Below are positions 1 through 39,050 of a DNA stretch of 39,050 bases, in pieces. The notes beneath the pieces were generated by a model that searched no databases, was not told the DNA's origin, and saw only the letters and a program-made list of their open reading frames with translations. Within the stretch, counting starts at the first letter, position 1, and the number at the start of each line of letters is the position of its first letter. The DNA is from a virus, in IMG/VR virus record IMGVR_UViG_3300018421_000073, positions 1 through 39,050 of that record; one strand, 5' to 3'. A program made the position numbers and the translations under genes.

Positions 1-3000
1 AACATCTCCACCTTTCAGTTTGAGGAATTCAACTTCCGAAATGGTAACTGTACCAGTAAAGGTAATAGCACCTGTTCTGTTTTCGATTCTAGCAAATGTA
101 CCAACCTTGAAGTCACCGAGTTCATCAGTTCCAGAAACATAAACACGACCATATTCTTCGGATACTTGTTCATTTGATTCGGTCTTAACGCCACCATTCT
201 CTGGTAGAGCATTGTAATCATTACCAGATCCAGCAAATTCCCAAGTGTGTGATGAGGAGTTTACAATCGAAGGTCTGTGTAGAGCAATTTCTTCGCCTAA
301 CAGTACACTGGTTGCAACTGCTTGACCAGTGGATATATCAGTTAGATCCATTGGTTGACCAGTGCCATCATCTAGAGTTAGGAGAGCACTGAAAGGAGGA
401 CCTACTGTAACTTCCTCTACAACATCAATGAAATATTCAATGTCTTGATTTGTGTTTCTGAAATTATCAAATTTAATAATATAGTGCTCAAGTGGTTCTC
501 TTCCCAAATTGGTAATTCTTAGTTTTGTTCTTCCTGTAGGAGTCGATGTTACCTGAGAAACTGTCGCTCTTGTATAAGTTCCAGCAGCTGGACTTCCAGT
601 ACCAGCATCAAAGATATATGCTTCATCTCTAAAACCAGTTGCTCTCAGAGCATATGTACCAAAGTTTGTAGCAGAGTTTGTAATAGATGCATAACCACCA
701 GTTTCGCATAGAACACCATCTTGACAGAAGATAACGAAGACAGAAACTAACTGAGTATATCCATCATTAATAACCTTATATCCTGTTCCACCAAAGGAGA
801 TGATAGTGAATGCCGCAGCAACCATCGACTTACCTTGATTTGGGAAGGACGCTGTACCGTCGAGTTCTAGACCAGGGAAAGGACAGTTAGGTTGCTTGAC
901 CTTAGAACCATCGATAAGGGCACCACCACCGCCCAGGAATGAGATAACAGAGGCATTTTGTGTATATGGGGATGCTTCAATGATTGGATAATCATCATAG
1001 TCCGCACGAACAGTTACCTTGACATTATTGAAATCGTAAATAACGCTATCAGCTTCGCTTCTTAAAGTAATAGTGTCGTATAGCGTTCCATATGTTTGTG
1101 ATGTAGCACCAGGAAGAATAGTACCATCTAAGATATCCTCATGCAGATCCAACGCAGTGGTGATGGACGACTCTACATTTGAGCATAGAGGAAGAGGTGT
1201 ATATAGAAGGATATTCCAATCTTCAAATCTTGGAACTTCTGAAGTTGTAGTTACTGGGTCGTAAATGAGAATTGTCGCACCAGACTTAGCACTTACAAAG
1301 GAATGTGAGACACCAGCAGCAGTTCCTGCATCTGGAACAGTTGTAGTGATTGTTGTATTTCCACCAGATGAAACTACATTAGTAATTTCATAACTCTGAC
1401 CGAAATTCGAGTCGAATCTTCCAGGACTTGCTAGGTTTCCTCCGCCATTAGATGCACAATTAAATGTTAATGCATCTTCAGCAAAAGCGATTCTGTCGGA
1501 AGTTGTTACTGGAGTTGCTGGATCTGGAATAGTAACAGTTACTTGACCAGATGTTGAATTGTAAGTGGCAGATGTTGGAGTAACTCCAATGGCATTTCCA
1601 TCTGTCCAGTTACGCATTGCTTGAATGGCAAGATCTCTGGTGCGTTGGAAAGCATAGATAGTTTCATCTCTTTGTGCTTCTGGAATTCCAGTTAATGCAT
1701 TTCCAGTGAAATATGTCTCTGCATTTGAAACAACACCATGATTTCCTCCAAGAACCAAGTCTCTAATCAGACCATCGAGAAGATACTTGATGTCTCTACG
1801 ACACTTTCTTTCATTGATATCTGAAAGACCTAGTGAAGGATACAATACTTTGGTATCTTGATATGCTTGATCTGCGATTACATCCTTGTTTCTTGCGATT
1901 AAATATGCAGCATCTAGATAAGTTCCAGATGCATTATTGGTTATAATATCTGTCCACAAGAAAGAAAGAGTGTCAATTGCTGCTACAACATCGGCACAAG
2001 CAGGACTTCCAGCGGTTGATGTGATAACAGTATCATCAAAATATCTTGCTATTGTTGAGTATCTTGGTGTGTAAAGTGGTTCTCCAGGAGTTCCTAATCC
2101 AGTTCTCCAGTTCCTAACACAATATGCTGCCAATTCTCTTGCGTATTCAATTGCACGAGTTATTTGAATAATTTCGTCTTCAATGTATGCAATTTTGCCA
2201 TCAACGATATACTTACCAGCTGCGTCAATTACATTATAGTTTGTTCCAAACTCAAGGTCTCTTACAATAGCATTAATGAAGTGTGTGATATCCTGGCGAC
2301 ATTGAGTATCTCCATTTGTTCCTGTATTAGTTACAGTTGGAGAACTATATGATGGATAGATCTTTTGACCAGCATCGCACGAGATTAGTAGGTCGGCAAG
2401 TCTAACAAAATTATCTTCTGCCAATCCAGGAAGTGCTACATCAGTAGTAACAACAGCGACTCCAGTAACAGCAGTATCATATGTGAAGTTAGTTACATTT
2501 GCTGTGACTCCAGCGTATGTTGCCGTTCCTCCACTAACATAAGTGTTTACATGGTCAAGAGTTCCAAGATAGATAGAGAAACTTGAACCACCAACAGATA
2601 TTGAATTAGCATCTGATCTTACAAATGTATGCGTTGATTGTGGAAGATGCTTAACTGCTCCACTAGTAGATCCAACAAAGTTATGTATTGACTGTGGTAA
2701 ATGTTGAATTGCATTTGCAGATGCACTTACAAAAGTATGTGCTGAAGTATCTGAAGATGTTCCGACATTAATGGTAAATGTGCCATCCTGACGATCAATA
2801 CCATTTGCTGAAGCACTTACAAATGTATGTGTTCCAGTGTAAGAAGACGATCCCACATTGATATCAAAAGTATTCGTGGTTACATTAGACATTTCTAACC
2901 AGCGACCACTTGGATAATCATATCCAGCGCGTGGGTATGACTTTTGAGAAACATTGCCATCTAGATCACAAGTATATGTAAGAGATCCATCTGCAATCTT

Positions 3001-6000
3001 TACATAATCTCCATTCGAGAATCCGTGATTTGCAACAGTTAGTGTTACTACACCAGTTGCAGCATTATATGGAGCGTCTGTTGCTGTGTGTTGAGTAGAT
3101 CCAACAGAAGTGATTTCAATCGACTGCTGACCTGCATATGGATCAGATCCAGGGCGTGGATATGTATGCTGGGTAGCATTACCATCGAGAGCACATGTAA
3201 AGGTGAATGAGTTATCTAAGAGAATAACACTACGACCAACACCCAATCCATGCTGACCAACTGTAACGGTCAGATCTCCTGTTACTGGATCGTAAGTAGC
3301 GTTTGATGGTGTAAATTGTTTATCGGGACCAGAAGCACCAACATTAACGGTAATTGTTGTTGCAGTAGTCGCTGTGATAGGAATTGATCTGCCAGCATAT
3401 GGATCGATGCCAGGACGAGGATAACTCTTGACGGACTGATTGTTGTCCATCGTGCAGGTAAAACTCAACGAGTTATCGTCGATTACGATGCCCTCTCCAA
3501 CATCCAATGTGTGAGATCCAATAGTCAGCACCAAGTTTCCAGATGCAGGATCGTAAGTAGCACCAGAAGGAGTGAATACTTGATCAGGACCCGATGCACC
3601 AACATTTACAGTGAATGTATTTGTTGTAGTTGAAGTAATTGGAAGAGACTTTCCACTAGCATACTGATCGGTATCTGGAAGTGCGTGCTCAGTCTTATTG
3701 CCATCCATCGTACATGTAAATACGATAGACTGATCGGCAATTCTTATACCATCACCAATTGACAATCCGTGGTTATTTACAGTAAATACTGTTTCTCCAG
3801 TAGCAGGATCATAAGTTACATTTGTAGGTGTAAATTGTGCAGATGCTTGACCACCAACATCAAACACAGAATAGTGATCAGTTTTAAACTCGTCGTTAAT
3901 TCTTCCTACAACTTCATCAGCAATAAACTCTCTGTTATTGCGAAGGAAAGTGCAAGCGTCCTGAAATCTTCTATCTACAGGAGTTGCAATAGGGAATGTG
4001 TTTGGTGAGTTTAGTAGAGAAAGTGTGATCGACTTTGAGAATGACTTTACAGTCGCTTGAGACCCTGGTTGGAAATTTGAATCTGTTGTGCCAGGAAATT
4101 TCTTAGGAATAACAAATCTTCTAGAGCGACCGTCAGCGTCTTCTATAACTTTGTAAATTCTTTGCTTTCCGTTCAGTGCTGAAAGATCTGGTCCAGCGGT
4201 AGGAAGACCTTCGATTAAAATTTCTTGACCTTCTTTAAAATCGTGTGTATTTTGTCTTCCAATGAGAGCACTTGTATAAAAAACAATACCACCAAGATCT
4301 TCTGCATCTCCAAACTGTCCACTTTGGAATCCACCTGTTGCAATGGATGGATCTCCTTGTAGTGAGAAGTCAATTCTAGAAATTGGTAATGTTGTTGTAA
4401 TATCTTCATCTACAGAAACAACCTCACCTTCTGCTCTAATTGAAAGAATCTCACTTGAATCGAAAGTTTCTGCGTTTACAACAATCTGATCCGCACTTGT
4501 AATTGTTACGCTTTCTCCAGATCCAACCCATCCAGTTGTTGAGAGAATTGGTGCAAATACTACCTCATATGGAGACGATGTTCCAATAGAAACAATCTCA
4601 TAATCTCCAGATATTGTTTGACCACTAGCGGTTGCTGAAGATGCTTGCAATCTAACATAGTTACCAGCAGACAATTCTGTAGCTGGATCGCTTGTAAACA
4701 GAAGTGTGTTAGCACCATCTGTTACAGTTGCGGTTAAAAGGGTTGGATAAGATGTTGCAGTAGTTGACGCAGAAGTTAGATATTCAAATTGCTCACCTTC
4801 TAAGAAAGAACCACTAAGCAATCTAACATCAACTGTACCATCAATATACGCATCGGCACCAGTAGTTGTTTCAAATGAGACCGCATTAATCCTTGCTCTC
4901 GCACCAGTGTTTAGACCTTTTACGAGTAGTCCTTGTACAAGTCCAGATAGTCCTGTATTTTGTTGGAAGGAAACTCTAAACTCATCGGGACCAAAAACTT
5001 GATGACCGATTGGGAAGTCAACACCAAAATCTCCGTTTACTTCGTTGTCGATGATAATTCTTTGCTTATCATCAAATACCATTGCGAAGTCCCATGTAGC
5101 AACGGGATCTCCATTAGAGTCAATTTGGTCTCTATATGTAACACCAGTTACATAGTTCTTATCACCAAACTTAAAGATATGTTTCTTAGGGTTAGCAGGT
5201 CTGATGATTACAAGACGAAGGTTATCACCAACAACCGATGCATCTGGTGGTAGAGAGATTGGGTTATCTTCTACATAGTCTCCACCAGAAACAATCAGAG
5301 TTTCTTTTACACCAGGAGTTGCCCATGCCAACTGTGCCGCTTTCTTAATAGTACGAACAGGGTTTACAGCAGAGCGACCATCGTTTTGGTCTGAACCAAT
5401 TTGGGAAGAAACATAAATTCTACCACCGACATCATTGGTTGCTAGGTTTAGAACATACTCAGTAGTAGCAATCTTATCGGATCTATCACCAAGTAGAGGT
5501 GTGATAGAACGCGGAAATTCTCCTGATTCACCAGTCTCGTTGTACTTATAACTATTAGAATCAATTACACGATAACCAATGTGCTTTAGTTGAACTTCGC
5601 CGTTTAGTTCAATGCCATCAAGATGTTCTGGAGCTAAGGTTCCAGTTTGCCCAGTATTTAATGCCTGATAAACATTATTACCAAAATATCTGTAGTCGTC
5701 TTTTTGAATAATAACTCCAGCACTCCAAGGAGTACCAGTATTATTCATAAATGTCTTTAGATTTGGAGCTCTGAAAGCAGCATTTGGAGTAATGAAGTTA
5801 TCAATATCAAGGTTTAGAATTCTTGCAGTATCAGAAATGATAGAAGTGGAAGTTCTAATAGCACCGTTAATGTCAAGTTCATAATCTACTGTGTCTAGGA
5901 ATGCGGTTGCGCTGGCACCCTGTCCATCACCTCCAGTGATTGTGACGCCAGGAGCAGTAGTATACCCGCTTCCAGGATTATTAATTGCGATAGACGTTAC

Positions 6001-6303
6001 TCTACCATTAAAGAAAAAAGCGGATGCTTGAGCTTGAACGCCACCTGGAGGTGGCGCATCAATTGTAACTGTGGGAGCGGAAGTATAACCAGTACCTCCA
6101 GTATCCACATCAATATTATTAATTCTTTGTCCAGTTCTGTTAATACCAACACGTGGCAATTGCGTGTTTGCATCTAGTTCTGTTCTAAGAATTTCTCTTT
6201 GGTTTGAACCAGTTCCACCTCTGATTGTTAATTCATTATCACCGATGAGTTTAGGGTTTAAACCTCTAATTTGCTCTTTGTCGGAATTAATATTAAAACT
6301 CAT
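1..6303 (-). CDS. Giant tail-fibre/virion structural protein with split beta-helix (C-terminus beyond window)
   Basis: An uninterrupted frame runs from ATG at 6303 to the left edge, at least 2101 residues without a stop. In order I see: two Gly-Ser-Gly-Tyr repeats (about residues 50-110); a beta-helix start (about 285-420) with IYVSSQIGSDQNDGRS and a GDYVEDNPISL segment; beta-rich spacers; four repeats of about 86 residues starting at 824, 910, 997 and about 1072 (TYDPxTG, FTCxxDGN, YPRxGxDPYAG); a helical region (about 1335-1560) with CRRDIKYLLDG; and a second beta-helix part (about 1770-1890) with SVISFLGGGG, GKSMVAAAFT and SITNSATNFG. The beta-helix family is common in marine T4-like phage fibres. 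It probably forms part of the host-contact apparatus. The gene follows a 166-aa gene, with a late promoter-like motif between them. The product name is by family resemblance; the exact position on the virion is unknown. Confidence 0.85.
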   Translation of the reverse strand, partial: MSFNINSDKEQIRGLNPKLIGDNELTIRGGTGSNQREILRTELDANTQLPRVGINRTGQRINNIDVDTGGTGYTSAPTVTIDAPPPGGVQAQASAFFFNGRVTSIAINNPGSGYTTAPGVTITGGDGQGASATAFLDTVDYELDINGAIRTSTSIISDTARILNLDIDNFITPNAAFRAPNLKTFMNNTGTPWSAGVIIQKDDYRYFGNNVYQALNTGQTGTLAPEHLDGIELNGEVQLKHIGYRVIDSNSYKYNETGESGEFPRSITPLLGDRSDKIATTEYVLNLATNDVGGRIYVSSQIGSDQNDGRSAVNPVRTIKKAAQLAWATPGVKETLIVSGGDYVEDNPISLPPDASVVGDNLRLVIIRPANPKKHIFKFGDKNYVTGVTYRDQIDSNGDPVATWDFAMVFDDKQRIIIDNEVNGDFGVDFPIGHQVFGPDEFRVSFQQNTGLSGLVQGLLVKGLNTGARARINAVSFETTTGADAYIDGTVDVRLLSGSFLEGEQFEYLTSASTTATSYPTLLTATVTDGANTLLFTSDPATELSAGNYVRLQASSATASGQTISGDYEIVSIGTSSPYEVVFAPILSTTGWVGSGESVTITSADQIVVNAETFDSSEILSIRAEGEVVSVDEDITTTLPISRIDFSLQGDPSIATGGFQSGQFGDAEDLGGIVFYTSALIGRQNTHDFKEGQEILIEGLPTAGPDLSALNGKQRIYKVIEDADGRSRRFVIPKKFPGTTDSNFQPGSQATVKSFSKSITLSLLNSPNTFPIATPVDRRFQDACTFLRNNREFIADEVVGRINDEFKTDHYSVFDVGGQASAQFTPTNVTYDPATGETVFTVNNHGLSIGDGIRIADQSIVFTCTMDGNKTEHALPDTDQYASGKSLPITSTTTNTFTVNVGASGPDQVFTPSGATYDPASGNLVLTIGSHTLDVGEGIVIDDNSLSFTCTMDNNQSVKSYPRPGIDPYAGRSIPITATTATTITVNVGASGPDKQFTPSNATYDPVTGDLTVTVGQHGLGVGRSVILLDNSFTFTCALDGNATQHTYPRPGSDPYAGQQSIEITSVGSTQHTATDAPYNAATGVVTLTVANHGFSNGDYVKIADGSLTYTCDLDGNVSQKSYPRAGYDYPSGRWLEMSNVTTNTFDINVGSSSYTGTHTFVSASANGIDRQDGTFTINVGTSSDTSAHTFVSASANAIQHLPQSIHNFVGSTSGAVKHLPQSTHTFVRSDANSISVGGSSFSIYLGTLDHVNTYVSGGTATYAGVTANVTNFTYDTAVTGVAVVTTDVALPGLAEDNFVRLADLLISCDAGQKIYPSYSSPTVTNTGTNGDTQCRQDITHFINAIVRDLEFGTNYNVIDAAGKYIVDGKIAYIEDEIIQITRAIEYARELAAYCVRNWRTGLGTPGEPLYTPRYSTIARYFDDTVITSTAGSPACADVVAAIDTLSFLWTDIITNNASGTYLDAAYLIARNKDVIADQAYQDTKVLYPSLGLSDINERKCRRDIKYLLDGLIRDLVLGGNHGVVSNAETYFTGNALTGIPEAQRDETIYAFQRTRDLAIQAMRNWTDGNAIGVTPTSATYNSTSGQVTVTIPDPATPVTTSDRIAFAEDALTFNCASNGGGNLASPGRFDSNFGQSYEITNVVSSGGNTTITTTVPDAGTAAGVSHSFVSAKSGATILIYDPVTTTSEVPRFEDWNILLYTPLPLCSNVESSITTALDLHEDILDGTILPGATSQTYGTLYDTITLRSEADSVIYDFNNVKVTVRADYDDYPIIEASPYTQNASVISFLGGGGALIDGSKVKQPNCPFPGLELDGTASFPNQGKSMVAAAFTIISFGGTGYKVINDGYTQLVSVFVIFCQDGVLCETGGYASITNSATNFGTYALRATGFRDEAYIFDAGTGSPAAGTYTRATVSQVTSTPTGRTKLRITNLGREPLEHYIIKFDNFRNTNQDIEYFIDVVEEVTVGPPFSALLTLDDGTGQPMDLTDISTGQAVATSVLLGEEIALHRPSIVNSSSHTWEFAGSGNDYNALPENGGVKTESNEQVSEEYGRVYVSGTDELGDFKVGTFARIENRTGAITFTGTVTISEVEFLKLKGGDV
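2860..3840 (-). repeat. Tandem ~86-residue protein repeats within the terminal fibre gene
   Basis: Four consecutive copies begin with F/H-T-x-x-x-A-x-Y-x-x-x-T/S-G at residues 824, 910, 997 and about 1072, a spacing of 86, 87 and about 75 residues. Each copy contains a HGLxxGD-like turn, an F/Y-T-C-x-(L/M)-D-x-N core and, in three of four, a Y-P-R-x-G motif. A single related copy sits in the 3644-aa protein at about residues 2930-3030. A short tail unit, HTFVxSxAN, is repeated further at about 2590-2870. The copies differ at the residue level, so this is old rather than recent amplification. Confidence 0.8.
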
Positions 6304-6338
6304 GGTGCTTCCGTTTCCTTGACTTTTTTCCTATCTTA

Positions 6339-6345
6339 TATTTAG
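6339..6345 (-). promoter_or_regulatory. Late promoter-like motif GCTAAATA upstream of terminal fibre gene
   Basis: On the minus strand CTAAATA, preceded by TG, lies 36 bases upstream of the ATG at 6303 and immediately after the stop of the 166-aa gene (6348). It differs by one base from the T4-type late consensus NATAAATA. The same variant occurs at the same distance upstream of the 2728-aa gene. An AAGGAAA ribosome-binding sequence lies between the motif and the start codon. Confidence 0.45.
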
Positions 6346-6347
6346 CA

Positions 6348-6848
6348 TCAAGCCCATTCGATACTGACAACTTGCGTTGATACAAACCATTTTATGTTCA
6401 AAGTTGTACCAGCACGAATTGTACTGTAGCTAAATTGATTGGTTCCACCAAAAGGAGAAATCTGCCAGGTTTCGCCATCTGGAATATCATCTTTGATAAT
6501 CGTAGTCATACTTGACAAAACGGTTGTTGTCCCAACCCCGTTGCAAAAGAATGTGGTTTCTATCTTTGCGCTATAAACCTTGCCTACAGGATTTACCCCT
6601 AATATATGTCCAGTTATAAAACTTACGGTACTACTATCTATTGGAATTTGCGTGCCAACATCATCGAGTTGAAGGATACCTGTATTCAGTCCTCTTAAAA
6701 TGTATTGAGATGTTTTACTATCTCCATAGAAGTTATTTTTGACTTCTAATGAATTGACATTCTTAATGTCAAATAATTCATTTACAATAGTCTTATCTGC
6801 TACAGAAAATCCCCCAACAGAGTCAAAATTTTGTTTGAGTGATGTCAT
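6348..6848 (-). CDS. Small virion structural protein (166 aa), unknown function
   Basis: Complete 166-residue frame with ATG start, 2 bases after the stop of the 1720-aa gene. The sequence is mostly predicted beta strands with polar N-terminal residues (MTSLKQNFDSVGGFSVADKT) and a hydrophobic, aromatic C-terminal end (IKWFVSTQVVSIEWA). The single cysteine is at FFCNGVG. There is no signal peptide or membrane helix. Its place between two fibre-like genes suggests a small structural partner such as a connector or fibre-associated protein, by position only. I do not recognise a named family. Confidence 0.8.
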   Translation of the reverse strand: MTSLKQNFDSVGGFSVADKTIVNELFDIKNVNSLEVKNNFYGDSKTSQYILRGLNTGILQLDDVGTQIPIDSSTVSFITGHILGVNPVGKVYSAKIETTFFCNGVGTTTVLSSMTTIIKDDIPDGETWQISPFGGTNQFSYSTIRAGTTLNIKWFVSTQVVSIEWA

Positions 6849-6850
6849 TT

Positions 6851-9800
6851 TTATCTCTTATAGACGTTTACGGTGATACTGATAATAATATTATTTCCAC
6901 TTGCTAATCCAGATGCTGTGCTGAGCGTTGCCCTCACATTGTTGCTAGCATTAAAATCAAATACTGTATTAAACAGATCAGCGCCAGTCTTTACATTACC
7001 AAAGTCTGTGAATGAAATATCTGTACCGTTATCAATAACGGTATACTCAACCAACTCTTTGTCACCTGTTGTAGTATTTAATGCCGCTACAGTCACTTTA
7101 CAACCAATAGCAGTAATTGGATCGTAAAGAACTATGGATCCCTGATCGATAGTTCCTTTGATAAAGGTTAGATCACCAGTTGCAATCTTATAGTCTGCTA
7201 ATTCAAACTCTTTAAGATCACTGTCAAAAATCTTGACCCCGTTATAAACACCAGTTCCAAAACCAGTATTTAGGAAAACATCTCCCTGATCGTCTAGTCT
7301 CAAAACAGGGTCATTATAAATTCCAGAAGAAACACCAAGATCTAGATATTGTTTTGATGCGAAGAGGAATGATCTTGTAGAATCGGTGTTGTCAATCGTT
7401 GTTGCATTATTGTCCAGAGTGATTGTATCTGCATTAATTGCTAAAACTTGTGCCCCAGGAACTGCACTTGTGACATTGATTGTATCAATACCAGAAAACT
7501 CTAATCCATTTACTGTGAGTTTTACAGTCTCTACATTTGCATTTACAAAATACAGAGTATCTTCATCCGAACCAGGAGCAGTTTCTGCTTTGATCAGAGT
7601 ATCCTGATCTGCATCTTTGACTCCTCCAAGAGATCCCCATTGAGAACCATCGAATCCTTCAAACTGAGTATCTGTGGTATTAAATCTAATAGATCCAGTA
7701 ATAGCACTGGCAATTGGAGCTCTTTGGTTTATATCACCAACTGGGATGACCAAAGCAGTAGCTGCTTGAACTACAGCATTTTGACCAGAGTTTGGTTGTA
7801 AAATAAGATCATCTGTATCTGTTGATATAATGTTTTGAGAAAATCTCAACTTCTGGTTAATTACCAGTGGGGTAATATCAGTTGGTCCAATTCTAACTTC
7901 AGAACACTCTTCAAATGTCAAATCAGAAACTGCAGTCACTGAGAAAGTAAGTTCTACATTACCATTTGAAGCAGTGCCCGTGGTATGTGTTGGTTGTGCT
8001 CCAGTGCCACCTAATGTTGGAGTTGTTGGTGCTAATGGTACAGCAGTTACCTCATAAATATTTCTCTTATATCTAATAAAATCGCCTAGAGCAACAACCT
8101 TATTGGCAGTCCAAAGACTGTTGCTAGGTGCTGAAATGTTGCTTGATCTGATTTTTTTAGTGCTATAGAAATCTAAGTATGTTGTTGTAACTCTAAGAGT
8201 ATTTTGGTTATCATTATAAAAATATAGTGTGTTATCATTAGCACCGACTGTTGCTTCTGCTGAGATGTAAGTATTGCCATCTAAGTCACGAACCCCACCC
8301 AAAGAAGACCAAGACGCTGAAGATGAACTGTAACCTTCATATTGGTTTGTTTGAGTATTAAATCTAATAGCGCCGTCTTGTGCGATCGGGAGAGATGGTC
8401 TCTGACTTGTATCACCAGAAGGAATTACAAATGCTGTAGTACCAGTTGTTTTCGCAATTCTATTAGCAGCTGGTTGTAAAATGATGTCATTAGCACCAAG
8501 AGTTGAAATGGTACTCTCGGTAATAGTTAATTTATTATTGGAATTGAATTCCTGAGTGCTCTTGATAACGCCAGATGATGTAATATTTCCAGTTAAATTT
8601 TCTACGGTTATACCACTTCCAATATTAACATTGGGACCTGAAATTGAAATCGTTCCACCAGAAACTGATAATCCAGAACCAGTGTTGAAAATAGTTGCTG
8701 CCAGAGTAGTAGTATTAACAGCACTGCTGTTTACATTTTGAGATGCTGTTATGTTGTCAAATAGACCTGTTGTAGCGACAACTGTTGATGCATCAAGTTG
8801 ACCACTTGCAATGTCATTTTTAATAATATCAATAGAACCAACTGTAATTACATCTAGTGTAAATCCAGATCCAAATACCTTTGGGTTATTTGGATCATTC
8901 GTTATTGTTGCTTCGGATCCAGGAGATCCGCCAGCATTAGCATATGATGGATCTGAATTATTTGAGTAATAGTATAATGTTGGGGTTGTGTTTAAAACTT
9001 TAATTGTAAGCGTACTCGCGTCTTCGGTAACGCCCTCTTCATACGCATATCCCCTAAACTCTAAAATTGGAGTTCCAGTTGTTATTGGTGCTTTATCAAC
9101 AATTACATTGTTTATATCTTGAATAGAAACAACTTTTGTTTCTGATTGCAGTTGTCCAGTTCCACTTACAAAATTAACAAGCATTCCAGGAATAATTCCT
9201 GTACTATCGGAAACACCAATAGTAGTTGATGAGGCGGTAACAGTAGATGCGATATTTTCTATGTATCCATTGCCCCAAATACCTCCAGGAAACTCTGATA
9301 GACTAAAGTCTTGTCCTGACATAGAAGCATCAGAAACATCAAATGTATATGTGTTTCCTTCATACAATGTTATGTCTGGAGTATAGACCGCACCACTTCC
9401 AGTCTTAATTGTATAACCATCTCTGGTAGAATAAGCAGTTACTGCTGTATATGCTGGAGAATTGGTTCCTTCAACAACAAAAATAGAACCATCAAAGTAT
9501 CCTTGCTCATCAACTAAGATTGATGTTGTAAATCCACCAGATTCATTAACCTCTCTAACTACCGATGGAGTTAAATCAGTTACTGCATCTACAACAACTG
9601 TAATGTCATCAGCTGGAGTTGCACCGCCAACTAGTGCTCCAGATACAGTTATAGTATCTCCAACACTGTAAAAATATCCAACCTGATCAGAAACAACACT
9701 ACTTACAGATCCATCAGATCCTCGTTGAATAGTTAATGTTTCTCCAGAACCATTTGCGCTATTAGTAGTTGTTTGAACAGAAGTGTATGTTGCTGAAATA

Positions 9801-12013
9801 TCTTCAGTAAATGTAAGATCCGCTGCACCAGATGCAATTGGATTCGCTGATAAAGTTACTTGTGTTCCACTATCAACACTCGCTACGACAACATTTGGTC
9901 CAATTACACCAGTTCCAGTGGAAGTTACAATATATCCAGCAGAAATTCCACTGGTGCTAGATAAAACAATTTGATTTGTTGTTGTAGTCAGTGTGGTTGC
10001 TAGTGGACCAACAGAATTTGGTGTTAATGATGTGGAAGATGATAGAGATGTTGCTGTGGGAGTTCCGTCTCTTAATGTGATCGATTGATTTGCTGAGAAA
10101 GTTCCTGCTGGTACTGCTGTGGGACCAAGTGTTAATTCCTGAAGATTTAGAGCAACAACAAAGTAAGTTATTGGTTGAACCAAGTCAGTCGCAACAACTG
10201 ATAAAGAGTCTCCATCAAAATAACCAACACCACCGTTACTTACAGTAACAGAATCTACAGGACCTACAGCAGAAATTGTGTATGTAAAAGGAGTGGTTGC
10301 ATTTCCATATGGAGGTGAGAAAGTTAGTGTAACTGGACCAGATGTTGCTGGATTATTGTCGATTGTTACTGTATTGGCATCATAATCAATACCTTGAACT
10401 AAAGTTGTTCCTGCGCCAAGAACTCCTGTTCCTCCAGTTACTACTACAGTAGATCCAGCAACGATATTTGATACATCTGCAACAGTGAAAGTCAATTCTG
10501 GTACTGTACTACCAAGATCCTCACCAACGAGAGTCGCGGAAACTCCAGTTTGTTCTACTGGGAAAGTAATTACATCACCAGCGAGATAATCGGTAGCAGA
10601 TGAAACGAATGAAAAATTCTTAACAATTCCTGGTTCGGAAGTTATAGTTAATTGTGCGTTACTTCCAGTGCCTCCAACATCTGCGGAATTTATTGAAAGT
10701 ATATCATTTATTACATAATCTTGACCAGAATTTGTAATAGTAACAGCTGTTACAATACCTGCTGGGTTAACAGCAGTAATTTCAAATTCTGCTCCAGTGC
10801 CAGCACCAATTGTAAATGGTGGCACTTCTAAAATATCCCCAACTTTGTAATCTGTTCCTGTAGTTACAAAAGTTACGGTTGTTAAAGCACCGCCACTAAC
10901 GGTTAAATCTGCTACTGCACCACTTCCATATACACCAGGAGTTCCTGTTGTAAAATTGATATCTCCACCCATCTGATCGGCGGAATGATTAACACAGTTG
11001 TATGAAGCTCCTGATAAGGAATAACCATTTTCTACAACTACATCAACATATGCTCCTTGTTGACCAGGAGTTCCAAACGCAGTTAAGGTCAATCCATTTG
11101 GTGGTGTTGATACTTGTCCAGGTCCTTGTAGGAAAATTACATGTCCAGTATTGGATGAATCCGATACATCAAATCTATAAGTGCTGGCTGCTTCCCAGTT
11201 TAAAGTTGGTTGGGTGTTGCCATCTAAAACAAATGCATATGATCCTGGAGAACCAGTTACTGTAACAACATATGTTTGTTTCGCTTCGTTTCTTAAAGAT
11301 TGTGTATAATTTCCATCTGTATATCCAGATCCGCCAGTAATATTTCCAGCGTAAGCTACTCCTCCAGAAATGGTGACATCAGCAACGGCACCAGTTCCAG
11401 ATCCGTTTAATAATGATACTCCAGTATAAACACCATCAGTATATCCACTGCCAGCATTGGTGATATCTACAACAATAGGTTCAACTTCAAAATCTGCTAA
11501 ACTTCTCGTTGCCGTATTTCCACCAACAACTGGTATGCTGAAAAATGATCCTGGTGTATAGTTTGCTCCAGAAGATTCTGTTCCTGTAAAATCCCCAACG
11601 ACAATATCAATCGTTGCATTAGAACCAGTTCCACCAATAACGGGAATATTTGTATATGTTCCTGGATCATAATTAGATCCAACATTTGTTACACCAATAC
11701 CAGAATCATTGATTTCGGTTTTTCTAAATGTAAAATTTCTATAACTTAAAAATCCAGTTTCTGATGTTTGATATAAAAGTTTCCCAGCGGAAACATATCC
11801 AATAACACCAGTATCTGCTCTATAAAAACCGAGAGATTGGTCGTTGTCGAATGCCAATGATGGAACAGACAGTGATCCATCACCAATTTTTAAATTACCA
11901 GTAGCAAGATCGCTACCGCCAGAAGTAACGTTAAATAACGCCGTTCCAATCTGGTTAATTTTGACCCTTTGCTGCTCAAAGGTATCTGTGCGTGCTACAT
12001 TAATTGCTGGCAT
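6851..12013 (-). CDS. Tail-fibre-like structural protein with cupredoxin-like domain (1720 aa)
   Basis: Residues 1-80 (MPAINVARTDTFEQQRVKIN, then NLKIGDGSLSV and SLGFYRADTG) match the N-terminal type seen in marine T4-like fibre proteins. Many Gly-Ser-Gly-Tyr-type beta repeats follow (about 105-240 and 355-620). Residues 247-358 form a cupredoxin-like domain with H291, C340, H343 and M348. A degenerate second copy lies at about 863-1030. Two copies of an IRFNTxxxxxEG...SLGGV module (about 1197-1290 and 1422-1510) flank a GDFIRYKRNIYEVT...PTHTTG segment typical of phage fibres. The start ATG overlaps the end of the 68-aa gene by 14 bases, which implies coupled translation. By position it falls where T4 has gp10-gp12. 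A role in the outer baseplate or short fibre is inferred. Confidence 0.85.
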   Translation of the reverse strand: MPAINVARTDTFEQQRVKINQIGTALFNVTSGGSDLATGNLKIGDGSLSVPSLAFDNDQSLGFYRADTGVIGYVSAGKLLYQTSETGFLSYRNFTFRKTEINDSGIGVTNVGSNYDPGTYTNIPVIGGTGSNATIDIVVGDFTGTESSGANYTPGSFFSIPVVGGNTATRSLADFEVEPIVVDITNAGSGYTDGVYTGVSLLNGSGTGAVADVTISGGVAYAGNITGGSGYTDGNYTQSLRNEAKQTYVVTVTGSPGSYAFVLDGNTQPTLNWEAASTYRFDVSDSSNTGHVIFLQGPGQVSTPPNGLTLTAFGTPGQQGAYVDVVVENGYSLSGASYNCVNHSADQMGGDINFTTGTPGVYGSGAVADLTVSGGALTTVTFVTTGTDYKVGDILEVPPFTIGAGTGAEFEITAVNPAGIVTAVTITNSGQDYVINDILSINSADVGGTGSNAQLTITSEPGIVKNFSFVSSATDYLAGDVITFPVEQTGVSATLVGEDLGSTVPELTFTVADVSNIVAGSTVVVTGGTGVLGAGTTLVQGIDYDANTVTIDNNPATSGPVTLTFSPPYGNATTPFTYTISAVGPVDSVTVSNGGVGYFDGDSLSVVATDLVQPITYFVVALNLQELTLGPTAVPAGTFSANQSITLRDGTPTATSLSSSTSLTPNSVGPLATTLTTTTNQIVLSSTSGISAGYIVTSTGTGVIGPNVVVASVDSGTQVTLSANPIASGAADLTFTEDISATYTSVQTTTNSANGSGETLTIQRGSDGSVSSVVSDQVGYFYSVGDTITVSGALVGGATPADDITVVVDAVTDLTPSVVREVNESGGFTTSILVDEQGYFDGSIFVVEGTNSPAYTAVTAYSTRDGYTIKTGSGAVYTPDITLYEGNTYTFDVSDASMSGQDFSLSEFPGGIWGNGYIENIASTVTASSTTIGVSDSTGIIPGMLVNFVSGTGQLQSETKVVSIQDINNVIVDKAPITTGTPILEFRGYAYEEGVTEDASTLTIKVLNTTPTLYYYSNNSDPSYANAGGSPGSEATITNDPNNPKVFGSGFTLDVITVGSIDIIKNDIASGQLDASTVVATTGLFDNITASQNVNSSAVNTTTLAATIFNTGSGLSVSGGTISISGPNVNIGSGITVENLTGNITSSGVIKSTQEFNSNNKLTITESTISTLGANDIILQPAANRIAKTTGTTAFVIPSGDTSQRPSLPIAQDGAIRFNTQTNQYEGYSSSSASWSSLGGVRDLDGNTYISAEATVGANDNTLYFYNDNQNTLRVTTTYLDFYSTKKIRSSNISAPSNSLWTANKVVALGDFIRYKRNIYEVTAVPLAPTTPTLGGTGAQPTHTTGTASNGNVELTFSVTAVSDLTFEECSEVRIGPTDITPLVINQKLRFSQNIISTDTDDLILQPNSGQNAVVQAATALVIPVGDINQRAPIASAITGSIRFNTTDTQFEGFDGSQWGSLGGVKDADQDTLIKAETAPGSDEDTLYFVNANVETVKLTVNGLEFSGIDTINVTSAVPGAQVLAINADTITLDNNATTIDNTDSTRSFLFASKQYLDLGVSSGIYNDPVLRLDDQGDVFLNTGFGTGVYNGVKIFDSDLKEFELADYKIATGDLTFIKGTIDQGSIVLYDPITAIGCKVTVAALNTTTGDKELVEYTVIDNGTDISFTDFGNVKTGADLFNTVFDFNASNNVRATLSTASGLASGNNIIISITVNVYKR

Positions 12014-12206
12014 TTTTTATTAACTCTCGCAGTAGGGATTTGATCTCAGAGACTTCATTCTTCAATGTATTTATGTCATCCAACGCGGAACTCAACTGCT
12101 TAGATTTCCTTCTGCCTTCTATGGCAGAATTGTCCTGAATGATGATGGCACCTGTGTTTTCATCCCTTACGAGATTGTCGTGCCCCGCTACTTTAATATA
12201 ACCCAT
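12000..12206 (-). CDS. Small coiled-coil structural protein (68 aa)
   Basis: A 68-residue protein with an N-terminal segment GYIKVAGHDNLVRDENTGAI and a C-terminal heptad-like helix (about 40-64, LSSALDDINTLKNEVSEIKS). It starts 9 bases after the stop of the 2728-aa gene and overlaps the start of the 1720-aa gene by 14 bases. The 'VAGHDNLVRD...GAI' opening resembles short proteins that recur in T4-like marine phages, from memory and unverified. The coiled coil suggests it oligomerises. A scaffold or connector in the baseplate is a guess from position. Confidence 0.75.
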   Translation of the reverse strand: MGYIKVAGHDNLVRDENTGAIIIQDNSAIEGRRKSKQLSSALDDINTLKNEVSEIKSLLRELIKNASN

Positions 12207-12215
12207 ATGCGGAAA

Positions 12216-15200
12216 TTAATAAGATGCTACTGCTCTCATATCTTGAATTTTGGGAACATATGCAGGATTATCAGATTTCATTACAATCTTAATTCCGAAG
12301 GAAGAAAATTCTGGTAAATCCGAGACACTATATTCTAATTCTTGATATGACTCTTGCTTCTCAACAACACTGGAAATGGTATTATCTGCAGTTGCAACAG
12401 TAGGAACATCTGGAAGACCAGTCCCATTGAAGTATTGATATTCGATAACATCAAATGACTCCTGACTTGAAGACTCTTTATATCTAAAGAGAACTTGAAT
12501 ATCGGAAATGTCTTTAATGTTTGCTGTTAACTTGACATTAATGGAAGTTCCAGGATTTCCAATAGAAATCTCCTTGGTCACATACTTAGCAACGCTCGAA
12601 CTATTCAGGAAGTTATTTTCTGGAGAATAATCAATACCATCCGTATAACTTAATTCCTTAACTTCCCAATATGCTTTTTCATCTTCATCTTGACCAGTAT
12701 ACTTAATAATATCTCCTACGCGGAAGATATCTTCAACTCCAGGGTTTTGTGAAGTAATACTTCTTGCAACCTCTGGTTCTGCTATAGAAGCTTCGCTGAT
12801 AGATTGTGTGAATGTGGTGCTTCCATAAGGTTTCTTGTCGTTTTTCACAGTAATTATTTGATTCTTAATATCAAAGAATGTAACTCTACCTTCGATCTTG
12901 GCATCAAATGAATTTTGCAACGAGACATCTCTAGCAACAACTGTCGCACCATTTGCAATAATGGCAGGACCTTCAGTTCCACCAAACGAAATCTTCACTG
13001 GATCTGTAATAATCGAAGGTGTGATAGTTTCACCAGAAATCGATAGCGTATCTCCTTTAACAAAAGAATTAACAGTAGAGATTCTGACAATAACAACTGG
13101 TGTTCCACTTACTTCTTTTCTATCAACGACAATACCTTTTGCTTTGGAATTGGATCCTTCAATAGAATCTCCAATTTCAATGTCGCCACCAGTTAGAGCA
13201 CCTGTACCAAAACTATAAACTTCTTTTAGTTTTAATACCTGATCTCTTCTTCCATATCTCGTTTCACTACCAGTTGCTTTTTCAATTCTATTAGTAGATG
13301 TAATTACAGAAGCAGATGACAAATCAATAGCTGGGGATAGGTATGATACATCAGATCTAAAATCAATCTTATATTCTAAAGATCTGTTGATGTTATTCAA
13401 TACCTGATTAATCCTAGAAGCAATTACTTTTTGATTTGTAAAATATTGAATTTCATTTAAGAAAGTCTTTTCATAAGAAGTTTGAGAATATGATGTATAG
13501 TTATTCGTGTTAGAATCCACGGGAACAATATTTGTAGTCTTTACAGTGGACTCAATTGAAGTTCCACTGAATGACAAATAATTAACCTGTGGGAATAATC
13601 TTTCATACTTTCTATTGAAAGAAGCAAGAACTAAACTTCCACCGCCCTTTATGCTGGATGCTGCGGTTGTTTCATTAATAATATTGTATGTATCAATACC
13701 AGAATTCTGAACTTCGAATAGGGTGGTATTGAGTTGTGTATTTGATACACCACCAACTCCATCAGCACCACTAAAGAATACATAAGACTTTCCACGATCT
13801 TCGAATCCATGGTTCTTATGATAAACTTTTACAATTCTATTATTTAATTTGAACAGTTCTGATGTTGCATTTTGATCGGAAACTCCGCTTGTCTCAAATG
13901 GATTCAGAGACAATCTTTCCATGCCCAAGTTTTCATTCGAAATTCTTAGACTTGCATTTTTGGTGATATCAAATTCTGCACGATGCAATCTAAACTTGAG
14001 ATCTTCAAATAGATCTTCTGTCCAAGCGTTAGTATTTTGTGCCTTATACACAGAACCCAATAGTGGTTGAGTTGTTACTGGCGAACTTGTGACAATTTCA
14101 GTTTCTCCCAATCTCGATGCCCATAACTTATATTCAATCGAATCAGTCTCAATGACGAGTGCATAGGTCACTCCATTCTGAAGATATACTGGATTCTTGA
14201 ATTTAAATTTAGTAGGTGTTGTTGAATTTGTTACTTCTCCTGTATCGACAGCAACTCCCATTCTAACTGCTGGTGTGTCGATATTAATTGTCGCCGTAAT
14301 AACTGCTCCAGATGCAGAAGAACCGACTCCTCTCACAACAATTGCGGGAGGTGCTGTGTATCCAGATCCACCTAGAGCAACGGATGCGTTATAAATTTTA
14401 CCATTAGAAATTTTAACTGCACCACTTGCTTGACTTCCTCCTGGAAGTTGTGGACTTTCGAATGTTAAGAAAGCGGACTCGTATCCAGTTCCAGTATTAG
14501 AAATAACAAGATCTGAAACTGTTCCAGAGTCTTTTGCAATGGTGAGTGCAAGTTTTGTATTATTCGCATTGTTGTACTCAGTTACAGAAGTAATAATTAG
14601 ATTTTCATTTTGAATAAACTCTCTACCATTGTGATTTGACAGGACTAAAGTATATACCTGATTATTTGAAAGAATCACATTTCCATCTGCAGAAGCAGAA
14701 ACTTCAATGTTGGTCGTATCTAAAACTTTTAATAGAGGACCACTACAAGCAGAAACAGCACCAGTAATTGCTTCACCAATCTTTATGGTTGTTGTTCCGT
14801 TTGTATAGACACGAATCTTTGTATTTGGAGAAACTGTTGCTTCTGCTCCTGGAAGAATATGCTTCGCTGGTTTTTCTGCCTCTGTGTTTGTAATATATGC
14901 CCTAATGGGAATATCACTGCTCTTTGTGTTGAAGAACAATTCCAGACTCGTGATAAACAAACCACCCTCGAAAGAGTCAATGGTAAATGTTTGTGCAAGT
15001 GGATTTGGTTTGATCTCCACATCAGTAACGCTATCAATCCTCTGAATACCTTCATTTGCTTTGAAGAAGGCAGGAGATGTTGATGTAATAGTTGCTGGAT
15101 TCTGGGGTAGTTTTCCAGTAGCATAAAACTTGAGATCTGTATATGTATCTACAGTATCCTTAGCAGCGTTGGCGGCACTGGATGTAAATCTAATAGTTTT

Positions 15201-18200
15201 GGTTCCTGTTGAAACTCTTACTACAGTTTGGGTGAAATCATATGATACAGTTTTTACATCTCCTGTCCAAGTAGTATTTTCTATTGGAGGATATCCTGCA
15301 GGAATCAAGATTAAACCACTGGCATTGCCATTTTCATCTGTGGTAATAGGTGAATTAAATCCGATTAAGGAATTGCCAGCAATACCACTGAATCTCGAAT
15401 CTGGATTTACCCATCTAGAAATATCAATACCATCAAGGAATGGATATACTCTAGTAAATGGTTTTAGACGTCTGACTGTGAATTTGACGGGGACTGATCT
15501 TGCATAGAACTTCAGTGAAGTTGCAACAGAACTCTTATCATCGGAATTGCTTGTAATGCCCTTTCCAATTTCATTGTTATCTGGACTTACATTGGAGCTG
15601 CTAGATGTAGATGCTCTTGCAACTTTGGCAATTGATTGATCTGTATTGGTGGTTCCTAGGGAAGTGATTGTTCCAAAAGTACCAGTAGTTCCAACCCAGT
15701 TAATCACAAACGAATTAAAGATACTTGAGAAAGTTTCTGTTACATCATCTTTTGCAATAAAGATTGAATATAGACCAGTATTATTATCAATAATTAGTGG
15801 TTCTACAGTTTGATCATACCAAGAATCGATTTCTGGAGAAAGTGCTCCATCGCCAACATACTGAAGAGTTACAAATGGATTTGGATTAATCGTCTTAGTA
15901 GCAAAGTCATTACCAATTACTTGAATTTCAGTATATGGTAAAGTTACTATATCTCCAGTTCTCACATAACCATCGACAAATCTTTGATCATTCGTTGTAT
16001 TAATTTCTTTCAATCTTAGTGAGTCTTCCTTATTCGGTGCTCTCATTACAGATTGTTGAGTATCAATAGAACATCTATAGTCCTCGGAGGATACTTCACC
16101 AATTTTGTGAGATTCAAAATTATCTACAACAAAACCTGTCTTGAATCTATCTAAACCAATAGTATCCTTAATCTGCATATTAAGAGCTTGTTGCTCTAAG
16201 ATACTGAGTGTAGTGTAATACTCAAGACGCTCGATTCTCTTTTCTAGTTTACCGATGTCCTTCATCGTATATCTACGATTATCAACAGGAGTAATTCTTA
16301 CATCCTTACTGCTCGTAGTAAACGCAGGAATATAATAGTAATAGAGTGGAATGGCATCATCAATTAGTTCTGGTTTAGTTGGATTCTGTGAAGAATTTCC
16401 TTCCTTAAGAACAAACTCACCTTTTTTATTCAGATAAATTCCATCAATTCTATTCAAGAATTCTGTTTGAGTAAACTTAAATGTAAACTCAATATTATCA
16501 TCAGGTGCTGGAATAACTGATGCAACACCACCATTTCCGATGAAGTTTCTGATAATAATCTCTCTAGAAGATTGATCTTGGAAACCAGTAATTGTAGAAG
16601 TAGAATCTACCTTAGGTCTGAAGTCGAATACATTCTTGAGTGATACAATTCCATATACAGCAGAGTTGAATGTTGGAATTTCATCAAGAGTTACACCTGC
16701 TTCATGTAGATAACTATCAACAGTGCAAAAATCTCCTTGAGAATGTTCAAAGTAATCAAATGCCACAACCAATTGCCCAACAGGAGCTTCAAATCCTGGT
16801 TTTAGGACAATTCTGGAAACATCATAGAATGTATCTCTTTGACCACTATCAAAAGTATATCTTTCGGTTACATCAATGCCAGTAACAAGATTTCCTGCGC
16901 TGTCAATTACAGGAGCAGCTGCTGAGGTTCCTTCGTAGATATACTTTAATTTGTAGACATCAGAGTATGTTTCTACCGAAGTATCTTCGCTATCGAAGTC
17001 TTCACCTCTAATAGGAACAATTCTATCACCAACAGACTTAATCAAAACTCTCTTATTTTTTACCGAAGTCTTGATTCTGGGTCTTGCCTTGCTCAACTCT
17101 AGAGTCGCACTGAGTTTGAGTTTGGGGAATGGTTCTGATGATGTACCGAAAAATTCTGCAGGAAGAGAAACCTGAACACTTCCAGCATTAAGACCACTAG
17201 TAACATCTGTTGTGTTTGATGTAATGATATCTGTATCTGTTAGATAAATTACATCTCCTCTAGAAACATTTGTAGAACTACCAGGATCTAGTACAGTCAT
17301 TACAAAGTTTTCTGGACTAAACGCAGAAAATCTTTGTGTACCAAATGGTAATTGTGCGGTGAATGTTATATTTCCACCACTTCCAGATGCCTCTGTAATA
17401 AAATCTTTTCTGTAGTAGAAAGTAATTTTAGAATCATTAGTTCCCTGTGAAATTGAGGATACCTGACTTCCGCCAGTTGGATACAACAATGATCCTTTAT
17501 TGGCGTTTTCGATTACAGAACCAACCTTAACAACAGAACTATTAGATACATCTGATGGTAGTACAGTATCGAGATAAATTCTTGACTTTAAAGTTCCCTC
17601 TGGTTTTGTCGCATACAAAACCATTGCTTTTTCTGTAAATCCATCATCTCCAGTAAACTGAATATAATCACCTGATTTCAAGAAAGTAGTCGTATCGCCA
17701 TTAAAACCATTACATGAAAGGAACTTATATCCAGCAGTTCCAGTAAATGTAAAATCTGTAATTGGAGTTAATTTTGCATATGGTGCTTTGGAAGTTTCAA
17801 GGTCGGCAGTAAACTTATTACTTCCACCTGAACCAAAAGAGCAACCAAAAGATTTAACATCTTCTGGTGTATAGGTGGTAACAGTATTTCTGAATAAAAC
17901 TGCTTCAATCTTTGCGGATGTTGTTACAGATGAAGAACCAACATCAACTAAAACTGTTGGTGGTTGAGAATATGTTTGCTTGAACAAATCTCTGTTTAAA
18001 ATATCAACAGCATATACTTTACCGTCAATATTTGTTTTGACTTCTACTTTAGAGGTGTCATATACCACACCGTTAATCGTGAGACCAGATCCTGCTTGAT
18101 AACCACCACTGCTTCTATACTTAACAATAAAATGCGAGATTGTGTTATTTGTAGCAATTCTCGCAGAATTTGTTCCTCCTAAAGCATCCTCTTCTTCTCT

Positions 18201-20402
18201 AATTACTTCGCCAGGAAGAAACTTACCAGAAAGAGTTGTTACCATCAACTCATTAGCAGTAGAGAATGCCGATCCTTGAGCGCCCTCAATGACCCCGTAA
18301 GCACCACTAGTGACACCAAAGATATATTTACCCTTAGTGAACTCTCCCGTAGCTACAGGGGCATCCAGAACGATCTTAGTGTAGAATGTAGGACCGAAGT
18401 AACCCAATCCAAAAATAGCATTATATGCAGACTGACCACCAGATAATTTGCCTTTAGAAACAACAACATCTGTGTCTGGATTAAAACCAAATCCCGTTTC
18501 TCTAAATGTATAGTTTGCTGGTTTTGCTACGCCGATCAGTGGAGTTACATGCTCGCTGTAATCTACAACATAACCAAGAACTTGGTCTGGATCCAATGAT
18601 GGATTTGAAGTATCTGTATCTAAGTAAATTTTTCTAGTTAATGCTCCATCAACTTCATCATACTCTTTAAGGAGACCAATCAACTCGTCTTTATTTCCAA
18701 GAAGAGTCAATTCTGCATATCTCTTAGCAGCGAGAATATCTGGTCTATATTTTACTGAAAATCCAATGAGTTTAAATGTCTTAAATGTTGCTGGAGATCC
18801 ACCATCATAAGTATATACAACATGAACATTTCCATTGCTGTCACAGCAATCATCAAAACTTAAGTCATTTGTTGTATTAATTTTGTCGATTAAACCAGTT
18901 TTTGTAATATCAACAGTAATCGTTTTGATTGCCTGTGTGTCCGTATATAAAGTTCCTCTTCTATTGACCGTAGATTTTGTTTCTACTCCAGTTCTAGATG
19001 GATCTTGTGTTGAAGATCCAAGGAATGAAATATTTTGTCCAATCGTACCGTCATTATAAGTCCTGTACAATTCTAGATCTGGATATGCAGTTAGATCTGA
19101 TCCGTCAGCATTAAAAGGAACAGAACCATAAACATTAGTAACTGGATATGTTGGAAGACCTGAGGTTTTTAGAGTAATGTTCTCTGCGTTTACAGTTTCC
19201 CTAGCTTTGTTAATTACAATTTCCTTGGTTTCTTTATTAACAATTTCATATCCTCTAATATATGCCTTACCAGGACCAACACTAACAACCATCTTTTGTG
19301 ATGCATCCTGAATGCTAAATCCATTTACTAGATTGTCGCTATCAGCAGCATAAATTCCGTTGTTTCCATCTTTCTGATAGTATTCTCTTACATCAGTATC
19401 AAAACGATCAACAACATAGTCTCCAGACTCATCATATGTTCTTCTTGCAAGAGTATTTTCTAAAACAGTATAATCGGTTGCTTTAATTTGCTTTTGGATT
19501 ACACCACTCTTTACAGTAAGAATCTTGATAAAGTTTTTATCTGTTGTAGCATCTAAATCATACTTTTCCAGATTTAGAGAAATGCTTAGTCTGTGTGCTC
19601 CAGGAGCAGAGTAATTTGAAGAACCAATAGCATTATCATATAATGTTACATCTTCTTCTGGAGTTACAATCGTTTCTTGAATTCTAAATCCAATTTTTGC
19701 TGATGGGGCATTGTAATATGGATCAATAACAAATAACTCCTCATCATTTCTTACAAAATATCCATTAACAAAATAGACACCTTCTTCAACCTTTACAGCA
19801 GAAGCAAATCCCATCGCGGGACTTGAAAGAACCGTTTCTGCTTTTGTATCTGGATCAATTACAGTAACAGTAGTTGGTAGAACACTTCCATCAGTTCCAA
19901 CTACTAACAAAGGAGTATTAACTCCATTCACAACTTCTAGAGTTTCACCTTGTCTGAAAGTATTTTCATTTCCAGCATTACCACTAGAAAGATAGTTTAC
20001 AAACAATGTATCTGCGTTAGTCTCTGTAGATTCTTTAATCGCTACGAGATTTGCAGTTACGCCAGAAGTAAGACCTCTCAGTTGTCTTCCGACGATTTGA
20101 CTGATATCATATTTTCTGAATACTATTACACCATCTTCATTTACCGCAACTTCGGAAACGGAAGACAGTTTTACATAGTCTAATCTATTATTAAGACCAA
20201 CTTCTCCAGGAACAACCAACTCACCCTGTTTGAAAGCATTCTTGCCGAAACTCTCAATCTGGTTTTGAAGGATGGACTGAACTTGGGTTAATTCTCTTCC
20301 TTGAATCGAGTAACCAGGACGGAATAGAATTTTGTAGAAATTCTTATTCGCATCAAAGTCCTCATAATAAGGAGAAACATTAAGGTTAGTCTTCTGTGGC
20401 AT
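12216..20402 (-). CDS. Giant DUF4815-like virion structural protein (2728 aa)
   Basis: The N-terminus (about 1-240: NLNVSPYYEDFDANKNFYKI, LFRPGYSIQGRELTQVQSIL, PGEVGLN) is the DUF4815 type found in large baseplate-associated proteins of T4-like marine phages. A helical, probably coiled-coil stretch (about 1370-1410, KLEKRIERLEYY) precedes conserved segments around FEGGLFITSLELFFNTKSSD and GVTYALVIETDSIEYKLW. Gly-Gly-Ser-Gly-Tyr repeats lie near residues 1970-2030. There are no membrane segments. It follows gp8, in the place of T4 genes 9-10, so a peripheral wedge or fibre-attachment role is likely but not proven. Its leader carries an unusual hairpin (20405-20450) that covers the ribosome-binding site. 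Confidence 0.85.
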   Translation of the reverse strand: MPQKTNLNVSPYYEDFDANKNFYKILFRPGYSIQGRELTQVQSILQNQIESFGKNAFKQGELVVPGEVGLNNRLDYVKLSSVSEVAVNEDGVIVFRKYDISQIVGRQLRGLTSGVTANLVAIKESTETNADTLFVNYLSSGNAGNENTFRQGETLEVVNGVNTPLLVVGTDGSVLPTTVTVIDPDTKAETVLSSPAMGFASAVKVEEGVYFVNGYFVRNDEELFVIDPYYNAPSAKIGFRIQETIVTPEEDVTLYDNAIGSSNYSAPGAHRLSISLNLEKYDLDATTDKNFIKILTVKSGVIQKQIKATDYTVLENTLARRTYDESGDYVVDRFDTDVREYYQKDGNNGIYAADSDNLVNGFSIQDASQKMVVSVGPGKAYIRGYEIVNKETKEIVINKARETVNAENITLKTSGLPTYPVTNVYGSVPFNADGSDLTAYPDLELYRTYNDGTIGQNISFLGSSTQDPSRTGVETKSTVNRRGTLYTDTQAIKTITVDITKTGLIDKINTTNDLSFDDCCDSNGNVHVVYTYDGGSPATFKTFKLIGFSVKYRPDILAAKRYAELTLLGNKDELIGLLKEYDEVDGALTRKIYLDTDTSNPSLDPDQVLGYVVDYSEHVTPLIGVAKPANYTFRETGFGFNPDTDVVVSKGKLSGGQSAYNAIFGLGYFGPTFYTKIVLDAPVATGEFTKGKYIFGVTSGAYGVIEGAQGSAFSTANELMVTTLSGKFLPGEVIREEEDALGGTNSARIATNNTISHFIVKYRSSGGYQAGSGLTINGVVYDTSKVEVKTNIDGKVYAVDILNRDLFKQTYSQPPTVLVDVGSSSVTTSAKIEAVLFRNTVTTYTPEDVKSFGCSFGSGGSNKFTADLETSKAPYAKLTPITDFTFTGTAGYKFLSCNGFNGDTTTFLKSGDYIQFTGDDGFTEKAMVLYATKPEGTLKSRIYLDTVLPSDVSNSSVVKVGSVIENANKGSLLYPTGGSQVSSISQGTNDSKITFYYRKDFITEASGSGGNITFTAQLPFGTQRFSAFSPENFVMTVLDPGSSTNVSRGDVIYLTDTDIITSNTTDVTSGLNAGSVQVSLPAEFFGTSSEPFPKLKLSATLELSKARPRIKTSVKNKRVLIKSVGDRIVPIRGEDFDSEDTSVETYSDVYKLKYIYEGTSAAAPVIDSAGNLVTGIDVTERYTFDSGQRDTFYDVSRIVLKPGFEAPVGQLVVAFDYFEHSQGDFCTVDSYLHEAGVTLDEIPTFNSAVYGIVSLKNVFDFRPKVDSTSTITGFQDQSSREIIIRNFIGNGGVASVIPAPDDNIEFTFKFTQTEFLNRIDGIYLNKKGEFVLKEGNSSQNPTKPELIDDAIPLYYYYIPAFTTSSKDVRITPVDNRRYTMKDIGKLEKRIERLEYYTTLSILEQQALNMQIKDTIGLDRFKTGFVVDNFESHKIGEVSSEDYRCSIDTQQSVMRAPNKEDSLRLKEINTTNDQRFVDGYVRTGDIVTLPYTEIQVIGNDFATKTINPNPFVTLQYVGDGALSPEIDSWYDQTVEPLIIDNNTGLYSIFIAKDDVTETFSSIFNSFVINWVGTTGTFGTITSLGTTNTDQSIAKVARASTSSSSNVSPDNNEIGKGITSNSDDKSSVATSLKFYARSVPVKFTVRRLKPFTRVYPFLDGIDISRWVNPDSRFSGIAGNSLIGFNSPITTDENGNASGLILIPAGYPPIENTTWTGDVKTVSYDFTQTVVRVSTGTKTIRFTSSAANAAKDTVDTYTDLKFYATGKLPQNPATITSTSPAFFKANEGIQRIDSVTDVEIKPNPLAQTFTIDSFEGGLFITSLELFFNTKSSDIPIRAYITNTEAEKPAKHILPGAEATVSPNTKIRVYTNGTTTIKIGEAITGAVSACSGPLLKVLDTTNIEVSASADGNVILSNNQVYTLVLSNHNGREFIQNENLIITSVTEYNNANNTKLALTIAKDSGTVSDLVISNTGTGYESAFLTFESPQLPGGSQASGAVKISNGKIYNASVALGGSGYTAPPAIVVRGVGSSASGAVITATINIDTPAVRMGVAVDTGEVTNSTTPTKFKFKNPVYLQNGVTYALVIETDSIEYKLWASRLGETEIVTSSPVTTQPLLGSVYKAQNTNAWTEDLFEDLKFRLHRAEFDITKNASLRISNENLGMERLSLNPFETSGVSDQNATSELFKLNNRIVKVYHKNHGFEDRGKSYVFFSGADGVGGVSNTQLNTTLFEVQNSGIDTYNIINETTAASSIKGGGSLVLASFNRKYERLFPQVNYLSFSGTSIESTVKTTNIVPVDSNTNNYTSYSQTSYEKTFLNEIQYFTNQKVIASRINQVLNNINRSLEYKIDFRSDVSYLSPAIDLSSASVITSTNRIEKATGSETRYGRRDQVLKLKEVYSFGTGALTGGDIEIGDSIEGSNSKAKGIVVDRKEVSGTPVVIVRISTVNSFVKGDTLSISGETITPSIITDPVKISFGGTEGPAIIANGATVVARDVSLQNSFDAKIEGRVTFFDIKNQIITVKNDKKPYGSTTFTQSISEASIAEPEVARSITSQNPGVEDIFRVGDIIKYTGQDEDEKAYWEVKELSYTDGIDYSPENNFLNSSSVAKYVTKEISIGNPGTSINVKLTANIKDISDIQVLFRYKESSSQESFDVIEYQYFNGTGLPDVPTVATADNTISSVVEKQESYQELEYSVSDLPEFSSFGIKIVMKSDNPAYVPKIQDMRAVASY

Positions 20403-20404
20403 CG

Positions 20405-20450
20405 TACTCCGCCAAATACAAACATCTAGTCGTTAGTATTTAGCGGAGTA
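20405..20450 (-). promoter_or_regulatory. Leader hairpin covering the RBS of the 2728-aa gene, overlapping a late promoter motif
   Basis: On the minus-strand RNA, UACUCCGCUAAAUAC (20450-20436) pairs with GUAUUUGGCGGAGUA (20419-20405) over 15 bp with one G-U pair; the loop is 16 nt. The 3' arm holds GGAG, which ends 4 nt before the AUG at 20402 and is the only plausible Shine-Dalgarno. The 5' arm contains GCTAAATA (20444-20437), a late promoter-like motif. A transcript starting at that promoter would lack the 5' arm. Confidence 0.65.
20437..20443 (-). promoter_or_regulatory. Late promoter-like motif CTAAATA inside the hairpin
   Basis: Minus-strand CTAAATA lies 35 bases upstream of the ATG at 20402, the same variant and distance as the motif before the terminal fibre gene. 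It has one mismatch to NATAAATA. A start about 6 nt downstream would fall near 20431, in the loop of the hairpin. Confidence 0.4.
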
Positions 20451-20459
20451 AAATATAAA

Positions 20460-22271
20460 TCAGAACTCGATTACAAGTTTGATATCTTCAATTTGGTCAG
20501 GGGCACGAGTGATGAGACGACGGTTCTCGATGTAGATGATATCGCCAGAATTATTAGCGATCTCAGGGGTGCCAAGACCATTGCCTAGAGTAGCACCTTC
20601 TAGAGAACCGTTGAAGGTAGTATCAACATTGCCATCTGCAGCAGAAGTTGCTCCATCAATGTCAGGAGTTCCATTTGCTTCAAACAGATAAACTTGACCG
20701 TTATGTAGGTGTTGATCTGGTGACTGATAATACTTGAGGATACCGTCTGTGCTTGAACCGTTATCTAAGGTCCAAGAAACAACAGTTCCTTTTGCGATAT
20801 TACCATCAGCACGAACTTGGGTAATCTGCTCATCTGCAATGTAGTCAGCAGTTGTGCCAGTAATCTTCAATGAGAAAAGACCATTGAGAGTTGCAGCAGT
20901 TGATTCCGTAGTAGTTCCATAGTCATATGGATCTGTAATAAGACCAATTCTACGGAAGTCGTTATCTACAGGGAAGTCTCCAGAACCTTCAGCGTAGGTT
21001 AGACGAATGTTCGTCATAACACGCTTCGCGTTGAGTTCTAGATCAGCATCAAAACCATGACCGCCCTTAGGTGGAAGAACAACTTCAATTGAACCAGTAT
21101 GTCCAGCTGGGGTTGTTACTGGGGTAGTCAAACCTTGATCGCTGTAAAGGTTTCCATTTTCAAGGAGAACATTCGCGTAAGTGTATCCAGATCCACGAAC
21201 AGCAACTGATACAGAACTAATAGCTCCTCCAGCAGTAGTTGTAAATTCAAGAACACCACCAGTTCCATCTCCCTTGATGGAAGTGAATAGGGTTTGTGAT
21301 GCAGGTAAGTTTGTGCCAGCATCTTCGATTAGAGCAACATCAACAGCACCAGCAACTGCGATACCTGCTGTTGCTGCTCTGGTTGTTTCACCAGGAAGAG
21401 TGATTGGCATGAAGTCTGAAGACAAGAACTTCAGAACATCATCTGTAGGAAGTGTGAACATATACTTCCAAATATAACCAGCACCAGATGGTTCTGTAAA
21501 GATTCCCGTTCCAACATCATATCCAGCAGCTGCTGTTCCTGGTTCTACAGTTGCGTTTTGTCCAGTTGGATTTGCTGGATTCTCTCCATTGTAAAGGCAC
21601 TTGAAGACTTCGTATGAAGAGTTCATTACATAGAACTTAGCCTCAGAAATACTATCAAAACCTAGAGCGGTTTGCTTACCGACTTGACCACCGCCACCAG
21701 GAGTAGCAGAATAGTCTGGTTTCCACATGTCAAACTTGGGATTAGCAACTAGATCCCAGTTATAGCGGCGAACAACAGCGCGAGCATTCGCAGATGTTAC
21801 TCTCTTAGCAGCAATAATGTCATCATAGACGCCATATTTTTCGGTTTGGTTGTCTAGTGGAAGTGGTGGTGCATCTTCTGTAGCGTAACGATATACACCA
21901 GATTTTGCAGTAACTCCAGTATCAGCAGCACCATTATACTCTTTTAGAGTTGTTCCAAGTGCAGGAGCAGAAGCAACTCCGCTGCTTCCAAAAACATTGG
22001 TTAGGAGAACTGAGTTGGAGTATACTTCCTGAATGGTAGCTCTCCAAGTTGCAGATCCGTAATTAGTACCAGCATAGAGTTCGTTGCCAGGTGTCAGAGT
22101 TCCACCAGCAGTGGAGAAAGTCTCTACATATACCTGCCACGCTTGTGGGCGACCTACGAAGAAGTAAAGTCTGGTACGGTCGGCGCTAGCATCAGATGCG
22201 CCTTCACTAAGCGATTCAAGGAATTGTTTCGCATTAAAAATTCTAAATTTATCAGAGATGATAGCAGCCAT
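20460..22271 (-). CDS. 8: Baseplate wedge subunit gp8
   Basis: The N-terminus MAAIISDKFRIFNAKQFLES, with FFVGRPQAW soon after, fits the gp8 family. The conserved block KGGHGFDADLELNAKRVM, then GDFPVDNDFRRIGLITDPYD (about residues 400-455), and the C-terminal end ENRRLITRAPDQIEDIKLVI are hallmarks of T4 gp8. In T4, gp8 is a dimeric wedge protein that joins gp10, gp7 and gp6. At 603 residues this one is far longer than T4 gp8 (334), and it carries a Gly-Ser-Gly-Tyr repeat (about residue 365) of the kind seen in the neighbouring fibre proteins. It follows the gp7-position gene as in T4. Two overlapping late promoter motifs lie about 40-50 bases upstream. Confidence 0.93.
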   Translation of the reverse strand: MAAIISDKFRIFNAKQFLESLSEGASDASADRTRLYFFVGRPQAWQVYVETFSTAGGTLTPGNELYAGTNYGSATWRATIQEVYSNSVLLTNVFGSSGVASAPALGTTLKEYNGAADTGVTAKSGVYRYATEDAPPLPLDNQTEKYGVYDDIIAAKRVTSANARAVVRRYNWDLVANPKFDMWKPDYSATPGGGGQVGKQTALGFDSISEAKFYVMNSSYEVFKCLYNGENPANPTGQNATVEPGTAAAGYDVGTGIFTEPSGAGYIWKYMFTLPTDDVLKFLSSDFMPITLPGETTRAATAGIAVAGAVDVALIEDAGTNLPASQTLFTSIKGDGTGGVLEFTTTAGGAISSVSVAVRGSGYTYANVLLENGNLYSDQGLTTPVTTPAGHTGSIEVVLPPKGGHGFDADLELNAKRVMTNIRLTYAEGSGDFPVDNDFRRIGLITDPYDYGTTTESTAATLNGLFSLKITGTTADYIADEQITQVRADGNIAKGTVVSWTLDNGSSTDGILKYYQSPDQHLHNGQVYLFEANGTPDIDGATSAADGNVDTTFNGSLEGATLGNGLGTPEIANNSGDIIYIENRRLITRAPDQIEDIKLVIEF

Positions 22272-22308
22272 GGGTTTCTTGTTCCGACGTTTAGGTTTGT
22301 GCCTGAGT

Positions 22309-22322
22309 TATTTATATTTATG
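22309..22322 (-). promoter_or_regulatory. Tandem overlapping late promoter motifs upstream of gene 8
   Basis: The minus strand reads CATAAATATAAATA: CATAAATA (22322-22315) and TATAAATA (22316-22309) overlap by two bases. TATAAATA is the exact T4 late -10 consensus. The nearer copy ends 38 bases before the gp8 ATG and lies in the 58-base gap after the upstream gene. No -35-like element is needed for this promoter class. Confidence 0.7.
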
Positions 22323-22329
22323 CAGTTAT

Positions 22330-25300
22330 TTAGGAGATTACATAGAATACCAATTCATCACCATTGGTAATGGTGTTTGTTCCTCTGACGAATGTACAAC
22401 CAGTAAATGTAGTAGAAGTTTTTCCAGTATATTGAATCAAAGCTCCCGCACTAGTAAACAAATATCCACTTGATGGGAAGTGAGTTGTACTATTAACAGA
22501 GATTGTTGTTGGGATAGTAGCACCAGTTGTAGTGGTAACTGCAACTGGATTATTGAATGATGGAATACCGAGATTGAACTTATCGCCAGCAAGAGTGAAA
22601 TTGGAGTTTCCTCTAAATTCAAAGTCATTGATGGTGACACTTGCAAATATTCTTTCAAATTCTGCAATAGAAATACCACTGGAAGGAATCAATCCTTCGT
22701 CCTTAGAAACATAATTCCAACTCTTAATATTTGCGCCCAAGTTTCCAACTGTGTAGTTGCCAACATAATCAACTTCTTCAGACTCTAGAATGTTTCTGAT
22801 TTCAATGGAAGTTCCATCTCTCTGTACAACTTCTCTGGAAACAAGAGTAATATCTCCAGAATTTCTAGTTGAAACAGGATTTGTAAAGTAAATTGTTTCT
22901 TGGAAATAATCTACAACACCACCTGGAGGAGCAAAGAATACGATTTCTCTTAATGAATTTCCAAGTACGGTGGATTCAGTTTCAATTTGAATTTCGGCAG
23001 TTGCTGCTATTGTTACAGTTTGGATAGTATTTGCTACATCACCTTGAGATGTTGTTTGTCTTCTTCTATCAAATGTTACACTCGATATCGAAATAACATC
23101 AACTTCTGCTTGTACAATCTGAGTCTTCTGTAGTGTTACTGTAGAAGAAGACGCTACAATTGTTTGAGACTGAGATTGAGTCAGTCTTTCTGATCTACCA
23201 TCGGCAACTCCACTCTTAACACTGGTTTCACTTACGAACGAAGATACACCACCAAATGCAACACTTACATAATCTTCTACCTGACGAATGAATGTTCCTG
23301 GTGCCCAATTTTGTTCAACAGTATTATCTTGTGCTCGTGTAATGTTTACAAATCTATCTTCACCTTTTCTTGGATAGTAGACTACCTCAGTACCAACAAG
23401 TAACTTACCATGACTTGAGAATCTGCCAGTATTTCCGATATAAACAATTGTATCTCCAATATTGAGAGGTGCTTGTAAATATCCTCCTGGTGCGGTGAAT
23501 GATCCTGCAGATGTAATGCGAGAATTATCAACTTCTACTTGAACGATAGATGTTGCCACCCTATTGGCAGTGAGAGCAGTAAATGTGACAATATCTTCTG
23601 CCCTGACAGAAACAATTCTCGAAACCTCTCTGTCTGCTGATTGCAACCTTAGTACGCCGCCTTCTCCATTAATCTCAACAGGATCAGGTGTAATGTATAC
23701 AATATTTCCTGCTCCTGGTTGGGTTGAACCCTCGGGCATGAAAGCAGCACCTTCTTCAATTGGATCTGGATTAATTTCAGTTTCTATTGTATCCGAAGAA
23801 GACGATGGAGATCTTAGAATAATAGTAGAAATAAATGCCTGATTTGGTGGTGGAAGTTCAATAGCAGATACAAACGAACTAATAGTAAGAGATTGACTTA
23901 CAACTGATTGAACATTTAATTTAATAAGAGAAACCTTAATGTCGTCTTGCTTGACTACATTGTATTTGCGAGTTACAACAACATTTGGAGCCTCTGTATA
24001 TCCAGATCCTCCCGATACTAGTTCTACACCAATTACATCACCTTTAGAAGTAACAACCCTTGCTCTAGCACCACCACCGTTAGAATTTTTTGGAATAAAC
24101 TCTATGTTTGGTGGAATCTCATAATTATACGCTGTTGGTCGGTAGAACCTATAAAGAATGTTTGTTCCTCTAGAAAGTCCACCTGGAGTAGAAGTTACAA
24201 ATGTATGGGCACTAGTATCACTAGAAATACCAACATTTACTGTAAATGTGTTTGTAGTAACAGAATCAATAACAATCCACTTCCCTGCAAGAGGATCAAT
24301 TCCCTGTCTTGGATAACTGTGCTGGGTAGTATTTGCATCTAATGCACATGTAAAGACAACAGAATTATTTGCAAACTTAACAAATTGACCCTCTGAGAAT
24401 CCATGATTTGGAATAGTTCCAACAAAAATACCAGCTGCTGGGTCATATGTTGCATCAGTAATAGTATGAGTAGAAATATTTTGTACTTCCTCTCGTACCT
24501 GTCTTTCATTCCAAATTAACTTACTTACAGAACCGTTTTCAATCTCTGCTTTTATGCTCAGACCTTCACCAAAAGTCTTTCCGTTATATCTGGTTATTCC
24601 AAAAGAACCATAGATCGAATTAGCACCATCGTGATTAACTCTAAAGTCTTTTGATGATACTTTGTCTGGAGTAGATCTAATAGTTCTATAAGAAGACTCT
24701 CCATCTACTTTAATCTTATCTCCAGGTGATAATCTAAAGAATCCTTTTCTCTGCAAAAGATCATTGGATTTCTTCACATCATTCTTGAAATATGATCTAT
24801 CAGTTTTGACTAATTGAGTTTCTGTACTGGAAATTGTTATTAATGGACTTCCGAAGAAATGTGTCGAAGATGTAGATGCACCTAAAGTCTTTGCGTATGT
24901 TGCTCTATTAGGATCAAAATCTATGTTATTTGTATAAATTTTTAGTTCAAGTTGATCCTGACTAATTACTTTCCAATCATATACCTTTCCGATAGGATAA
25001 ATGTCAGATCCATCCTCTTGATATAGGTATATGATTTCATAAGTTGTTAAAGCGTAATCGTTGGTAACAGCAAAACTATTGAAGTCAGATGCTACAAAAG
25101 CACCTGTCATAGATACGGTTTTGTCATAAAGATATCCATTAATATCAAAGTTGTGGATTGTTACTGTTGGTTCAATATCTCTACCATAAAATAGTCTAAT
25201 ATCAACTACATCTTCAGATCTAATTGGATATGAAAATGTAATAGTAGACCCAACAATTTCATACGCAGTTACACGCTTTTGAATTACACCATTTAAAATG

Positions 25301-28300
25301 ACGATTAAGAATCTTTCATCATCAATATTGAGAATAGTATCTTCTGCAACGCTAACAATTTGATGTGGTCCTGTAGTCTCTCCATCAATATTAGCATCGT
25401 CGATAGTATATCTCTTTTGGTTTCCAACATTGACAGCAAAGAATTTTTCTACCTGAGTTGGTTCTCCAATTGTTCTGGCAGACAAATCTTGATCCCAAAT
25501 AGGAGGAGAACTAAACTTGATTAAGTTTGGTACTACAGTCTTATCAATATAATATGCATCAAACGCTGGTTCATTTGGTGAATGTTTGGTTCTTTGGATA
25601 ACTCCGTTTAAAGCAACGAATAAATTCTCATCTGCTTCGGTCAAAGCAACTGGAGATCCATCATCGTCCCAATATAATTCAAAATCTTTTGTCTCGCCAT
25701 CAATGTAATCTGGAAGAGTTAGTGGTGTAGTTACATTGTCAACCATAGAATTTTCCATGATTGAAGCATATACGGACAAAGCAGAAACTACATCTTCACA
25801 TTCTCTAGAAAGTAGTTCTGGATCTGGAATAATATTGTAGTTTGTATATACAGTGAAGTTTGACAAATAATATCCAGATCTAGAAGGATTTACTGGAGAT
25901 GGATCAATAACCTTTGGACCCACATTTAAAATCTCTTCTACAATCTCCCAGTATGTGTTTAATGAAGATTCTACTCCAGCACATGCGGGAGAGACTAAAT
26001 CAATAATTACCTCAGTATCTGTGACAGGACCAATATTTGTATATGGGGTAGTTCCAGGCAAAGATTGCCTCATTGCCTTTACACATAAATCAGTCAATAC
26101 TAATTTGAAAACATCTTTAGTTTCTTCAAATTCATCGACAATATAATTGAGTGTGCTTCCTTTGAAGTATAACTCGGCATATTCAACAAACTTATTATTT
26201 CCACCAAAACGAAGATGGAAGATTGCTGCGTCGATAAAGTATCCAGTATCGCGTCTGCACTTAGATTCTTTAGTAGACCAAGTTAACCCAGGATACTTAT
26301 CCTTTGCATAATTGATTGCATAATCAATAATGTAATCTTTATTTTTCTGAATCAAATTGGAAGCATCATAGAATGTTCCATTATTGACACCACTAAACGA
26401 GAAGGTTGCTTGATTCAATCCACTGAATATAGGTGGGATTGACAAAGAACTTCCTGGTGGCAGACTGTATGTGTTTGGTGGAGTTACAGCACCAGTTGCT
26501 GTTGGCAATGAATTAGATCCAGCAGCTGCAACTCCATTTAAGTAAGTTACCCCAGGAGAAGCAGATCCAGCGGGTGCTACACTACTAGAAACTAAAGCGT
26601 TAGCAGAAACTCGCACCTGAGTGTCAGAAACAATTTCTATTACTCTAATATTAGCATCAGATGGGAAAGCACTACCAGAACTTACATAAGCACCGATAGC
26701 GATATTATCCGTACTATCCACTGTAATTAGATCACTGCCAGCAGTATATGAAACATTCACAGCAACCCAATCCCAATTTCTGGTTGCCATTTTTGCAAGT
26801 CTGACTACATATTGAGCAGCATCATTAAACTCAATATTTTGTCTGCTATACTTTGTTCTAAATGAATCTGCATATTCTTTCGACTTTACATTACCACCAA
26901 ATCTAATGTCATGTTGAATAGCATCACAGAAGTTTCTTAAATCTGCAGTGAACTTTTGTTCAATAGCAGTCCATGGAATAGTTCCATCACTTAATTGTGT
27001 GGAATACTTATTTTCAAACCATCCAATAGTCTCGGCAACAATAAAGTTTGTATTGAGATCAATTTGATTAGCAGCATCGATCCATCTACCATCTCTTTGG
27101 TAGAAATTTCTAATCTTTCTGAAATGCTTATCATTATATACATTATCTAAAAATTCGATGTTTCTAATTAAAACCTTTTGTGCAGGAATCTCTTGACCTT
27201 CTACAACGGCAAAACCTAGTGGTGGAGTTGCAAAAGTAATTTGATTTCCAGAAAGGGTATATGCTACATTTGGTTCTTGTAATACGCCATCTAGAGTTAC
27301 AATTAAATTCTCTGCACTATATGGCGTATATGGAGAACCTCCATTATAAAGTGTAAATGTTTTTGTTCCAACCAATTGTCCAGAGGAATTGAATGTGCCA
27401 TCAAATGGACTTGGATCAGTTTCTAATTGTTTTAGAGATAGTTCTCTTGCCCTTAGAGTCTGTAAGTCAAATTCATTTACATCAACTGAACCTGTCGATC
27501 TAATTGATCTATAATCTTCTGTTGAAATAATTGTTTGAGTTAAAGTTCTCTTTGTACTTTCTACAGTGATCTTGTTTTTATCTGGATCCCACAATTCAAT
27601 GATCGAATAGTGATCTGACTTTGGCATCTCTGTTGGCATTTCAACGCCATTGGGTGCCTCAACTTTAGGATCAATGATAACTTCACCAAATAATTTAAAT
27701 CCAGCGGGGTGGGTTGTATCTTTTACAAGATCTCTCCAGGACTCAATAGAAGTCCTAGACTTGACAACATAAGAATAATCCTGATAGAAGAAAGAATCTG
27801 TAATTCTTTGGTTTGCATTTCCGATTCTGCCTCTATCAGAAATAAATCTACCCGTGTTATCAGAATATGGTTGTAAGTCTAAATCAAATACTGTTACATA
27901 GGTTTTCTCAATATTGACAGTCTGTTGTGATATTTTGCTTGTGATTGGATAATCTTCTCTGAGATCTCCATCAATATTGTAGATTTTCAGTAAGTTAGAA
28001 CCATTTCTCCACTCTCCAACTAAAGCAGAAAATACTTCTGTACCATTAATGGTTTGTGTGAGACGCTCTCCCTTCAAAAAATTCTTTGTATATCCACTTA
28101 CGACAAGCACATAACTTCCAGTGTACTCTGGTAAAATTGTCTTGTCTTGGTGGAAGGAACTGCCGTTCTTAACGATTCTGACATTCTTTGGTAATCCAAC
28201 TCTACTTCCATATGCAAATAATTTTACATCAGACTCTACGATTGAGATAGTTGGTGCTTTTGTATAATTTTTGCCTTTGTTTGTAATAATAATGTCTAAA

Positions 28301-31300
28301 ATCTTTCCATCTCTTTCTGTAATAGCAAATTGAGCGCCAATACCATCACCGTCCAATACTACAACTTTTGGATTGACATAATTGCTTCCAGAGTTGGTAA
28401 CTTCTACTGAAGAGATAACATTTAAATTAGAATCGTATTTTACAGTTGCTTCTGCGAGATTGGTAGAACTTGGATAAACTCCAGTAACAATAGGAACTTT
28501 TTTGTAGTTTCTACCGATATTTTGTACAGATACTGTATTAATTTCTCCAACAGCGAACTGTGCTTGTGTGCTATATGAAATAGATCCAGATCCATCCCAT
28601 TGTGGAATTGATCCTAATGAATATGAGAATGCATTGCTGGTAACAAAATTAACAACATGTCTTCCAGCAAGAGGATCTCTAACAACTCTTAGATATGAAT
28701 TGTTGCTACTGATTTGACCATTCTTGTCAAAATAGAAATAATTGGAAAAATTTGAACTTTGTGGATTAGTATAAGTATTAGTTGCAATTCTGGAACCAAA
28801 TCCAAATTTCATATCAACAAATGAACCAGGATTTCCTTGTGCAATATCAGGTTCAGATTTCTCTGTAGAGAGAATGTTATAATTTCCACTTGGACTAAAG
28901 TCTAAATGAGATCCTATTAATGAAGAATCCGAAGTATCAAACAAGTAGCGATATGCTTCTTGAACTTCAATGATTGGGTTTACCGTCCATTCAGACACAA
29001 AAGTATTTGGAGCATTTGTGTTGAAAATGCTCATTGTTGGATCTAACTTGAATTCGAATCTATTTTCTGGATCTGTAGCTGCAATTACTTTTACAAATTT
29101 TCTGGGCGTACTTTCATCGAAGAATGATGTTTGAGTTGTGATTGGTTGCAGTGTGTTTAGAGACTGACTAGATGGGTATATTACTAGTAGTGATTGGTTA
29201 TTTTTATCATAAGTTATAGTCTCGCTGCCATTCAGGGTAAATGTATTTGTAAAATTATACCCAGCATTATACCAAGATACTGGTGCATTATTATAATGAT
29301 CTGTGGCAGTAGTTCCTTCTTGTCCTCTTATTACAGTCAGGGTATCGTTGCCAACTTGATTATTGACAATAGAAACAATTTTGACTACCTCAGAATCAAT
29401 CAATAGTAAATCATTATTTGAGTAATCAGCAGCACTGGCTACTTTGATCGTAGTTGCTTCCTCTGATACACCAACATGATCAACATAGAATTTTACTCTC
29501 TGCGTAGATGAACCAGCAGATCTGTTTAAATCAGAATCTTCGATAGAAAGAACATCTCCTCTCTTATATCCAGATCCGCCATCTTGAATCTGAACACTTG
29601 AAACATATCCAGTTACATCGTTAGCATTTATTGGACTGACAACAACGCTGACTGTGGCATCAGATCCAGATCCACCAGAAATTGGGACATTTGTATATGT
29701 TCCAACAGGATACAAAAGACCCGCATTTACAATCAGAAGTCTTCCAATTCCATCATAGTCAACAGTCGTATTATAAACAGGAGTTTGCAGTTTTACTTCT
29801 TGGTAAATTCTCTTCCTTACAAAATACTTTCTAGTCTTTGTAGAGTCATTTGGATTTACTGATACATTAATTACATCATCCACACCCATTTTGTGTTCTT
29901 CATTGGTGTAGACTAAAGCAATATTTGCATCAATATCGAAAGGAACTAAACCATCACTGAGATAATCGATGTTTTCAATTTTAGAACCAGATGTATCTGA
30001 TAGATTGTCACTCTTTAAGAAGTAATTTAATGTCTCATTATCTTGGAATGCACCACTCAGAACCTTAACAAGTACGGTATTTCCAGCAGTTACACTTTCC
30101 AAAACCTCTCCAGTTGCCGCTGTGGTAACAACACCATCGGTCAAAGAAAGAACAGATCCCTGTGAATAAGTTGAAACTTTATCAAGGGAAAGTCTCAATA
30201 CCTTAATATCTGTAGCAAAGGTAGCGGTGTTATTGAACTCACCATGAACATCTCTAATAAGAATAGTATTGTCGTTTCTTATTGTTCCTACAATTGTGCC
30301 ATATGCACCAGAACTTGGTTGCCTTAGTGTATCGCTTTCAAAAACATACGATGGAATTGTGATAGTTAATTTGACCGCTTTAGTCTCAAAACTCTCAAGA
30401 GATGATACAGTCTTTCCCTTTACAGAGCTCACAACCGCTTCTACCTCTCCACCTTCTGTGCCAGAGTTATCAAATACTAATTGGGATCCAACAGAAAATG
30501 TATCTACAGAAGAAACAACATCAACCGAATCAATACTTCCAGACTCCAAATCCTGAACAAATGCACTTAGTCCACCACCATTTGATGGCAGTCCAGGAGT
30601 AAACAATCTTTTTACATTTCTAGAAATGTTTGACTGATTTAAATTCGTATTATAATTTGAATCTACAGGAAGCGAGTAGAAATTTTCTCCAACAATATAT
30701 GGAAATACTGGTGTTTGATCTGACTTGATTGTCAAGAAGTATGCATATGTTCCATTTGGAAAATCTGTAGTTACACAGAATCTTCCATTGTTTTCATCAA
30801 GAGATCCTGATTTGTGTCTATACTCATAATCCTGAATAAATGTACCAATTTCATATTGCTCATTGGTTGGACCATATTGTCTGCTATTCTTAAGACCATA
30901 GCTGCTCCTCATCCTAACAATGGAACTTTGTGGATTGAGTGGATCTTCGTGACCAAATGGACCATAAATTGGGTTACCATCATAAGCAAATCCAAGAATT
31001 GGTGAATGAGTCTTTACGGATGGTTCTTGGTCTAGATTATCTAAATTATCATTTAATTCAATTCTAAGTGCTTTGGGGTTAGCAACATGAGCATATCCAT
31101 ATTCCAATGCATTATTGTAATTTAAGAATACAAACCCGTTATTGTCATCTAGTTTAGAACCTAAGTTCTTATAACGATCTTTAACCCAAGTTGTAATTTC
31201 TGCTTCTGCGATAGCACCAGAACCAATGGAGACGATATCAACTACAACATTTTCTTGTGTATAGAAAGATCCACCATTGATTAACTCGAAACCAGTCAAT

Positions 31301-33264
31301 TCTCCATTTGAAATAACGGAGGTATACTCTGCCAATCTACCTTTTCCTGCAGAGTCTCTAATTACGACTAGTGGTGGAGTCGAATAGTATTCACCAGGAT
31401 TATCAATGATTAAATCTGTTATCTGACCATTAGTTACAGTTGCTCTGACAGAAGCACCTCTACCAGATACTAGTTCTACTGTAGGAACGCTGCCATATAG
31501 TCCTGGTTCTAAAATCTCAACAGATTCTACGAACTGACCAGACAATTTTGAAATTGCTCTTCCCGCAACGCCATTGATCAGAACATATGGAGCATTTTTA
31601 TAGTTGGTGCCTTGTGTAAGCACCTTGATGGTTTCAAGTCTTCCAAATTTTACAACATCTGTATCTTTGTAACCATACAATCTAACACCATTTACAAGAA
31701 TTCCAAAATCATTTGTTGGAGTTTTATAAACCTCTGTGGTGTTGATTGATTCTTTTCTAATAAGTTTTAAGATCTTCTGATCAGCAAGATTGCCAGGAAT
31801 AGAAGTTACATTTTCCAGAATAGGATAGCGTGGGTATCCAGAAGAAGCAATATAATAGAATTGGTCATCCGCAAATATAGCAGATACATCAGTAGAAAGA
31901 TTAGAGAGGTTGTTAGTATATGTGGGATTTGTTGGAGATGTTGGTCTTGCATTTGTTTGCGATGTTAACCACCTTATTCCCTGAGAAGTGACAATTTTTG
32001 GATCCTGAGTTTCAAATCCAGGTTTTGATACTTCAATTCTGTCATCAACAGAGGCGTTTGGTTGGGGATTAACTGGTTGTAGGTTATAGATTAACCCAAA
32101 AACCAACATCTTAACATCATCATTGCCAATAATGATGGGATCATAAACTGGTGTTCCGATTGGATAACTAGCAGACTGGTCTCTAGTCTTGATCGTAAAC
32201 TGAGTTACATTCTTATCTTCAAAGGTAAATGTCTCAGCACCGATCATGAAAGATCCTGAGTTCTTCCATCCCAATGTCGATACAACATTTACCCTATCCC
32301 CAGTTGCAACTGTAGAAGAAAGTGAACTAGATAATTGAGTTTTTGTAGTAATTTCAAACTTACCGTTTAATGTTTCTGTAGCAAGAAACAAATTGTAAGT
32401 ATCTTCATCATCTACTTTAGAATCAAATCTCACATTATCTACAATAGCAGATGCGAAACCGTACCTGTCTGTTGATTCTTGAGTAATTGACTTACCAACT
32501 AAAGAATTGATATCTCCAGATAAAACTTTTACACGCAACGCATAACCTTGCGTCCAATCAGATGTGGAAGACTTATAGGTAAAATCTGAAGGATTATATA
32601 CAGAAGGTCTATTCTCTATGCCGCCTTCTACAACAGTATTAAAGAGAAATTGAATTGAATTTTCGGTTCCTTTTGATCTGTAGAATTGACCAATGTTCTT
32701 GATAAGAGTTCTCTTATCAACTGCATTCTTCAGATATTTTTCTGGAAATGATGCTAGGTATTGATTTTCAAAATTCTTGACAAAAGCATACAAGAATAGA
32801 TTACTAATATTTTGTACTAACTCTCCACCAGAGTGGGTTGCTGCTTGAGTAGTTACAAATTCTGTAGCGGAATACAAATCGCCAAGTTTTGTATTTCCAC
32901 TTACTCCCCTAGAAACATTTACAAAACTATTGTCTGTTCTTGACTTATAAAAGCAAATCTCATTCCCAATCTTAATGTATCCATTCTCCTCGGGGAATGA
33001 GGTAGCATCATCTACATTAATGGTAGTTTCAGACGCAGAATGATTACCATTCAGAGTTGTACTCTGCTTTAGTAGATTGCTTTCATAGTAATCGATGTTT
33101 GTGTAAACATCTAAATTATTGGCAATATCAAGCGGACCACCTTGGATCTCAAGGCTCTCGTAATACTTGGTAAGAAAGTTACCAAATAATTCATACTCGG
33201 TATTAATGAACTCTGGGAGTTGAGTCTCAATCAGAGTTGAAATTGATCTCTTTGTTACCGCCAT
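22330..33264 (-). CDS. Giant YHYH-domain virion structural protein in the gp7 position (3644 aa)
   Basis: Lies between genes 6 and 8, where T4 has gene 7 (1032 aa). The N-terminus (ISTLIETQLPEFINTEYELF, FLTKYYESLEIQGG, then a helical region to about residue 215) resembles wedge-initiator openings of marine T4-like phages. Later modules: Gly-x-x-Tyr beta repeats (about 555-690); a YHYH-type domain (about 753-850) with HSPILGFAYDGNPIYGPFG, LDENNGRF and GTYAYF; a degenerate cupredoxin-like stretch (about 1440-1530); two helical FCDAIQHDIRFGGN / CRRDTGYFIDA modules (about 2045-2160 and 2300-2400); three LNGVIQ-type modules (about 1990-2650); and one TYDP/FTC repeat (about 2930-3030). It is probably the central wedge protein enlarged by accessory domains. 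Equivalence to gp7 is inferred from position and N-terminus, not from full-length similarity. Confidence 0.85.
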   Translation of the reverse strand: MAVTKRSISTLIETQLPEFINTEYELFGNFLTKYYESLEIQGGPLDIANNLDVYTNIDYYESNLLKQSTTLNGNHSASETTINVDDATSFPEENGYIKIGNEICFYKSRTDNSFVNVSRGVSGNTKLGDLYSATEFVTTQAATHSGGELVQNISNLFLYAFVKNFENQYLASFPEKYLKNAVDKRTLIKNIGQFYRSKGTENSIQFLFNTVVEGGIENRPSVYNPSDFTYKSSTSDWTQGYALRVKVLSGDINSLVGKSITQESTDRYGFASAIVDNVRFDSKVDDEDTYNLFLATETLNGKFEITTKTQLSSSLSSTVATGDRVNVVSTLGWKNSGSFMIGAETFTFEDKNVTQFTIKTRDQSASYPIGTPVYDPIIIGNDDVKMLVFGLIYNLQPVNPQPNASVDDRIEVSKPGFETQDPKIVTSQGIRWLTSQTNARPTSPTNPTYTNNLSNLSTDVSAIFADDQFYYIASSGYPRYPILENVTSIPGNLADQKILKLIRKESINTTEVYKTPTNDFGILVNGVRLYGYKDTDVVKFGRLETIKVLTQGTNYKNAPYVLINGVAGRAISKLSGQFVESVEILEPGLYGSVPTVELVSGRGASVRATVTNGQITDLIIDNPGEYYSTPPLVVIRDSAGKGRLAEYTSVISNGELTGFELINGGSFYTQENVVVDIVSIGSGAIAEAEITTWVKDRYKNLGSKLDDNNGFVFLNYNNALEYGYAHVANPKALRIELNDNLDNLDQEPSVKTHSPILGFAYDGNPIYGPFGHEDPLNPQSSIVRMRSSYGLKNSRQYGPTNEQYEIGTFIQDYEYRHKSGSLDENNGRFCVTTDFPNGTYAYFLTIKSDQTPVFPYIVGENFYSLPVDSNYNTNLNQSNISRNVKRLFTPGLPSNGGGLSAFVQDLESGSIDSVDVVSSVDTFSVGSQLVFDNSGTEGGEVEAVVSSVKGKTVSSLESFETKAVKLTITIPSYVFESDTLRQPSSGAYGTIVGTIRNDNTILIRDVHGEFNNTATFATDIKVLRLSLDKVSTYSQGSVLSLTDGVVTTAATGEVLESVTAGNTVLVKVLSGAFQDNETLNYFLKSDNLSDTSGSKIENIDYLSDGLVPFDIDANIALVYTNEEHKMGVDDVINVSVNPNDSTKTRKYFVRKRIYQEVKLQTPVYNTTVDYDGIGRLLIVNAGLLYPVGTYTNVPISGGSGSDATVSVVVSPINANDVTGYVSSVQIQDGGSGYKRGDVLSIEDSDLNRSAGSSTQRVKFYVDHVGVSEEATTIKVASAADYSNNDLLLIDSEVVKIVSIVNNQVGNDTLTVIRGQEGTTATDHYNNAPVSWYNAGYNFTNTFTLNGSETITYDKNNQSLLVIYPSSQSLNTLQPITTQTSFFDESTPRKFVKVIAATDPENRFEFKLDPTMSIFNTNAPNTFVSEWTVNPIIEVQEAYRYLFDTSDSSLIGSHLDFSPSGNYNILSTEKSEPDIAQGNPGSFVDMKFGFGSRIATNTYTNPQSSNFSNYFYFDKNGQISSNNSYLRVVRDPLAGRHVVNFVTSNAFSYSLGSIPQWDGSGSISYSTQAQFAVGEINTVSVQNIGRNYKKVPIVTGVYPSSTNLAEATVKYDSNLNVISSVEVTNSGSNYVNPKVVVLDGDGIGAQFAITERDGKILDIIITNKGKNYTKAPTISIVESDVKLFAYGSRVGLPKNVRIVKNGSSFHQDKTILPEYTGSYVLVVSGYTKNFLKGERLTQTINGTEVFSALVGEWRNGSNLLKIYNIDGDLREDYPITSKISQQTVNIEKTYVTVFDLDLQPYSDNTGRFISDRGRIGNANQRITDSFFYQDYSYVVKSRTSIESWRDLVKDTTHPAGFKLFGEVIIDPKVEAPNGVEMPTEMPKSDHYSIIELWDPDKNKITVESTKRTLTQTIISTEDYRSIRSTGSVDVNEFDLQTLRARELSLKQLETDPSPFDGTFNSSGQLVGTKTFTLYNGGSPYTPYSAENLIVTLDGVLQEPNVAYTLSGNQITFATPPLGFAVVEGQEIPAQKVLIRNIEFLDNVYNDKHFRKIRNFYQRDGRWIDAANQIDLNTNFIVAETIGWFENKYSTQLSDGTIPWTAIEQKFTADLRNFCDAIQHDIRFGGNVKSKEYADSFRTKYSRQNIEFNDAAQYVVRLAKMATRNWDWVAVNVSYTAGSDLITVDSTDNIAIGAYVSSGSAFPSDANIRVIEIVSDTQVRVSANALVSSSVAPAGSASPGVTYLNGVAAAGSNSLPTATGAVTPPNTYSLPPGSSLSIPPIFSGLNQATFSFSGVNNGTFYDASNLIQKNKDYIIDYAINYAKDKYPGLTWSTKESKCRRDTGYFIDAAIFHLRFGGNNKFVEYAELYFKGSTLNYIVDEFEETKDVFKLVLTDLCVKAMRQSLPGTTPYTNIGPVTDTEVIIDLVSPACAGVESSLNTYWEIVEEILNVGPKVIDPSPVNPSRSGYYLSNFTVYTNYNIIPDPELLSRECEDVVSALSVYASIMENSMVDNVTTPLTLPDYIDGETKDFELYWDDDGSPVALTEADENLFVALNGVIQRTKHSPNEPAFDAYYIDKTVVPNLIKFSSPPIWDQDLSARTIGEPTQVEKFFAVNVGNQKRYTIDDANIDGETTGPHQIVSVAEDTILNIDDERFLIVILNGVIQKRVTAYEIVGSTITFSYPIRSEDVVDIRLFYGRDIEPTVTIHNFDINGYLYDKTVSMTGAFVASDFNSFAVTNDYALTTYEIIYLYQEDGSDIYPIGKVYDWKVISQDQLELKIYTNNIDFDPNRATYAKTLGASTSSTHFFGSPLITISSTETQLVKTDRSYFKNDVKKSNDLLQRKGFFRLSPGDKIKVDGESSYRTIRSTPDKVSSKDFRVNHDGANSIYGSFGITRYNGKTFGEGLSIKAEIENGSVSKLIWNERQVREEVQNISTHTITDATYDPAAGIFVGTIPNHGFSEGQFVKFANNSVVFTCALDANTTQHSYPRQGIDPLAGKWIVIDSVTTNTFTVNVGISSDTSAHTFVTSTPGGLSRGTNILYRFYRPTAYNYEIPPNIEFIPKNSNGGGARARVVTSKGDVIGVELVSGGSGYTEAPNVVVTRKYNVVKQDDIKVSLIKLNVQSVVSQSLTISSFVSAIELPPPNQAFISTIILRSPSSSSDTIETEINPDPIEEGAAFMPEGSTQPGAGNIVYITPDPVEINGEGGVLRLQSADREVSRIVSVRAEDIVTFTALTANRVATSIVQVEVDNSRITSAGSFTAPGGYLQAPLNIGDTIVYIGNTGRFSSHGKLLVGTEVVYYPRKGEDRFVNITRAQDNTVEQNWAPGTFIRQVEDYVSVAFGGVSSFVSETSVKSGVADGRSERLTQSQSQTIVASSSTVTLQKTQIVQAEVDVISISSVTFDRRRQTTSQGDVANTIQTVTIAATAEIQIETESTVLGNSLREIVFFAPPGGVVDYFQETIYFTNPVSTRNSGDITLVSREVVQRDGTSIEIRNILESEEVDYVGNYTVGNLGANIKSWNYVSKDEGLIPSSGISIAEFERIFASVTINDFEFRGNSNFTLAGDKFNLGIPSFNNPVAVTTTTGATIPTTISVNSTTHFPSSGYLFTSAGALIQYTGKTSTTFTGCTFVRGTNTITNGDELVFYVIS

Positions 33265-33269
33265 CTATA

Positions 33270-35072
33270 TTACTCTGCGTAAGCAATAAAACTACTGTTT
33301 GCAATATCAACATCAAGATATACTTCTCTTGAAGCAATAATATCATTCTGTCTAGGCAGAACTCTTAGTTGAATTCTGTTATCAACAAAAGACCCTTTGA
33401 TAATCGTTAGATTATTCATCATGATTTCGCCATTTTCATAATCTACTGTGCCCACAAAGTCGTTCAGGACTACTTTTTTACCAGTAGCAGAGTCTATCCT
33501 ATATAGGACGATTTTGCCTAACCTATCTTCCAAATAGACTGTATAATTGGGATATTCAGTAACAACAAAACCTGTCGAAGAGACTACAGGATCGTCGTCA
33601 TCTAGAAATGCATTTTGATAACAAATCTCGTAGAATGTTGTGCTATTGAGAATAGGGATAAAGTCCTTCCTCATTGTAACAGAAGTTAAGTTCGAGTTGA
33701 TTGATAAATCTGTATTATCAATAACGGCAATCGCTTTACTGTATCTAAATTTACCATTAAACTTCTCTGTGTCAGACGATTCAATGTAAGACTGCACAGC
33801 ACCGATTACTTTTGATTGAATTTGTGCAGGTTTATCGCTGGTCTTGCTCTTGTTGTAAAAAATCTTACTGGTCAACTCAACATAGAGAATAGATGGATCT
33901 ACCAGCTCAGGAATAACCGAAGCAACGCTATATTTTTTAAGTTCTTGCTTAATTTCTTGTTTTGTGATGCTTGTTAAGTATGCCGCATCTTCTGGTTTAA
34001 TAGCAATAAAGACACGACCATATTGAGGTGGTACTTGATCTTCACCACCAAAAATAATAATGTCACTTACTGCGGGGTAGATATTACGAATAAGTGCATC
34101 GTAGTCATCAGCAGTTACTGCTCTGTTTTGTGATGCATACGCTTTTGGAGCAGTGTATTTAATCTTCTTAATAGTCTCAATGTCTTCCCCACCAGCAGCT
34201 GCTATGGTTTTTGAAGTGTCTATAGTAACTACTGGTGTGCTAGGTGCTTGACCATCTGGGTTTTCTAGTCTTCCATTAAATGTGAAGGACTTAACACCAT
34301 TTGATATTGGACCACTGGTTATTAGATATCCTACCTCAACCTTCTCACCATTCTGAAGCGCCCTACCAATTACACCATCTCCAAATACCAATTCATATCT
34401 CTCATCCTCAATCTCCTCTAGGTGGAAAATTTCTGATTGAGGATTTGCATTGAGAATATTGTCGATTAAAAGAAATTCTTTATATACGGTAGAATTCGAA
34501 TTCTCAAATACTTTTACTGTAATAGTATTTGTATCAACACCAGAATTGTCAATTACGAAACGCTGATTCTTAAGTGAAGTGTTGATAATATATGTGTTCT
34601 TGACATATGATCCTTCTTTGATAGGAACATTAGAGAAAGTCGCTACATTGTTTAAAACTTGTGCTTTTACATCTTTAACTGCCACATACTGATACAATGT
34701 GTTGTCATAAGATGTGATGAATCCTGTTCCTGCCTTTAAAATCAGTTCGGTGTCATTTCCAGGATTGGCATATGATGCATTAAAAGTTAGATATGCCGTT
34801 GGTGCTGTAATGGACTTTGGTCTATAACCAAGTTGTTTGGCAATAGAGACAACATTATCCCTCAAGGTAGCAGAACTCAAAAAGAGTTCATTTGCCACCA
34901 TATTGGTGTTAAATGCAGTATAATATGTGTTGTATGCTAATACATCTAGTAAGGTTGCAAAAGCAGAACCCTCAAAGTCATAATCAGTGAAATCTGAATT
35001 GGATCTCAGATATTCTTTAAGATTATACTTAATCTGATCAAAATCTAGATTAGCTACCTGTGCGTATGGCAT
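33270..35072 (-). CDS. 6: Baseplate wedge subunit gp6
   Basis: A 600-residue protein close to the usual gp6 length (T4: 660). N-terminal signatures are LDFDQIKYNLKEYLRSNSDF, FEGSAFATLLDVLAYNTYY and LRDNVVSIAKQLGYRPKS. The central block DERYELVFGDGVIGRAL (about 223-240) and the downstream AVTADDYDALIRNIYPAVSD (about 318-338) are typical of gp6 and the related baseplate-J fold. In T4, gp6 dimers form the inner ring that links wedges and drives the sheath-contraction switch. The ATG directly abuts the gp25 stop (TAAATG), and the next gene starts 5 bases after its end, so 25, 6 and the 3644-aa gene are very likely cotranscribed. Confidence 0.95.
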   Translation of the reverse strand: MPYAQVANLDFDQIKYNLKEYLRSNSDFTDYDFEGSAFATLLDVLAYNTYYTAFNTNMVANELFLSSATLRDNVVSIAKQLGYRPKSITAPTAYLTFNASYANPGNDTELILKAGTGFITSYDNTLYQYVAVKDVKAQVLNNVATFSNVPIKEGSYVKNTYIINTSLKNQRFVIDNSGVDTNTITVKVFENSNSTVYKEFLLIDNILNANPQSEIFHLEEIEDERYELVFGDGVIGRALQNGEKVEVGYLITSGPISNGVKSFTFNGRLENPDGQAPSTPVVTIDTSKTIAAAGGEDIETIKKIKYTAPKAYASQNRAVTADDYDALIRNIYPAVSDIIIFGGEDQVPPQYGRVFIAIKPEDAAYLTSITKQEIKQELKKYSVASVIPELVDPSILYVELTSKIFYNKSKTSDKPAQIQSKVIGAVQSYIESSDTEKFNGKFRYSKAIAVIDNTDLSINSNLTSVTMRKDFIPILNSTTFYEICYQNAFLDDDDPVVSSTGFVVTEYPNYTVYLEDRLGKIVLYRIDSATGKKVVLNDFVGTVDYENGEIMMNNLTIIKGSFVDNRIQLRVLPRQNDIIASREVYLDVDIANSSFIAYAE

Positions 35073-35465
35073 TTATCGTGTTCTCTCTAGGAAAAAGTCA
35101 ACAGTTACTGGAGTGTCTTCTCTACCGACAATAGTATAAGACAGTTCTACTTCGTAACCATTTTCTGAAGAGTCTGGAGTACACAATATGGAATCGATCG
35201 AAATCCTTGGTTCGTAGGTTTTCAAGGTATCGGCAATTTCATTTCTCAAGATTGCTGCTGAACCATAATCCAATGGTTCAAACAACATTCTAGCAATATC
35301 ACACCCCAGTCTAGGTTGAAATGGTCTTTCACCCTTTTGAGTTAACAAAAGGTTCTTAATTGACTGTGCAATAGCTGCCTTATCCTTAACAACGATAAGA
35401 TCATCGCTGACAGGGTGTTTTTTGAAAGTGACACTCAAATCTTTGAATGTCTGAACAGTAGGCAT
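35073..35465 (-). CDS. 25: Baseplate wedge subunit gp25
   Basis: A 130-residue protein, the usual length of gp25 (T4: 132). It shows LLTQKGERPFQPRLGCDIAR and FEPLD (residues 40-65) and the family's EPR motif at 85-87 (TYEPRISI). gp25 is the conserved wedge protein that binds gp6 and gp53 and nucleates the sheath; it is shared with type VI secretion (TssE). Its leader has no clear Shine-Dalgarno sequence but carries an AATAAATA promoter motif and a 7-bp hairpin. It abuts gene 6. Confidence 0.95.
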   Translation of the reverse strand: MPTVQTFKDLSVTFKKHPVSDDLIVVKDKAAIAQSIKNLLLTQKGERPFQPRLGCDIARMLFEPLDYGSAAILRNEIADTLKTYEPRISIDSILCTPDSSENGYEVELSYTIVGREDTPVTVDFFLERTR

Positions 35466-35471
35466 GACACA

Positions 35472-35491
35472 GAATTAGACTAAGCTAATTC
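35472..35491 (-). promoter_or_regulatory. Inverted repeat in the gp25 leader
   Basis: GAATTAG (35472-35478) and CTAATTC (35485-35491) form a perfect 7-bp stem with a 6-nt loop. The hairpin ends 6 bases before the gp25 ATG. If transcription starts 5-7 bases after the AATAAATA motif, it would begin inside the 5' arm, so the structure may form only in read-through transcripts. Confidence 0.4.
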
Positions 35492-35499
35492 TATTTATT
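35492..35499 (-). promoter_or_regulatory. Late promoter-like motif AATAAATA upstream of gene 25
   Basis: Minus-strand AATAAATA fits the NATAAATA late consensus and lies 27 bases upstream of the gp25 ATG, in the 33-base gap between the 71-aa gene and gene 25. It would drive the core wedge genes. Confidence 0.5.
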
Positions 35500-35714
35500 C
35501 ACTCGTGCCAACGCTCTACGAAGTCATCAAAACCGCCTGCTCCTCCACAAGGACGCTCAAGGCGGTCTTCAGGAAGTGGATATAGTTCTTCCTTCATCTT
35601 TGATCTACGACGCTTTGCAGCGGCATCTAGGAGGCGATCACTGTCCGTTTCAGTAATCAGTGTCATACCTTCTTCGATAAATTCTTCACTTTTGTCTACT
35701 GGAAATAGTCCCAT
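35499..35714 (-). CDS. Small acidic protein of unknown function (71 aa)
   Basis: A 71-residue frame with one of the best Shine-Dalgarno sequences in the window: AGGAG (plus-strand CTCCT, 35722-35726) 7 bases before the ATG. It contains a basic patch AAAKRRRSKMKEEL (about 32-45), then PLPEDRLERP and a C-terminal FDDFVERWHE. There is no signal peptide or membrane helix. It stands alone between a palindromic terminator-like element and the gp25 promoter motif. I do not recognise a family. Confidence 0.75.
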   Translation of the reverse strand: MGLFPVDKSEEFIEEGMTLITETDSDRLLDAAAKRRRSKMKEELYPLPEDRLERPCGGAGGFDDFVERWHE

Positions 35715-35728
35715 TGAAATACTCCTGA

Positions 35729-35748
35729 AAAAAGTTCTAGAACTTTTT
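35729..35748. terminator. 20-bp perfect palindrome with A/T tracts, terminator-like or operator
   Basis: A5-GTTCTAGAAC-T5 is perfectly self-complementary. As RNA on either strand it forms an 8-bp stem with a CUAG loop and a following U run (six on the minus strand). It sits in the 59-base gap after the oxygenase gene. The stem is AT-rich and weak, so it could be a protein-binding operator instead. Confidence 0.45.
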
Positions 35749-35773
35749 ACGGGGTTGCTATCCCTACTAATAG

Positions 35774-36322
35774 TTATAACAAAAAATTGTAGTTAATTAC
35801 AATTCTGTTTGCATGTTCCCTAGGGCACGATGAAGCATGGTAAATGTCTCCAGGGAAGATAATGCATCTACCTTTCTTTGGATGAATCTGTTTTATTACT
35901 TTATCTTCGTCAAAAAATAAAGTTGGTCCATCACTGTCCTTGACATAATACAACATTACATGATGTTCGTACTGTTGATCAATGTGTGCAACATGATTTC
36001 CAGAATTTTGATTTCTCACAAACATTGCAGGACGAATTCTATACACTTGCTGTACTTCATGTCCCTTTTTATATCGATCAACTGCTTCAAACAAGATTGG
36101 AAGCAAAATTTCGAAATATTGACTACGACCTTTGTCATTCTCGTAGTTCCTAAATGCAGTATGAGAAAACCCACTATTCGGGTCTACTGATCCAGGTACA
36201 GAAATCTGTGAAGTGTAGTACCAAGGGAATTCGGAACTGTCTAATGTGGATTCAACAAAATTTTGATACCCCACTGAAATGCAGTCGTCAATGACGGCAA
36301 TTTTTGGTTTAGTTTTCTTCAT
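35774..36322 (-). CDS. 2-oxoglutarate/Fe(II)-dependent oxygenase (182 aa)
   Basis: A small dioxygenase with the complete active-site pattern: metal ligands H113-x-D115 (AHIDQQ) and H162 (GDIYHASS), and R173 (NRIVINYNF) eleven residues after the distal histidine, as expected for 2-oxoglutarate binding. Strands around MLYYVKDSDGPTLFF and GRCIIFPGD complete the jelly-roll core. Proteins of this fold hydroxylate proteins, nucleic acids or small molecules; the substrate here cannot be read from sequence. T4-like cyanophages commonly carry several such genes. It starts 5 bases after the 167-aa gene within the late cluster. Confidence 0.88.
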   Translation of the reverse strand: MKKTKPKIAVIDDCISVGYQNFVESTLDSSEFPWYYTSQISVPGSVDPNSGFSHTAFRNYENDKGRSQYFEILLPILFEAVDRYKKGHEVQQVYRIRPAMFVRNQNSGNHVAHIDQQYEHHVMLYYVKDSDGPTLFFDEDKVIKQIHPKKGRCIIFPGDIYHASSCPREHANRIVINYNFLL

Positions 36323-36327
36323 TACAA

Positions 36328-36831
36328 TTAAGTCCAGTGATTATTTGGTCTCTCCCACCAAAAGTGAAGATCTTCGACTTCATCATCATAATACAGCGAC
36401 ACTACATCACTCTTAAACTTGCTATGAATGTTCTCACAGAGAGATAATGTATAGTAATTCTTATCTATAAACTTCTCCATAGTCTGAGTAATCCAAGTAT
36501 AGTTGCCACCTCGGATTACACCCGCTTCACACAAAACAAAGTTTTCCCAATCCAGAACCCAATCAGCAAAATTTAACTCAAAGTCAACTTGATACTTAGT
36601 AAGGTTTTCGTCTGGAAATGGCACATTAACTGCCTCAATATGAAAAATCTCCCGATCCATTGATAATGAATGCGAGAGATGCTGAGTTACAATACCAGAG
36701 TAATCAGGAGACACGCACAAGAAACAAGTCTTACTGGGATGAATATCCCAATTAGACATCTTGATCTTGTATGACATCTCCTGAATGAGTGCCATCTCTT
36801 TATCCTGTGAGATGAACAGTAAATCCTTCAT
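36328..36831 (-). CDS. Unknown protein with phosphoribosyltransferase-like loop (167 aa)
   Basis: A 167-residue soluble protein whose ATG overlaps the stop of the 48-aa gene (TAATG). Residues 97-118 (NFVLCEAGVIRGGNYTWITQ) have the shape strand, acidic residue, Gly-rich turn, helix, which recalls the PRPP loop of phosphoribosyltransferases; the usual double acidic pair is reduced to one Glu. The C-terminus is rich in Trp (LHFWWERPNNHWT). The family is not recognised with certainty. An enzyme or a DNA/nucleotide-related accessory is possible, but the function is left open. Confidence 0.75.
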   Translation of the reverse strand: MKDLLFISQDKEMALIQEMSYKIKMSNWDIHPSKTCFLCVSPDYSGIVTQHLSHSLSMDREIFHIEAVNVPFPDENLTKYQVDFELNFADWVLDWENFVLCEAGVIRGGNYTWITQTMEKFIDKNYYTLSLCENIHSKFKSDVVSLYYDDEVEDLHFWWERPNNHWT

Positions 36832-36977
36832 TACTTTCCTTGTCCGCGATAACGCTTCTTAGCAGCATTACGACTGGTAGCAGAATATTTCGTGTTCTTG
36901 CTGCTTCCTTGTCGCGTGGTTTTGGGTTTCGACTCAATAATCTTCTTGCCGCTCAGACCAACTTTTGCTCGTGCCAT
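36831..36977 (-). CDS. 48-residue highly basic protein
   Basis: ATG at 36977, TAA at 36833-36831; 48 residues beginning MARAKVGLSGKKIIESKPKT and ending AAKKRYRGQGK. About a third of the residues are Lys or Arg and there is almost no hydrophobic core, so it is probably disordered and binds nucleic acid or an acidic partner. Coupling to the next gene through TAATG, and an extended -10 promoter just upstream, support it as a real gene. Similar tiny basic proteins recur in marine T4-like genomes, from memory and unverified. Confidence 0.75.
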   Translation of the reverse strand: MARAKVGLSGKKIIESKPKTTRQGSSKNTKYSATSRNAAKKRYRGQGK

Positions 36978-37001
36978 AGTGTTTAATCAATTGACTTCTA
37001 T

Positions 37002-37010
37002 ATTATACCA
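37002..37010 (-). promoter_or_regulatory. Extended -10 promoter candidate (TGGTATAAT)
   Basis: Minus strand TGGTATAAT matches the extended -10 element of host sigma-70 promoters and lies 25 bases upstream of the 48-aa gene; it spans the PAAR stop codon. No good -35 hexamer is present. It may give earlier expression of the 48-aa, 167-aa and oxygenase genes. Confidence 0.35.
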
Positions 37011-37338
37011 CAGTATTTGACCCAATGAACACATTATGTGAACCTTCTGCAAACTTTCCGTCTGGTAATAGAAGGTCTCCAATTCTACACGCTAGTTTTC
37101 CGTTTATAAACACGGTCATACTATCGATAGGATATGGAACTACCGCTTTATCGGAGTGTGGTACTCCATCACAAGTATGTGGTAGCATCTCATCACCAAA
37201 TTTGTGCGCGGGAAGTCCATTTACAAATACACTTGGTTGTACTGCAGGCGGAGCAGGTACTACTCCTACTACTGGTGGATAACATCCATGTCCAGTTGTA
37301 ATGTCCCCAAAACGCGCCATTCCTCTGTATATTGCCAT
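37003..37338 (-). CDS. PAAR-domain baseplate spike tip protein
   Basis: A 111-residue protein with the PAAR layout: ARFGDITTGHG (8-18), SVFVNGLPAHKFGD (36-49), PHTC (53-56), TVFINGKLACRIGD (75-88) and FAEGSHNVFIG (97-106). Such proteins form a sharp cone with a bound metal on the central spike (T4 gp5.4, or VgrG tips); H17, H54, C56 and H101 are ligand candidates. The ATG at 37338 overlaps the upstream stop (TAATG); the inner Met7 gives the more usual PAAR start (MARFGD), so the start is open to a 6-residue shift. Confidence 0.92.
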   Translation of the reverse strand: MAIYRGMARFGDITTGHGCYPPVVGVVPAPPAVQPSVFVNGLPAHKFGDEMLPHTCDGVPHSDKAVVPYPIDSMTVFINGKLACRIGDLLLPDGKFAEGSHNVFIGSNTVV

Positions 37339-38243
37339 TACTCGGGATCGGGTATAAGTCCTATACCCTTATTTAGATAGTAGTTCAAACGAGTCTGTGC
37401 AGGGTCCCAGTTGTTATTCACATCCATGTGTCCAGTAAACACATGAGTATATGGTGGACAATTTGTTACTACTGTCAAAGTATAGTAATACCTCATTACA
37501 GAGATTTCACTGGGTTTAAACTTGATCCATGCCGATACTTCATTCGTAAGACTATCAAGGTACTCTGTACCACTCGTTAAGACATCTGTAGAATCGTCTA
37601 CAGCAAGTCCTAAGAAGTTCACCGCTGTCCCAGTACCAGGGAACAGATCAGCGGTGATTCTGCCTTGTTCTGGAAGGGCATTGAATGCTTCTCTCGTTAG
37701 TGTCTTATTGCCATTGATAAGATCAACTAAGGTGAATTTGTCGGCGCGGTTCGGAGTTTGGGTCGCATAGTATGTCGCAAAGATATACTCCTGGTCATGA
37801 AAATACTTCTCGGAGTAAAAACCCTGTAAGGCATTCGGTAATGTTGCTACAGGTGTCCCAGAACCAAACGATGCACTTCCATACACTATATTCGGTTCTG
37901 AAAATACTGGAAGTTGCATCTCAGGTATATCTGTTGCACCATTGCTTGTTATGATAGTGCATCCAGGACCACTTCCAATTGCTAACCCAGGAGTTAATGT
38001 CATCGACAAGATAACATGGGGAACTCCTGGTGGGATTGGTGGGGCAATCCCTGCTGCAACACACTCAATACTTAACGGAGTAACTGATCCAATCGTCTCA
38101 TACAATAACGGTTGAGTGCCCTCCCTGGGTTGGGGAGGAGTTGTGTACAACAAATTCCCAGGTGATGGGCGTAATTCAAAGGTTGTTGGACCTGTTACTA
38201 AAACCTGGGCAGATGGCGTTATCGTAGGAGGTGTGCATGTCAT
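37338..38243 (-). CDS. Unknown structural-module protein (301 aa)
   Basis: A 301-residue protein with a Pro/Thr-rich N-terminal half (about 1-120, few charges, MTCTPPTITPSAQVLVTGPT) and a more globular C-terminal half with FYSEKYFHDQEYIFATYYAT (about 142-161) and MRYYYTLTVV. There is no membrane helix. It is coupled on both sides, ATGA with the 92-aa frame and TAATG with PAAR, which ties it to the spike. An association with the hub or spike is inferred from position only; no family is recognised. Confidence 0.8.
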   Translation of the reverse strand: MTCTPPTITPSAQVLVTGPTTFELRPSPGNLLYTTPPQPREGTQPLLYETIGSVTPLSIECVAAGIAPPIPPGVPHVILSMTLTPGLAIGSGPGCTIITSNGATDIPEMQLPVFSEPNIVYGSASFGSGTPVATLPNALQGFYSEKYFHDQEYIFATYYATQTPNRADKFTLVDLINGNKTLTREAFNALPEQGRITADLFPGTGTAVNFLGLAVDDSTDVLTSGTEYLDSLTNEVSAWIKFKPSEISVMRYYYTLTVVTNCPPYTHVFTGHMDVNNNWDPAQTRLNYYLNKGIGLIPDPE

Positions 38244-38518
38244 ACTGTTCTCGCAACCTTCAGTAGATCTACTTTAAGTCCTTCGACATTATTGTGAAGA
38301 TAATCTAAAGTATCAGTGATCTTCTCATGCTTGCTCGATCCAGGGCGCTTGTACATTAGGGTCGGGCGTTCCAGTGCCGAGATCCTCTGCTCCAGGTTCA
38401 GCAACCTCTCTGACAACTTCAGGAGTAGATCTTCTATACTTGGAGGTGTATTGGTCAAGGGTTGTGGGGGCGTCTCTTGAGAGGAAACTCTCTGCTGCTG
38501 CTCGTTCAAATCCATCAC
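38240..38518 (-). CDS. Coiled-coil protein overlapping the upstream frame (92 aa)
   Basis: The frame ends in TGA overlapping the next ATG (ATGA), which supports real translation. Residues 28-50 (IEDLLLKLSERLLNLEQRIS) form a leucine-heptad helix, and the C-terminus has a second amphipathic helix (TDTLDYLHNNVEGLKVDLLK). The first Met codon is GTG at 38518, with ATG at 38515; neither has a clear Shine-Dalgarno, and an inner ATG at 38356 would give 38 residues. About 190 bases overlap the 97-aa frame. The start is uncertain; the C-terminal part is the most secure. Confidence 0.6.
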   Translation of the reverse strand: MMDLNEQQQRVSSQETPPQPLTNTPPSIEDLLLKLSERLLNLEQRISALERPTLMYKRPGSSKHEKITDTLDYLHNNVEGLKVDLLKVARTV

Positions 38519-38579
38519 AGAATGCGTCGAAATTGTCTAGGGCGTTTTTGAAAAATTCTAAGTCAACTTTTTTGTCCAT
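38325..38579 (-). CDS. Small unknown protein (84 aa from ATG)
   Basis: I choose ATG at 38579 (MDKKVDLEFFKNALDNFDAF); the frame can extend to a TTG at 38618. It encodes an acidic protein with an N-terminal helical part and a C-terminus TPEVVREVAEPGAED...NVQAPWIEQA. It lies directly downstream of a GATAAATA late motif and so is the first gene of the late cluster. Its 3' two-thirds overlap the 92-aa frame. Both frames look protein-like; if only one were real, this one has the better promoter context and the other has the better downstream coupling. Confidence 0.65.
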   Translation of the reverse strand: MDKKVDLEFFKNALDNFDAFCDGFERAAAESFLSRDAPTTLDQYTSKYRRSTPEVVREVAEPGAEDLGTGTPDPNVQAPWIEQA

Positions 38580-38635
38580 TTTTTTGGCGGGAAATTTTTT
38601 TCCTATCGAGGTTTTCAAAAAACCATTTTCAAAAA

Positions 38636-38643
38636 TATTTATC
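38636..38643 (-). promoter_or_regulatory. Late promoter motif GATAAATA upstream of the baseplate cluster
   Basis: Minus strand GATAAATA fits the T4-type late consensus NATAAATA, 57 bases before the ATG at 38579. It follows the hairpin region that ends the HicA-like gene, a natural place for the start of a new transcript. Confidence 0.55.
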
Positions 38644-38702
38644 GATCGTCTGGATACTTTTGTAGGTTAGGGGAGTCATGCGTTTTTGGAAACCGCTTGG
38701 CG

Positions 38703-38723
38703 CCCTTAAGTAACAATTAAGGG
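38703..38723 (-). repeat. Second hairpin overlapping the terminator
   Basis: CCCTTAA (38703-38709) pairs with TTAAGGG (38717-38723), loop 7 nt. It shares two bases with the stem of the GC-rich hairpin next to it, so the full forms of the two compete. Confidence 0.4.
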
Positions 38724-38741
38724 GGGCAAATCACTGCCCCC
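38722..38741 (-). terminator. GC-rich hairpin after the HicA-like gene
   Basis: GGGGGCA (38722-38728) and TGCCCCC (38735-38741) form a 7-bp stem with a 6-nt loop, 16 bases after the stop of the HicA-like gene. On the minus RNA it is followed by CUUAAUUGUU, a moderately U-rich tail. It probably ends the upstream transcript. Confidence 0.6.
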
Positions 38742-38757
38742 TGGGTATACCTTACTG

Positions 38758-38934
38758 TCAGGCGCTAAGTGTAATTAATCGCTTGGCAATCAGTCGTGCT
38801 GTGTATTCATTCGGTCTGTATGGAATAGTCATCACATTGCCACACTTATGCACCCATTTCTCATGCTTACTCCCATTGCGTTCTTTAATCCAACCGTGTG
38901 CAAGTGCAAGGCGTTTGAGTTGTTTGTCTGTCAT
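38758..38934 (-). CDS. HicA/YcfA-like small protein (58 aa)
   Basis: ATG at 38934, TGA at 38760-38758; 58 residues. The pattern G14-W15, R19, G21-S22-K23-H24 and later MTIPYRP (T36-I37-P38), then a C-terminal helix ARLIAKRLI, matches the HicA fold: a double-stranded-RNA-binding-like mRNA interferase with a conserved His in the GSxH turn. HicA toxins normally pair with a HicB antitoxin. The upstream gene ends 21 bases before and its visible C-terminus does not look like HicB. No clear Shine-Dalgarno is seen. It may be a domesticated RNA-binding or RNase protein of the phage. Residue 23 is Lys where many HicA have His. Confidence 0.7.
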   Translation of the reverse strand: MTDKQLKRLALAHGWIKERNGSKHEKWVHKCGNVMTIPYRPNEYTARLIAKRLITLSA

Positions 38935-38955
38935 GGTGTTAGTGTAGAGAATGGG

Positions 38956-39050
38956 TCAAAGATCTGCCATCATTTCATTCATCTCATCGGCATCAATCGC
39001 CACGCTATCCCATGCCACGCCATCCTTAGTCTGCCCGAGGTGGCGACCAA
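38956..39050 (-). CDS. C-terminal end of an unknown gene (cut by window edge)
   Basis: An open frame enters from the right edge and stops with TGA at 38958-38956. About 31 residues are visible (GRHLGQTKDGVAWDSVAIDA then an acidic DEMNEMMADL). It is too short to identify. The 21-base spacing suggests it shares a transcript with the HicA-like gene. Confidence 0.5.
   Translation of the reverse strand, partial: GRHLGQTKDGVAWDSVAIDADEMNEMMADL

Follow-up and report, generated by a model that had tools for sequence, protein, structure and literature searches.

A T4 gene e-type hairpin around a candidate late promoter probably serves as a translational insulator before a giant structural gene of marine cyanophages

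The gene e design, in which a late promoter lies within a hairpin that hides a ribosome-binding site, is known mainly from T-even phages, at lysis and homing-endonuclease genes; in T4, the read-through RNA of gene e is translated approximately 100-fold less. As set out in PMC3014915, T4 gene e (lysozyme) has a stem that hides the Shine-Dalgarno (SD) sequence and holds the late promoters in its 5' strand: the stem forms in longer transcripts, its 5' part is missing from late ones, and the mechanism is experimentally established. The same review describes inhibitory start-site structures in T4 soc, 49 and I-TevI, and likewise in mobE of Aeromonas phage Aeh1, with the SD or the AUG in a helix of the longer transcripts; these are mostly homing-endonuclease or small genes, and the available portion of that account reports no exchange of their hairpins with a terminator. 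It further describes split ribosome-binding sites in T4 genes 25 (a baseplate gene) and 38, where the structured start aids translation through a shorter SD-AUG spacing, and it lists no gene e for S-PM2, Syn9, P-SSM2 or P-SSM4. Cyanomyoviruses encode homologues of g55, g33 and g45, and the late promoter of S-PM2 and Syn9 is NATAAATA (PMC2984593).

The stretch of DNA analysed here (the window; 39,050 nt of IMG/VR record IMGVR_UViG_3300018421_000073) is a portion of a T4-like marine cyanophage (Kyanoviridae-like) whose genes lie here on the minus strand: gp25 (35073-35465), gp6 (33270-35072), a gp7/VrlC-like protein of 3644 aa (22330-33264), the baseplate wedge gene gp8 (20460-22271), which is the putative source of read-through RNA, and the putatively controlled gene, which encodes a 2728-aa DUF4815/phrog_358 virion structural protein (12216-20402, ATG at 20402). 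The gap between the last two genes is 57 nt, in coding sense TTTATATTTTACTCCGCTAAATACTAACGACTAGATGTTTGTATTTGGCGGAGTACG with the ATG next, and the coding-sense layout of the junction element is ...TTTATATTTT[ACTCCGCTAAATAC]TAACGACTAGATGTTT[GTATTTGGCGGAGT]ACG-ATG. The 5' arm, UACUCCGCUAAAUAC (20436-20450, minus strand), and the 3' arm, GUAUUUGGCGGAGUA (20405-20419, minus strand), form 15 consecutive perfect base pairs (20450-20436 with 20419-20405), beyond which come a U-U mismatch and three extra pairs (20434-20432 with 20423-20421). The 3' arm covers GGAG at 20407-20410 (minus strand), the sole SD of the 2728-aa gene. A sequence-only reading of the window had described this 15-bp stem over the gene's only GGAG and left the strand unstated; our analysis confirms the stem and places it on the minus strand.

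The predicted structure is very stable: its minimum free energy is -32.3 kcal/mol over 111 nt (z = -5.4), and none of 200 shuffles folded equally well. In read-through RNA the computed cost of opening the SD region is 21.7 kcal/mol and the probability that the SD is unpaired is close to 0; the corresponding cost is 0.3-8.7 kcal/mol at all 11 remaining genes in the window and reaches a maximum of 14.35 kcal/mol at 600 random minus-strand positions. For an RNA begun at 20431 the computed cost is 5.9 kcal/mol, and in a scan of transcript 5' ends it falls stepwise, dropping from roughly 20 to roughly 6 kcal/mol when the RNA no longer includes the bases through 20443. T4 gene e, taken as a positive control, gave 13.4 kcal/mol for the long RNA and 4.2 kcal/mol for the late RNA by the same measure. 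Among the 308 ORFs of a 200-kb relative whose junction belongs to the same class, the equivalent start site ranks highest (21.4 kcal/mol, vs. 3.3 for the late RNA) and is the sole clear case among 32 ORFs with an upstream TAAATA. The shuffles, the random positions and the other genes rule out a chance stem. We also rejected an intrinsic terminator, since ACGAUG follows the 3' arm and neither strand carries a U-tract, and a dispersed repeat or mobile hairpin, since the 5' arm is single-copy in the 200-kb relative; all 47 database matches to the perfect arm pair fall at the gp8/DUF4815 junction. A search of the window returned no Rfam family at gathering score and no tRNA.

Within the 5' arm lies the late-promoter motif GCTAAATA (20437-20444, minus strand). 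TAAATA is present 39-43 nt upstream of the ATG in all 101 distinct relatives, as part of the full T4 consensus TATAAATA in 23 of them and of CTAAATA in the remainder. T4 late-promoter spacing puts the predicted +1, six positions past TAAATA, at a G (20431, minus strand), the first base past the 5' arm, and the base at this position is a purine in 101/101 relatives. CTAAATA is overrepresented 15-90 nt upstream of ORFs in Sf-CH1b, the closest isolate (10 observed vs. 1.1 expected). The S-PM2/Syn9 promoter NATAAATA shares the TAAATA core and the placement before late genes, whereas most relatives here have CTAAATA instead of ATAAATA, and 23 have TATAAATA. Given the conserved TAAATA, the purine at +1, the enrichment before ORFs and the fit to the S-PM2/Syn9 promoter, we regard CTAAATA/TATAAATA at the junction as a very likely late promoter. 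No specific report of CTAAATA in this role in cyanophages emerged from a literature search. Upstream, gp8 has predicted late promoters of its own, CCTAAATA and CATAAATATAAATA (22309-22334, minus strand): tandem motifs TATAAATATAAATA precede gp8 in all 128 loci checked, each with TAAATA, and a terminator-like T-run upstream of gp8 is absent from all 128. RNA reading into the giant gene would therefore be mostly late. Across the whole window TAAATA is scarce (23 observed vs. 43 expected from dinucleotide shuffles) and several of its minus-strand sites are intergenic, which would fit a tendency to avoid stray late promoters.

Comparison of 161 gp8/DUF4815 junctions, 101 of them distinct, from phages in IMG/VR and GenBank revealed two architectures. 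In 63 of the 101 junctions (100-107 nt) an intrinsic terminator (e.g. CCCCCGAGAGATCGGGGGATTTTTTTT) follows gp8, the promoter comes next, and just the inner stem (AAATACTAG/CTAGTATTT) is well paired. The other 38 (55-67 nt) lack the terminator, and in most of these ACTCCGC or ACTTCGC lengthens the 5' arm and pairs with GCGGAGT. The median probability that the SD core is unpaired is 0.30 with the terminator vs. 0.01 without it (P = 5.5e-7), and the SD opening energies of read-through RNAs differ between the classes (P = 8e-8), P values to be weighed in the light of the SD-core measure having been chosen after a wider accessibility window (-14 to -4) failed to separate the classes; the failure of the wide window is explained by its coverage of the conserved inner stem. 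Late RNAs of the two classes are alike. The outer duplex contributes -9.5 kcal/mol without the terminator and -4.0 kcal/mol with it, compared to -3.7 kcal/mol for shuffled 5' arms of the terminator class, and swapping 3' arms between classes changes the duplex little; the class difference resides in the 5' arm. There are exceptions on both sides: 7 of the 38 terminator-less junctions are weakly occluded, and 7 of the 63 terminator junctions strongly so.

In a tree built from flanking coding DNA, the terminator label switches at least 13-14 times. Of 13 independent tree comparisons, about 10 pair terminator loss with strong occlusion and none shows the opposite (sign test, P ~0.002). From the gp8 stop to the ATG (63 nt), the window junction is 100% identical to that of one relative (L025) with a gp8 end only 71% identical. 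The junction may thus be exchanged as a recombining cassette, in which case the 13 comparisons may contain fewer independent inventions. Over 20403-20462 the junction, loop included, is more conserved in some relatives than the coding DNA on either side (L025: 100% vs. 71% and 84%).

Co-variation of the two arms, which the sequence-only reading had named as a check on the stem, is positive among relatives and weak. One position shows a compensatory change, from G-C to A-U, and each 5' arm modestly favours its own 3' arm (P ~0.02); other changes, in the inner stem, lead to G-U pairs (U-A to U-G, C-G to U-G), and RNAalifold on two alignments returned partial consensus stems. Little covariation is possible because both arms bear other signals, namely the promoter and the SD. 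In two relatives (L112 and L148) the 3' arm has GGCGATAGT in place of GGCGGAGT and no GGAG, and by eye the stem is retained with a one-base bulge.

We consider it probable that the junction carries a T4 gene e-type conditional ribosome-binding site acting as a translational insulator. Polymerase coming from the gp8 late promoters, or from farther upstream, would read through into the junction; in the resulting RNA ACUCCGCUAAAUAC would pair with GUAUUUGGCGGAGU and hide GGAG, and the RNA would yield gp8 and only a small amount of the giant structural protein. Late RNA polymerase of the gp55/gp33/gp45 type would initiate from the embedded CTAAATA at approximately 20431, in the loop, giving an RNA without the 5' arm and with GGAG exposed, and output of the giant protein would be governed solely by its own late promoter. 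In relatives, the same insulation would usually be achieved at the level of transcription, through an intrinsic terminator downstream of gp8, the two solutions swapping repeatedly. The sequence-only reading had likewise proposed a gene e-like design with the promoter in the 5' arm and silenced read-through RNA; anatomy, energetics, conservation and the T4 control support this well, and its further claim, that late RNA starts in the loop, loses the arm and frees the SD, stands as a prediction from the position of +1 just after the 5' arm and the computed 5.9 kcal/mol.

The locus resembles T4 gene e in the SD-hiding stem, the late promoter in the 5' arm and the computed behaviour of the two transcripts. 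It differs from T4 gene e in that the gene is a giant structural one in a Kyanoviridae-like cyanophage, the sequence is another and the stem is longer and more stable; moreover, the upstream gene that supplies read-through RNA is itself late, and the hairpin exchanges with an intrinsic terminator among relatives. T4 soc is a structural gene too, as is the DUF4815 gene. In contrast to the structures of T4 genes 25 and 38, which aid translation in that account, the cyanophage stem would hide the SD.

Since read-through RNA would be mostly late and the hairpin exchanges with a terminator, insulation is the purpose that these data suggest, and several other purposes have to be weighed against it. 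Where the terminator is lost, the stem could instead protect or define the 3' end of gp8 mRNA, as an exonuclease barrier or an RNase III site, with SD hiding as a side effect. Such a role likewise predicts exchange with a terminator, and outward growth of the inner stem would unavoidably reach the SD; however, lacking a U-tract, the stem does not qualify as an intrinsic terminator, any simple stem within the gap would suffice and yet the extra pairing targets the arm with the SD, and the promoter is located in the opposite arm, which lets late RNA escape precisely. We regard this explanation as unlikely. Temporal control in the style of T4 gene e, with early or middle read-through from far upstream kept silent until late transcription, has that gene as its precedent (PMC3014915), and in Sf-CH1b genes that are probably early lie upstream on the same strand. 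It nevertheless seems rather improbable: gp8 and its neighbours are late-type, gp8 having late promoters of its own by motif, early silencing would act on nothing but a structural protein, which is not known to be harmful when made early, and neighbouring structural genes have no such hairpin. Of the temporal or dosage control that the sequence-only reading had suggested, the temporal part is thus less likely than that reading implied, given the gp8 late promoters in 128 loci, and the swap with a terminator speaks for insulation or dosage. The device is probably, in the main, one of translational insulation between two late units rather than of early/late timing.

It is quite improbable that translational coupling explains the stem, with ribosomes terminating at the gp8 stop melting it and linking synthesis of the giant protein to that of gp8. 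The stop lies just 1-2 nt from the stem in 5 of the 38 terminator-less junctions, as coupling would favour, but in the window and in most relatives the two are 9-12 nt apart, roughly as far as the leading edge of a terminating ribosome extends, and the ribosome would therefore reach only the base of the stem; a separate conserved promoter would also be superfluous. That the dyad works as DNA, as a regulator's operator or a cruciform at the promoter, with an incidental RNA stem, is highly improbable. The inner dyad TAAATACTAG/CTAGTATTT is indeed retained even in terminator-class junctions, but the inner-stem changes to U-G preserve RNA pairing and break DNA symmetry, and the outer extension follows the absence of the terminator.

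More distant cyanophages have other arrangements. At the junctions of S-PM2, S-RIM44 and S-RIM32 GGAG is absent and CCTAAATA lies in a different small hairpin; in P-SSM4, Syn19, S-RIM8 and P-RSM1 gp8 overlaps the downstream gene, leaving no intergenic gap and thus no room for the element. The device is, on the junctions compared, confined to one clade of large cyanophages, as the distant phages have either another hairpin without GGAG or overlapping genes. In S-RIM44 (L166) the different CCTAAATA hairpin extends across the stop codon of gp8; in S-PM2 (L177) pairing is possible between AAGTTAGTA, a segment of gp8, and codons 5-8 of the following gene, whose start would then be enclosed. Sf-CH1b has two more giant or adhesin genes with a hairpin over the start region and the late promoter in its 5' arm: those of a 4070-aa short tail fibre (L180:22320-22369; SD opening 8.2 to 3.0 kcal/mol) and of a lectin-domain protein (L183:19921-19965; 11.1 to 4.3 kcal/mol). 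Before gp25 of the window (35466-35500, minus strand), AATAAATA is followed directly by a hairpin, GAATTAGCTTAGTCTAATTC, and then by the gp25 ATG, and an SD is not clear there; the Sf-CH1b gp25 leader has the same layout with an altered arm (CTAGTTC), and the start of T4 gene 25 is structured as well (split SD).

In conclusion, we lean towards the view that, at this one junction, these cyanophages use an intrinsic terminator and an RBS-hiding hairpin built around a late promoter as interchangeable insulators of the giant structural gene, swapping one for the other, with the 5' arm evolving to match the SD whenever the terminator is absent. A gene e-type design would here guard a giant tail/baseplate gene of abundant marine phages, and the natural series of more than 100 relatives, in which the hairpin replaces the terminator, makes the insulation idea testable by comparison of the two phage classes.
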